Positions 1-44,812 of a stretch of DNA of 44,812 nt are shown here, piece after piece (within the stretch, counting starts at the first letter, position 1; the number at the start of each line of letters is the position of its first letter). The stretch spans positions 1 through 44,812 of the forward strand of contig JAQTQJ010000006.1 in assembly GCA_028712255.1 (NCBI GenBank), in the 5' to 3' direction. This stretch comes from Candidatus Omnitrophota bacterium. GTDB taxonomy: Bacteria; Omnitrophota; Gorgyraeia; Gygaellales; Profunditerraquicolaceae. Position numbers and translations under genes: made by a program. Below the pieces are notes generated by a model. The model had not been told where the DNA came from and made no database searches. It was given only the letters and a program-made list of their open reading frames with translations.

Positions 1-2
1 GC

Positions 3-851
3 CTTTATGGTATAGCAATTTCAGCAGTAGGTATGCTTTCTACTTTAGGTATAACTTTGGCTACTGACGCCTATGGCCCGGTTGCAGATAATGCCGGTGG
101 AAACGCGGAGATGTCGAAGCTACCGCCTGAAGTTAGAAAAAGAACTGATGCTTTGGATGCCTTAGGTAATACTACTGCAGCAACCGGTAAAGGCTTTGCT
201 ATTGGTTCAGCAGCTTTAACAGCGTTAGCCTTAATTGCTGCGTATAAAGATCAGGTCTTGTTTTTTGGTAGAGATATTAATTCTAATATGATGAATCCTA
301 CGGTATTGATAGGTTTATTTTTAGGTGGAATGCTGCCATTTTTATTCTGCTCTATGACTATGCGAGCGGTAGGAAGAGCAGCAGGTAAAATTGTCGTAGA
401 AGTACGTAGACAGTTTAAAGAGATTATTGGTTTAATGGAAGGTAAGGCTAAACCTGATTATGCGCGTTGTGTAAGTATTGCTACTGCGGCAGCGCAGAAA
501 GAGATGATTGCCCCTTCACTTTTAGCAATCGCAGCTCCCATAGGCGTAGGGTTGTTGGTAGGAATTGATGCAGTTGCTGGGCTTTTGGTAGGGGCAACGG
601 TTACCGGATTTGTTTTGGCGGTTATGATGGCCAATTCCGGTGGCGCATGGGATAATGCCAAGAAGTTTGTGGAAGAGGGGCACCATGGCGGTAAGGGGTC
701 ATTGGCGCATAAAGCCACTGTAGTCGGTGATACAGTGGGGGATCCTTTTAAAGATACCTCTGGCCCAAGTTTGAATATATTAATAAAGCTTATGTCCATG
801 GTTTCTATTGTTTTTGCCTCCTTTATCATTAAAAATACATTATTTAAATAA
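3..851 (+). CDS. hppA: Membrane-bound proton/sodium-translocating pyrophosphatase, C-terminal part (5' truncated)
   Basis: This is the C-terminal 282 residues of an integral membrane pyrophosphatase, which couples PPi hydrolysis to H+ or Na+ export. The frame is open from the first bases of the window, so the gene starts outside it; an internal ATG at 33 is not the start. Family signatures are clear: [17 protein letters not shown] near the beginning, then [10 protein letters not shown], and several hydrophobic segments up to the C-terminus. The stretch [15 protein letters not shown] has Ala where K+-independent enzymes have Lys, which suggests the K+-dependent subclass. Whether it pumps H+ or Na+ depends on residues outside the window. 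A palindromic repeat starts at the stop codon and a rho-independent terminator follows, so this ends a transcription unit. Confidence 0.95.
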
Positions 852-911
852 AATCAAGGGGACGGTTCTATTTTTGCGAAGATTAGAAAAAGATAACCGT
901 CCCCTTGATTT
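851..911. repeat. Palindromic intergenic element, GGGGACGGTTCT type
   Basis: The arms read AAATCAAGGGGACGGTT and AACCGTCCCCTTGATTT around a loop of about 25 bases. The element begins on the last base of the hppA stop codon. Similar elements occur at 14380, 19610 and 29944. They look like REP-type non-autonomous elements; no transposase is present in the window. Confidence 0.85.
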
Positions 912-929
912 TTAAGTAGTTTACTTATA

Positions 930-971
930 AGACTCTGCTTCCTGGATAATCGGGAAACAGGGTCTTTTTTT
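930..971 (+). terminator. Rho-independent terminator after hppA
   Basis: An imperfect stem pairs AGACTCTGCTTCCTG with CGGGAAACAGGGTCT, including G-U pairs, and a run of T follows. It separates hppA from the sigma factor gene. Confidence 0.75.
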
Positions 972-980
972 GTTATTTTT

Positions 981-1010
981 TTGTTGTCAGGATGTTTTTA
1001 ATGCTATAAT
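981..1010 (+). promoter_or_regulatory. Candidate promoter of the sigma factor gene
   Basis: TTGTTG (981-986) and TATAAT (1005-1010) are separated by 18 bases. The ATG at 1018 lies about where transcription would start, so the transcript may be leaderless. Confidence 0.5.
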
Positions 1011-1017
1011 TATAGCC

Positions 1018-1617
1018 ATGGATGACTTGAAGTTTGTCCAAGGCTGTATTAAAGGTAGCAAACAATCCTGGTCTGAGTTCATTTCTCATTATTCTCACCT
1101 AATTTATAACTATATTTATAGTGTTTTATCCGTTAAGGGTAGAAGTGTTTCAGCTGAACAGGTTGAAGATATCTTTCAGGAGATATTTCATGTTTTGATT
1201 AAGGATAACTGTAAGAAATTGGCTACTTATAAGGCAAAAAATGGTTGTTCCCTAGCTAGTTGGCTCAGGCAAGTTACTATTAACTTTACCATTGATTATC
1301 TGCGAAAGTTTAAATCCACAGTTTCTCTTGACGCCCAGAATGAGGATGGTTTTAGTTTAGGCGATACCGTAGAGGATCTTTCAGCCGATGCTGTTGAATT
1401 CTTGAATGATAAGGATAGGCGTAAGACTTTGCAGGAGTGTATTGGTTTACTTGAGCCTGATGAACAGTTTTTTCTTGAATTACTTCTGAATCAGGAGTTG
1501 AGCTTGGAAGAGATAAAGGATTGTCTTAAAATTAATCGCGGGGCTGTGGATATGCGCAAGAGCAGGATATTCCGGAAACTACAGGATTGTTTTAAAAACA
1601 AAGGCTTTTTAGGTTAG
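1018..1617 (+). CDS. RNA polymerase sigma factor, ECF-like (sigma-70 regions 2 and 4)
   Basis: A 199-residue sigma-70 family protein. Region 2 is visible around residues 30-105 (VEDIFQEIFHVLIKD, then SLASWLRQVTINFTIDYLRK). Region 4 lies near residues 140-195 (LEPDEQFFLELLLNQELSLEEIKDCL, followed by a helix-turn-helix). The frame extends upstream to 970, but the ATG at 1018 is preferred because homology begins there and a TATAAT box lies just before it. There is no Shine-Dalgarno sequence, which fits a leaderless message. The next two genes encode an anti-sigma-like zinc-finger protein and a CHAT-TPR protein, so the factor is probably held inactive by its neighbour. Its target promoters cannot be told from the sequence. 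Confidence 0.88.
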   Translation: MDDLKFVQGCIKGSKQSWSEFISHYSHLIYNYIYSVLSVKGRSVSAEQVEDIFQEIFHVLIKDNCKKLATYKAKNGCSLASWLRQVTINFTIDYLRKFKSTVSLDAQNEDGFSLGDTVEDLSADAVEFLNDKDRRKTLQECIGLLEPDEQFFLELLLNQELSLEEIKDCLKINRGAVDMRKSRIFRKLQDCFKNKGFLG

Positions 1618-1658
1618 ATTTATTGAAATAATTCGTCTATTGAGGTAGGAGAAGAGAA

Positions 1659-2366
1659 ATGGTTAATTACTTAGAAAAAATAACAAAAATTATTTACCGG
1701 GAGCGTAAAAAGAGCCTCAGTTTTAAGGGAGAAGATCATCCGACTGAAGAAGATTTGGCTTGTTTTCTTGAAGGCAAGCTCCAGGGGCAAGATAAGGATA
1801 TTATTCAAAAACACTTGCTTAGTTGTGATATCTGCGCCGAATATTTAAGTACTCAGCTTAAGATAAAACCGCATCTAAGCCTGGCTGTTCCTACCCAACT
1901 GTTAGAGGATGTTGAAAAACTCTTTGGAGAGGAAGCTGGTGGAAATTTAATAGAGATATTTATTAAACTTAAGGAAAAAGCTATGGAGATTATTCAAACT
2001 ACTGGGGATGTGCTGGTTGGCCAGGAGTTAGTTCCTGCTCCGGTTCTGAGAAGTAGGAAGATTGATGAATTCAAAGAAGAAGTGAGCATTTTAAAGGATT
2101 TGCAACGAGTCAGAATATTGGCTAAGATTCAAAATAAGGGTAACAAGAGTTTTAATCTCACAATAAGTGTTAAGGATAAGCAGAGCCAAAAAATACAAAA
2201 GGATTTACGGGTTACTCTTATAAGAGATGGAATTGAATTGGAATCATACATAACTGATTCAGCCGGAAGCAGTTTTTTTGAAAATATTCTACCAGGTAAC
2301 TATATGGTAGAAGTTAGCCGCCAGGATCAGAGAGAAGCTGTAATTGATTTAAAAGTAAAAACCTAA
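1659..2366 (+). CDS. Soluble zinc-finger anti-sigma-like protein
   Basis: A 235-residue protein with an N-terminal zf-HC2/ZAS-like motif: His27 in HPTEEDLACFLEG, then His52-x3-Cys56-x2-Cys59 in KHLLSCDICAEYL. Such motifs bind zinc and hold ECF sigma factors. No transmembrane segment is visible, unlike many anti-sigma factors. The C-terminal half (about residues 145-235) looks like a beta-sandwich, ending in DSAGSSFFENILPGNYMVEV, typical of carboxypeptidase-regulatory-like domains. The gene lies 41 bases after the sigma gene with a good ribosome site (GGTAGGAGAAG), and 4 bases before the CHAT gene. Anti-sigma activity is inferred from the motif and position. Confidence 0.72.
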   Translation: MVNYLEKITKIIYRERKKSLSFKGEDHPTEEDLACFLEGKLQGQDKDIIQKHLLSCDICAEYLSTQLKIKPHLSLAVPTQLLEDVEKLFGEEAGGNLIEIFIKLKEKAMEIIQTTGDVLVGQELVPAPVLRSRKIDEFKEEVSILKDLQRVRILAKIQNKGNKSFNLTISVKDKQSQKIQKDLRVTLIRDGIELESYITDSAGSSFFENILPGNYMVEVSRQDQREAVIDLKVKT

Positions 2367-2370
2367 TTTT

Positions 2371-4566
2371 ATGCCTCATGCGGAAAATCTAATTTTAGAA
2401 GTCTTTAAGCAGGATGATTCGCTTAAGATGGGCTTGTTTGACCAGAGCCAAACTGCTCCTACCTTGCGCCATTATACTCAGGTAGGAGTTTCTTTTGTTG
2501 AATTGAAGTCATTAAGCATGGATATGGTTGGTATTTTGAACCGCCTTCCCAAAGATGAACCTTCTAAGATTGACCAGTTAAAAAGCCTGCAAAAGATTGG
2601 CCGTTTGTTTTGGGATCATCTGCTTAGCCGTTCAATTAAGGAAAAACTTAAAAATAACCCTCCTTGTGTATTAACTCTTTGTTTGGATGATGAACTTATT
2701 TTTATACCATGGGAATTGATTTTTGATGGTGTTGATTTTTTATGCCTGAAATTTAGCCTTGGACGATTAGTGCGTAGTAAGGGTGATTCTACCTTACTGC
2801 AGTATCGCGATCTACCAGCTAGCTTAAGGATGTTAATTTTGGTTAATCCCAATAATGACTTAAAATCCGCTTATGCTGAGGGTTTAAATATCAAAAATCA
2901 ATTCGGCCATAAAACTAAAAGAGTTCATGTTGATTTTAAATCTACTAATATTGATAAAAACTATGTGAAGAAGAATCTTTGTGACTATGATATCGTGCAT
3001 TTTGCCGGCCACTGTGAATTTGATAGAAAAGAGGATAAAGAGAGCGGATGGGTTTTAAGCGACGGGATCTTTAAAGTTGAGGATATTCTTAAGATGGGGC
3101 AGAGTTGTAGTTTGCCGGCTTTAGTCTTCTCCAATGCCTGCCATAGCGCGCAAGTCAAGCCAGTTTTGATAGATTCCGACTATCAAAGAGCCAGCTACGG
3201 TATGTCCAGCGCTTTTTTATTTGCCGGAGTCAGGCATTATATTGGATCTATCCGTAAAATTGAAGATAATGCTAGCCTTGTATTTGCACGGGAATTTTAT
3301 TCAAAGCTTATTACGGGAATAAGTGTAGGGGAATCTTTACGTTTGTCTAAATTAAAGCTAGTAAAGGAATACGGTTTGAATAGTTTACATTGGGTAAATT
3401 ATTTACTCTATGGTGATCCTGGATTTATCTTTTTTAAAATCCCACGGCATAGAGAAGCTAAACGCAAAGCAGGAGTTTTCTATAAGAAACTTATAATTAG
3501 GGCTAGTTTGTTTATTTTTCTGGTCTGTATGAGCATCCTTCTGGTGTTTTGGTTGCCTAGGATTAATCCACGAAAAATATATTTATTTCTTAACTCGGAG
3601 GTTCAGTACCGCAGAGGAAATAATCAGGAAGCGATTTCACTAGGGGAGCAGCTAATTAATAAAGATCAAGATTTCCTTGCGGTTTATCCTGTAGTTGCCA
3701 ATGCTTACCAGCGTCTTGGTTATAGAGATAAAGCGCTAAAATACTATTCTGATTATATGCTTAAAAGTGAGAAAGCTAATAATAAAATCCACCTTGTTCA
3801 GGCTTATATCAAACTGGGTTGGTTTTATCAATTGGATGGGCAATATTCTAAGGCAAAAGAATTATACGAAAAGTCGATAAGCTTAAGCCGTCAATTAAAA
3901 GATAAGCAAAATGAAGCGGTGGCACTAAGGAAGTTAGCTGTTTGGCATATCGATAAGAAAAATTATGAGCAAGCTTTGGATCTTTTGACCAAAAGTGCTT
4001 CAATTAACCTGGAGAGCCCTAATAATACGGAAAATGCTAAGAATTTAGCAAGCGATTATTTTGATATCGGTTTAGTTTTCGCTAATAAAGATGATTACCC
4101 AGCAGCAAAAGACTTTTACATTAGAAGCCTTAAGATTTTCCAACGGTTAAAACTTAATAATGAATTAAGCGATTGTTATTTTAATTTGGGGGAGATCTAT
4201 TTTTACGAGCATGAGTATCAGAAAGCGCTAGATTATTATTTTAGAGGATTAAAATTAGATCGAGAACAAAATAACAAAGTTAATTTAGCTAGCGGTTATA
4301 ATATAATAGGAGAACTTTATTTGGAAATTGATGATTTTGCTGCGGCGCAAAACTATTTTAAACAATCGCTCATATTATCAGAAGAGATTAATAGCCGCCT
4401 TGATTTGGCAAATGCTAATTATAACCTTGGGCTATTATATAAGAAACAAGGGAGGAAGAACTTTGCCAGAGAATATTGGCGCAAAGCACAACAGATATAT
4501 CGAGTAGTTGATCCAGATAGATTTCAGGAAACCCGGACACAATTGCTGGAGTTAGACGCTATTTAA
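2371..4566 (+). CDS. CHAT-domain putative protease with transmembrane anchor and TPR repeats
   Basis: A 731-residue protein in three parts. Residues about 1-360 form a CHAT domain, a caspase-like fold. The expected catalytic pair is present: His214 in IVHFAGHCEF and Cys257 in LVFSNACHSAQ. Residues about 374-396 form one transmembrane helix (SLFIFLVCMSILLVFWLP), preceded by many Lys/Arg, which suggests the CHAT domain is cytoplasmic. Residues about 410-731 contain repeated tetratricopeptide units (for example AYIKLGWFYQLDGQYSKAKE and CYFNLGEIYFYEHEYQKALD), which would then face the periplasm. It follows the sigma and anti-sigma genes directly, so one reading is that TPR-sensed input activates CHAT to act on the anti-sigma protein. 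The substrate is unknown. Confidence 0.88.
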   Translation: MPHAENLILEVFKQDDSLKMGLFDQSQTAPTLRHYTQVGVSFVELKSLSMDMVGILNRLPKDEPSKIDQLKSLQKIGRLFWDHLLSRSIKEKLKNNPPCVLTLCLDDELIFIPWELIFDGVDFLCLKFSLGRLVRSKGDSTLLQYRDLPASLRMLILVNPNNDLKSAYAEGLNIKNQFGHKTKRVHVDFKSTNIDKNYVKKNLCDYDIVHFAGHCEFDRKEDKESGWVLSDGIFKVEDILKMGQSCSLPALVFSNACHSAQVKPVLIDSDYQRASYGMSSAFLFAGVRHYIGSIRKIEDNASLVFAREFYSKLITGISVGESLRLSKLKLVKEYGLNSLHWVNYLLYGDPGFIFFKIPRHREAKRKAGVFYKKLIIRASLFIFLVCMSILLVFWLPRINPRKIYLFLNSEVQYRRGNNQEAISLGEQLINKDQDFLAVYPVVANAYQRLGYRDKALKYYSDYMLKSEKANNKIHLVQAYIKLGWFYQLDGQYSKAKELYEKSISLSRQLKDKQNEAVALRKLAVWHIDKKNYEQALDLLTKSASINLESPNNTENAKNLASDYFDIGLVFANKDDYPAAKDFYIRSLKIFQRLKLNNELSDCYFNLGEIYFYEHEYQKALDYYFRGLKLDREQNNKVNLASGYNIIGELYLEIDDFAAAQNYFKQSLILSEEINSRLDLANANYNLGLLYKKQGRKNFAREYWRKAQQIYRVVDPDRFQETRTQLLELDAI

Positions 4567-4628
4567 AAAAATGGGACCGTTTCTATTTTTCTACTATTTC
4601 TAAAAAATAGAAACGGTCCCATTTTTTT
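4565..4628. repeat. Palindromic intergenic element, GGGACCGTTTCT type
   Basis: The long arms ATGGGACCGTTTCTATTTTT and its complement flank a short loop. The element starts inside the stop codon of the CHAT-TPR gene and ends about 10 bases before the -35 box of the next promoter. Related copies lie at 40270 and 43917. With its terminal T-run it could also serve as a terminator. Confidence 0.85.
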
Positions 4629-4638
4629 AAAAAAAGGC

Positions 4639-4666
4639 TTGACAAGTATTATTTTTAGGTTATACT
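4639..4666 (+). promoter_or_regulatory. Sigma-70-type promoter of the sulfur assimilation operon
   Basis: TTGACA (4639-4644) and TATACT (4661-4666) are spaced 16 bases apart, 40 bases ahead of the Rrf2 regulator gene. It is one of the two best matches to the housekeeping promoter consensus in the window. Confidence 0.75.
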
Positions 4667-4691
4667 CTACTAAGTTTATAGAGATAGTATA
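4661..4691. promoter_or_regulatory. Candidate operator dyad for the Rrf2 regulator
   Basis: An interrupted dyad has outer arms TATACT (4661) and AGTATA (4686-4691) and inner arms TACTA/TAGTA. It overlaps the -10 box and the likely start of transcription, just upstream of an Rrf2-family gene. Autoregulation is inferred from the position. Confidence 0.4.
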
Positions 4692-4705
4692 GAAGAGGGC
4701 AAAAA

Positions 4706-5146
4706 ATGAGAATAACATATAAAGGTGATTATGCATTGAAAGCGCTACTGGATTTAGCTATACATTATGAGCATGGTTTATCAACTATTCATGATATTGC
4801 TAAGCGTATTAATGCTCCGGTTAAGTTCTTGGAACAGGTGCTTCTGGAGTTGAAAAATGGTGGTTATGTGGAGAGTAGGAGAGGTAAGGTTGGAGGTTAT
4901 CTACTGGCAAAAGCTCCAGGCCAAATTACACTTGGAGAGATCGTAAGGTTTATCGATGGGCCTATTGAACCGATAGCTTGTGTTGAAAAAAATTATACTG
5001 GCTGTGCTGATGTGTATAAGTGTGTATTCCGTGAAATTTGGTCCGATGTAGGTATCGCTATTTCGGAAATAGTAGATAATATTACATTTGAGAAACTTGC
5101 CAGTGATATGCAAGCCAGCAGAAAAACAGTAGCTTATCAAATTTAA
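4706..5146 (+). CDS. Rrf2-family transcriptional regulator (CymR/IscR-like)
   Basis: A 146-residue winged-helix regulator starting MRITYKGDYALKALLDLA, the usual Rrf2 opening, with recognition-helix sequence FLEQVLLELKNGGYVESRRG and wing GKVGGYLLAK. It keeps three cysteines at residues 92, 100 and 106, near the places where IscR (92, 98, 104) binds an Fe-S cluster. It could therefore sense Fe-S or redox state, or act like CymR through the cysteine synthase complex. The start has a good ribosome site (AGAAGAGGG). It is the first gene of the sulfate-to-cysteine/homocysteine operon, which it most likely controls together with itself. Confidence 0.9.
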   Translation: MRITYKGDYALKALLDLAIHYEHGLSTIHDIAKRINAPVKFLEQVLLELKNGGYVESRRGKVGGYLLAKAPGQITLGEIVRFIDGPIEPIACVEKNYTGCADVYKCVFREIWSDVGIAISEIVDNITFEKLASDMQASRKTVAYQI

Positions 5147-5181
5147 TTAAGAGTTAAAACCTAAACAAAAAGGAGACGGAA

Positions 5182-5907
5182 ATGAGCTTATTAGATAATA
5201 AGGATGATTTAAAAGAGTTGGTGGAAACGTTAAATTTTAAGGAGAAGGTAGACAGATCAAAACAGCTAATCAAAGAAGCTTATGCGTGTTATGGAGATTC
5301 GCTGGTAGTCGCGAATAGTTTGGGTAAGGATTCGGTGGCAGTATGGGATTTAGCAAAAAAGGTAGATCCAAAAATCCGCGGTTTTATCGTTACCACTAGG
5401 TTTAAACCTGCGGGAACGATAGCATTTATGAAGGAAGAAGTAGCAAGATATCCTGAATTAAAAGTTTATCAAAATGATTCCCAGATTCCAGATAAATTAT
5501 ATGAAACTGAGCCGGATAAATGTTGTGATATTCTAAAAGTTGAACCTGTGAAAAGATCTATTGAAGAGATGCATGTGAAATGTTGGGTAACGGGATTACG
5601 CTGTACTGAAGGGCGCACTCGTACTGATTTTAAAGAAGTAGAGGAAAGGGATAAGGGGTTGATTAAACTCAATCCTATTCTTATTTGGAAAGAGCGTGAA
5701 GTCTGGCAGTATCTGGCATTGTATCAGGTGCCGGTTAATCCATTGTATGCAGAAGGATATCGCTCGCTTGGTTGTGCGCCTTGCACAAAGATTACCAATG
5801 ATGATAATGAGCGCGCCGGCCGCTGGATTGGCACTAGTAAATGTGGCGGAGAGTGCGGTATACATACCCGATCGTTAAAAACTGGAATAAGCGCAAAGGG
5901 GATCTAA
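5182..5907 (+). CDS. cysH: Assimilatory APS/PAPS reductase, Fe-S type
   Basis: A 241-residue enzyme that reduces adenylyl sulfate (APS), or PAPS, to sulfite using thioredoxin. The adenylyl-binding loop is SLGKDS (46-51). The four cluster cysteines typical of APS-reducing enzymes are Cys114-Cys115 and Cys198-x2-Cys201, and the catalytic cysteine is Cys225 in the C-terminal ECGIHT motif. The cluster cysteines favour APS as substrate. The ribosome site AAGGAGACGG precedes the ATG. It sits between the regulator and the permease. ATP sulfurylase, which makes APS, is not found in this window. A thioredoxin gene that could serve as partner lies at 40441. Confidence 0.93.
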   Translation: MSLLDNKDDLKELVETLNFKEKVDRSKQLIKEAYACYGDSLVVANSLGKDSVAVWDLAKKVDPKIRGFIVTTRFKPAGTIAFMKEEVARYPELKVYQNDSQIPDKLYETEPDKCCDILKVEPVKRSIEEMHVKCWVTGLRCTEGRTRTDFKEVEERDKGLIKLNPILIWKEREVWQYLALYQVPVNPLYAEGYRSLGCAPCTKITNDDNERAGRWIGTSKCGGECGIHTRSLKTGISAKGI

Positions 5908-5909
5908 TA

Positions 5910-6884
5910 TTGATTAAGCTGTCTTTATTAATAGGCTTAGTTATATTTTTTGCTATAAACATGGGAGCTAGCGGTATAGCCCCCTCGTTTGCCGCAGTTT
6001 ATGGGGCAAAGTTAATCAAAAAAAAGAAGACGATAATCCTCTTTAGCATCTTTGTTGTTTTAGGAGCGATTCTTTTGGGCCGTAATGTCAGTCTTACATT
6101 AGGTAAGAATTTGTTACCAAAAGAATTCCTGACTTTTAATACGGTATTAGTAATTATTGCTTCTGCAACTTTGAGCCTATTTCTAGCCAATATTTTAAAA
6201 ATACCTCAGTCTACCAGCCAGGTAACGGTAGGGGCTATTACGGGAGTGGGATTATATTTCAAATACCTTTATTTTAAAGTTTTGTTAATTAAGATAATTC
6301 CTATGTGGATTATCCTTCCTTCAGCATCATATATTTTTACTTTCTTTTTATATAGGATTATTTACCCTCCCCGACATGGAAATTTATATATTTATGAAAA
6401 ATTATTTGCGCATGATAAGAAGATAAAAATTACCGGAATTTTGGTAAGTTGCTATGTTGCTTTCGCTATCGGATCGAATAATGTGGCCAATGCTGTTGGT
6501 CCTTTGTTTGGCGCAAATATTGTTGGTATAATGCCGGGATTGATTATTGTGGGACCACTTTTTGGAATAGGTGCTATATTACTGGGAGAAGGTAATATGG
6601 ATACGGCCGGTAAAGAGATAGTTCCTTTAGGTATACTTTCTAGTACTATCGTGTCCTTTGTGACTGCTACGCTTTTAATTTTTGCGTCTTTATTAGGGAT
6701 ACCACAATCATTGGTTCAACTTAATATGTGTTCTATTTTTGCTATTAGTTCACTAAAAAACGGCCATAAAACCACTTTAGACTCTCATTTAGCTAAAAAA
6801 ACATTTTTTGTGTGGGCTATTACTCCTATATTGTCAATAGCAATATCATATTTGTTATTATTTCTAATAAACAAGATTGGATAG
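5910..6884 (+). CDS. PiT-family permease, probable sulfate transporter (CysP-like)
   Basis: A polytopic inner-membrane protein of 324 residues, belonging to the inorganic phosphate transporter (PiT) family. The two family repeats are visible: [17 protein letters not shown] near the N-terminus and [19 protein letters not shown] in the second half, within about ten hydrophobic segments. I chose the TTG at 5910 because AAGGGG lies 8 bases upstream and it follows the cysH stop by 2 bases; the ATG at 5841 would overlap cysH by 67 bases. PiT proteins usually carry phosphate, but the CysP branch carries sulfate. Placement between cysH and cysK makes sulfate, or thiosulfate, the likely cargo. Confidence 0.82.
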
Positions 6885-6901
6885 GATTAAAAGGAGGTCG
6901 A

Positions 6902-7837
6902 ATGCCTTTTTCTAATAAGATTGCTAATAATGTTATTGAGTTGATTGGTAATACTCCATTGGTAAGACTTAATCGTCTGGTCAAACAGGATTCTGCACAA
7001 GTTTTAGCAAAATTAGAGTATTTTAATCCCGGAGGGAGCTTAAAAGACAGAATTTGTTTCTCAATGATTGAGGATGCAGAAAAAAAAGGGTTACTCAAAG
7101 AAGGATTTACGATTATTGAACCGACATCAGGCAATACTGGGATTGGTTTAGCGATGATTTCGGCAGTTAAGGGATATAAGTGTATTCTCACGATGCCAGA
7201 GGCAATGAGTTTGGAAAGAATATATATACTTAAATCTTATGGAGCCCAGGTTGTGCTAACTGCGGCTCAGGAAGGTATGAACGGAGCAATAAAGAAAGCT
7301 GAACAAATATTTAAGAAAACTCCTAATGCTTTTATGTTGCATCAGTTTAAAAATCTTTCTAATCCGCAGGCGCATCGTAAAACAACGGCAGTTGAGATAT
7401 TAGAAGCTACCCAAGGTAATTTAGATGCTTTTGTGGTAGGAGTCGGTACAGGAGGAACAATTACTGGAGTTGGTGAAATTTTAAAGAAACATAATCCATC
7501 TATAAGGATAGTTGCTGTTGAGCCTAAGAATAGCCCTGTTTTGTCAGGCGGAAAAGCGGGCCCGCATAAAATTCAAGGGATTGGTGCTGGGTTTATTCCG
7601 GAGATATTAAATTTAGGTATTATTGATTCTATAATTCAAGTCAAAGATGAAGATGCTTTTAAGGTTTCAAAGTTACTTGCTAAGGATGAGGGTATCTTCG
7701 CTGGGATTTCTGCTGGTGCAGCTGTGTGGGCTGCTTTAAAGGTTGCGGAAGAACTGGGAAAAGGTAAAACAGTAGTTACGGTATTGCCGGATACTGGAGA
7801 AAGATATTTCTCTATGCACCAATATTTCGAGGCTTAG
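6902..7837 (+). CDS. cysK: Cysteine synthase (O-acetylserine sulfhydrylase), copy 1
   Basis: A 311-residue PLP enzyme of the CysK/CysM fold, making cysteine from O-acetylserine and sulfide. The PLP lysine is Lys48 in GGSLKDR, the substrate loop is TSGNTG, and the phosphate loop is GTGGTITG. The start at 6902 is set by a very strong ribosome site (AAGGAGGTCG); an upstream ATG at 6812 lies inside the permease gene. A second copy with the same length and motifs lies at 14441. Serine acetyltransferase, the source of O-acetylserine, is not in the window. Confidence 0.94.
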
Positions 7838-7899
7838 CAACTCACTTAGCATTAAGAGGTATTGCGTTGGTGTTGTCTTACTGGCAAGAGAGGAAATGT

Positions 7900-9339
7900 A
7901 TGAAAATTAAATTAAATGGTAAAGATCGGTTGATTGATGATCAAAATTCATCGATTACTAATTTACTGAGGATAGCTAATGTAGAAAACCCCCAAATGGT
8001 TTCTGTCCAACTCAATGGCGAGTTTGTGGATAAGGTAAAATTTGATAAGATTCGACTGAAAGAGAATGATCAGCTGGATTTTCTTTACTTTATGGGAGGC
8101 GGAAGCCAGTTAAAATTTATTACCCGGATCTTGCATACGAAATTCCTTAAAGAGGACCCACATGGATCTTTACATATGCCGGTTTATGATGATGTGACTT
8201 TTGAGTTTAAAACTGCTGAAGACTTGGAGTTGGCCTTCTCAGGTAGGAAGCAGGCGCATATGTATTCCCGAATAAGTAATCCGACAGTTGAGCATTTCGA
8301 GCAAAAGGTTAAAATGATGTCTGATGCTTTAGGAGTTATGGCTCTTTCTTCTGGGATGGCGGCGATCTCTAATACGATATTAACTATAGCAAAAGCAGGG
8401 GATAATATTATTACCAGCAAGCATCTTTTTGGCAATACTTATTCGTTGTTTGAAAAAACTTTAAAGGATTGGGGGCTTAAGACGCGCTATACTGATTTAA
8501 CTAAGCCTAAGGATGTGGCAAGCCTTATTGACAATAAAACAAAAGCGATATTTTTAGAGACAATTACCAATCCTCAACTTGAGGTGGCTGATATTTTGTC
8601 TCTTTCTAAAATAGCCAAAAAAACAAATATCTTACTTATCGCCGATACCACGATGACACCGCCGTATATTTTTTCGGCTCGCGATTTTAGGGTGGATATC
8701 GAAGTTATCTCAAGCACCAAATGGATCTCTGGTGGTGCTACTAGTGTTGGCGGATTGATTATTGATTATGGTATCTATGATTGGAAGAAGAATGATAAGC
8801 TCAAAAACGATGCAGTCAAATTCGGGCCTTTTGCTTTTATCAGCCGGCTTAGGCGTGAAGTATATAGGAATATTGGAGCCTGTATGTCTGCGCATAATGC
8901 TTATTTGCAAAGCCTAGGCCTTGAAACATTGCCGCTTAGACTTGATGTTGCTTGCGCCAATACTCAGAAGATTGCTGAATTTTTGAAGCAAGCAAAGCAG
9001 GTAAAAAGCGTGAATTATCCTGGGCTTAAAGGATCACTTTTTTATAAAATCGCCCGCAAGCAGTTCGGTGAAAAACCGGGTGCGGTTTTAACTTTTAACC
9101 TGGGGTCAAAAAGCGAATGTTTTAGATTTCTGAATAATTTAAAACTTATCCGACGTGCCACTAATCTGCAGGATAGCCGTTCTTTAATTTTGCATCCGGC
9201 TTCAACGATCTTCTGCGAATATGATGATAAGTTAAAAAAAGAGATGGGGGTTGGCGATACATTGATCCGGCTGGCTGTCGGGATTGAAGATTGCCGTGAT
9301 TTAATCTCCGATATCAAGCAGGCCTTGGAGGGTATATAA
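7900..9339 (+). CDS. ThiS-like sulfur carrier fused to O-acetylhomoserine sulfhydrylase (HcyS-MetY fusion)
   Basis: A 479-residue fusion. Residues 1-68 are a ThiS/MoaD-type ubiquitin-fold sulfur carrier ending in LDFLYFMGGG, matching the SFVGGG end of the free ThiS at 17507. From residue 71 (LKFITRILHTKF) it continues with no linker into a Cys/Met-metabolism PLP enzyme, with YSRISNPT at 122-129 and PLP Lys274 in VISSTKWISGG. The ATG at 7900 has GAGAGG upstream. No in-frame ATG, GTG or TTG lies close after the Gly run, so separate translation of the enzyme is unlikely. The next genes are an E1-like enzyme and a JAMM protease, as in the Wolinella HcyS-HcyF-HcyD-MetY route. The enzyme probably uses carrier thiocarboxylate to convert O-acetylhomoserine to homocysteine. 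The fused carrier needs cleavage after Gly67 or Gly68 to be charged. Confidence 0.9.
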   Translation: MKIKLNGKDRLIDDQNSSITNLLRIANVENPQMVSVQLNGEFVDKVKFDKIRLKENDQLDFLYFMGGGSQLKFITRILHTKFLKEDPHGSLHMPVYDDVTFEFKTAEDLELAFSGRKQAHMYSRISNPTVEHFEQKVKMMSDALGVMALSSGMAAISNTILTIAKAGDNIITSKHLFGNTYSLFEKTLKDWGLKTRYTDLTKPKDVASLIDNKTKAIFLETITNPQLEVADILSLSKIAKKTNILLIADTTMTPPYIFSARDFRVDIEVISSTKWISGGATSVGGLIIDYGIYDWKKNDKLKNDAVKFGPFAFISRLRREVYRNIGACMSAHNAYLQSLGLETLPLRLDVACANTQKIAEFLKQAKQVKSVNYPGLKGSLFYKIARKQFGEKPGAVLTFNLGSKSECFRFLNNLKLIRRATNLQDSRSLILHPASTIFCEYDDKLKKEMGVGDTLIRLAVGIEDCRDLISDIKQALEGI

Positions 9340-10145
9340 TGGATTTTACTGAACAACAGATAGAGCGTTATAGCCGCCACATTATTCTTAGTGATGTTGG
9401 TGTTGAGGGCCAGGAAAAAATTTTAAACAGTAAGGTGCTTATTATTGGAGCTGGTGGGCTTGGTGCACCGGCCGCTTTATATCTGGCAGCTGCAGGAGTG
9501 GGCACTATTGGGTTAGTCGATGGCGATAACGTTGAATTATCAAACCTGCAACGTCAGGTAATACACTTTAATCCTGATGTTGGTAAACCTAAGGTGTTTT
9601 CTGCTCAAGAAAAGATATCTTTAATAAATCCCGACGTAAAAGTAAATACGTATCAAACTAGGGTTTATTCAGGTAATATTGAAGGGATTATTAAGGATTA
9701 TGATTTCATTATTGATGGCACAGATAATTTTGCCGCTAAATTTTTGATTAATGATGCCTGTGTATTTGTTGCTAAGCCTTTTTCCCATGGAGGAGTCTTA
9801 CGTTTTGACGGACAGAGTATGACTTATGTGCCTGGCCAGGCATGCTATCGATGTGTATTCGGTTCACCTCCTCCAAAAGGCGCAGTGTCCACTTGTTCAC
9901 AAGCCGGTATTCTTGGGGCTGTTGCCGGGATGTTGGGTACAATTCAGGCAACTGAGGCATTAAAATTTATTCTCAGAAAAGGAGATCTTCTTATAAATCG
10001 CCTGTTGATTTTTAATGCATTGGATATGAAGTTTCGCCAGGCACAATTTAGAAGAAATCCGGATTGTCCGGTTTGTGGTAATAATCCAACTATTAAAGAA
10101 TTGGTTGATGAAGAATTGCCTGCTTGTGATTTGAAAAAGAAATGA
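9339..10145 (+). CDS. E1-like sulfur-carrier adenylyltransferase (ThiF/MoeB/HcyF family)
   Basis: A 268-residue E1-type enzyme that adenylates the C-terminal glycine of ThiS/MoaD-like carriers before sulfur transfer. Visible features are the nucleotide loop GAGGLG (37-42), the QRQ segment near residue 72, DGTDN (126-130), zinc cysteines 169/172 (CYRC) and 243/246 (CPVC), and Cys186 in STCSQAG where ThiF-type enzymes carry a conserved cysteine. It overlaps the stop of the carrier-MetY fusion by one base (TAATG) and overlaps the JAMM gene by 4 bases, so the three are translationally coupled. It is the only E1-like gene in the window and may also serve ThiS at 17507. Confidence 0.93.
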   Translation: MDFTEQQIERYSRHIILSDVGVEGQEKILNSKVLIIGAGGLGAPAALYLAAAGVGTIGLVDGDNVELSNLQRQVIHFNPDVGKPKVFSAQEKISLINPDVKVNTYQTRVYSGNIEGIIKDYDFIIDGTDNFAAKFLINDACVFVAKPFSHGGVLRFDGQSMTYVPGQACYRCVFGSPPPKGAVSTCSQAGILGAVAGMLGTIQATEALKFILRKGDLLINRLLIFNALDMKFRQAQFRRNPDCPVCGNNPTIKELVDEELPACDLKKK

Positions 10146-10549
10146 GAATAATAAATAAGGTTATTAGGGAGATAATAGATCACGCTAAAAAAGAATCCCC
10201 ACTTGAAGCATGTGGGTATCTTGGCGCTAAAGACGGCATAATCATTAAAAAATTTACGTTGACCAATATTGATAAAAGCAGCGAGCATTTTTCTTTTGAT
10301 CCAAAAGAACAATTTATAGCAGTTAAAGATGCCCGAGCACAGGGATTGGATTTGTGCGCTGTGTATCACAGCCATCCATCCAGTCTTGCCCGTCCATCAC
10401 AAGAAGATATAAAATTGGCATATGACCCGGCTATGAATTATTTTATTGTTTCTTTGTTAGGGGTGAAAGAAGATGTGCGGGTATTTTCAATAAAAAATGG
10501 CGAAGTTAACGAAATTAGTTTGGAGGCCGTTGATGATAAAAGGGTATGA
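10142..10549 (+). CDS. JAMM/MPN+ metalloprotease (HcyD-like)
   Basis: A 135-residue M67-type zinc protease. The JAMM motif is complete: Glu22, His76-x-His78, Ser86 and Asp89 in YHSHPSSLARPSQED. Free-standing bacterial JAMM proteases of this size trim residues after the Gly-Gly of sulfur carriers; HcyD of Wolinella does this to HcyS. Here the natural substrate is the fused carrier encoded two genes upstream, where it would release the carrier by cutting after Gly67 or Gly68. It overlaps the E1 gene by 4 bases (ATGA) and the sulfite reductase gene by 17. No signal peptide is present, so it acts in the cytoplasm. Confidence 0.92.
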   Translation: MRIINKVIREIIDHAKKESPLEACGYLGAKDGIIIKKFTLTNIDKSSEHFSFDPKEQFIAVKDARAQGLDLCAVYHSHPSSLARPSQEDIKLAYDPAMNYFIVSLLGVKEDVRVFSIKNGEVNEISLEAVDDKRV

Positions 10550-12875
10550 GTTACCTCTTGGGTTAGATGCGGAGATCGATTCACTTGAGGAATTGATTCG
10601 TAAGCATAGATTAGGTGAGGTTTCGGCAACTGAACTTAAGGCTCACCGTGTTCCGTTTGGTGTATACGAACAGCGGCAAACTGATACCTATATGGTGCGT
10701 ATCAGGTGTGCTGGAGGATTTATTACGCCTGTACAACTAGAAGGGGTTAGTGCTATTGCTTTGCGATACGGCATAGGAGATGTACATGTTACTTCTCGTC
10801 AGGAATTACAGATTCATTATGTAAAACTTGATGATATTATTGCTATTATGCGGCGCCTTAAAGAAATTGGATTATCAACTCGCGGTGGAGGTGGTAATAC
10901 AGTTCGTAATATAGCCTGTGCAGTGGACGCGGGAATTGACCCTCAGGAAATATTTGATGTTTCTGTATATGTAAGCGCTTTGACTACGAGATTGATTGCT
11001 GAAAGTGATTCCTGGAATTTACCCCGAAAATTTAAGATTGCTTTTTCCGGCTCAGCAGAAGATGAGGGGTATGCTACTATTTCTGATGTTGGTTTTATTG
11101 CAAAAATAAAAGATGGAAGAAAAGGGTTTAGGGTTTATGCGGCAGGTGGATTAGGCGCTAAATCAGCAGAAGGAAAATTATTGCTAGATTTTATCGATGC
11201 GGAGGAAGTTTATCCGGTAACTAAGGCATTGAAAAACGTTTTTTTTAAATACGGAAACCGCAGGAATAAACACGCCGCACGTTTGCGTTCTTTATGGCAA
11301 AACTTAGGTGAGGAAGAGTTTAGAAAACGTTTTTCTGAAGAGTATGCGATAATCAATGCGCAAGGAGTAACCCCGTTACTTATCGAAGACCAAGTACAAG
11401 TAGTGGCTCCTACGGCTGGCGGCCAAAAGATATCTTTTGACCAGGAGGATTTTTTAGTATGGAAAACACGTTTTGTTAAACCGCAAAAACAAGAAGGTTT
11501 GTATTCGGTATTAATTCCAATAGAGCTTGGTTTTATTTCCTGCGACAGCGTGGCTGGGCTGGCAAGGTTTTTAAAGCCTTTTGGCAGTGATGTGTTGCGT
11601 ATGACAAAAGACCAGAATTTTCTGGTTAGGAATATCCCGTCAGATTATCTATTCGATCTCTTTATTTTTCTTAAAAATACTATCAGCCAACTAAATCAAC
11701 CGGCACTTTACGCAAGAATTCTTTCTTGCACCGGGGCTTCAACTTGTCAGCTTGGTATTTGTTTTTCCCGCCAAGCTGCGCGGGCCTTGATGGATGAGCT
11801 TAAAAATAGTAATTTGAATCTGGATAAAATTGGAGATATTAAGATTAATTTTTCCGGATGCCCTAATTCTTGCGGCCACCATCCGGTAGCTGATTTGGGT
11901 TTTTCCGGAAAGGCTTTAAGAAATCTTGATGGACTGTATCCGGCATATAGTGTATTTGCCGGAGCAATTATTAATGACGGGCAAACTAAACTTGCAGAAT
12001 ATATCGGTGAAATTCCTGCTAAAGCTTTAATTTTATTGGTAAAGGATTTTCTAAGTGCCTTTATATCCAAAGCAGAAAGTTTTACGAACTTTCGTGAATA
12101 TATTCGCGAAAGCGGAAAGGTGGATTTAAAGGAAATTATTTTGCGTTATTCTAAGGTACCTGGTTTTGGCGAAGACAAAAAATATTATTTTGACTGGGGA
12201 GCGGATACCATTTTTTCTTTGGCTGAACGCAAGGCGGGTGAATGCTCTGCTGGATTCTTTGATCTACTTGAAATGGATTTAAATAACATAAGAAATACTC
12301 AAGCTGCATTGGCAAAAGATACACTGGATGTTGGTCAAAAAGAGAAATTACTGGGTGAGCTTGTATTTTATGCAAGCCGTGCGCTTTTGATTACCCGCGG
12401 GCTTGACGCAAAAAACCACAAGGAGTCATATGAAGGATTTCTTAGTCATTTTATAGGAACGGGGCTTGTTGATGAGTCATTCCGCGATATTATTACGGAC
12501 GCTCAGCGTGGTGATACTGATAAGATTTTAGCAAAGCAAGCCCAGGTGCTCGAATTGGCTAAGGCTGTACAGGCGCTATATGAAACTATGGATAATAGTT
12601 TTAATTTTAAAAAACCTGTTGTTATGCCAGAAGCTAGTAAAAAGGAAGTAGCCATAACCATAGTCAAAGACTTTCGGGGAGTTACTTGTCCGCTTAATTT
12701 TGTAAAGACTAAAATCGAACTTGCTAAATTAAAAACAGGAGATCTTCTGGAAATATGGCTTGATGATGGAGCTCCTATTGAGAATGTTCCTGGTTCAGTT
12801 AAAGCTGAGGGGCATAAGGTGCTTGGGCAGAAACGTATAGATAATTATTGGGCAGTGACTATTGAGAAGAAATAG
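10533..12875 (+). CDS. Sulfite reductase with helical domain and C-terminal TusA domain
   Basis: A 780-residue multidomain protein. Residues about 1-500 form a nitrite/sulfite reductase, with half-domains containing VPFGVYEQRQ and GDVHVTSRQELQIH. The siroheme/4Fe-4S ligands are Cys399-x5-Cys405 (CTGASTC) and Cys443-x3-Cys447 (CPNSC). Residues about 560-690 form an all-helical part that looks HEPN-like. Residues about 712-780 form a TusA/SirA domain with its sulfur-carrying cysteine at 719 (DFRGVTCPLNF); family members usually have CPxP, here CPLN. It would reduce sulfite to sulfide and could pass the sulfur as a persulfide to the carrier system. The start at 10533 is fixed by GGAGG 6 bases upstream; an earlier ATG at 10497 lacks one. 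Confidence 0.9.
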   Translation: MIKGYELPLGLDAEIDSLEELIRKHRLGEVSATELKAHRVPFGVYEQRQTDTYMVRIRCAGGFITPVQLEGVSAIALRYGIGDVHVTSRQELQIHYVKLDDIIAIMRRLKEIGLSTRGGGGNTVRNIACAVDAGIDPQEIFDVSVYVSALTTRLIAESDSWNLPRKFKIAFSGSAEDEGYATISDVGFIAKIKDGRKGFRVYAAGGLGAKSAEGKLLLDFIDAEEVYPVTKALKNVFFKYGNRRNKHAARLRSLWQNLGEEEFRKRFSEEYAIINAQGVTPLLIEDQVQVVAPTAGGQKISFDQEDFLVWKTRFVKPQKQEGLYSVLIPIELGFISCDSVAGLARFLKPFGSDVLRMTKDQNFLVRNIPSDYLFDLFIFLKNTISQLNQPALYARILSCTGASTCQLGICFSRQAARALMDELKNSNLNLDKIGDIKINFSGCPNSCGHHPVADLGFSGKALRNLDGLYPAYSVFAGAIINDGQTKLAEYIGEIPAKALILLVKDFLSAFISKAESFTNFREYIRESGKVDLKEIILRYSKVPGFGEDKKYYFDWGADTIFSLAERKAGECSAGFFDLLEMDLNNIRNTQAALAKDTLDVGQKEKLLGELVFYASRALLITRGLDAKNHKESYEGFLSHFIGTGLVDESFRDIITDAQRGDTDKILAKQAQVLELAKAVQALYETMDNSFNFKKPVVMPEASKKEVAITIVKDFRGVTCPLNFVKTKIELAKLKTGDLLEIWLDDGAPIENVPGSVKAEGHKVLGQKRIDNYWAVTIEKK

Positions 12876-12893
12876 AAGGTTAGTTAAGGGGGA

Positions 12894-12971
12894 GTGTCAT
12901 TGCGAGGGCACGAAGTGCCCGAAGCAATCTCGTTTTGGATTGCTTCGTCGCTACGCTCCTCGCAATGACAC
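12894..12971. repeat. Palindromic repeat, GTCATTGCGAGG...GAAGCAATC type
   Basis: A 78-base inverted repeat with outer arms GTGTCATTGCGAGG and CCTCGCAATGACAC and inner arms GAAGCAATC/GATTGCTTC. It belongs to a repeat type common in many bacterial genomes. It lies 18 bases after the sulfite reductase gene and may end the operon. A version sits in frame inside the giant gene at 31020. Confidence 0.9.
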
Positions 12972-13047
12972 GGTTATTTGTTTTATCCGTTTTAATAATG
13001 GATTATCTACGTAAAACCTTTCATAGTGATTTATTTGGATTTAGTAG

Positions 13048-13053
13048 TATAAT
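13048..13053 (+). promoter_or_regulatory. Candidate -10 box ahead of metY
   Basis: A TATAAT lies 35 bases before the metY ATG, in the only AT-rich non-repeat stretch between the two sulfur operons. No convincing -35 box is visible 16-18 bases upstream, so the call is weak. Confidence 0.35.
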
Positions 13054-13088
13054 AATTACAATAATCAGTAAAATTCGGGAGGCTTAAA

Positions 13089-14384
13089 ATGACTAAAATT
13101 GATTCAAAACTAAAAGTTGAATCTTTAGCTTTGCATGGAGGACAGGAAGCAGATCCTGTAACAGGATCACGTGCGGTACCTATTTATCAGACAACTTCGT
13201 ATCAATTTAAGGATACTGTTCATGCTGCCAATCTTTTTGGTTTAAAGGAATTCGGTAATATCTATACCCGTTTAATGAATCCGACTTCTGATGTATTCGA
13301 GAAGAGGATGGCTCTATTGGATGGCGGTGTTGGGGCTTTGGCTGTTTCTAGCGGCCAGTCGGCGATCACGCTGGCTTTGCTTAATATTACCCAAGCCGGG
13401 GATGAAATTATATCTGCGGATAATTTATACGGTGGTACGTATAATCTTTTTCATTATACTTTTTCACGTTTAGGAATTAAAGTTAATTTCGTCAAATCAA
13501 ATGACCTCAATGCTATACAGAAGGCAGTTACTTCTAAAACTAAAGCAATATATGCAGAGTCAATCGGAAATCCTAAACTTGATGTCGCTGATTTAGAAGG
13601 TATTTCCAAGCTAGCGCATAAAAATGGCATACCTTTTGTGCTTGATAACACAGTATCTCCATATTTGCTTAGGCCGATTGATTATGGCGTAGATATTGTG
13701 GTTTACTCAGCGACTAAATTTATCGGCGGCCATGGCACAAGTTTAGGCGGGATAATTGTGGATTCCGGAAAATTTGACTGGGCTAATGGGAAATTTCCTC
13801 TAATAGCCCTACCTGAACCAAGTTATCACGGGATTAATTTTGTTGAGGCGTTAAAGCCCTTAGGTAATATCGCTTACATTATTAAAGCCAGAGTTACTCT
13901 TTTGCGTGATTTAGGGATGGCAGTATCGCCTTTTAATTCTTTCTTGTTTTTGCAGGGGCTTGAGACGTTACATTTGAGAATGCCCAGGCATTCTGAGAAT
14001 GCTTTGGCTGTAGCAAGATATTTAAAGAAGCATCCTAAAGTGTCCTGGGTAAATTATCCGGGCTTAGATGATAGCCCTGAAAAAGAGAGGGCTAAAAAAT
14101 ATTTTCCAAAAGGCCAGGGAGCAATATTGGGTTTTGGGATTAAAGGTGGTTTAGAAGCCGGGAAGAAATTTATTGATTCTTTGGAATTAATTTCACATCT
14201 TGCTAATGTTGGAGATGCCAAAAGCCTGGCAATACATCCGGCAACCACAACGCATCAGCAGTTATCCGCTCAAGAGCAGCTTTCAACAGGGGTAACTGCG
14301 GATTTTGTTCGTTTATCGATTGGTATTGAGCATATTGATGATATTATTTCAGATATTGAACAATCTTTAGCAAAAGTAAAATAA
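13089..14384 (+). CDS. metY: O-acetylhomoserine sulfhydrylase (free-standing)
   Basis: A 431-residue PLP enzyme of the Cys/Met-metabolism family that makes homocysteine from O-acetylhomoserine and sulfide. It opens with [27 protein letters not shown], the usual MetY start, and has YTRLMNPT (60-67) and PLP Lys210 in [13 protein letters not shown]. The ribosome site is CGGGAGG. Unlike the homologue at 7900 it carries no sulfur-carrier domain. Downstream metX supplies its substrate. Its stop codon lies within a palindromic element. Confidence 0.94.
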
Positions 14385-14426
14385 AGGGGACGGTTCTCTT
14401 CTTTAAGAGAACCATCCCCTTTATTG
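14380..14426. repeat. Palindromic element, GGGGACGGTTCT type
   Basis: Arms AATAAAGGGGACGGTTCTCTT and its near-complement, with a single mismatch, form a compact hairpin. It contains the metY stop codon and ends 6 bases before the ribosome site of the next gene. Confidence 0.85.
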
Positions 14427-14440
14427 GTAAGGAGGAATTA

Positions 14441-15376
14441 ATGGGAAAAATATTTTCTGATATTACTAAGACAGTTGGTAATACTCCATTAGTTAAGCTT
14501 AACCATATTAGCGAAGGTTTAGAGGCGACTATATTAGTAAAGCTAGAATCTTTTAATCCGCTCTCAAGCGTAAAAGACAGGATTGGGGTAGCGATGATCG
14601 AAGATGCACAAAAGAGAGAGGTGCTTAAGAAAGATACTACGATTATTGAGCCTACTAGTGGTAATACCGGAGTTGCTCTAGCATTTGTTGCCGCCGCAAA
14701 AGGATATAAATTAATTCTGACTATGCCTGATACCATGAGTATTGAGCGAAGACAGTTGTTAGCGATTTTTGGCGTTAAGTTAGTTTTAACTCCTGGCTCA
14801 GAAGGGATGAAGGGAGCAGTAAAAAAAGCGGAGGAATTGGCTAAAGAAATTCCCAATTCCATTATTTTACAACAGTTTAATAATCCGGCAAATCCTCAGG
14901 TTCATCGTAAAACCACTGCTGAAGAAATATGGAATGATACTGACGGCAAAATTGATATTTTAATATGCGGAGTCGGCACAGGTGGCACAATTACTGGCGT
15001 AGCTGAAGTAATTAAAAAAAGAAAACCGAGTTTTAAAGCAATTGCAGTTGAACCTGATGCGTCGCCGGTTTTATCCGGAGGAACTCCGGGGTTACATAAG
15101 ATTCAGGGGATTGGCGCAGGATTTATACCGCAAGTCCTAAACCGTGCTATTATTGATGAGGTTATTCGGGTAACTAACGATAATTCTGGTGAAGTTGCAC
15201 GGCAACTTGCTAAAACCGAAGGAATCCTTGCTGGGATTTCAAGCGGCGCGGCTGTCTGGGCGGCATTAGAAGTAGCTAAACGTAAAGAAAATAAAGGCAA
15301 GATTATCGTAGTCATTCTTCCGGATACAGGAGAACGATACCTAAGTACTTGGCTTTTTCAGGATGTAAAAGTATGA
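14441..15376 (+). CDS. cysK: Cysteine synthase family enzyme, copy 2
   Basis: A 311-residue paralogue of the protein at 6902, with PLP Lys45 in SSVKDR, TSGNTG and GTGGTITG. The ribosome site is AAGGAGG. It overlaps metX by 4 bases (ATGA). Cysteine synthase is the default call. Its place between metY and metX leaves room for other activities of the family, such as O-phosphoserine sulfhydrylase or cystathionine beta-synthase, which cannot be told apart by eye. Confidence 0.9.
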
Positions 15377-16533
15377 TCAGAGAAAATAAAATAGTTCAAA
15401 ATAATTCAGTAGGTAATGTAGAAACTCAAAGTTTTACTTTTGATTCGTTAAAGCTTGAGAGTGGAGAGAAATTTGGGCCTGTTACTTTGGCTTATGAGAC
15501 TTACGGTGTTTTGAATAAAGATAAGAGTAATGCTGTCCTTGTTGTGCATGCTCTTTCAGGAGATGCTCATGCTGCAGGGGTGTATGAAAAGGAAGATACT
15601 TGCGGATGGTGGGATGCTTTTATTGGCCCACAGAAAGCAGTAGATACGGATAAATATTTTGTTATTTGTTCTAATATATTGGGAGGATGTAAAGGATCTA
15701 CAGGGCCTTCAAGCATAAATCCTAAAACCGGCAAGCCTTATGCTTTGGATTTTCCGATAATCAGTATTAATGATATGGTTGGCGCTCAGAAGCGCTTAAT
15801 TGAGCATCTAGGAATAGAGAAATTACTTTCCGTGATTGGGGGTTCAATGGGCGGCCAGCAGGTTTTATCCTGGTTGGTTAATTATCCTGATAATATATGC
15901 AGTGCAATTCCTATTGCCACAACCATTAAACATTCTCCGCAGCAGATTGCCTTTAATGAAGTAGGCAGGCAGTCAATTATGGCTGACGCGCATTGGAAAT
16001 CCGGTAACTATTATGACGGTCCGGTCCCTTCAAAGGGTTTGGCAGTGGCCAGGATGATTGGACATATTACTTATATGAGTGATAAGTCAATGGCTGAAAA
16101 ATTCGGTAGACAGAAAAAAGAAAACGGCCATCCTTTTAAATTTACCGCCGATTTTGAAGTAGAAGGCTACCTGCATTATCGCGGTGATAATTTTGTGAAA
16201 CGTTTCGATGCCAATTCTTATCTCTACATTACCAAGGCAATGGATAATTTTGATGCATCAGGCGGCGCTCGTTTTGAGGATGTTTTGCGCCAGAACAAAT
16301 CGAAAGTCATGGTTATTTCTTTTAAGTCCGACTGGCTATATCCGGCCTACCAATCAAAGGAGATCGTTAAAGCCTGCAAGCTTGCTGGTGTTGCTACTAC
16401 CTATTGTGAAATTGATTCAACATATGGGCATGATGCTTTTCTCTTGGAAGTTCAAGAGGAATCGCATTTAATCAGGCATTTCCTTAAAAAAGTATTTTAT
16501 GCTTATGAGGTGACCGGTGAATATGGCTTCTAA
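15373..16533 (+). CDS. metX: Homoserine O-acetyltransferase
   Basis: A 386-residue alpha/beta hydrolase-fold acyltransferase that activates homoserine for MetY. Key features are [15 protein letters not shown], the nucleophile elbow [10 protein letters not shown], the acid in [12 protein letters not shown], and the catalytic His in [13 protein letters not shown]. The ATG at 15373 overlaps the cysK stop. An earlier in-frame ATG at 15349 lies inside cysK and adds residues that do not look like the family. Acyl donor (acetyl- or succinyl-CoA) cannot be told from sequence alone; the MetY partners favour acetyl. Confidence 0.94.
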
Positions 16534-17116
16534 GGTTATTCAATTGGATCATGAAGTTATATTGAATTTAATTCAACCGCAGTCTACGGTTCTAGATTTA
16601 GGCTGTGGAACCGGAGATCTTTTGTATCTTTTGATTAAAGAGAAAAAAATCCGCGGACAAGGGATTGAAATCGATGAGCAAGCAATCTACAAGTGCGTGG
16701 CTAAGGGGCTGAATGTTTTTCATGGCGATATCGACAGCGGCCTTGCAGAATTTAGCGATAAGTCCTTTGATTATGTGGTGCTTAACCAAAGTATGCAGCA
16801 AATTATTCATGTGGATAAAGTTCTCGCTGATGCTTTGCGGGTAGGGAAGAAAGTGATTGTTGGTTTCCCCAATTTTGCCTATTACAAATCAAGGCTGCAA
16901 ATGTTTTTTCAGGGCCGGGCGCCTGTAACCGAAGGTTTACCTTATCAATGGTATGAGACGCCGAACCTTCATTTTTTAAGCATAATCGATTTTAGAAATT
17001 ATTGCCGTTCCAAGGATATTAATGTTGAGGAAAGTATTGCTATTGGGGAAAACAAAAGGATTCCTTTTTTTTCTAATTTGTTTGCACAAACGGGAATATT
17101 TTTGATTTCTAAATAG
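16517..17116 (+). CDS. metW: Methionine biosynthesis protein MetW
   Basis: A 199-residue SAM-methyltransferase-fold protein with motif [13 protein letters not shown] and the MetW signatures [10 protein letters not shown] and [22 protein letters not shown]. MetW is generally encoded next to metX and assists homoserine acetylation. It starts at GTG 16517, 6 bases after TGAGG, and overlaps the end of metX by 17 bases; an ATG at 16523 is an alternative. It is the last gene of the metY-cysK-metX-metW operon. Confidence 0.93.
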
Positions 17117-17118
17117 AT

Positions 17119-17197
17119 CGTCATCCTGAGGGCTGCAGGCCCGAAGGATCTAGATTCTTCGTCCGCCACTAAAACCAATGGCGGACTCAGAATGACG
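17119..17197. repeat. Palindromic repeat, CGTCATCCTGAG type with GTCCGCCA hairpin
   Basis: Outer arms CGTCATCCTGAG and CTCAGAATGACG enclose a hairpin GTCCGCCACT...ATGGCGGAC. The hairpin part recurs at 38501-38525. It directly follows metW. Confidence 0.8.
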
Positions 17198-17216
17198 GTT
17201 GAAAATGGAGGAATAA

Positions 17217-17408
17217 ATGCCTTATATTAACTTGAAATTAGTTGGTAAACTTACGCAAGATCAAAAAGAAAAAATTGCCAAAGAATTCTCAGATACACTT
17301 TTAAAAGTTGCTGGAAAACCCAAGGAGGCTACCTATTTAGTTATTGATGAGGTGAGTGGCGAGAATTGGGCAAAAGGAGAGAAATTTTTGGATAATGGGA
17401 TTGTTTGA
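17217..17408 (+). CDS. 4-oxalocrotonate tautomerase family protein
   Basis: A 63-residue protein starting MPYINLKLVGKLTQDQKEKI, with Pro2, which becomes the N-terminal catalytic base after Met removal. Length and the ending VSGENWAKGEKF fit the small tautomerase family. The ribosome site is ATGGAGG. The substrate is unknown, and it is flanked by repeats on both sides rather than being tightly linked to a pathway. Confidence 0.85.
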   Translation: MPYINLKLVGKLTQDQKEKIAKEFSDTLLKVAGKPKEATYLVIDEVSGENWAKGEKFLDNGIV

Positions 17409-17420
17409 AATTCATCAAGA

Positions 17421-17447
17421 CTGGATCCCCGCTTGCGCGGGAATGAC
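17421..17447. repeat. Short repeat, GGATCCCCGC...GCGGGAATGAC type
   Basis: A small hairpin (CCCCGC/GCGGG-type) ending in GAATGAC. Relatives are nested at 19632-19688 and lie at 38434-38476. Confidence 0.65.
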
Positions 17448-17451
17448 AAAA

Positions 17452-17480
17452 GTGACTGTCACGCTTTTTGTGACTGTCAC
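17452..17480. repeat. Inverted repeat GTGACTGTCAC...GTGACTGTCAC
   Basis: Two copies of the near-palindrome GTGACTGTCAC are separated by GCTTTTT. The 29-base unit is the exact reverse complement of 38396-38424. Confidence 0.85.
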
Positions 17481-17506
17481 TTTTCTATGTTTAAAAGGCA
17501 TAAACT

Positions 17507-17707
17507 ATGTTTATAACTATAAATGGTAAATCTGAAGAAATAGGAATAAGATCAAGTATTAACGAGCTTATTTTAGCAAAAGGTTTACGTCCAGAACATG
17601 TAGTTGTCGAGCATAACCTACGTATAGTACCTAAGCTAGAATGGCAGGATACTTTCTTAGAGGAGAACGATTCCATTGAGATTATAAGTTTTGTCGGGGG
17701 TGGGTAA
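17507..17707 (+). CDS. thiS: Thiamine sulfur carrier ThiS
   Basis: A 66-residue ubiquitin-fold carrier ([17 protein letters not shown]...) ending in SFVGGG, the C-terminus that is adenylated and turned into a thiocarboxylate for thiazole synthesis. thiG follows after 2 bases. No thiF lies next to it, so charging may depend on the E1 at 9339. Its end matches the internal FMGGG of the fused carrier at 7900. Confidence 0.92.
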
Positions 17708-17709
17708 TT

Positions 17710-18492
17710 ATGGAAGATATATTGGAGATAGCAGGTAAAAAAATAAGCAACAGGCTTTTTATCGGAACAGGAAAATTCGCCAGCTTATCGTTAATGAAAC
17801 AAGCTTTGGAAGCGGCCAAAGCAGAGGTGGCAACAGTTGCCTTAAGAAGAGTAGATAGCGGTTCAAAAACAGAAAATATTATGGATTATATCCCAGAATC
17901 ATGCCTGACGATGATAAATACCTCAGGTGCCAGAGATGCAGAGGAGGCGGTGCGTATTGGCCGCCTTGCCAAAGAAAGCGGGGCAGGAAATTGGATTAAG
18001 CTAGAAGTTATCCGTGATAATAAGTATCTGCTTCCTGATAACATAGAAACATTGAAGGCAGTAGAAATTTTGGTCAAGGAAGGTTTTGCGGTTTTTCCTT
18101 ATATGAGCCCTGATTTATCGGTAGCCAGAAGAATGGTTGATGCAGGGGCCAGCGCAATTATGCCTTTAGGTTCTCCGATTGGGAGTAATCGGGGAGTGAG
18201 AACCCGCGAACTTATCGAGATTATGATTAATGAGATTGATCTGCCGGTTATAGTCGATGCTGGCCTGGGAAAGCCATCAGAGGCTTGCGAGTGTATGGAG
18301 TTAGGGTGCGCTGCGGTATTGATTAATACTGCTATTGCGGTCTCACAAGACCCGGTGAAAATGGCTGGAGCATTTAGTAGGGCAGTTTTTGCAGGCAGGC
18401 TTGCTTATTTAGCGGGCATACCAGCAATAGGGAAAGCCAGCGCCTCAAGCCCTTTGACCGGGTTTTTAAGAGAAAGTAAAAATTCACAATGA
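17710..18492 (+). CDS. thiG: Thiazole synthase
   Basis: A 260-residue TIM-barrel enzyme that builds the thiazole phosphate of thiamine from deoxyxylulose phosphate, dehydroglycine and ThiS thiocarboxylate. The Schiff-base lysine is Lys97 in [17 protein letters not shown] and [13 protein letters not shown] are typical. It overlaps thiH by 4 bases. No TPP riboswitch was recognised upstream of thiS. Confidence 0.95.
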
Positions 18493-19601
18493 GTTTTTAT
18501 GAAATATATTCTCGAAATAAAGAACTAAATTTAAAGAATATTTTTATTTCAATTTCACCCGCCTCTATCGAAAAATCTTTGGATAGAAACAAGCTTGATG
18601 CAGAGCAGTTTCTAGGGCTTCTTTCTCCGCAGGCAGAAAATAATCTTGAAGTTATGGCTCAGAGAGCGCATGAGGTAACCAAAAATTATTTTGGTAATAC
18701 CATGCAGCTTTATACTCCGATGTATTTATCGAATTACTGCGATAATTCTTGTCTTTATTGTGGTTTTAAATCAAACAATAATATTAAAAGAAGAAAACTT
18801 AATTTAGAAGAAGTAGAAAAGGAGGCGCAATTTATATCTTCCTCAGGATTAAAACATATTCTTATCTTAACTGGTGAATCAGTCGCTATGAGTCCAATTA
18901 GTTATATTCAGGATTGTGTTAGGATCCTGAAAAAATATTTTACGTCAATTTCTATTGAAGTTTATCCTCTATCTCTTGATGAATACGCCAAGTTAGCTGC
19001 AGAAGGCGTGGATGGTTTAACGATTTATCAGGAAGTTTATGATGAAGACCTTTATGCGAAATTACACATTTGCGGCCCAAAAAGTGATTATAAATTTAGG
19101 ATGGATACCCCTGAAAGAGGAGCAAAAGCTAGAATGAGGAGTATTTCTATTGGTGCTCTGCTTGGTTTGGGAGACTGGAGGAGGGAGGTATTTTTTCTTG
19201 GCCTTCATGCTAGATATCTCCAGGATAAATTTCCAGATATTGAGATTGGAGTGTCAGTTCCCAGGATTCAGCCGCAGGTTAACGATTTTAAACCTGTTAG
19301 CCAAGTGACTGATAAGAATATTGTGCAAATAATACTGGCACTTAGGATTTTTTTGCCTCGTTTAGGGATTACGGTATCAACGCGCGAGAAGGCCTCGTTT
19401 AGGGAAAATATTTTACCTCTTGGAGTTACTAAAATTTCCGCTGGTTCCACAACCTGTGTTGGGGGCCATACTATTTATAAAGAAGATGATGATAAACCTA
19501 GCCAATTTGAGATTCAGGATAAAAGAAATGTGTCTGATATTAAGGCTATGCTTGAAGCCAGGGGTTATCAGCCTGTATTAAAGGATTGGATACAGATTTA
19601 G
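18489..19601 (+). CDS. thiH: 2-iminoacetate synthase (radical SAM)
   Basis: A 370-residue radical SAM enzyme that cleaves tyrosine to dehydroglycine for ThiG, the anaerobic-type route. The 4Fe-4S cysteines are Cys84-x3-Cys88-x2-Cys91 in [31 protein letters not shown] and the C-terminal [11 protein letters not shown] are typical of ThiH. Use of ThiH rather than the oxygen-dependent glycine oxidase fits an anaerobe. Confidence 0.95.
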
Positions 19602-19609
19602 AAAAACAA

Positions 19610-19712
19610 GGGGACGGTTCTATTTTTCTGTGATCCCCGCGGAAGCGGGGGGATATAATTTTAGATTCCCACTTTCACGGGAATGACATGAGGGAAAAAT
19701 AGAACTGTCCCC
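19610..19712. repeat. GGGGACGGTTCT-type palindromic element interrupted by a second repeat
   Basis: The outer arms GGGGACGGTTCTATTTTT (19610-19627) and AAAAATAGAACTGTCCCC (19695-19712) are those of the stop-codon-associated element. The loop holds a second repeat (about 19632-19688) of the GATCCCCGC...GGGAATGACAT type. The element begins 8 bases after the thiH stop. Confidence 0.8.
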
Positions 19713-19739
19713 GGGATTTAAACTTTAGTAAGATTTTTC

Positions 19740-19769
19740 TTGACATAGGGTAGGGGGGTATGGTATACT
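19740..19769 (+). promoter_or_regulatory. Promoter with CsoR-type G-tract operator
   Basis: TTGACA (19740-19745) and TATACT (19764-19769) are 18 bases apart. The spacer holds TAGGGTAGGGGGGTATGG, which resembles the G-tract operators of CsoR-family copper repressors. The csoR gene follows directly, so copper-relieved autorepression of the whole efflux operon is likely. Confidence 0.75.
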
Positions 19770-19790
19770 TAAATCAAAAGGAGAAATACC

Positions 19791-20075
19791 ATGAAAAATC
19801 CTACTACACATAATGAGCAGCTAATATTTTTAAAGAAGATTGAAGGACAAGTCCGCGGCATACAGAAGATGATTAAGGATGGCCGTTATTGTGTGGATAT
19901 TATTACCCAGATCCATTCGGTAATCGGCGCGTTGCATAAAGTAGAGGATGAAATATTCAAAAAGCATGTTGACGGTTGTGTTATAAGCGCTTTGAAAGGA
20001 AGGTCGGAAGCTGAAAAACAGAAAAAGGTAGCCGAAGTCGTGGAATTAATCTCACGTTTTAGAAAGACGGCTTAA
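19791..20075 (+). CDS. csoR: CsoR-family copper-sensing repressor
   Basis: A 94-residue all-helical repressor. The Cu(I) ligands Cys34 (GRYCVDI), His59 and Cys63 (KKHVDGC) match the Cys-His-Cys set of copper-sensing members, rather than nickel or formaldehyde sensors. It opens with EQLIFLKKIEGQVRGIQKMI, the DNA-contact region. The ribosome site is AAAGGAG. The outer-membrane efflux gene follows after one base, so sensor and pump form one operon. Confidence 0.92.
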   Translation: MKNPTTHNEQLIFLKKIEGQVRGIQKMIKDGRYCVDIITQIHSVIGALHKVEDEIFKKHVDGCVISALKGRSEAEKQKKVAEVVELISRFRKTA

Positions 20076-20076
20076 A

Positions 20077-21330
20077 ATGTTAAAAAGAATTGTGACCATA
20101 ATTTTAGTGAATATATTTATCTTAAATTATGGTTTTTCTTTTTCTCAAGAGGAGCTCTTGCTTGAGCCACTGCTAAAAGAAGCAAGGGAAAATAATCCTG
20201 ATATTTTGGCGGCAAAGAAGCGTTGGGAGGCGGCGCAAGCCAGGATTCCCCAGGCAAAATCACCTGATGATCCCATATTGGAGTTTAAGTTTGAAAAGGC
20301 TCCCGGCAGCCCCTTTCAATTAAATAAAACTATGCCTGAAGATAGGATGCTCGCTGTTTCCCAATTTTTTCCTTTTTTTGGTAAATTGTCCTTAAAAGGG
20401 AAAATTGCTTTGGTTGAATCCCAAATGTTTGCCGCTGAATATAAAAATAAGGAGTTAGAAGCTATCAACCAAGTTAAGAACGCCTATTACGATTTATTTA
20501 TGAATTATAAGGGAATTGAACTAAAAAGAGAAAGCCTTAAATTATTGGAAAGTATTGCTAAGGTTGCCGAAACCAACTATTCGCTGGGAGATATTACACA
20601 AGAAGAAGTTTTCAAGATACATTCAGAAATTGCCAGCCTCAATAATGGCCTCCTGAATTTGGAACAGGAAAAATTCGCAAAACAAACCAGGCTTAATACC
20701 TTATTAAATAGGGATCCGGAAGGTTCATTCGGTATACCTGATTTAACTGAAGAGGTTACTTTTAAAGAAGATATTAAGTCCTTATACCAAAATACCCTGC
20801 TTAACCAACCTGGACTTATTATTTTCTCTTATGCGATAGAAAAAAATAAATATGCCAAGTCATTGGCAAAAAGAAGCTTTTTTCCGGATTTAATGGCTAA
20901 AATCGCCGAGAGAGGTTTTACCACCGGAACCATAGGGCCTTGGGATTTGATGTTGGCATTTACCGTGCCCCTATGGTTTTGGACAAAACAGCGTTATGGA
21001 GTAAAAGAAGCAATCGCCAATTTTGAAGAGGCAGAGGCTGCCTATAAGGCAATGCAGAATAGGGCATTCAGTGAAGTCAAGGATTTGGCTGCAAAAATAG
21101 AGATTGCTAAAAACAAAATCAGGCTTTATAAATCTTCGCTTATACCTATATTAGAGAGTTCAATTGAGTCATCAATAGCTGCTTTTGGTTCCGGGCAAGG
21201 TGATTTTATGATGCTTTTAGACGCCCATCGAATGCTTGTTGAAACCAGGATGAGTTATTATCAGGCATTGGTTGAATATAATATGAACTTGGCGGATTTA
21301 GAAAGGAAAGTTGGCATAAATTTAAAATAA
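20077..21330 (+). CDS. TolC-family outer-membrane efflux protein (CusC-like)
   Basis: A 417-residue outer-membrane factor with an N-terminal signal sequence (about residues 1-23). It shows the long helical repeats of the family (YYDLFMNYKGIELKRESLKLL and the matching C-terminal YYQALVEYNMNLADLERKVG). It would form the exit duct for the CusA-CusB type pump encoded by the next two genes. Its size is typical of heavy-metal outer-membrane factors. Confidence 0.9.
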   Translation: MLKRIVTIILVNIFILNYGFSFSQEELLLEPLLKEARENNPDILAAKKRWEAAQARIPQAKSPDDPILEFKFEKAPGSPFQLNKTMPEDRMLAVSQFFPFFGKLSLKGKIALVESQMFAAEYKNKELEAINQVKNAYYDLFMNYKGIELKRESLKLLESIAKVAETNYSLGDITQEEVFKIHSEIASLNNGLLNLEQEKFAKQTRLNTLLNRDPEGSFGIPDLTEEVTFKEDIKSLYQNTLLNQPGLIIFSYAIEKNKYAKSLAKRSFFPDLMAKIAERGFTTGTIGPWDLMLAFTVPLWFWTKQRYGVKEAIANFEEAEAAYKAMQNRAFSEVKDLAAKIEIAKNKIRLYKSSLIPILESSIESSIAAFGSGQGDFMMLLDAHRMLVETRMSYYQALVEYNMNLADLERKVGINLK

Positions 21331-21340
21331 AGAGGTGTGT

Positions 21341-22480
21341 ATGAAAAATAAAATTTCTGTTTTGTCGGCGATAATTATTTTAAGCGTTTCTTTTGCTGTG
21401 CCTAAATATGTATCTGCTCAGCATGATGGCCATAAGATGCAAGCTGAAACAAAAGAAAAAGCTACTTCTAAAAAAAAGAAGCTTGTTTCCAAAAAAGCAA
21501 TTTACTACTGCCCAATGCATCCATCTTATACTTCCGATAAACCAGGCGATTGCCCTATCTGTAATATGAAATTGGTAAAAAAACCTGCCTCGCCGGCAGG
21601 CAGGGAAGAGGCGCAGGCAATAGAGAAAGAATCCGGAGTGCCGGAGGAAGGGCAAGAGGGTTTTTATGTGAGCCTGGAAAAACAGCAATTAATTGGAGTT
21701 AAAACAGATAAGGTAATCTACAGGCCGTTAAGCAAAATAATAAGGACCGTAGGCAGAGTTGCTTTTGACCCCGAGCTGTATAAAGCGCAACAAGAATATA
21801 TCGAGGCGCTTAAAACGAATGATTCTGTAAAGGAATCCGGACAAGAAATAGTTGTTAGCAGGGCTGAAGCGTTGGTTGAGGCGGCAAAGCTAAAATTAAA
21901 GTTACAAGGCTTAGATATAAAACAGATTGAGGAATTACGAGAAACAAAAGAGAACGACCAGTCCTTGCTTATTTCTTCTTTGGAATCGGACACTACCTGG
22001 GTATATGCGACGATTTATGAATATGAACTAGAATGGGTCAAACTTGGCCAGGAGGCTGTCGTGACGGCCGTTTCTTACCCTGGGAAGGAATTTAAGGGTG
22101 CTATTGTGGCAATTGACCCTGTGTTTAATGCGATGACTAGGTCAGTGCGCGCAAGAATTAAAGTGGATAATCAAGATAGTTTGTTAAAGCCTGATATGTA
22201 TGTAGATGTGCAAATGTCTTCTGATTTAGGGGGGCATTTAGCTGTACCCAGGGAGGCAATTATGGACTCAGGGTTGCGCAAGATTGTTTTTCTCGTTCTT
22301 GAACCCGGACGTTTTAAATCGCTTGAAGTTAGAACCGGTGTTTCAACTGAAGAGTATGTTCAAGTATTAGATGGGCTCAAAGAAGGCGACACAGTAGTTA
22401 TTTCAGGTAATTTTCTCATTGATTCTGAAAGCAAGCTAAAATCTGCGCTGGAGGGCACAGGCCACCAGCATAACCAATAA
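21341..22480 (+). CDS. Periplasmic adaptor of heavy-metal RND pump (CusB-like)
   Basis: A 379-residue membrane-fusion protein with a signal peptide (about 1-26, ending VSA). A metal-binding segment near residues 55-80 (YYCPMHPSYTSDKPGDCPICNMKLV) is the heavy-metal-binding domain found in CusB-type adaptors. The barrel and lipoyl-like parts follow (VYATIYEYELEWVKLGQEAVV, VPREAIMDSG). The ATG at 21341 has AGAGG 5 bases upstream; a GTG at 21335 is less likely. It links CusA and the outer-membrane duct. Confidence 0.92.
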   Translation: MKNKISVLSAIIILSVSFAVPKYVSAQHDGHKMQAETKEKATSKKKKLVSKKAIYYCPMHPSYTSDKPGDCPICNMKLVKKPASPAGREEAQAIEKESGVPEEGQEGFYVSLEKQQLIGVKTDKVIYRPLSKIIRTVGRVAFDPELYKAQQEYIEALKTNDSVKESGQEIVVSRAEALVEAAKLKLKLQGLDIKQIEELRETKENDQSLLISSLESDTTWVYATIYEYELEWVKLGQEAVVTAVSYPGKEFKGAIVAIDPVFNAMTRSVRARIKVDNQDSLLKPDMYVDVQMSSDLGGHLAVPREAIMDSGLRKIVFLVLEPGRFKSLEVRTGVSTEEYVQVLDGLKEGDTVVISGNFLIDSESKLKSALEGTGHQHNQ

Positions 22481-22498
22481 TAAATATAGGTAAAGACA

Positions 22499-25400
22499 AT
22501 GCGAACTTTTATTGAAAAAATAATTGAGTTTTGCGCTAAGAATAAATTTATTGTTTTTGTCCTGGTAGGCATGGCTACTTTGGCTGGAGTTTTGGCCTTG
22601 CGTAGCCTCCCTTTAGATGCCCTGCCTGATCTCTCTGATACCCAAGTTATTATTTATTCCCGCTGGGATCGCTCCCCTGATATTATGGAAGATCAGGTAA
22701 CCTATCCGATTGTTACCTCTTTATTGGGCGCACCCAAGGTTAAGGCTATCCGAGGCTTTTCTGATTTTGGTTATTCTTTTGTTTATGTTATCTTTCAGGA
22801 TGGGACAGATATCTACTGGGCGCGTTCAAGGACGTTGGAATATCTTTCAAAAATAATTCCCCGCCTTCCAGAAGGAGTACGCACAGAATTAGGCCCGGAT
22901 GCCACAGGAGTAGGATGGGTGTTTCAATATGCTTTAGTGGATGAGAGCGGTAAACATTCACTAGCGGAATTAAGAACCTTTCAGGATTGGTATCTGCGTT
23001 ATTATATCCAAAGCGTTCCCGGTGTAGCAGAAGTAGCGCCCATTGGAGGATTTGTCCGGCAGTATCAGGTCAATATTGAGCCGAATAAACTGCTTGCTTA
23101 TCGTATCCCGATTACGGAAGTAGTTGAAGCCATACGCAAAGGCAATAACGATGTGGGGGGTAGGTTATTAGAGTTTTCCGGGGCAGAATATATGGTGCGT
23201 GGCAGAGGTTACGCGCGTTCGGTGAAAGATATCGAGAATATTGTTTTAGCCGTCGACCAGAAGTCCGGCACGCCCATATTGGTAAAAAATATCGGTAACG
23301 TTGTTTTAGGTCCGGATATACGTAGAGGTGTTGCTGACCTTGACGGCAAGGGCGATGTGGTAGGCGGAATTGTGGTAATGCGCCACGGCGAGAGCGCTTT
23401 GCGGGTCATAGATAGAGTAAAAGAAAAAATAAAAGAAATCGAGCCAAGCCTGCCGGAAGGGGTCAAGATTGTTACCACTTACGACCGCACCGAGCTTATC
23501 AATAAGTCCATTGAAACTATCAATGAAGTATTAATTGAAGATTTTCTCATTGTGGCAGCAATGATTATTTTTTTCCTCTTGCATATTCCTTCCTCTATGA
23601 TGCCAATTATCATTCTTCCCATCGGCGCTTTGGTTGCTTTTATTCCTATGTTGGGAATGCGGCTTACCGTAAATATTATGTCTATTATGGGCATAATTCT
23701 GGCTATCGGCGATATGGTGGATGTGGGAGTGGTGTTAGTTGAGAATGTGCATACCAAATTAAATGATTTAAAACTTGGGTTAATCAAGGGCGAGCGTAAG
23801 GCGATTATGATTGAGGCAATGAAGGAAGTCGGTCCGCCGATATTCTCATCGTTAATGGTAACGGTAATTGGTTTTATGCCGCTTTTTAGTTTAGTCGGCC
23901 AGGAAGGCAGGCTTTTTAGGCCTATGGCTGCAACTCAGATATTTACGGTATTTTGCGGAGCTGTGCTTTCTATTACTTTAATCCCTGCTTTGATTATGAT
24001 ATTCTTAGCCAAGGCCAAGCCCAGAAATTTAGAGGATCATTTTGCCTCCCGTTTTCTGATGAAACATCACCAAAGAATGCTCAGGGCCGCTTTTAGAAGG
24101 CGTAAGCTTATCATTGCGTTTTTAATTATAGCTTTAGCTGTCACTGTGCCTGTTTTCTTGAAACTCGGCTCAGAATTTATGCCGCCTTTATATGAAGGAA
24201 GCATCCTTTATATGCCTACTACTTTACCGGGAATCTCGGTTACCGAGACACAGAAGTTATTACAGACACAGGATAAGATCTTAAAGAGTTTTCCGGAAGT
24301 TGAACGTGTTTTCGGCAAGGCAGGCCGGGCTGAGACATCTACAGACCCTGCGCCGTTTTCCATGATGGAAACAACGGTAATCCTAAAATCCCGGGAGCAC
24401 TGGCGAAAAGTGCCGATGTTTGGCAAGTTTTTGCCTTTTTTTAAGAGGCCTTTAAGCTTTGAGGAATTAACCGGCGAAATGGATAAAAAAATGCAATTTC
24501 CCGGCGTAACCAATGCCTGGACTATGCCTATAAAGGCGCGCATTGATATGTTAACTACAGGAGTGCGGACGCCTATTGGCATTAAAATTTTTGGCGCGGA
24601 TTTAAAAGAGATTGAAAAGATAGGCGAGCACATTGAGATGGTTTTAAAGGATGTCCCCGGAACACGTAGTATTTATTCTGAGCGCACTGCCGGAGGATAT
24701 TTTGTTGATTTTGATTTAAAGCGTGAGCAGTTAGCCCGTTACGGTTTGTCGGTTGAAGAAGCAGAGATGGTGATAATGTCTGCTGTCGGAGGAGAAAATA
24801 TCACTACGACAGTTGAGGGTAGGGAGCGTTATTCAGTAAACGTGCGCTACGCGCGCGAGTTTCGGGATGATATTGAAAAATTAAAACGGGTACTGGTGCC
24901 CACGATGTCGGGAATGCAGGTACCATTGGCGCAACTTGCCGATATAAAACTGGTTTTAGGCCCGGCAATGATTAGAAATGAAAATGGGCTGCTTTCCGGA
25001 TATGTCTATGTGGATATGGCTGGGCGAGATATCGGCGGATATGTTCGCGATGCCAAAAAAACAGTGCGTCAGAATGTTAAGCTTCCTGCCGGATATTCCA
25101 TTACCTGGAGCGGGCAATACGAATATATGGAGCGGGTGAGGCAGAGGTTAGGAATTCTTATTCCCGCCACTCTTTTAATTATATTCCTTATCTACTACTT
25201 TAATTTCAAATCTATAGTTTCTACTCTATTCATTATGCTGGCAATGCCTTTTACGGCAATAGGGGCGGTTTGGAGTATTATGTTTCTTAAATTTAATATG
25301 TCCATCGCGGTTTATGCCGGAATGCTGGAGGTGGTGGGGATTGGGGCCGCGCTTTGCGCGTTGATCACTACTTTTATTCATGCGGAGTGGGAAAAGGCAA

Positions 25401-25735
25401 CTAGCGAAGGAAAACAAATAAATTCAATGGATGAACTTTATAAAGTTGTTTCTAGCGGCGCTGCCCGCGCGCTTCGGCCGGCGATGATGACCTGCTCCGC
25501 GGATATCCTGGGGTTAATGCCGGCAATGTTTGCTACCGGAATTGGCGCTGAATTTTTAAAGCGCTACACCGCGCCCATAATTTTTGGTTTATTCAGCGCG
25601 CTTGTTTTGGCATTGGTTATTCTGCCGGTATTCTATGTAATTTGGAGGGGTGATTTTGGGATCCTTAGAAGGAAAAGCCCCGATTCTTCCGTTGAGGGGT
25701 TAAGGGTAAATAGAAATGAGGGATCGAGTGAATAA
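22499..25735 (+). CDS. Heavy-metal efflux RND transporter (CusA-like)
   Basis: A 1078-residue inner-membrane RND pump of the heavy-metal class (CusA/CzcA). Visible features are the N-terminal anchor FIVFVLVGMATLAGVLALRSLPLDALPDLSDTQV, the first periplasmic porter region, the transmembrane block with GIILAIGDMVDVGVVLVENVH, a second porter half from about residue 560, and the C-terminal TMs. A copper-type regulator in the same operon favours Cu(I)/Ag(I) as cargo. I did not verify the methionine relay. The stop overlaps the next gene by 20 bases. Confidence 0.93.
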   Translation: MRTFIEKIIEFCAKNKFIVFVLVGMATLAGVLALRSLPLDALPDLSDTQVIIYSRWDRSPDIMEDQVTYPIVTSLLGAPKVKAIRGFSDFGYSFVYVIFQDGTDIYWARSRTLEYLSKIIPRLPEGVRTELGPDATGVGWVFQYALVDESGKHSLAELRTFQDWYLRYYIQSVPGVAEVAPIGGFVRQYQVNIEPNKLLAYRIPITEVVEAIRKGNNDVGGRLLEFSGAEYMVRGRGYARSVKDIENIVLAVDQKSGTPILVKNIGNVVLGPDIRRGVADLDGKGDVVGGIVVMRHGESALRVIDRVKEKIKEIEPSLPEGVKIVTTYDRTELINKSIETINEVLIEDFLIVAAMIIFFLLHIPSSMMPIIILPIGALVAFIPMLGMRLTVNIMSIMGIILAIGDMVDVGVVLVENVHTKLNDLKLGLIKGERKAIMIEAMKEVGPPIFSSLMVTVIGFMPLFSLVGQEGRLFRPMAATQIFTVFCGAVLSITLIPALIMIFLAKAKPRNLEDHFASRFLMKHHQRMLRAAFRRRKLIIAFLIIALAVTVPVFLKLGSEFMPPLYEGSILYMPTTLPGISVTETQKLLQTQDKILKSFPEVERVFGKAGRAETSTDPAPFSMMETTVILKSREHWRKVPMFGKFLPFFKRPLSFEELTGEMDKKMQFPGVTNAWTMPIKARIDMLTTGVRTPIGIKIFGADLKEIEKIGEHIEMVLKDVPGTRSIYSERTAGGYFVDFDLKREQLARYGLSVEEAEMVIMSAVGGENITTTVEGRERYSVNVRYAREFRDDIEKLKRVLVPTMSGMQVPLAQLADIKLVLGPAMIRNENGLLSGYVYVDMAGRDIGGYVRDAKKTVRQNVKLPAGYSITWSGQYEYMERVRQRLGILIPATLLIIFLIYYFNFKSIVSTLFIMLAMPFTAIGAVWSIMFLKFNMSIAVYAGMLEVVGIGAALCALITTFIHAEWEKATSEGKQINSMDELYKVVSSGAARALRPAMMTCSADILGLMPAMFATGIGAEFLKRYTAPIIFGLFSALVLALVILPVFYVIWRGDFGILRRKSPDSSVEGLRVNRNEGSSE

Positions 25736-28430
25736 TTGGTGGCATTTAGATACTCAGGAAGCAATTAAGCGATTAGAAACAGATTCAAACAAAGGCCTTT
25801 CTCTCCAGGAAGCAAGGCTTAGATTGAATAAGTACGGGCCAAATCAATTAAAAGAGAAAAAAGGCCGTTCTCCTTTAAGTATTTTTTTTGAACAATTCCA
25901 GGATTTTATTGTTTGGGTTTTGATCGCAGCCGCGTTAGTTTCCGGTTTCTTAAAAGAGTGGGTTGATGCTTTAGCTATAATCGCCATAGTTGTTCTTAAT
26001 GCTATCTTGGGCTTTATCCAGGAATACCGCGCGGAGAAATCTTTAGCCGCCCTAAAAAAACTATCCTCGCCAACTTCTAAAGTCATACGTAGCGGCCAGC
26101 ACAATATTATCCCTTCCGGTGAATTAGTGCCGGGGGATTTAATAGAATTAGAGGCAGGAGATAATATTCCCGCCGATAGCCGCCTCATTTGGCTTACTTC
26201 TAATTTTGGAGTTCAAGAGGCCTCGCTCACCGGAGAATCAACGCCTGTTTTAAAAACAACTCTTGCTTTAGATGAAAAAAAAATCCCATTGGCGGACCGG
26301 GCAAATATGGCCTATATGGGGACATCAATATCCTCCGGCAAAGCAAGGGCGGTAGTGGTTGAAACCGGCATGCAGACTGAGTTAGGTAAGATTGCCGGAA
26401 TGATCCAGGAAATTGAACAGGAATCTACGCCTCTACAGAAAAAGTTAGAGCAATTTGGCAAATGGATTGTCTACCTATGCTTTATTCTGGTAGGTTTAGT
26501 TTTCCTTCTAGAGTGGCTGCGCGGCGGTAAGCTTGTCGATGTATTTTTAACCGCGGTAAGCCTTGCGGTAGCGGCTATTCCAGAAGGCCTGCCGGCAGTA
26601 GTTACTATTGCTTTAGCTTTAGGTGTGCAGAGGATGGTTAAGCGTCATGCCCTCGTCAGAAAACTTCCTTCAGTTGAGACTTTAGGTTGTTCAACTGTAA
26701 TTTGTTCAGATAAGACCGGAACACTGACTAAAAATGAAATGACTGTGCAGGCAATCTACGCCCAAGGCGCTTTATTCAAGGTAACCGGCGTCGGATATGA
26801 ACCAAAAGGCGAATTCCTGCTTGACGGAAAAGGAATTAATATAGGTGATTATCCGGATTTAGTTAAGGCGCTTAACGCGGGTGTTCTTTGTAATGGGGCG
26901 CAATTAGTAAAAGATAACTCAAGTTTTAAGATAGTGGGAGATCCTACAGAAGGGGCAATTCTAACTGCCGCGGGGAAGCTTGGATTTTGGAAAGAGAAAC
27001 TGGAGCAGGAATTTCCTTTTGCGCAAGAGATTCCTTTTGACTCTGAACGTAAAAAAATGACTATTGTGCGCCAAACCCAAAATAACAAGTTTATCGCTTT
27101 TGTTAAGGGGGCGCCCGATGTGCTTCTAAATGATTGCATGAATATTGACGATAAAGGGCAGGCAAGAGGCATAACCAGCGGCGACAGAGGCAGGATTCTG
27201 GAGGTAAACAATGATTTAGCCGATAAGGCTTTGCGCGTATTAGCTGTGGCTTATAGAATTTTTGATATTGCTCCTGATAAATACGAAGCAAAACTAATTG
27301 AAAAAGATCTTACTTTCGCAGGTTTAATCGCCATGATCGACCCTCCTCGGGAAGAAGTTAAAAAGGCAATGATAGAGTGTTCTGAGGCGGGAATAAAAAC
27401 CGTAATGATAACCGGAGACCATAAAAATACCGCGGTAGCCATTGCCAGGGAGCTTGGTTTTTTCAGAGAAGATTCTTTAGCTTTGACTGGAGAGGAGCTG
27501 GATAAATTAAGCGACGATGAACTCTATAGGGAGGTAGAAAGGATTCCGGTTTACGCCCGTGTGTCCCCTGAGCATAAGTTAAGGATAGTGCGTGCCTGGC
27601 GTAAGCGGGGGGAAGTAGTGGCGATGACCGGTGACGGGGTAAATGACGCCCCTGCCGTAAAAGAGGCGGATATCGGCGTTGCCATGGGCATAACCGGAAC
27701 CGATGTTACTAAAGAAGTTTCAGATATGGTTATTACTGATGATAATTTCGCTTCTATAGTTGCTGCTGTTGAAGAAGGAAGAGGCATCTACGATAATATT
27801 AAGAAATTTGTGCATTATCTTTTATCCTGCAATGCCGGAGAGATTTTAGTAATGTTTGTTTCTTCCCTGATAGGTTTCCCTGCTCCGCTTTTGCCTATAC
27901 ATATTCTTTGGATTAATCTGGTTACTGACGGCCTGCCTGCCTTGGCTTTGGGAGTTGATCCGGTTAGCCCGGGTATAATGAAAAGGCCTCCGCGCAAGGC
28001 CAACGAAGCAGTAGTCACTAAACAAAGGGCATACTTGATGCTATGGCAAGGCGCCTTTATTGCCTTTTGTAGTTTATTTGCTTTTAGCCTGGTCTTGTTT
28101 ATCGAAAAGGAGGGCATTGAGCGGGCAAGGACCGCTGCATTTATCGTGCTTGCTTGTTCACAACTATTTCATTCTTTTAATTGCCGGAATATGACTGAAT
28201 CACTTTTTAAGATAGGGATTTTCACTAATAAAAAATTGATACTGGCAACCACAATATCATTTTTCTTGCAGATGGCTGTCGTATATCTGCCCTTTGCCCA
28301 GAAAATATTTAAAACAGAAGCATTAGGGATATTTGACTGGTTTTTAGTGTTGTTAATTTCATCTTTTCCACTTTGGGCAATGGAAATTGTGAAGATTATA
28401 AATAACAAGAAAAAGGTTTATGAAGTTTAA
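25716..28430 (+). CDS. P2-type (Ca2+-like) cation-transporting ATPase
   Basis: A 904-residue P-type ATPase. It has the N-terminal cation ATPase domain, the TM4 ion-binding motif PEGLP at 289-293, the phosphorylation site Asp332 in CSDKTGTLT, the hinge GDGVNDAPAVKEADIGVAMG, and six C-terminal TM segments. PEGL and the full length are P2A (SERCA/PMCA-like), not the CPC-containing copper P1B class, so the cargo is probably Ca2+ or Mn2+ rather than copper. It overlaps the end of the RND gene by 20 bases and is thus part of the copper operon, which is unexpected. Confidence 0.93.
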   Translation: MRDRVNNWWHLDTQEAIKRLETDSNKGLSLQEARLRLNKYGPNQLKEKKGRSPLSIFFEQFQDFIVWVLIAAALVSGFLKEWVDALAIIAIVVLNAILGFIQEYRAEKSLAALKKLSSPTSKVIRSGQHNIIPSGELVPGDLIELEAGDNIPADSRLIWLTSNFGVQEASLTGESTPVLKTTLALDEKKIPLADRANMAYMGTSISSGKARAVVVETGMQTELGKIAGMIQEIEQESTPLQKKLEQFGKWIVYLCFILVGLVFLLEWLRGGKLVDVFLTAVSLAVAAIPEGLPAVVTIALALGVQRMVKRHALVRKLPSVETLGCSTVICSDKTGTLTKNEMTVQAIYAQGALFKVTGVGYEPKGEFLLDGKGINIGDYPDLVKALNAGVLCNGAQLVKDNSSFKIVGDPTEGAILTAAGKLGFWKEKLEQEFPFAQEIPFDSERKKMTIVRQTQNNKFIAFVKGAPDVLLNDCMNIDDKGQARGITSGDRGRILEVNNDLADKALRVLAVAYRIFDIAPDKYEAKLIEKDLTFAGLIAMIDPPREEVKKAMIECSEAGIKTVMITGDHKNTAVAIARELGFFREDSLALTGEELDKLSDDELYREVERIPVYARVSPEHKLRIVRAWRKRGEVVAMTGDGVNDAPAVKEADIGVAMGITGTDVTKEVSDMVITDDNFASIVAAVEEGRGIYDNIKKFVHYLLSCNAGEILVMFVSSLIGFPAPLLPIHILWINLVTDGLPALALGVDPVSPGIMKRPPRKANEAVVTKQRAYLMLWQGAFIAFCSLFAFSLVLFIEKEGIERARTAAFIVLACSQLFHSFNCRNMTESLFKIGIFTNKKLILATTISFFLQMAVVYLPFAQKIFKTEALGIFDWFLVLLISSFPLWAMEIVKIINNKKKVYEV

Positions 28431-28454
28431 TTTTTATAAAGGAGGTGTATCGAT

Positions 28455-28535
28455 ATGGCAAGAAACAATATCCGCTGGCTGATTAGGCCGGCAGCTCATT
28501 GTAAAGAGGGTTGTAGTAGGTTGTCCCGGGCATGA
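28455..28535 (+). CDS. Possible 26-residue Cys-containing small protein
   Basis: A short frame (MARNNIRWLIRPAAHCKEGC..., 26 residues) follows a very strong ribosome site (AAAGGAGGTGT, about 28438-28448). It carries His15, Cys16 and Cys20, a possible metal-binding group, and is rich in Arg. It lies between the P-type ATPase and the YHS protein in the metal-efflux operon. I do not recognise the family. The strong ribosome site is the main support. Confidence 0.45.
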   Translation: MARNNIRWLIRPAAHCKEGCSRLSRA

Positions 28536-28582
28536 CCTTAAACTGCCTGGTATAACGTATACATAAAAAACTGGAGGAATAA

Positions 28583-28942
28583 ATGTTTAGAAAAATATCG
28601 TTAATTCTAATAGTAAGTTTATTTGTTTTTGGAATGAGCAAATTATCTTTTGCTATGATGTGCGGCGAACATAGCGGTAGCCAGCAATTGGCGCAAGTTC
28701 ATAGTGGGCATGAGCATGGCGCGGCAGAAGCAACAGAAGATACGGCAACAAAAGAATCCGTCAATGTTGGCAACAAAATCTGCCCTGTAAGCGGAGAAAA
28801 GATTGATGAGAAATTAAAGGTTACCTACGAATATGAGGGTAAAGTTTATAATTTCTGCTGCTCCGGATGTATCTCGGAATTTAAAAAGGACCCGGATAAA
28901 TACATAAAGAAAGTTAATGAAGAATTGCAAGCTAAACCATAA
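28583..28942 (+). CDS. Secreted YHS-domain metal-binding protein
   Basis: A 119-residue exported protein with a signal peptide (about 1-24, ending LSFA). A His/Cys-containing linker (MMCGEHSG, VHSGHEHG) follows. Residues about 65-112 form a YHS domain (NKICPVSGEKIDEKLKVTYE, then VYNFCCSGCISEFKKDPDKY). YHS domains bind copper and similar ions. The ribosome site is TGGAGG. In this operon it probably captures copper in the periplasm. A broken relative of the same domain lies at 29870. Confidence 0.88.
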   Translation: MFRKISLILIVSLFVFGMSKLSFAMMCGEHSGSQQLAQVHSGHEHGAAEATEDTATKESVNVGNKICPVSGEKIDEKLKVTYEYEGKVYNFCCSGCISEFKKDPDKYIKKVNEELQAKP

Positions 28943-28954
28943 GGGGAAGGTAAA

Positions 28955-29080
28955 TTGAAAAAAATTACATTGGCGCTATGCTTTTTAGTGATTATTATGA
29001 TTTCTGGTTGCGCTACCGAACAAGGAGGCGATGGGGGAAGCTGGGGTAGTTCATCCGGCCATCAAGGCCATCACCACTAG
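28955..29080 (+). CDS. Small His-rich lipoprotein
   Basis: A 41-residue frame starting at TTG 28955, with ribosome site AGGGGAAGG directly upstream. It begins MKKITLALCFLVIIMISGC, a lipoprotein signal with the lipid-anchored Cys at residue 19. The mature part is Gly/Ser-rich and ends in GHQGHHH, a likely metal-binding tail. It lies 12 bases after the YHS gene. Prokaryotic gene finders may miss it because of the TTG start and small size. Confidence 0.7.
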   Translation: MKKITLALCFLVIIMISGCATEQGGDGGSWGSSSGHQGHHH

Positions 29081-29146
29081 ATAGGAATATCGGGCCGCGA
29101 AGCTAGTTTAAAATAGTGAGCAATAGAGATAGAAAGGGATTAATTA

Positions 29147-29857
29147 ATGCGCGCGTATCAGAAAATAAGTTTTATTTTTTTGTTCTTTGTTTGTGCGGTA
29201 TTTTCTTTTCAGGCTTTGTTTGCTTATGATAGCGGCGTTTTGAAGTCGGAGGTATACTCTAAGCTTAAATGCTGCAATTGCTAGGAGTCTTTTGATAAAT
29301 GCGGTTGTCCTGAGGCAAAAGAGATGAGGGCCTATATTGAGGCGCTTTTAGAAAGCGGCGCGAAAAAGGAAGAAATCTTTTATAGGGTGGCTAAAAAATT
29401 TTCACTGAATACGGTATCGGATGCCTAAACTAAGTCGCAAGCCGAAAAAAGGCTGATTAAAGAGGCAGGCAAGAACCGGCCTCAGATTTTTCTGGAGCCC
29501 GCTTCTTTTGATTTTGGGAGCGTAAATAGAAAACAGGGCAAAATTAGCAAGGCGTTTAAATTATTCAATAAAGGCAATTCGCCGTTGATTATCAAAAATC
29601 TTAAAACATCCTGCCCTTGCGCGGCTGCCTCTCTAAAGTTTAAAAAAGATAAAACTGCCTACTTTGGAACTGAAGGGGCTCCTGAAAATTGGCAGATAGA
29701 AATTAATCCCCAAGAAAGCGGCGAATTAGAATTAATAATAGATCTTAGCAGCGAGCACGTAAAAACCGGTAAACTAATTAGGGAGGTTTCAGTATTCAGT
29801 AATGATCCTGTTTATCCGGATGTTAACGCTAGAATTGAGGCAGAAGTAAATGATTAG
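29147..29857 (+). pseudogene. CcmH-like / DUF1573 secreted protein with two in-frame stops
   Basis: One reading frame runs from ATG 29147 to 29857 (237 codons) with only two stops: TAG at 29282 and TAA at 29426. The first part has a signal peptide and a Cys-rich CcmH-like segment (KLKCCNC-stop-ESFDKCGCPEAKEM, then FYRVAKKFSL). The last part, about 29470-29857, is a DUF1573 domain (FDFGSVNRKQGKISKAFKLF, SCPCAAASLKF). Homology continues smoothly across both stops, so this is either a recently inactivated gene or sequence error. Neighbouring genes end normally at TAG and TAA, so a changed genetic code is not an explanation. Confidence 0.75.
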
Positions 29858-29869
29858 GCGAGGGAATGA

Positions 29870-29950
29870 GATAAGATTTATAATTTCTACTGCGTCGAAT
29901 GTATTCCTGATTTTAAAAAGGAGCCGGATAACTTTAAACAAATAAAGGGG
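29870..29950 (+). pseudogene. Remnant of a second YHS domain
   Basis: Read from 29870, the frame encodes DKIYNFYCVECIPDFKKEPD followed by NFKQIK. This matches the C-terminal half of the intact YHS domain at 28583 (KVYNFCCSGCISEFKKDPDKY). A stop codon (TGA, 29867) lies directly upstream in frame, and a palindromic element begins at 29944, so only a fragment is left. Confidence 0.65.
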
Positions 29951-29995
29951 ACGGTTCTCTTAATCGGTTTTATGAAGAAGAGAACCGTCCCCTTT
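29944..29995. repeat. Palindromic element, GGGGACGGTTCT type
   Basis: The arms AAAGGGGACGGTTCTCTT and AAGAGAACCGTCCCCTTT are perfectly complementary around a loop of about 16 bases. It abuts the YHS remnant. Confidence 0.88.
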
Positions 29996-30068
29996 TGTTT
30001 TGAAACCCCTTTCTTTTCCCCCCTTATTTACCCTTGTTTTTGCTTACCTATATAGCATACTTATATAT

Positions 30069-30100
30069 ATGTAGAGACGCAAAATTTTGCGTCTCTACAT
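30069..30100. repeat. Perfect 32-base palindrome upstream of the giant gene
   Basis: ATGTAGAGACGCAAAA is followed immediately by its exact reverse complement. It lies 34 bases before the giant gene's ATG, in the expected leader region. GTAGAGACG-type palindromes are known as dispersed repeats in other bacteria. It may be a mobile repeat, or an operator or attenuator; nothing in the sequence decides this. Confidence 0.85.
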
Positions 30101-30134
30101 AAACAATTTCATTAAAAGACCGGTAGGCAAACCA

Positions 30135-33100
30135 ATGAAGCAATCCAAAACCTTTAAAATTCTTTCCATCCTCCTGTGTATATCTCTTTTATTACAGCAG
30201 ACCGGCTTTGCTCAAGTAGCCAATGCAGAGCTTAACATCGCCGGTCACCTGCAGAACCTGCATTCCAATATCTTTATCGAGAAGTTCCGCCCCCTGCACC
30301 TAAGAAGCCTCTCCTACGACAGCCTGACTAACAACTTCAAGCTCCTCCTAGACAAAGGAGACCAGTTTAAGCAGCTTCAGGGACAGTCCCCTACGGGGAC
30401 AGTCCCTGAACTTCAATCCATCACCCAAGGCCTACTCAACTACTTCTTCATAGGCTTAGCCCTACCCAACGACACCTTCTGGGTCAACCTACGCCCCGAT
30501 TCTCCCAATGACATCATTGACCCACTGCTTGCCCAAACAGAAGTAGGCAAGATACTCTTAGAAGCAGACCTAGAGCTTAAAAAAGACACCGCAGACGCCA
30601 CTAACCCCTCAACTCCTCAAGGCAAAGACTACTGGAATAAGCTCTACACCCGTGCCCAAGAGCTCTATGGCACCCAAAACGTAACCATCCCCACGCTTAC
30701 CCGTCCCTGGATAGTCCCGGATGAGATCATCATTCGTGAATCAATAGATTCAGCTTATGTTTACAAAGCCACCCTTAAAGTAATGCTAGAACAAGACTAC
30801 CTAAAAGACAATACCACCTACTCCTTTAAAGACGACCGAGAAAAACAACTCAATGAATACTCTGCTCAACTCCTAAGAGAAGAGATCATCCCTAACCTCA
30901 TTAAACAAATCAACAACGCTAAACGCTATGCACCACTCAGACAGGTTTACTACTCCTTAATTCTAGCCCAATGGTTCAAAGCACGCTTCATGTCATTGGA
31001 GCAGGGTCAAACCCACTCCGTGTCATTGCGAGGAGCTGCTAAACAACAAGTCGGCGACGAAGCAATCTCAAACCTCATCAACTCCAAAAACCTCACCAAC
31101 CTTAAATCCAAAATCCCCTACTCCGTAGCTACCTACTTCAATGCCTACAAGGAGAACTTTACTAAAGGTCAATACAACCTCCAGGAACCAATCACTACTC
31201 CTTATGGTCAAACCATCAGGAGTTATTTTTCGGGAGGGATATCTAGTCTTATGAGTTCTCCTCAGTTATCTGAGGAATTAACCAGGCAAATGGGAGCAGC
31301 GGGTAATAGTTCAGTTATTCCGGTTGCCCAACCTCTAACTATGGGTAACCATGACTTGGGAGTTAAAGTTGATAGTGACGATACAGTGCAGATTGAGGCC
31401 CAAGGCGCGGGGGAGAGTACTCCGAGCACAACTTCTGCTGTAGCACAAACAACAGGAGTGTTTCCAAATTCTACTGATCAAACCCAGATAAGAGGAATGG
31501 GTCCATTAAAAGATAAGACACAAGAAGAAATTAGAGAACTGGTTGATTCAGGGCAGGCTACTGTAGTTGAGCAAGGCGGCCAGTTATTCGCGGTGCCACG
31601 CATTGCCGGTGGTGACGGCAGGCAGGATGAAATTAGGGCGAAAACATTAAAGACTACCAAGGCAAAGAGGGAAAAAGTAGGAAAAACTATTCCAGGAATA
31701 CCTTTAAAATCACAGAATGAATATAACCGCGACGTCGATCTTAAAGAAAAGTTTCTAAAGAAACAGGATATGGTTGATCGTTTTATTGCTCCTGGGTTTG
31801 AAGGCTTCGAGAAATTTCAGCAGCTATATAACGAGGTACGTAGCGTCATAGACCGTTTGTTAATCGCTCAGGGGCTGAATCCACAAGAGTTTCAGTTTTT
31901 CCTCGCAGATACGGTCAGCCCCAATGCATATGTCGTGAATTATTACAATGCTATTGTCGTAAATTTAGGGCTGATTCGCATGCTGACGGAATATTCCCGA
32001 GCCAATAATATTGATGTAACGCAAGATGCATTGGCTTGGGTTCTGTCTCATGAAATTTTGCATATCGTACAGAACCGTCGCGAAATTGATGAAGGGCGTG
32101 TTGATGAAAAGAAGGGATTAGTCGACCGGCATGCGGAAGATAGAGGGAAAGAGTATCAAAGTGATTTGTTGGCGTTGTGGTTGATGGATCGCGGCGGTTT
32201 TTCAGTCAGATCAGCACCGCACGTTCTTGCCGGTATTGATCATTGGCTGAGAGCCCGCGGCGAGCGTGATACCGTCTGGGGTACCCATCCACAAATAGAA
32301 GAGCGTTTAAGAAAGTTGGAGCATCAAATTTTGACTTATCACTGGCAAAATCAGGATGTTCCAGCCACTACGTTGAATTCTGTCTCTATTGTTCAACAAA
32401 GAACGCGGTTCAGAGAATTTCAAGAACAAGTTATTAATGTCACAAGCGCATCTGGCCTTATTTCCTTATTGAATCAGGCAAGGTCTATTGAAGAGTTGCA
32501 TTTTGCAATGCTTATTGGTTTTGAGGTTTTGCCTGATGTTGAAAAGCTATCTCAGAGCCAGGTTCAGATAGTGTTTGAACAGCGGACAAGAGAGTTTGCC
32601 GGTGAAGATGATGCTAGAAAAGTTTTGTTTGAATATATGAAAAATGAAATTTATGTGATGTTGGGGTGGATGACAGAGCCAAGCCTGGATACTTTTAGAC
32701 GTTTAGGCGAACAATTATCTGTTGAAACAATTCTTCGTATTTATGAATTGGGAGTTCCGAATATCTTCTCTTTATCGATTAATGTCGATAAGTTGCAGGA
32801 AAATAAACGTCATGAACAAGGAGAAGCTGTTCTTTCGCGTCTTCGTCACGCTGTGTATTCGCTAAACGGCCAATCGCGCGCAAGCGACCGATTTAAAATG
32901 TATGCTAGCGGTTTCTTATACGGATTGTATACAAGAATGATCAATGATGCCAAGCAAGGGACATTGAGCTTGGAGCAAGCCCGAAGATTTCTTACCGATT
33001 TGGTAAATATGCAAGAATCGCAGGGATTTTTTGAAGGATATTTATTTACTACGCCGTTAAATGGTATGGCCAACGCTTTGAGTTCATCAAGAGTCTATCG

Positions 33101-36100
33101 AAGCCAGATGCAACCGGAAGACATCCAACTGCTGCTTAGGGTTTATGAAATTTTAGGCACCAAGGTTAATTATGTGCTACACGCAGACGCGCTAGCCAAG
33201 AGTTTATACGAACTTGCCCAGGAAGTTCCATCGGATGCAAAAAAAGAGCTAATGGATTGGCTTCTACGCCGGAGTGATGGCTGGAATTCATTAAGAGCCG
33301 AGTTCATTAAGTTGGATATAAAAGCTGTGTTTGAGAAAGGACAAAGCATTGTTTTTCAGGGAAGCAGGATGGAATATTTGGAAAACCTATTGGCCAATGA
33401 AAACATCGTTCGAAACATGCAAGATGTGCTAAAGCTTTTTATCGAGGCTGTCCACAAAAAAACCAACAATATTTCGGCGGAAGATCTTGTTGTTATGCAC
33501 CAGAAGGTATTTTTAAAATTAAAGCAAGAGCATATTAACGATGATCTAGGTATTTTTCGCGATCTTTGGTTTATGGCGCGTGAAAATACTCAGATGTTTG
33601 CTGGTGATGTTTTTGAAAGAGTCCTTTCCGAAAATATACCTACGGAGTTGCGGTCTTTACTTGAAAGAACACGCCGTGAACTAAGGCCGGTTTTTTATAT
33701 TATTGCTTTAGGAGCCATCCCGTCAGGTGAAGATTTGAGAGATTTTATTTTCGGTGCGTTACAAGTCAGGGAAAGAGAGGATGATGATTTTTTCTCAAAT
33801 GTTCAAATTAAACAGATGATTAATTCCCTTCCAGTCAGACGAGGTACTCCTAATGAGGTTTTGACTTCTGTAGAAGAAAGGTACCAGTCTCTTGAGCCTG
33901 AAGATCGGCCTAGAGTTCATGAGTTATGGAATAGGATTAATCCTAAGAGGAGAATCGAAAATGTTAACGATAATGAGTTCGGGTTGATCAAGGCGTTACT
34001 GGAGCATTATCGTAAATCGATTGGACAAGTGCTATCCGAAAAAGACTCGACGCCTGAACAACAGGAAGAAGCTTTTGGGAAATACGCGGCACCATTTTAT
34101 TTACAAGCGCTGTTTGTAGAGCTTGGCTACGGTATAAGGCTCAAAGAAGATGATGTCAGATTTGGAAGCAGTGCTTGGCAGGTGTTTGCCGGAGATATAG
34201 CTCGTAAGGGAGTGTTGGAGGAATCCGATTATGAAAAACTCGCCGCTAAACAACGTCCCAGGAACGCGGTACGCTTTATGAAAGAGGAAGTATCCTTTGA
34301 TGATTTTATGCGGTTGTTTGATTTTATCGCGTTGCTTCCTGCTAACTATGAAGAAGCTGTTGATACGGTGGTTCGAGGGATACCGCCTTCAGTATTCCGT
34401 AATTTTGTTCTCCATGTACTTTTTGTTAACCGGGTGCTTATTAATCAGACTGGATATACTGGTGATAATAACGCGATTTTTGATATTAAAAGGATGGAAA
34501 AGCATATTGCTGGGCTATCGGCGGTTGAGAGAGCAAATGTTCTCTCAGCAATAGCCGCTATTATGCCTCATTTTGTCCATGATGAGGTAATGGAAGAGTC
34601 TAACAAAATAACCGTGGCGGCTTATTGGAGAGATCGATATTCCAAAAATGCTCCAAAATTAGATGAGGCTGCTATTCGACGAGATCATGATCAAGAGATC
34701 GGCAATTATAACGATATGATGTATTCCGTTCCCGGAGGGCCTGTTGCTCAGTTGTATATTTTTGTCAGTCGTTTGGCTGATAGTGAAATTCAGGCTGCTG
34801 TAGAATCTGTTGAGTTATCTTTGGCCGCAAAGCGAGAGATTATCGAGAAATACTACTTTCAGTCATCTTCGGCAAGAGATAGGTGGATTAAGGCGGCAAT
34901 TCAATCTGAAGGTAGAAATAAGTCGGTTGAAGAAATTGAGAAATTGCTGGGGATGATCAACAGCCGTGAATTACGGGACAATTTGGCTTTAAGTGCTTTT
35001 GATCAATATCGCACAGAACATTCCGAGGAATTTGGTAATTTGAGTGATGTGCTTGAAAAGATTAAGAGATTCTTTCCGGAAGCTTCGTTGATCAGGGATG
35101 ATGTTCTCTCGGAAACAGCGCAATTTTTGGCTAAGACACCTGAGCAATATGAAAAAGTACGAGCATTATATCTTGACCCTTTTAAGAAAACTAAAGATTT
35201 GGATTTAAAAGAGACAGCGCGTACGGCGATGAATGCTGATGCATTTCGCGCGTGGACAAAGAATCGCAGCCCCGCGGAAAAATCGCACTTTCTTCTTTGG
35301 CTCATGGGTATTACAGATGAAAAGCCATTTTTCCTTGTTGATTTCGAATATAATTTTCACGTTAATGCAGACAGCATGCGTGAAGACTTTGGACGCAGGC
35401 AAAGTAAATATTATCCGTTGGCAGGCCAGTCATCGCAACGCGAGGCTCTTGAGCCGTTTCTGTATGGCGAGAAGGGTATCTTTAATGACTCAAAGGCCAT
35501 GTCAAATTTACTGGAGGGTATGTTTAATTTCTTGATTAAAGATGGCCCAAACAAGAGTATTCTAAAGAAGGTCTTCGATAAGGTTTTTGAAAAGGCAGAT
35601 CAATCTCGCAGAGAAGAAATTTTTATGGCACTGGTTTGGACTTTGTCATTGCAGCGTGGCGAACTAAGTAATCAGCAGAACATAGAGTTGGACAGACAAG
35701 AGGCTCGTGCCGTACGTATGTTTCTGGAGTCATTGGGATTAGTCGGACGCCAATTGGCACAAGTTTTGGCTCGATCTTTGTGGGTTACGCAAATTATGCG
35801 GGATGAATTGTCTTTGGTGCAGGATAGCGCTGCCCGTATGGATAAGGGTGTTGTTTTTGATATGTTAGAAAAGTTTGGTTTGAGCGGACAATTTGAGAGT
35901 ATTGAGGAGCCATTGGGAAGCGCAAAGATTGCCGGCGTTTACCGTGCCAAAATGCGTGATGGCAGAGTTGTGGCGATCAAGGTTAAGCGAGCGGAAGTCG
36001 ATAAAACCATTGAAGCGGACATGAAGTTTTTGAGGGATGTTTTCGATGGTGATCTTCGCTTGGCTTTTATGGCTGAAGGAATTGTTATACCGGATAATTT

Positions 36101-38399
36101 CATAACACAGATAGAAGAGGGGTTTCGGCAGGAGCTAGATTTCGAGCACGAGGCTAAGAATACGGCGGAGTTAGGGGCGCGAGTTCAGCGAACCGTATTT
36201 AAGAAGATCAAGGAGTTTTCTTTGCGGAAATTATTTGGCGACACTAAATTGGGAGAGGTTCATGGGGATTATGAATTTTATGTTCCGCAGATAATTGAAG
36301 TCATAAACAATTCAGCAATTGTTATGGAATATATTGAGGGTATTAAACTGTCGAATGAAGCACGTATGGCTGAGTCAGGATTTGATCAGAAGGATATTGA
36401 ATTGGCAGTAGCCAACGAATTATTGCGGGAGATTTTCTACGAAGGTTTTTACCACGGCGATCCTCACTTGGGAAATATTCTTGTGCAGAAGGGAAAGAAC
36501 GGTCGAGTTCGCATTGTTTTGATTGATGCGGGAGCTTCTTTTGGACTTAACAAGAGTAATCGGCAGTTGCTGGGAAAGTTAATGGTGGCCGTCCGGGATG
36601 GCCAAAAAGATGTTTTGGAAGATATTGTTCAACGGCTTGGAGGGGTATTAAATGAAGATATCCGAAGCGAACTGACCAAACAGGTATTGGAAGCAAACAT
36701 TAGCGTTGGACAAAAATTGTTGTGGTTCTTTCATATTCTTGAGAAGAATCGCATTGTAATACCTAATGAATTATTAAACATTATGCGTTTTTTTGCAACG
36801 GGCCAGGCTTTGTTTGATCATGGGAACTCTAACTCATTAACAACTCGTGAAACGCAGGAAGATTTTGTTCAAGCTGATCAGTTGAATAATGCTATTAATC
36901 AGGGGCAAGACGAGAATTCAGCTTCTTCATCAACAGTAGGGCAGGCACCCGGAGCTGATTCATCCCCCCAAATCACCCCGCCCTCATTCGGCTCAACCGG
37001 TGAATATGAGGTTATGCAGTCAGTTATATTGGATGCATACACTAAACTTACCTCAGGCCAGATTACTGCGCGGAGAGCAGCTTCGATGATAATAAATGCT
37101 TTAATGAATTTAACTGAGCCAGAGTATATTGTAAATCTTCAAACTGCCATAGATATCTTAAGACAGGCAGGCGATTCTAAATTTGCGCCTATAATAAAGA
37201 TATTAGAAAGCTACGTTGGTAAAACTGACCACGCAGGCCTAGAGGTAGAAATTAAGCTAACCGCAGGCACCAGGGTATACCATAAGTCAATTAACAAGGC
37301 AGGCAAGATAACTAGCTATAGAGATGATATGATAAGCATACTATTTGACGGTGAAAAAAAACCGCGCAACTTTGATAAAAAATATTTGTTACCCAATCTG
37401 GAAATTATTCTGTCCGTAACCAGCAGTCCGGATGATGATTTGGTATTGGTTGATGCTTTGATTAGTGATGATGCAAAATTAGTTGATAAAGCGTTAGCCC
37501 AAATAGATAAACTGGGAATCCCTAGACAAGTTCATCAAATAGTTGAAAAAGCTCTTAGTTTAAGAGGCCTCCGTTTGGAAATAAGAGATGATTTATATTT
37601 GGCAATACAGGTTATAGATGAAAAAGGTAATGTTGTTGGAGAATTGGGTTTAAATACCGGTGCTGATGAATCCGGTAATCCGTTGCTTACTATCCCGGTT
37701 AATTCACTTTACTCAAACGAGCTAAGGGGGAAAAGAATTTTTCCGCTGCTCTACCGATGGATGGTAACAGAACCCGAGTTTATTAGTCGATTTGGTGGAT
37801 GGAAATTTCAAATAAATACTACTACTGAATCAGCGGCTAAATCCTGGCAAAGGAGTGGCTTATCGGAGGTTAGAATAATTCCTTATGGTGATGGTTATTA
37901 TAAGGTAGAGGGTAAATTTCCCGATTGGAAGAATAGTCATTTGATATCATCAGAAAAAGATGGTGCTAATAATTTGATCGTAGATTCTTCATCCGCAACT
38001 GAATTAATAGTGGAATCAGGATCGGCTCCCGGCGGCATCGACTTCCGCTTCCTGCCTATTGTTACTCAGTCTATGGATAGCCTCAAAGCAGGGATAAGGA
38101 ACATGCCCCAAAGCACCCTACAGCGCATCAACCTAACCCAAGAGTGGTCAGACATCGAGCGTCTAGTTAATTCAGGAATTACCCCATCAACAGAACGCCT
38201 CAAGGAGTACCTTGCCGCCAGTTGCTTTAAAGGTAACCTGGATAAGCAAGATACCCAAAGAATACTCTCTTGTATATCAGAGATCCTTAGGATGCAAGAA
38301 GAAACCTGCTGTTTAACCGATCCAACCCTAAAAGACATATTAGTAGTGTTAGGTTCAGGTAGAAGTGGAGAGGAATTAAGGGTAGTATTTAGAAGGTGA
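30135..38399 (+). CDS. Giant secreted multidomain protein with M48-like protease and UbiB/ABC1-like kinase domains
   Basis: A 2754-residue protein with an N-terminal signal peptide (about 1-27, KILSILLCISLLLQQTGFAQ). Residues about 30-420 form an N-terminal module I associate with giant Omnitrophota proteins. A Ser/Thr/Gln linker follows (about 426-452). An M48-like zinc protease comes next: His639-Glu-Ile-Leu-His643, Glu673 and Asp677 in EYQSDLLALWL, and THPQIEERL at 717. A long helical region leads to a UbiB/ABC1-like kinase (about 1870-2230): ATP-site Lys1949 (VAIKVKR), QELDFEHEA, YHGDPHLGNIL with Asp2109 and Asn2114, and Asp2131-Ala-Gly in place of DFG. A linker (about 2239-2287), two unrecognised domains and the tail GGIDFRFLPI end it. 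The ATG at 30135 is preferred over TTG 30087, which lies inside a palindrome. Confidence 0.85.
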   Translation: MKQSKTFKILSILLCISLLLQQTGFAQVANAELNIAGHLQNLHSNIFIEKFRPLHLRSLSYDSLTNNFKLLLDKGDQFKQLQGQSPTGTVPELQSITQGLLNYFFIGLALPNDTFWVNLRPDSPNDIIDPLLAQTEVGKILLEADLELKKDTADATNPSTPQGKDYWNKLYTRAQELYGTQNVTIPTLTRPWIVPDEIIIRESIDSAYVYKATLKVMLEQDYLKDNTTYSFKDDREKQLNEYSAQLLREEIIPNLIKQINNAKRYAPLRQVYYSLILAQWFKARFMSLEQGQTHSVSLRGAAKQQVGDEAISNLINSKNLTNLKSKIPYSVATYFNAYKENFTKGQYNLQEPITTPYGQTIRSYFSGGISSLMSSPQLSEELTRQMGAAGNSSVIPVAQPLTMGNHDLGVKVDSDDTVQIEAQGAGESTPSTTSAVAQTTGVFPNSTDQTQIRGMGPLKDKTQEEIRELVDSGQATVVEQGGQLFAVPRIAGGDGRQDEIRAKTLKTTKAKREKVGKTIPGIPLKSQNEYNRDVDLKEKFLKKQDMVDRFIAPGFEGFEKFQQLYNEVRSVIDRLLIAQGLNPQEFQFFLADTVSPNAYVVNYYNAIVVNLGLIRMLTEYSRANNIDVTQDALAWVLSHEILHIVQNRREIDEGRVDEKKGLVDRHAEDRGKEYQSDLLALWLMDRGGFSVRSAPHVLAGIDHWLRARGERDTVWGTHPQIEERLRKLEHQILTYHWQNQDVPATTLNSVSIVQQRTRFREFQEQVINVTSASGLISLLNQARSIEELHFAMLIGFEVLPDVEKLSQSQVQIVFEQRTREFAGEDDARKVLFEYMKNEIYVMLGWMTEPSLDTFRRLGEQLSVETILRIYELGVPNIFSLSINVDKLQENKRHEQGEAVLSRLRHAVYSLNGQSRASDRFKMYASGFLYGLYTRMINDAKQGTLSLEQARRFLTDLVNMQESQGFFEGYLFTTPLNGMANALSSSRVYRSQMQPEDIQLLLRVYEILGTKVNYVLHADALAKSLYELAQEVPSDAKKELMDWLLRRSDGWNSLRAEFIKLDIKAVFEKGQSIVFQGSRMEYLENLLANENIVRNMQDVLKLFIEAVHKKTNNISAEDLVVMHQKVFLKLKQEHINDDLGIFRDLWFMARENTQMFAGDVFERVLSENIPTELRSLLERTRRELRPVFYIIALGAIPSGEDLRDFIFGALQVREREDDDFFSNVQIKQMINSLPVRRGTPNEVLTSVEERYQSLEPEDRPRVHELWNRINPKRRIENVNDNEFGLIKALLEHYRKSIGQVLSEKDSTPEQQEEAFGKYAAPFYLQALFVELGYGIRLKEDDVRFGSSAWQVFAGDIARKGVLEESDYEKLAAKQRPRNAVRFMKEEVSFDDFMRLFDFIALLPANYEEAVDTVVRGIPPSVFRNFVLHVLFVNRVLINQTGYTGDNNAIFDIKRMEKHIAGLSAVERANVLSAIAAIMPHFVHDEVMEESNKITVAAYWRDRYSKNAPKLDEAAIRRDHDQEIGNYNDMMYSVPGGPVAQLYIFVSRLADSEIQAAVESVELSLAAKREIIEKYYFQSSSARDRWIKAAIQSEGRNKSVEEIEKLLGMINSRELRDNLALSAFDQYRTEHSEEFGNLSDVLEKIKRFFPEASLIRDDVLSETAQFLAKTPEQYEKVRALYLDPFKKTKDLDLKETARTAMNADAFRAWTKNRSPAEKSHFLLWLMGITDEKPFFLVDFEYNFHVNADSMREDFGRRQSKYYPLAGQSSQREALEPFLYGEKGIFNDSKAMSNLLEGMFNFLIKDGPNKSILKKVFDKVFEKADQSRREEIFMALVWTLSLQRGELSNQQNIELDRQEARAVRMFLESLGLVGRQLAQVLARSLWVTQIMRDELSLVQDSAARMDKGVVFDMLEKFGLSGQFESIEEPLGSAKIAGVYRAKMRDGRVVAIKVKRAEVDKTIEADMKFLRDVFDGDLRLAFMAEGIVIPDNFITQIEEGFRQELDFEHEAKNTAELGARVQRTVFKKIKEFSLRKLFGDTKLGEVHGDYEFYVPQIIEVINNSAIVMEYIEGIKLSNEARMAESGFDQKDIELAVANELLREIFYEGFYHGDPHLGNILVQKGKNGRVRIVLIDAGASFGLNKSNRQLLGKLMVAVRDGQKDVLEDIVQRLGGVLNEDIRSELTKQVLEANISVGQKLLWFFHILEKNRIVIPNELLNIMRFFATGQALFDHGNSNSLTTRETQEDFVQADQLNNAINQGQDENSASSSTVGQAPGADSSPQITPPSFGSTGEYEVMQSVILDAYTKLTSGQITARRAASMIINALMNLTEPEYIVNLQTAIDILRQAGDSKFAPIIKILESYVGKTDHAGLEVEIKLTAGTRVYHKSINKAGKITSYRDDMISILFDGEKKPRNFDKKYLLPNLEIILSVTSSPDDDLVLVDALISDDAKLVDKALAQIDKLGIPRQVHQIVEKALSLRGLRLEIRDDLYLAIQVIDEKGNVVGELGLNTGADESGNPLLTIPVNSLYSNELRGKRIFPLLYRWMVTEPEFISRFGGWKFQINTTTESAAKSWQRSGLSEVRIIPYGDGYYKVEGKFPDWKNSHLISSEKDGANNLIVDSSSATELIVESGSAPGGIDFRFLPIVTQSMDSLKAGIRNMPQSTLQRINLTQEWSDIERLVNSGITPSTERLKEYLAASCFKGNLDKQDTQRILSCISEILRMQEETCCLTDPTLKDILVVLGSGRSGEELRVVFRR
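30376..30410. repeat. In-frame palindrome within the giant gene (GGGACAGTCCC type)
   Basis: TTCAGGGACAGTCCCC, TAC and GGGGACAGTCCCTGAA form a 35-base near-perfect palindrome that is read through in frame as LQGQSPTGTVPELQ. It interrupts the N-terminal module. Confidence 0.75.
31020..31069. repeat. In-frame GTCATTGCGAGG-type repeat within the giant gene
   Basis: GTGTCATTGCGAGGAG at the left and GACGAAGCAATCTC at the right are the ends of the intergenic repeat seen at 12894. The segment is translated in frame as VSLRGAAKQQVGDEAISN. Confidence 0.75.
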
Positions 38400-38424
38400 C
38401 AGTCACAAAAAGCGTGACAGTCAC
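38396..38424. repeat. Inverted repeat GTGACAGTCAC...GTGACAGTCAC
   Basis: Two GTGACAGTCAC units flank AAAAAGC. The unit is the exact reverse complement of 17452-17480. It overlaps the stop codon of the giant gene. Confidence 0.85.
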
Positions 38425-38433
38425 CTTTATGTT

Positions 38434-38541
38434 GGATTCCCCAGACTATTGACACAGTCTGTTCGCGGGAATGACGGGATTAGTAATGGGATTGTTTTGT
38501 CGTCCGCCACTGAATCAATGGCGGACTCTTCACAATGACAC
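38434..38541. repeat. Cluster of repeat fragments after the giant gene
   Basis: 38434-38476 resembles the GGATTCCCC...GGGAATGAC repeat also seen at 17421 and 19632. 38501-38525 is the GTCCGCCACT...ATGGCGGAC hairpin also present at 17161-17186, followed by CACAATGACAC. No gene is visible in 38400-38700. Confidence 0.65.
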
Positions 38542-38572
38542 GATAGAGTAATGTTTCACTATGACATAGATT

Positions 38573-38636
38573 AAAAAGGGTGCTTTCCTTTAAAGCCTAC
38601 CGGCATAAAGGTTCCTCCAAAAAAGCGCCCTTTTTT
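38573..38636 (+). terminator. Probable terminator between the giant gene and the propeller gene
   Basis: Outer arms AAAAAGGGTGCTTT and AAAAGCGCCCTTTTTT pair, with a second inner stem (CCTTTA/TAAAGG) and a T-run after the stem. This gives a structured rho-independent terminator. The inner loop makes it longer than a simple one. Confidence 0.6.
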
Positions 38637-38661
38637 ATTTGTAAAAATAATTAGTTAGATT

Positions 38662-38701
38662 TTTTGCCGCCTTACGTCAATTGCCTTAGGAGGTGGCAAA
38701 A
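38662..38701 (+). promoter_or_regulatory. Hairpin that may mask the ribosome site of the propeller gene
   Basis: TTTTGCCGCCT (38662-38672) is complementary at 10 of 11 positions to AGGTGGCAAAA (38691-38701), with the remaining pair G-U. The 3' arm contains part of the ribosome site AGGAGGT (38688-38694) and reaches the A of the start codon. Folding would hide the start. Confidence 0.5.
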
Positions 38702-40269
38702 TGTATAGGATAGTTATTGGTTTTGCAATGATTTGGGTATGTTTTTTGGTTGCTAATCTTAGGGCGCAGGAATTGAATTGGCAGGATATAAGTTGTGGAA
38801 ACCATAATGCAGGGGTAATTTTAGTCAATCAAGCTGACAATAACACTATCTTTATAGGGATTCCTGGAAGTATATTAAAAAGCGAGGATGCGGGAAAAAG
38901 CTGGCGCAGCGTATTGACGTTAAGAGGAGCAATGCGTAACATCAATTGTTTATCGGTAAATTCGATTAATTACAACTGTGTTTACGCAGCTACCGATAAT
39001 GGTTTATACCGAAGTAATAATTTGGGCGACCGCTGGGAAAGAATCTTTCAGGGCAAAAATAACTTAGAGAAGCAATGCACAAGCATTATTGGCACATTGA
39101 ATACGTTATTTGTTGGGACAAAAGCCGGGCTTTTTATCAGCAGGGATAACGGACGCAGTTGGAATAAAGAAAGGGGTGAAATTGATAAGAACGCTATACT
39201 CAACATTGATTTTGTTTCTAAGAAAGATATGATTATTTATCTAGCCGCAGTAAATGGGATATTTAAATCTTTAGATAGTGGCAGGAGTTGGGAAAGGATT
39301 TTCTCAAGTTATTCCCGCGAAAACAACAAAGTTGGTTCTGTTGATCAAGATGTGGATGTGCCTGAGAATTCTTCTGATATTCGTTTTGTAAAGGCTGGTA
39401 TTAATAATATAAACTTGGTATATTTATCTAGCGCAAAAGGGGTTTATAAAAGTTTGGACCAAGGCAGGAACTGGCAAAAGTTACCCGAATATGGCCTGTT
39501 AAACCGGGATGTCAAAGTAGTTTGCTTATCGGATAATTCTCAAGTTTTGGCACTTAGCGAATCAGGAATTTTTCTTTATGGCGATGAGCGCTGGGCGGAG
39601 GTTTCTTTTGGTTTACTGGCAGGAAAACTAAAATCTTTTGCGTTGGATGATAAAGGAAATATTTACGCAGCAGGAGAAAGAGGGGTATTTAATGCCAAGA
39701 TGAGTAACCATGTAAATTTTGGCACGCAGGTTTTTTTACAGGAATACCTTAAGAATGAGCCCAAAATTAAAGAAGTACAGGATGCGGCAATAAAATACGC
39801 CGAAGTGAGCCCGGAAAAAATATCCCAATGGAGAAAAAAAGCGGCCAAGAAAGCTTTATTGCCGCAGGTAAACGTAGGAGTGGACCGGAATTCAACTGAT
39901 TTATGGCACTGGGAAGGCGGCTCAACCACTAGAAGCGACGACGATACACTACGCAGAGGCCGCGATGCCGTTGATTGGGATGTTTCATTAAGCTGGGATT
40001 TAAGCAATGTAGTTTGGAATGACGCTCAAACTAGTATTGACGTGCGTTCAAAGCTTATGGTGGAACTGCGTAATGATATTTTAGACCAGGTAAATAAGCT
40101 CTATTTTGAGCGCTTAAGGGTAAAATCAGAGTTGGATAATCTAGCTATTGAAGATAGGAGCAAAAGATTTGATAAGCAGTTAAAACTTCAGGAGTTGACC
40201 GCTTCACTTGATTCCCTTACAGCCGGGTATTACTCAGAGCAGCTTCGAAAACTGGCGACTCAAGTATAA
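38701..40269 (+). CDS. Secreted Asp-box beta-propeller protein with outer-membrane-protein-like C-terminus
   Basis: A 522-residue protein with a signal peptide (about 1-22, ending LRAQ). Residues about 25-340 contain at least five Asp-box (BNR/Ycf48-like) repeats, such as LKSEDAGKSW, YRSNNLGDRW, FISRDNGRSW, FKSLDSGRSW and YKSLDQGRNW, so a beta-propeller is expected. Residues about 355-522 are different. They contain SPEKISQWRKKAAKKALLPQ, a strand-like segment (VDWDVSLSWDLSNVVWND) and long helices (LRNDILDQVNKLYFERLRVK), resembling outer-membrane channel proteins. A surface or envelope role is likely, but the function is unknown. A hairpin covers its ribosome site. Confidence 0.75.
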   Translation: MYRIVIGFAMIWVCFLVANLRAQELNWQDISCGNHNAGVILVNQADNNTIFIGIPGSILKSEDAGKSWRSVLTLRGAMRNINCLSVNSINYNCVYAATDNGLYRSNNLGDRWERIFQGKNNLEKQCTSIIGTLNTLFVGTKAGLFISRDNGRSWNKERGEIDKNAILNIDFVSKKDMIIYLAAVNGIFKSLDSGRSWERIFSSYSRENNKVGSVDQDVDVPENSSDIRFVKAGINNINLVYLSSAKGVYKSLDQGRNWQKLPEYGLLNRDVKVVCLSDNSQVLALSESGIFLYGDERWAEVSFGLLAGKLKSFALDDKGNIYAAGERGVFNAKMSNHVNFGTQVFLQEYLKNEPKIKEVQDAAIKYAEVSPEKISQWRKKAAKKALLPQVNVGVDRNSTDLWHWEGGSTTRSDDDTLRRGRDAVDWDVSLSWDLSNVVWNDAQTSIDVRSKLMVELRNDILDQVNKLYFERLRVKSELDNLAIEDRSKRFDKQLKLQELTASLDSLTAGYYSEQLRKLATQV

Positions 40270-40337
40270 GAAAATAATGGGACCGTTTCTATTTTTACCT
40301 GTTTTGAGCTGAAAAATAGAAACGGTCCCATTATTTC
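40270..40337. repeat. Palindromic element, GGGACCGTTTCT type
   Basis: Long complementary arms (ATAATGGGACCGTTTCTATT and its complement) flank a loop of about 14 bases. It starts on the base after the stop codon of the propeller gene. Confidence 0.88.
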
Positions 40338-40440
40338 AAAAATGGCTGTCCCCAATTTTTCTTGCAATTATCTTATCTTTATGATAATTTAAATAAACCT
40401 GCCAATATTATTAACCCTATTAATGTAAAGGATTAAGGTT

Positions 40441-40761
40441 ATGAGTACGCAACATTTTACGGATACAAATTTTAAAAAAGAGGTTTTGGAATCTGAAATA
40501 CCGGTTTTAGTGGATTTTTGGGCTGCTTGGTGTTCTCCTTGTAAGCAAATCGCTCCAATCATTGATGAGTTAGCTAAAGAGTATGCGGGAAAGATTAAAA
40601 TTGGTAAAGTTGATGTTGATAACAATTCTAAGATTCCTACCCAGTACGGGATAATGTCAATACCGACGATAATATTTTTTAAACAAGGTAAAGTTATGGG
40701 CCAGCTTGTCGGAGTAGCCAGTAAGTCTGATCTGAAGCGCAAGATCGAAGAAAACCTTTAA
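40441..40761 (+). CDS. trxA: Thioredoxin
   Basis: A 106-residue thioredoxin with active site WCSPCK (Cys31, Cys34); the usual motif is WCGPCK, and Ser at this place may shift its redox potential. VDFWAAWC and the cis-proline segment SIPTIIFF are present. It has no signal peptide and is cytoplasmic. It could supply electrons to the APS reductase at 5182, which belongs to the thioredoxin-dependent class. The next gene, 75 bases on, belongs to the acetate pathway. Confidence 0.95.
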   Translation: MSTQHFTDTNFKKEVLESEIPVLVDFWAAWCSPCKQIAPIIDELAKEYAGKIKIGKVDVDNNSKIPTQYGIMSIPTIIFFKQGKVMGQLVGVASKSDLKRKIEENL

Positions 40762-40765
40762 TGTG

Positions 40766-40837
40766 TCCCGCACCTTCTTTATATCTAAAGTTTGAAGGTG
40801 TAGGGCTTAATGAATAAATAAAAGAAAAGGTGTGGGA
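40766..40837 (+). promoter_or_regulatory. Alternative-hairpin leader ahead of the Pta regulatory gene
   Basis: TCCCGCACCTT (40766-40776) can pair with the nearby GAAGGTGTAGGG (40794-40805) or with AAGGTGTGGGA (40827-40837), which covers the ribosome site and touches the ATG at 40837. The two pairings exclude one another. This could regulate translation; no known riboswitch class is recognised. Confidence 0.4.
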
Positions 40838-41925
40838 TGCGAAAAATTTTTATTGCCGCTACTAAGCAAAATGACGGCAAGACTACGGTTTCTTTAGGGA
40901 TAATTAGGAATCTGCAGGAAAAATTTGGCAAGGTAGGTTTTATTAAGCCTATCGGCCAGCGCTATCTTGAAGAAGAGGGTTTAAAGATTGATGAAGATTC
41001 TATTCTTATCGAGGAGGTTTGTGGGATAAAATCCGGGCTTAAGGATATGAGCCCGATTGCGGTAGAAAAAGGTTTTACCGAAAAATACATAGCCAAGCCC
41101 GATAAAAAGAATATCTCTAGCCAAATTCAAGAGTCTTTCCGCAGGGTCTCTAAAAATCAGGAGTTGGTTGTAATTGAGGGTACTGGCCATGCCGGTGTGG
41201 GCTCGGTATTTGACCATTCTAATGCAACAGTTGCGAAGCTTCTAGGTTCAAAAGTAATTATTATTTCTTCAGGCGGTGTTGGTAGGCCGATAGATGAAGT
41301 TATTTTAAATAAGGCCCTTTTTGAAAAAGAAGGAGTTAAAGTTTTGGGAGTAATTGTAAATAAAGTCCTGCCGACTAAATTTGACAAAATTAACCGGTTA
41401 GTAAGAAAAGGATTGGAAAGAAAAGGGGTTGATGTTTTAGGTGTATTGCCTTATGATCCTATGCTTGCCCGGCCGACAATTGAGCAGATTTTAGAAGAAA
41501 CGGATTTTGAGGTTATTTGTGGTAAAGAATACCTGGAGCGGTCAGTTTCAAAGGTAATTGTTGCGGCAATGGAGCCGCGCGATGCCGCACGTTACATCAC
41601 CGAAGATAGCCTAATGATTACTCCAGGCGACCGGCAGGATATGATTACTATTGCCTTGAACTGTTTCCGTGATTTAGTTAATAAAAAGCTAAAAATCTGC
41701 GGAATAGTTTTAACGTGTGGTATTACTCCGGATGAGCCGACTATGAATCTTTTGTCCAAAGCCCAGATTCCGGTTTTATTAGCCAAATCCGATACTTATG
41801 ATGTGGCTACTTGCGTACATGATTTAACGGTGAAGATCAGGAGTTGTGATACTGAGAAGATTAATGCCGTAGTGAAATTAATTAAGGAAAATGTGGACTT
41901 TAATAAAATTCTAAAGGGGATCTAA
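40837..41925 (+). CDS. Pta-type N-terminal regulatory protein (P-loop BioD-like plus DRTGG domain)
   Basis: A 362-residue protein equivalent to the N-terminal regulatory part of long phosphotransacetylases. Residues about 1-210 form a BioD/CobQ-like P-loop domain (ATKQNDGKTTVSLG, VVIEGTGHAGVGSVF). Residues about 215-330 form a DRTGG domain (AAMEPRDAARYITEDSLMIT). It is followed after one base by a separate catalytic pta gene, so the two halves of the long enzyme are split here. A role in controlling Pta is inferred. Confidence 0.85.
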   Translation: MRKIFIAATKQNDGKTTVSLGIIRNLQEKFGKVGFIKPIGQRYLEEEGLKIDEDSILIEEVCGIKSGLKDMSPIAVEKGFTEKYIAKPDKKNISSQIQESFRRVSKNQELVVIEGTGHAGVGSVFDHSNATVAKLLGSKVIIISSGGVGRPIDEVILNKALFEKEGVKVLGVIVNKVLPTKFDKINRLVRKGLERKGVDVLGVLPYDPMLARPTIEQILEETDFEVICGKEYLERSVSKVIVAAMEPRDAARYITEDSLMITPGDRQDMITIALNCFRDLVNKKLKICGIVLTCGITPDEPTMNLLSKAQIPVLLAKSDTYDVATCVHDLTVKIRSCDTEKINAVVKLIKENVDFNKILKGI

Positions 41926-41926
41926 G

Positions 41927-42856
41927 ATGGATGCAATTAGCAGGATTCACAAGCAAGCACAGAAAAAAATTAAAAAAATAGTTTTACCGGAGTATGATGA
42001 TAAGCGAACGATTGAAGCTGCGCGTATTGTTCAGCAGGAGGCACTGGCCGTTCCTTTAGTTTTAACTCCGGATGTGATTGATAAGAATGAATTAGAGCGT
42101 TATATTCAGGAGTATTATCAATTATATCAATCAAAGGATATAGATTTAGCTACAGTAAGGAATCTTTTTTCCGATAATCTCTATTATGCGGCAATGATGA
42201 CCCGAGAGGGTAAGGCTGATGGTTTAGTTGCTGGGGCAATTCATACTACTGCGGATATCGCGCGTGCTTGTATCCGTTGCGTTGGTTTAGATGAACGTTT
42301 TACCATTGCTTCAAGTTGTTTCATTATGGATGTACCAAATTGTCAGTATGGGGATAATGGGACATTTATTTTTGCCGACTGCGGAGTGATTCCTGATCCT
42401 AATGCGCGCCAGTTATCTTGTATTGCATTAACTGCTGCTGAATTAGCCGGAAAAGTTTTAAATCTTACTCCACGTGTAGCGTTTTTAAGTTATTCCACAA
42501 AGGGTTCAGCTAAAACAAAATCCGTGGAAAAAATCACCGAAGCCTTAGTTTTGCTTAAAGAACAATCGCCTAATATATTAGCCGACGGTGAAATGCAGGC
42601 GGATGCTGCCATTGTACCTGAAGTAGCGCAGATAAAATGTCCCGATAGTCCGATTAACGGTAGGGCTAATGTGCTTGTTTTTCCAAATCTTGAAGCTGGC
42701 AATATCGGATACAAACTTGTACAACGTTTGAGCGGTTGCCGTGCAATTGGGCCGCTATTCTTGGGATTAAATAAACCGGCAAGCGATCTATCGCGCGGTT
42801 GTTTTGTTGAAGATATTGTTGATAGTGTAGCGGTGACAGCAATTAGGGCGCAATAA
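41927..42856 (+). CDS. pta: Phosphate acetyltransferase (catalytic)
   Basis: A 309-residue enzyme that interconverts acetyl-CoA and acetyl phosphate. The catalytic-domain signatures are present: KKIVLPEYDDKRTIEAARI, GKADGLVAGAIHTTADIAR, and FPNLEAGNIGYKLVQRLSGC. It lacks the N-terminal regulatory part, which is a separate upstream gene. Its stop overlaps the ackA start (TAATG), giving tight coupling. The pair yields ATP from acetyl-CoA by fermentation. Confidence 0.95.
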   Translation: MDAISRIHKQAQKKIKKIVLPEYDDKRTIEAARIVQQEALAVPLVLTPDVIDKNELERYIQEYYQLYQSKDIDLATVRNLFSDNLYYAAMMTREGKADGLVAGAIHTTADIARACIRCVGLDERFTIASSCFIMDVPNCQYGDNGTFIFADCGVIPDPNARQLSCIALTAAELAGKVLNLTPRVAFLSYSTKGSAKTKSVEKITEALVLLKEQSPNILADGEMQADAAIVPEVAQIKCPDSPINGRANVLVFPNLEAGNIGYKLVQRLSGCRAIGPLFLGLNKPASDLSRGCFVEDIVDSVAVTAIRAQ

Positions 42857-43911
42857 TGAAGATACTGGTGATTAATAGCGGAAGTTCATCAATTAAATAT
42901 AAGCTTTTTGATATGCCCTCACAGAGGTTAATTTCAAAAGGTTCCATTGGCCATATTGGTGAAGCAGGCTCCAAGTTTAGTAACCATTATTCTGGTTTAA
43001 AAATTATATTAGAAGAGATTAAATTGGTGGATGCGGTTGGCCATCGTGTAGTCCATGGTGCGGAAAAATTTAAAAGGCCTACATTAGTCGATAAAAATGT
43101 AATTAGAGAGATAAAAAAGTGTTGCGCAATCGCTCCTCTGCATAATCCGGCTAATTTAGCCGGTATACTCGCCTGTCAAAAGCTTCTGCCTGGGAAAAAG
43201 CAGGTTGCGGTTTTTGATACCGCATTTCATCAAAGTATTCCCGAACATGCTTATATATATGGTTTGCCTTATGATTATTATCAAAAGTTTGGGATTAGAA
43301 AATATGGCTTTCATGGCACAAGCCATGAGTATGTGACTGCGGAAGCCAGCCGTATCCTGAGGAAGCCACTGAATAAATTAAAATTAATAACCTGTCATTT
43401 GGGAAATGGTTGTAGTATCACTGCGGTCGATAAAGGAAAATCCGTTGATACTAGCATGGGTTTTACTCCTCTTGAGGGTTTGGTTATGGGTACTCGCTGT
43501 GGAGATACTGATCCTGCTTTGATTACTCATATCATGCGTAAGAAAAAAATCGATACAAAGGAAATGGATCGTATCTTGAATAAAGAAAGCGGTTTAAAAG
43601 GTATATCCGGTATCAGTAATGATATGCGTTTACTTGAAGAAAAGGCTAATGCGGGTAACCTTCGGGCGAAATTAGCCGTAGATATTTTTGTTTATCGCAT
43701 TAGAAAATATATCGGAGCGTATTTGGCGGTATTGTGCGAGTTGGATGCCTTAATATTTACTGCAGGTATTGGTGAAAATCAGCCCAATATCCGGGAAAAA
43801 ATTTGCAAAGGTTTATTTGCCTGTTTAGGAATAAACCCGAAAATTTTGGTTATCCCTACTAACGAGGAGTTAATGATTGCCCGGCAAACTTATAAATTAA
43901 TAAAAAGATAA
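42856..43911 (+). CDS. ackA: Acetate kinase
   Basis: A 351-residue enzyme that makes ATP and acetate from acetyl phosphate. It opens with KILVINSGSSSIKYKLFDM and has AVGHRVVHG, FDTAFHQSIP, GFHGTSHEYV, LGNGCSITAV and FTAGIGENQPNIRE. It is shorter than the usual 400 or so residues; the difference seems to fall in the N-terminal region after GSIGHIGE, while active-site motifs remain. A palindromic element follows the stop after a few bases. Confidence 0.95.
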   Translation: MKILVINSGSSSIKYKLFDMPSQRLISKGSIGHIGEAGSKFSNHYSGLKIILEEIKLVDAVGHRVVHGAEKFKRPTLVDKNVIREIKKCCAIAPLHNPANLAGILACQKLLPGKKQVAVFDTAFHQSIPEHAYIYGLPYDYYQKFGIRKYGFHGTSHEYVTAEASRILRKPLNKLKLITCHLGNGCSITAVDKGKSVDTSMGFTPLEGLVMGTRCGDTDPALITHIMRKKKIDTKEMDRILNKESGLKGISGISNDMRLLEEKANAGNLRAKLAVDIFVYRIRKYIGAYLAVLCELDALIFTAGIGENQPNIREKICKGLFACLGINPKILVIPTNEELMIARQTYKLIKR

Positions 43912-43916
43912 AACAC

Positions 43917-43962
43917 GGGACCGTTTCTATTTTTCTAAATTTAGAAAAATAGAAACGGTCCC
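43917..43962. repeat. Perfect 46-base palindrome, GGGACCGTTTCT type
   Basis: GGGACCGTTTCTATTTTTCT plus AAA is followed directly by its exact reverse complement, with no loop. It is the simplest copy of the family and starts 6 bases after the ackA stop. Confidence 0.9.
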
Positions 43963-43999
43963 AAGATTCAGGATTTAGAGTTTAATAAAGGGAGATAAT

Positions 44000-44350
44000 A
44001 TGCAAAGGACTATGTTAAAATCTAAAATTCATAGAGCAACGGTGACAGAGGCAAATCTTAATTATGAGGGTAGTATTACTATTGATTCCGATTTGATCCA
44101 GGCAGCCGATATTCTTGAACATGAGAAAGTTGAAGTTTTGAATCTTAATAATGGCCAGCGTATCGAGACTTATGTAATTAAAGGAAAATCCGCAAGTGGA
44201 GTGGTTTGTCTTAACGGGCCGGCGGCACGAGGATCTTGCCCCGGAGATAAGGTGATTATTGTTTCTTATATATCAGTAGAAGATAAAGAAGCTAAGTCTA
44301 TAGAATCGAAAATTATTAAAGTAGATGAAAGAAACAAAATTAAAAATTAG
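44000..44350 (+). CDS. panD: Aspartate 1-decarboxylase
   Basis: A 116-residue pyruvoyl enzyme making beta-alanine for pantothenate and CoA. The self-cleavage site is Gly24-Ser25 in NYEGSITID, and [19 protein letters not shown] is typical. The start has AAGGGAGA upstream. The last 26 bases overlap the deformylase gene. Confidence 0.95.
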
Positions 44351-44812
44351 AGTATTTGGCGATTCAATTTTGAGGAAAAAAGCTAAATTAATTACGCAGA
44401 TTTCTTCTGAACATCGACAGATTTTAAGCCGAATGGCCGGTACTATGTACGAAGGTTCAGGTATCGGTTTGGCTGCTCCCCAGATTGGCATAAGCCAGCA
44501 GTTAATTGTTGTCGATATCGGAGAAGGGCTTTATAAATTGATCAATCCTGTAATTATAAAAAAACAAGGCAGCCAGGCTATTAGCGAAGGCTGCCTAAGC
44601 GTACCGGGTGTTTGTATTAAGGTCAAGCGCGCAAAACATGTTTGGGTAGAAGCTAAAGATGAAAATAACCATCCGTTAAAAATCGAAGCCCATGATCTTT
44701 TTGCTTGTGTCCTGCAACATGAAATCGATCATTTAAAAGGAAAGCTCATAATTGATTACGCGTCATTTCTAGAAAAGTTACGTATTAAAAAAAAGTTAAT
44801 GGCATTGAAAAC
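44325..44812 (+). CDS. def: Peptide deformylase (3' truncated by the window end)
   Basis: The first 162 residues of a peptide deformylase, which removes the formyl group from new proteins. All three metal-site motifs are visible: [10 protein letters not shown] (47-56), EGCLSVPG with Cys90, and QHEIDH with His132, Glu133 and His136. The ATG at 44325 overlaps the end of panD. The frame is open to the last base of the window, so only the extreme C-terminus is missing. Confidence 0.93.

Follow-up and report, generated by a model that had tools for sequence, protein, structure and literature searches.

A putative transmembrane CHAT receptor protease conserved beside a soluble zinc-finger anti-sigma factor and an ECF sigma factor in Omnitrophota

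What might a CHAT protease with a membrane helix be doing directly behind the genes of a sigma factor and its putative inhibitor? The question is raised by a locus of a Candidatus Omnitrophota bacterium (assembly GCA_028712255.1, contig JAQTQJ010000006.1), where the 44,812-nt stretch of DNA that was analysed is here called the window. An initial annotation had read three adjacent genes as a sigma factor, a soluble zinc-finger anti-sigma factor and a CHAT protein with a TPR ectodomain, and all three were recovered in that order as open reading frames on the plus strand (Table 1). The answer that we prefer, and hold to be moderately probable, is a membrane switch in which the CHAT receptor cuts the zinc-finger anti-sigma factor and so frees the ECF sigma factor; this caspase-like protease would span the inner membrane and probably act on the inhibitor in response to something that it senses on the far side.

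Table 1. Features of the locus, numbered by position in the window
Feature	Position	Strand	Basis
Extended -10 promoter element TGCTATAAT	1002..1010	+	Ends 7 nt upstream of sigma start codon; read from the sequence
ECF-type sigma factor, 199 aa	1018..1617	+	Pfam r2 and r4, NCBIfam sigma70-ECF
Putative soluble zinc-finger anti-sigma factor, 235 aa, beta-rich C-terminal half	1659..2366	+	Profiles, AlphaFold2 model, no TM
Zinc-binding motif H27...H52-x3-C56-x2-C59	1737..1835	+	H52/C56/C59 in 91/95 trios
Arg131 of anti-sigma factor, invariant linker residue	2049..2051	+	R in 95/95 trios
CHAT-TM-TPR protein, 731 aa, putative transmembrane receptor protease	2371..4566	+	Pfam, TM prediction, model
CHAT peptidase domain, residues 75-349	2593..3417	+	Pfam CHAT (PF12770) 94.9 bits, cut-off 24
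Putative catalytic His214 (codon)	3010..3012	+	95/95 trios
Putative catalytic Cys257 (codon)	3139..3141	+	95/95 trios
Single TM helix, residues 369-387	3475..3531	+	Hydrophobic segment; helix 372-394 in structure model
TPR superhelix, putative ectodomain	3568..4563	+	Pfam TPRs; model pLDDT mostly >90

The first protein of the trio has the composition of an ECF sigma factor, sigma70 regions 2 and 4 without region 3. Its Pfam matches stand narrowly above their cut-offs (Sigma70_r2, 26.3 bits against 24; Sigma70_r4, 24.4 against 24.1), the same Pfam scan returned no region 3, and the NCBIfam sigma70-ECF model gives 69.5 bits (cut-off 42.9). The promoter element ahead of its gene recurs among TPR-type relatives, 72 of the 74 TPR_A rows being taken into the count: TATAAT lies 4-11 nt ahead of the sigma start in 56 of these 72 (mean of 0.95 in shuffles) and is accompanied by TGN in 46 (mean of 0.1). 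An extended -10 element so close to the start codon predicts a leaderless sigma mRNA and, as far as sequence can tell, implies that the promoter of the operon itself is of the housekeeping type. No promoter dependent on this sigma factor was identified, and Rfam gave no match in positions 1-12000 of the window.

Conservation of the trio was followed after redundant CHAT loci had been collapsed from 149 places to 113; 95 trios were kept, those with an anti-sigma factor below 205 aa, a CHAT protein below 340 aa or a sigma factor outside 170-260 aa being dropped. Seen from the anti-sigma gene, CHAT follows immediately downstream in all 66 loci with room for it, and the sigma gene lies immediately upstream in 69 of 70, the sigma stretch of the seventieth being masked. 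Seen from the CHAT gene, both partners are present in 63 of 65 loci with room; one of the two misses is masked and the other is a true exception. One locus that seemed to have lost its sigma gene is masked there, and the loss was discounted. Two relatives have neither gene adjoining CHAT, with 4.2 kb (L182) and 0.7 kb (L181) of upstream sequence. The proposed chain was to be given up if the genes were not conserved together, and by these counts it is not refuted. The trio also occurs in records labelled Nitrospirae and in Desulfobacteria, including Desulfonema magnum. Nearly all of the Omnitrophota records in this analysis are metagenome assemblies. In Leptospira a related triplet shows neither the zinc finger nor the membrane helix, its CHAT having no TM segment above threshold, so that the receptor form is not universal. 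Around plasmid CHAT matches, no annotated sigma gene adjoins CHAT in the three neighbourhoods of Rhizobium, Agrobacterium and Paracoccus, and adjacency is therefore not a general CHAT trait.

The CHAT match of the third protein is the only one above cut-off in the whole genome. Its His-Cys dyad had been described as intact, and this is borne out across the trios, where C257 is the sole invariant cysteine and H210 and H214 are the sole invariant histidines. Six lysines or arginines precede the TM segment and three follow it, and one helix with a K/R-rich N-terminal side is found in nearly all CHAT relatives; this bias agrees with the predicted placement of CHAT on the cytoplasmic side and of the variable domain across the membrane, as does an N-terminal cyclase domain in the Desulfobacteria CHAT protein. 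A fold search with the model of the whole protein matched TPR solenoids, the chains being aligned through the TPR part, which resembles a MalT/Rap/LGN-like solenoid, while a profile search against the PDB gave weak matches to 8tl0 (E 0.01) and 8rot (E 0.032). Among relatives CHAT is constant and the part beyond the helix varies between TPR, discoidin (F5/8C), trypsin-like, TPR with CsgG-like and almost nothing, as in L118; the domains named there are F5/8C, Trypsin_2, DUF4384 and CsgG/LpoB. On a CHAT tree of 35 rows (16 non-TPR_A and 19 TPR_A, of which 9 were hand-picked and 10 random), from which three rows cut ahead of the ectodomain were excluded, the far-side domain changes at least seven times; L072, a broken CHAT gene, was removed from the CHAT domain alignments. 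A constant CHAT with swapping far-side domains is what one would expect of a receptor protease whose sensors can be exchanged, though L118, with almost nothing beyond the helix, counts against it.

The second protein carries the H-x3-C-x2-C motif with an upstream H/C ligand that marks zinc-associated anti-sigma (ZAS) proteins. In the trios that keep the three downstream ligands residue 27 is H or C, and four of the 95 relatives lack these ligands and nonetheless retain the trio. The Pfam zf-HC2 model gives 15.6 bits on the window protein, below its cut-off of 22.2, which is passed by five of seven CHAT-linked orthologues scanned (L139, L141, L145, L149 and L169; not L161 or L170). The anti-sigma factor had been called soluble, and indeed no TM segment rises above threshold; nearly all CHAT-linked anti-sigma factors are alike in this, with weak calls only in L128 and L170 among the relatives listed. 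A membrane anti-sigma factor of the RIP-protease type was rejected for lack of this helix, and the TM helix and sensor are placed on the protease instead. The extra beta half, suggested earlier as a part for cleavage or recognition, is present, conserved and CHAT-linked, judged by the AlphaFold2 model (mean pLDDT 79, strands beginning at residue 97), the 95 trios and the Leptospira alignment. Its modelled fold resembles Ig-like and macroglobulin domains (Z up to 8.1; 4zjg, rmsd 2.0 over 77 residues), a common arrangement that is not diagnostic. Arg131 is followed by S or G in 82 of 95 trios and aligns with an R-S in the Leptospira protein, making it a candidate for the P1 residue of a CHAT cleavage or recognition point. 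Because Arg184, Ser196 and Tyr215 are equally invariant, its conservation may instead be structural, and the cleavage of Csx30 by Craspase orthologues, reported in the available part of PMC11106740 to take place at a non-conserved site, also counts against it as the cut site. A profile search of PDB sequences with the anti-sigma factor named neither Csx30 nor CalpT, a result that is uninformative on its own.

The genes and their order, the dyad, the charge bias of the TM helix, the exchangeable far-side domains and the beta half with its arginine are directly seen, and a mechanism can be sketched from them. The sigma factor and its soluble inhibitor would be made together and, as is usual for their families, bind one another. 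The third protein would be the receptor, a cytoplasmic CHAT protease with one membrane helix and a sensor across the membrane; a signal on that sensor would activate CHAT, which would recognise the beta half and cut the anti-sigma factor, probably where a linker joins that half to the zinc-finger part, with Arg131 as the best candidate. The freed sigma factor would then switch on its genes. Rosetta-stone support for this switch comes from PDB 8rot, a 'CHAT domain-containing protein' that shares a zinc-finger stretch with 8rlz, 'Antisigma factor DdvA'; from their identical aligned stretches we infer that the two are the same protein. The Leptospira triplet speaks for the switch as well, since its beta half, with the Arg-Ser motif, stays beside CHAT even though no zinc finger is seen. 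A precedent is the cutting of Csx30 by the CHAT protein Csx29, which lifts the inhibition of CASP-sigma; the available sections of PMC10028731 describe the way in which cutting frees the sigma factor as unclear.

Other readings have to be set against the membrane switch. CHAT could be a membrane anchor rather than a protease, binding the beta half and holding or releasing the anti-sigma/sigma pair through a change of shape, and the beta half is indeed the part found alongside CHAT in Leptospira too; we judge this unlikely, since a purely binding role hardly accounts for a dyad, His214 and Cys257, that is kept so strictly from phylum to phylum and whatever the type of ectodomain. By analogy with other CRISPR cascades, in which caspase-like proteases cleave more than one partner, CHAT might cut another target, the sigma factor itself or a third protein, with the three genes merely sharing a pathway. 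That is improbable given the tight spacing of the anti-sigma and CHAT genes (4 nt in the window; -10 to +15 nt in 91 of 107 loci) and the co-conservation of the beta half with CHAT. Finally, the arrow could be reversed, the anti-sigma factor using its zinc site to sense a cytosolic signal, with CHAT as the output, a death or defence protease produced along with the operon. Redox sensing is frequent in cytoplasmic zinc anti-sigma factors (PMC7406223, in part) and CHAT proteins are effectors in CRISPR systems (PMC10028731, in part), but a housekeeping-type operon promoter, the loss of zinc ligands in some relatives while the trio persists, the apparent union of zinc-finger and CHAT parts in DdvA and the location of the sensor-like domains on CHAT make such a reversal quite unlikely.

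In the literature searched, mostly without subscription papers or preprints, no description was found of an operon of transmembrane CHAT, anti-sigma and sigma genes. It offers a non-CRISPR home for the CHAT/anti-sigma pairing known from Craspase and DdvA, a putative substrate pair that is ready for use and has one candidate cut site, and a handle on Omnitrophota signalling, and it suggests a modular sensor platform. If the switch works as proposed, bacteria would have a caspase-fold protease at the membrane that links receptor directly to transcription, one protein taking the place of the usual membrane anti-sigma factor and protease cascade. More tentatively, the trio may represent a broad class of caspase-like transmembrane receptors in at least three phyla, with a constant cytoplasmic CHAT and exchangeable sensors, in which each receptor cuts a soluble anti-sigma factor of its own after one invariant Arg to fire an ECF sigma factor. 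The CRISPR circuits of Craspase and its kin would then descend from an older signalling logic outside CRISPR, as a soluble branch that was recruited.

Membrane anti-sigma factors of the RseA/RsiW type pass an envelope signal through proteolysis to the release of an ECF sigma factor; there the anti-sigma factor spans the membrane, whereas in the trio the protease does. ECF54 sigma factors share CHAT proteins in their gene context and a proposed proteolytic control, but are described as lacking an anti-sigma factor (accessible text of PMC8999054), which the trio has in every readable locus, the comparison being one of descriptions. In CalpL/CalpT/CalpS a protease likewise cuts an anti-sigma factor bound to an ECF sigma factor, but it is a CRISPR-linked SAVED-Lon protease that answers to cyclic oligoadenylate (PMC11417357, as excerpted). 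Craspase (Csx29/Csx30/CASP-sigma, type III-E) has in common with the trio a CHAT protease and an inhibitor of an ECF-like sigma factor; it is RNA-activated through Cas7-11 and runs from TPR to CHAT, according to the accessible portion of PMC10028731, whereas the trio runs from CHAT through one TM helix to the sensor and has a zinc-finger anti-sigma factor. Membership of Craspase was rejected: a PADLOC scan of the three window proteins named no type III-E part, no CRISPR model rose above cut-off for them, and the type III-E sigma model NF041236 gives 31.0 bits against a cut-off of 100. In DdvA, the anti-sigma factor of DdvS in Myxococcus xanthus, a zinc-finger anti-sigma part appears to be joined with CHAT and faces a cognate ECF sigma factor, the inactivation signal being given as unknown in the text available of PMC4374960; both parts lie in one protein there and in two genes here, with a TM helix and an exchangeable sensor on CHAT. 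The trio is best called a non-CRISPR, membrane-anchored CHAT/anti-sigma switch, a variant related to Craspase, CalpL/T/S, DdvA and ECF54.

The three genes of the trio lie on the same strand. The first is identified as encoding an ECF sigma factor by Pfam matches to r2 and r4 that are barely above cut-off and by an NCBIfam sigma70-ECF match of 69.5 bits, and the second encodes a 235-aa protein that carries the zinc-finger motif H27...H52-x3-C56-x2-C59 and, in the structural model, a beta-rich C-terminal half. The third gene product, of 731 aa, contains a CHAT domain (94.9 bits against a Pfam cut-off of 24), a single hydrophobic helix at residues 369-387 and then a C-terminal TPR superhelix. It is the only protein above the Pfam CHAT cut-off in the source genome (a 1.7 Mb assembly of 37 contigs), and its best-matching named records are mostly Candidatus Omnitrophota. 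His214 and Cys257 lie where the initial annotation placed them; together with H210 they are unchanged across 95 trios, through every ectodomain type, and C257 is the sole invariant cysteine of the CHAT domain.

Conservation of the three-gene order, proposed as a check in the initial annotation, was borne out from both sides. Starting from the anti-sigma protein (74 non-redundant places matching below 1e-20, with the matches of a second search sampled only in part), CHAT is the next gene downstream at 66/66 places with at least 600 nt of downstream sequence, while sigma is the next upstream at 69 of the 70 with at least 700 nt, the 70th being a masked stretch. From the CHAT side (one scan giving 153 loci, of which the 80 best were used), both partners lie upstream at 63 of the 65 loci with at least 1600 nt; one miss is masked (L211) and the other, L182, is a true exception. 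Among the 15 CHAT-side loci with less room, both genes are absent at L181 (700 nt), and the four with 0-135 nt show none. Many of these loci come from related Omnitrophota, so the counts do not represent independent events. In 91 of 107 cases, -10 to +15 nt separate the anti-sigma gene from the CHAT gene. The trio also occurs in records whose titles name Nitrospirae (L139, L141), Deltaproteobacteria (L169, L170), Desulfotignum (L145), Desulfonema magnum (L149, a complete genome) and Desulfobacteraceae (L161). A search for the CHAT-TPR protein in 18 of the 36 relatives lacking an anti-sigma match, all of the same genus, family or order, gave four matches, three being pieces that reach a contig end and one a TPR-only sequence with internal stops.

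Several further features were recorded around these loci (see table). The hairpins may be either terminators or REP-like elements, and similar strings are found upstream of sigma in many relatives. A same-strand H+-pyrophosphatase copy precedes sigma in 43/95 trio loci (median 118 nt), and a BNR/Sortilin-type family (single-linkage cluster) follows the trio in 35/95 (median 642 nt) and is a possible output or partner. One record, L152, is titled Planctomycetales bacterium; its proteins fit the Omnitrophota family profiles just as closely as those of members do, and the title is probably wrong.

Coordinates of features in the window and in related loci (L-numbers)
Feature	Position	Remark
H+-pyrophosphatase gene	3-851	directly upstream of operon
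Hairpin (GGGGACGGTT / GGGACCGTTTCTATTTTT)	855-910	flanks operon
Extended -10 element TGCTATAAT	1002-1018 region	7 nt before sigma ATG
Trio	1018-4566	
Hairpin (GGGGACGGTT / GGGACCGTTTCTATTTTT)	4572-4630	flanks operon, other side
Negative GC skew (-0.151)	30001-32000	alone among 2-kb steps; start of 2770-aa ORF
2770-aa ORF	30087-38399	
BNR/Sortilin-type protein (example)	L157:7898-9574	downstream of trio
c-di-GMP-I-GGC riboswitch	L042:9075-9163	shortly 3' of CHAT gene
Leptospira interrogans sigma/beta-half/CHAT triplet	L218:1981-5005	record labelled plasmid, contains dnaE and thiD

A hydrophobic segment follows the CHAT domain in 49 aligned proteins, and the 20 residues before it hold more K/R than those after in all except L046 (4 and 5). 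Beyond the segment, Pfam identifies F5/8 type C domains in divergent members (L121, L122, L060), a trypsin-like domain with or without DUF4384 (L141, L139), TPR with a CsgG/LpoB-like region (L145, L149) or CsgG alone (L170); the L118 protein has just 44 residues beyond CHAT. A class III cyclase domain is fused N-terminal to CHAT in the Desulfobacteria L145 and L170, and by eye in L161 and L169. Such far-side domains are mostly extracytoplasmic and such cyclases mostly cytoplasmic, which, with the charge bias, puts the CHAT domain on the predicted cytoplasmic side of the membrane. On a quick 35-row CHAT tree the eight ectodomain labels need 7 changes, the minimum for eight labels, so that each swap appears a single time; L123 sits on a very long branch and lacks a transmembrane segment over threshold.

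Upstream of the sigma start, TATAAT occurs at 4-11 nt in 56 of 72 TPR-type relatives (mean 0.95 in mononucleotide shuffles), preceded by TGN in 46 (mean 0.1). As this element adjoins the ATG, the sigma message is predicted to be leaderless and transcribed from a housekeeping promoter, which would imply a steady supply and regulation at the protein level. The same promoter comparison showed no autoregulation of the operon.

Within the anti-sigma protein, R131, R184, S196 and Y215 are identical in 95/95 sequences and E193 in 94, and the residue after R131 is S or G in 82/95. Residues 119-133 form one of the four 15-residue windows of lowest entropy in TPR-type relatives but not in the other 16, and the common element is thus Arg131 itself rather than its surroundings. 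Clan CD proteases frequently cleave after Arg, making R131 an attractive candidate cut site. Its invariance could also be purely structural, as other residues of the protein are also invariant; the model is less sure here (pLDDT 73-76 at residues 121-140, against 71-93 in the blocks after). Craspase reportedly cuts Csx30 at a non-conserved site (PMC11106740). The trio order recurs in Leptospira interrogans, where a protein of 242 aa lies between sigma (43 bits) and CHAT (215 bits). The middle protein is missed at default filters, scores 19.9 bits with filters off and gives 34.6 in HHalign (best of 30 shuffles, 20.8), with R131, R184 and Y215 aligned. It has no zinc-finger match in Pfam, and its CHAT partner has no transmembrane segment over threshold; by alignment, the beta half is the part remaining with CHAT in Leptospira.

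The simplest reading of the trio is a receptor protease with predicted cleavage: a signal from outside would reach the membrane CHAT protein and activate it, and the active CHAT domain would cut the anti-sigma protein and free sigma. The literature searched contained no description of a membrane-spanning CHAT protein that combines exchangeable sensors with a soluble anti-sigma of its own, and the ECF classification may list such a group. CHAT genes near ECF54 sigmas have already been noted (PMC8999054). The pairing of CHAT protease and anti-sigma is known from CRISPR settings, with Csx29/Csx30 as the reported precedent for a CHAT protease that cuts an anti-sigma (PMC10028731) and CalpL/T/S for another protease that does so (PMC11417357). 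In DdvA, zinc finger and CHAT seem to lie in one chain, and PDB entries 8rlz and 8rot have a common aligned stretch.

What the first reader, a model, noticed from the sequence alone, without database searches (positions are those of the whole stretch)
30135..38399. Exported giant protein combining an M48-like protease with a UbiB-like kinase
The protein has a signal peptide, an intact HEILH metalloprotease site and an ABC1-type kinase-like domain about 1300 residues later. UbiB-like kinases are normally cytoplasmic or membrane-bound enzymes; one inside an exported 2754-residue protein is unusual. It may modify or process targets outside the cytoplasm, possibly in other cells.
Basis: partly seen in the sequence, partly recalled or inferred. 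Interest (0 to 1): 0.75.

Follow-up and report, generated by a model that had tools for sequence, protein, structure and literature searches.

The report
Two-ended exported carrier with swappable cargo
The giant protein really does carry a protease and a kinase-like domain behind a secretion signal, but it is one member of a large, apparently undescribed family of exported Omnitrophota proteins that share the same two ends and swap the enzymes in the middle, often for glycolytic enzymes.

Summary
In detail: an intact 2754-residue ORF with a Sec-type signal peptide, an M48-like protease with its zinc ligands, and an ABC1/UbiB-type kinase-like domain about 1,270 residues later. The pair is not the main story. 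The first ~370 and last ~122 residues belong to two new conserved modules that bracket unrelated cargo in 82 distinct proteins here. The N-module occurs in 137 of 384 Omnitrophota genomes, with up to about 70 copies per genome (about 9% of one genome). The most frequent recognisable cargo is glycolytic enzymes (PGK, TIM, GAPDH, iPGM, enolase, PPDK), beside normal cytosolic copies where checked. Cargo is about five-fold depleted in cysteine, as expected outside the cytoplasm. The N-module recurs (E down to 6e-62) in six exported, membrane-tailed Streptomyces proteins attached to nuclease- or deaminase-like domains. A GG[IV]D[FLM]-type motif borders the modules in both phyla. Neither module matches Pfam or a PDB fold. 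Best reading: an exported two-ended carrier with exchangeable cargo, this copy loaded with protease plus kinase. Catalytic activity, final location and target are unproven.

The parts
30135..38399 (+). whole gene (P0001, 2754 aa plus stop)
   Evidence: start with conserved signal peptide across family
30135..30227 (+). Sec-type signal peptide, residues 1-31 (MKQSKTFKILSILLCISLLLQQTGFAQVANA)
   Evidence: hydrophobic core 7-25 and no other TM-like stretch; Q22, F25, Q27 nearly invariant in the family
30213..31238 (+). N-module, residues ~27-368, ending IRSYFSGG
   Evidence: shared with 137 of 384 Omnitrophota genomes and six Streptomyces proteins; AF2 pLDDT 86; no PDB fold match
31830..32414 (+). 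M48-like metalloprotease domain, residues ~566-760
   Evidence: Pfam PF01435 42.3 bits, cut-off 20.3; conserved in G013, G026
32049..32063 (+). HEILH zinc-binding motif (residues 639-643)
32151..32165 (+). EYQSD third-ligand motif (residues 673-677)
32415..35654 (+). long middle region without Pfam match, residues ~761-1840, part of it conserved in G013 and G026
35883..36608 (+). ABC1/UbiB-type kinase-like domain, residues 1917-2158
   Evidence: Pfam PF03109 140.6 bits, cut-off 22.9; PDB relatives COQ8A/COQ8B
37452..37934 (+). possible GNAT-like acetyltransferase segment, residues ~2440-2600 (by eye only, no profile match)
   Evidence: sequence inspection; not confirmed
38031..38396 (+). C-module, residues 2633-2754, beginning GGIDFR
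   Evidence: shared tail in 82 members; AF2 pLDDT 89.5, helical; no PDB fold match

Best explanation
The protein is a Sec-exported, two-ended carrier. A signal peptide and a conserved N-module lead, exchangeable cargo follows, and a conserved C-module that begins at a GGIDF motif closes the chain. The ends probably act as a matched pair for export, sorting or anchoring, while the cargo does the work outside the cytoplasm: at the cell envelope, on the surface, or on or in a neighbouring cell. In this copy the cargo is an M48-like protease, a long unassigned region and an ABC1-type kinase-like domain, so its likely job is proteolysis plus nucleotide-dependent modification or binding of extracytoplasmic targets. 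Shown by computation here: domain identity, shared ends, exchangeable middle, co-variation of the ends, cysteine depletion, an exported module homologue in Streptomyces. Inferred: the role of the ends, catalytic activity, and the target.
For: Own-genome paralogue of 5594 aa shares only the ends. 47 of 53 complete N-module ORFs also end with the C-module, and 5 of the 6 others are followed directly by a C-module-only ORF. 82 distinct members with cargo of 359-5107 aa; N- and C-module distances correlate (Spearman 0.61, 0 of 999 permutations). Cargo cysteine 0.21% against 1.15% in control ORFs and 1.16% in native TIM/PGK; none in 2252 cargo residues of P0001. Streptomyces module proteins have signal-type N-termini, C-terminal hydrophobic/basic tails, three with LAxTG. 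GGID-type motif at the tail in 73 of 88 and 19 of 20 members against about 0.1 expected. Catalytic motifs of both P0001 domains largely intact.
Against: The C-module is not cysteine-poor (1.6%), odd for an exported segment. An ABC1 kinase needs ATP, scarce outside cells. UbiB KxGQ motif is lost. Much cargo elsewhere in the family is decayed, so activity of any one cargo cannot be assumed. Co-variation of the ends could reflect common descent of whole genes. No export or anchoring machinery was identified.
Confidence: 0.6

Rival explanations
1. Cargo-excision device: the GG motifs at the end of the N-module (SGG) and at the start of the C-module (GGIDF) are processing sites, so the middle is released as a free protein after export, like a pro-toxin or polyprotein. 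The module itself or an unknown protease makes the cuts.
For: The final GG of the module is at least 90% conserved in Omnitrophota, G144 and Streptomyces; GGID-type motifs flank cargo in Omnitrophota and flank the module in Streptomyces; flexible S/P-rich linker before the second motif.
Against: No cleavage data; the module has no recognised protease fold; GG motifs could simply be structural turns; the residue after the first GG varies.
Confidence: 0.3
2. Interbacterial or predatory effector family: the carrier delivers cargo to or into prey or partner cells, where cytosolic-type enzymes, proteases and kinases act on the target's metabolism and proteins.
For: Same module carries nuclease-like (D..ExK) or deaminase-like (HSE..CxxC) domains in Streptomyces; Omnitrophota predation and giant proteins with effector domains are described (PMC10066038, PMC12419801); cytosolic-type cargo would find its cofactors only in a cytosol.
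Against: No named toxin family among Omnitrophota cargo in the Pfam tallies; no immunity gene identified; the Streptomyces cargo assignments rest on motifs only; no translocation device identified.
Confidence: 0.25
3. Surface coat or adhesin scaffold: captured enzyme domains are mostly decayed and serve as folded, cysteine-poor building blocks or ligand binders; the protease and kinase of P0001 are pseudoenzymes or binders.
For: Many TIM/PGK cargo copies lack catalytic parts; giant proteins of this phylum have been proposed as adhesins or coats (PMC10066038); KxGQ lost in the kinase.
Against: Zinc ligands of M48 and K/D/D kinase residues are retained in P0001 and its G013 relative; TIM in L072, L134, L188 and PGK in L055 look intact; no repeats or known adhesion domains in P0001.
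Confidence: 0.25
4. Not exported: the N-terminal hydrophobic stretch is a membrane anchor and the protein works in the cytoplasm or at the inner membrane, as M48 and UbiB relatives usually do.
For: UbiB relatives are normally cytoplasmic or membrane-bound; ATP and metabolites are in the cytosol; C-module is not cysteine-poor.
Against: Signal-type cleavage sites, GFAQ nearly invariant; five-fold cysteine depletion of cargo; Streptomyces module proteins with a topology that puts the module outside.
Confidence: 0.08

Closest known systems
Giant ORFs of Omnitrophota (Seymour et al. 2023, PMC10066038)
   Same: Very long, apparently exported proteins in the same phylum, with few annotated domains
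   Different: Described as poorly conserved and without a shared architecture; many family members here are 800-3000 aa and share two end modules and a GGID motif
Polymorphic toxin systems (Zhang et al. 2012, PMC3482391)
   Same: Constant trafficking part joined to highly variable domains; in Streptomyces the same module sits beside nuclease- or deaminase-like domains
   Different: Omnitrophota cargo lies between two constant ends, and is mostly enzymes of metabolism; no recognised toxin or immunity gene
ABC1/UbiB/COQ8 atypical kinases (PF03109, TIGR01982)
   Same: Kinase-like domain with lysine, HGDPHxGN and ID-G motifs; sequence match to COQ8A/B
   Different: Lies in an exported giant protein; KxGQ lost; far below the UbiB equivalog cut-off
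M48 peptidases (PF01435)
   Same: HExxH plus E-Y-x-S-D ligand motif
   Different: No membrane helices of its own; embedded behind the N-module
LPXTG / GlyGly-CTERM / PEP-CTERM type C-terminal sorting signals
   Same: Conserved C-terminal tail that begins with a short motif after a flexible linker
   Different: The P0001 tail is a 122-aa helical domain with no transmembrane helix or basic end; no CTERM model matched

Membership tests
ABC1/UbiB kinase-like family | Profile match over the curated cut-off of PF03109 | tested here: met
   140.6 bits against 22.9
ABC1/UbiB kinase-like family | Catalytic lysine, HGDPHxGN and ID-G motifs | tested here: met
   K1949, 2107-2114, 2129-2133
ABC1/UbiB kinase-like family | KxGQ motif | tested here: not met
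   QLAQ at about 1873-1876; KIAQ in the G013 relative
UbiB proper (TIGR01982 equivalog) | Score over equivalog cut-off | tested here: not met
   142.5 against 487.55
M48 peptidases | Profile match over cut-off with HExxH and third ligand | tested here: met
   42.3 bits against 20.3; HEILH 639-643, EYQSD 673-677
M48 peptidases | Proteolytic activity | not testable with these tools
   needs purified protein
Sec-exported proteins | Signal peptide with n-, h- and c-region | tested here: met
   and family conservation; no dedicated predictor available
Two-ended GGID carrier family (defined here) | N-module at the start, C-module at the end | tested here: met
Polymorphic toxins | Constant trafficking region with variable domains in paralogues | tested here: met
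Polymorphic toxins | Known toxin domain in the variable part | tested here: not met
   none in P0001; none named as toxin in the family tallies shown
Polymorphic toxins | Adjacent immunity gene | not tested
   the next gene (38701-40269) was read but not tested
Sortase/rhombosortase-type C-terminal signals | Motif followed by transmembrane helix and basic tail | tested here: not met
   no TM-like stretch near the C-terminus of P0001; Streptomyces homologues do have one

The most novel reading that the evidence does not exclude
A previously undescribed export and sorting system in which cargo placed between the N-module and a GGID-type tail is exported, and perhaps released at paired GG motifs. 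Omnitrophota would use it to place a set of glycolytic enzymes, a protease-kinase fusion and other cytosolic-type enzymes outside the cell or in partner cells, and Streptomyces would use the same module for membrane- or wall-anchored nuclease- or deaminase-like proteins.
Probability: 0.25. Interest if true: 0.9.

Novelty: new variant of a known kind. Interest (0 to 1): 0.72.

Why it matters
Omnitrophota giant proteins have been hard to interpret because they appear poorly conserved. Two conserved end modules give a handle: they let one find, count and classify hundreds of these proteins and give a testable idea of how they are exported. That glycolytic enzymes form the most frequent recognised cargo, with cysteines removed, is unexpected and bears on how these uncultured, suspected predatory bacteria deal with their surroundings or other cells. 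The link to Streptomyces offers culturable organisms in which the module can be studied.

Tried and rejected
PDB sequence search with the N-module gave nothing (best E 0.25); the C-module gave one hit to a designed PPR protein at E 1e-5 with no stretch passing on its own, taken as a helical-repeat artefact. Foldseek gave no PDB match at E<=0.001 for either module. The idea that the kinase is a relocated housekeeping UbiB was rejected because no free-standing UbiB was found. Homology of the kinase and middle of P0001 with the contig-4 paralogue was tested with hhalign and not found; only the M48 part showed a weak match. Rfam: nothing in 28000-41000; promoter and terminator scans gave no excess over shuffles. 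Mobile elements: no phage match; two viral-contig matches that look like Omnitrophota fragments. An NCBIfam scan of the modules alone failed on a frame error and was not repeated. The Streptomyces cargo gave no meaningful Pfam and no PDB match, so nuclease and deaminase are motif readings only.

Full report
OBSERVATION. The ORF at 30135-38399 is intact and encodes 2754 aa. Pfam finds a Peptidase_M48 match from residue 566 (42.3 bits, cut-off 20.3) and an ABC1 match at 1917-2158 (140.6 bits, cut-off 22.9). Solved relatives of the second domain are COQ8A/COQ8B and bacterial ABC1 proteins. Metalloprotease ligands (HEILH 639-643, EYQSD 673-677) and kinase motifs (K1949, HGDPHLGN 2107-2114, LIDAG 2129-2133) are present; the UbiB KxGQ motif reads QLAQ, and the UbiB equivalog model is far below its cut-off. 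The N-terminus has a positively charged start, a hydrophobic core and cleavage-type sites, and there is no other transmembrane-like stretch.

WHERE IT COMES FROM. The window is the first 44.8 kb of a 115.9-kb contig of a 1.7-Mb genome in 37 contigs. Named relatives of the N-module are almost all MAGs labelled Candidatus Omnitrophota or Omnitrophica, a few only 'bacterium'; one is labelled Thermodesulfovibrionia, possibly misbinned.

THE ENDS ARE A FAMILY. A search of the own genome found a second giant, a 5594-aa ORF on contig 4, that shares only the first ~460 residues (69%) and the last ~138 (79%) with P0001. In relatives the same pattern recurs: conserved first ~370 residues, conserved last ~125, unrelated middle. 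Of 53 complete N-module ORFs in the named loci, 47 also end with the C-module; five of the six exceptions are followed at once by an ORF with only the C-module, in another frame. Across 82 distinct members the C-module ends 0-16 aa from the C-terminus (one at 61), cargo runs from 359 to 5107 aa, and N-module and C-module distances correlate (Spearman 0.61, none of 999 permutations). Shared ancestry of whole genes would also give such a correlation.

DISTRIBUTION. The N-module profile matches 137 of 384 Omnitrophota genomes, all listed matches lying in the window's own class. An order-level relative (G036) has 27 N-module and 24 C-module matches. A class-level relative (G144) has 72 N-module matches, fragments included, in ORFs that total about 77,500 aa, about 9% of its 2.6 Mb. 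In G144 the C-module profile finds nothing, but 19 of 20 members read have a different ~60-aa tail that again begins with GG[IV]D[FL]. The motif GG[IVL]D[FLM] stands 40-180 aa from the C-terminus in 73 of 88 members from the window's order and neighbours, with 0.1 expected from composition.

CARGO. Pfam scans of about 109 members show the most frequent recognised theme to be glycolysis and gluconeogenesis: PGK (at least 7 members), TIM (5), iPGM (3), PPDK (3), enolase (2), GAPDH (2), PGM/PMM (2), FBPase (1); several co-occur in one protein. Others are methyltransferases, GNAT acetyltransferases, metallophosphatases, M48 and M23 peptidases, TPR/HEAT repeats and a DnaJ domain. In 13 of 14 genomes checked, normal-length TIM and PGK genes are present as well. 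Cargo copies are 26-50% identical to the native ones; some keep catalytic motifs (TIM in L072, L134, L188; PGK in L055), others are clearly decayed.

EXPORT. Cargo contains 0.21% cysteine over 104,006 aa and the N-module 0.12%, against 1.15% in control ORFs and 1.16% in native TIM and PGK; P0001 has none in 2252 cargo residues. The controls are ORFs of the same loci, not all verified genes, but the native TIM/PGK comparison does not depend on that. Loss of cysteine from captured cytosolic enzymes is what one expects outside the cytoplasm (established knowledge, inference here). The C-module does not show it (1.6%), which remains unexplained.

STREPTOMYCES LINK. A tblastn search of plasmids found the N-module on six large Streptomyces plasmids. 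With the profile the E-values run from 6e-62 to 6e-37. These proteins have an N-terminal signal-type sequence, variable cargo, the module bracketed by GG[IV]D[FL] on both sides, and a C-terminal hydrophobic plus basic tail, three with a LAxTG sortase-type signal. Their cargo carries an invariant D...ExK pattern in three proteins or an HSE...CxxC pattern in two, which suggests nuclease and deaminase folds; neither Pfam nor PDB sequence search confirms this. Twenty-six module positions, among them the final GG, are the same residue in at least 90% of each of the three groups. This places the module outside the cytoplasm in a second phylum, again next to variable cargo.

STRUCTURE. AlphaFold2 models are confident (N-module pLDDT 86, pTM 0.80; C-module pLDDT 89.5, pTM 0.79), and Foldseek finds no PDB match at E<=0.001. 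No Pfam family matched either module of P0001. Both look like new domain families.

THE PROTEASE-KINASE COMBINATION. It is rare. A relative (G013, a MAG with 6% estimated contamination) has it split between two adjacent ORFs, and a truncated contig (G026) shows the end of the N-module, M48 and part of the middle. ABC1 matches in the own genome and 38 relatives lie only in large open frames (1370 aa and up), never in a free-standing UbiB gene. So the kinase is not a displaced housekeeping enzyme.

MECHANISM. The simplest model that covers this is an exported carrier with matched ends and exchangeable cargo. Shown by computation: the ends, the exchange, the co-variation, the cysteine signature, the Streptomyces topology. 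Inferred: what the ends do, whether cargo is cut out at the GG motifs, whether P0001's domains are active, and where they act. Predation or attachment to partner cells is plausible from the literature on this phylum (PMC10066038, PMC12419801) but is not shown for this protein.

NOVELTY. Giant proteins of Omnitrophota are known; PMC10066038 describes most of those in one class as poorly conserved with few annotated domains. In the papers searched here I found no description of the shared end modules, the GGID motif, glycolytic cargo or the Streptomyces link. A preprint on giant genes (West-Roberts 2023, cited in PMC12057145) was not available to read, so absence from the literature is not established.

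Noticed in passing
window 30071-30098: Perfect 28-bp palindrome GTAGAGACGCAAAATTTTGCGTCTCTAC about 36 bp before the start codon; one other near copy in the genome (contig 12, 2 mismatches).
   Followed up: partly
window 38395-38430: GGTGACAGTCAC inverted repeat directly at and after the stop codon.
   Followed up: no
L190 1090-5571 (-) and L191 347-5047 (+): A second leader family (MF[AS]QFPKK..FSK..SG...SYAALG..DKLR) is fused to decayed TIM and PGK in 1493- and 1566-aa proteins, so exported glycolytic remnants are not limited to one leader.
   Followed up: partly
L153, L097, L096, L142, L113: Five gene pairs with the N-module in one ORF and the C-module in the next, out-of-frame ORF; some near homopolymer runs. 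Frameshift, assembly error or real split not resolved.
   Followed up: partly
C-module, residues 2633-2754 of P0001 and relatives: The C-module has ordinary cysteine content (1.6%) while N-module and cargo avoid cysteine; the ~60-aa tails of G144 have almost none. Unexplained.
   Followed up: partly
L225 3866-5350: A PrsW-type intramembrane protease gene lies just upstream of the Streptomyces module gene; PrsW domains are listed as releasing peptidases of polymorphic toxins (PMC3482391). Not seen beside the other annotated copies.
   Followed up: no
G000 contig 4, 50596-67371 (L004 1591-18375, minus): The own-genome paralogue (5594 aa) carries an M48 match, TPR matches, a kinase-like HSDFHIGNL motif, a second HExxH (HELGH) and, by eye, GHKL-ATPase-like segments.
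   Followed up: partly
G036:C33 around 24536-25594: A PGK copy sits inside an 18,421-aa open frame.
   Followed up: no
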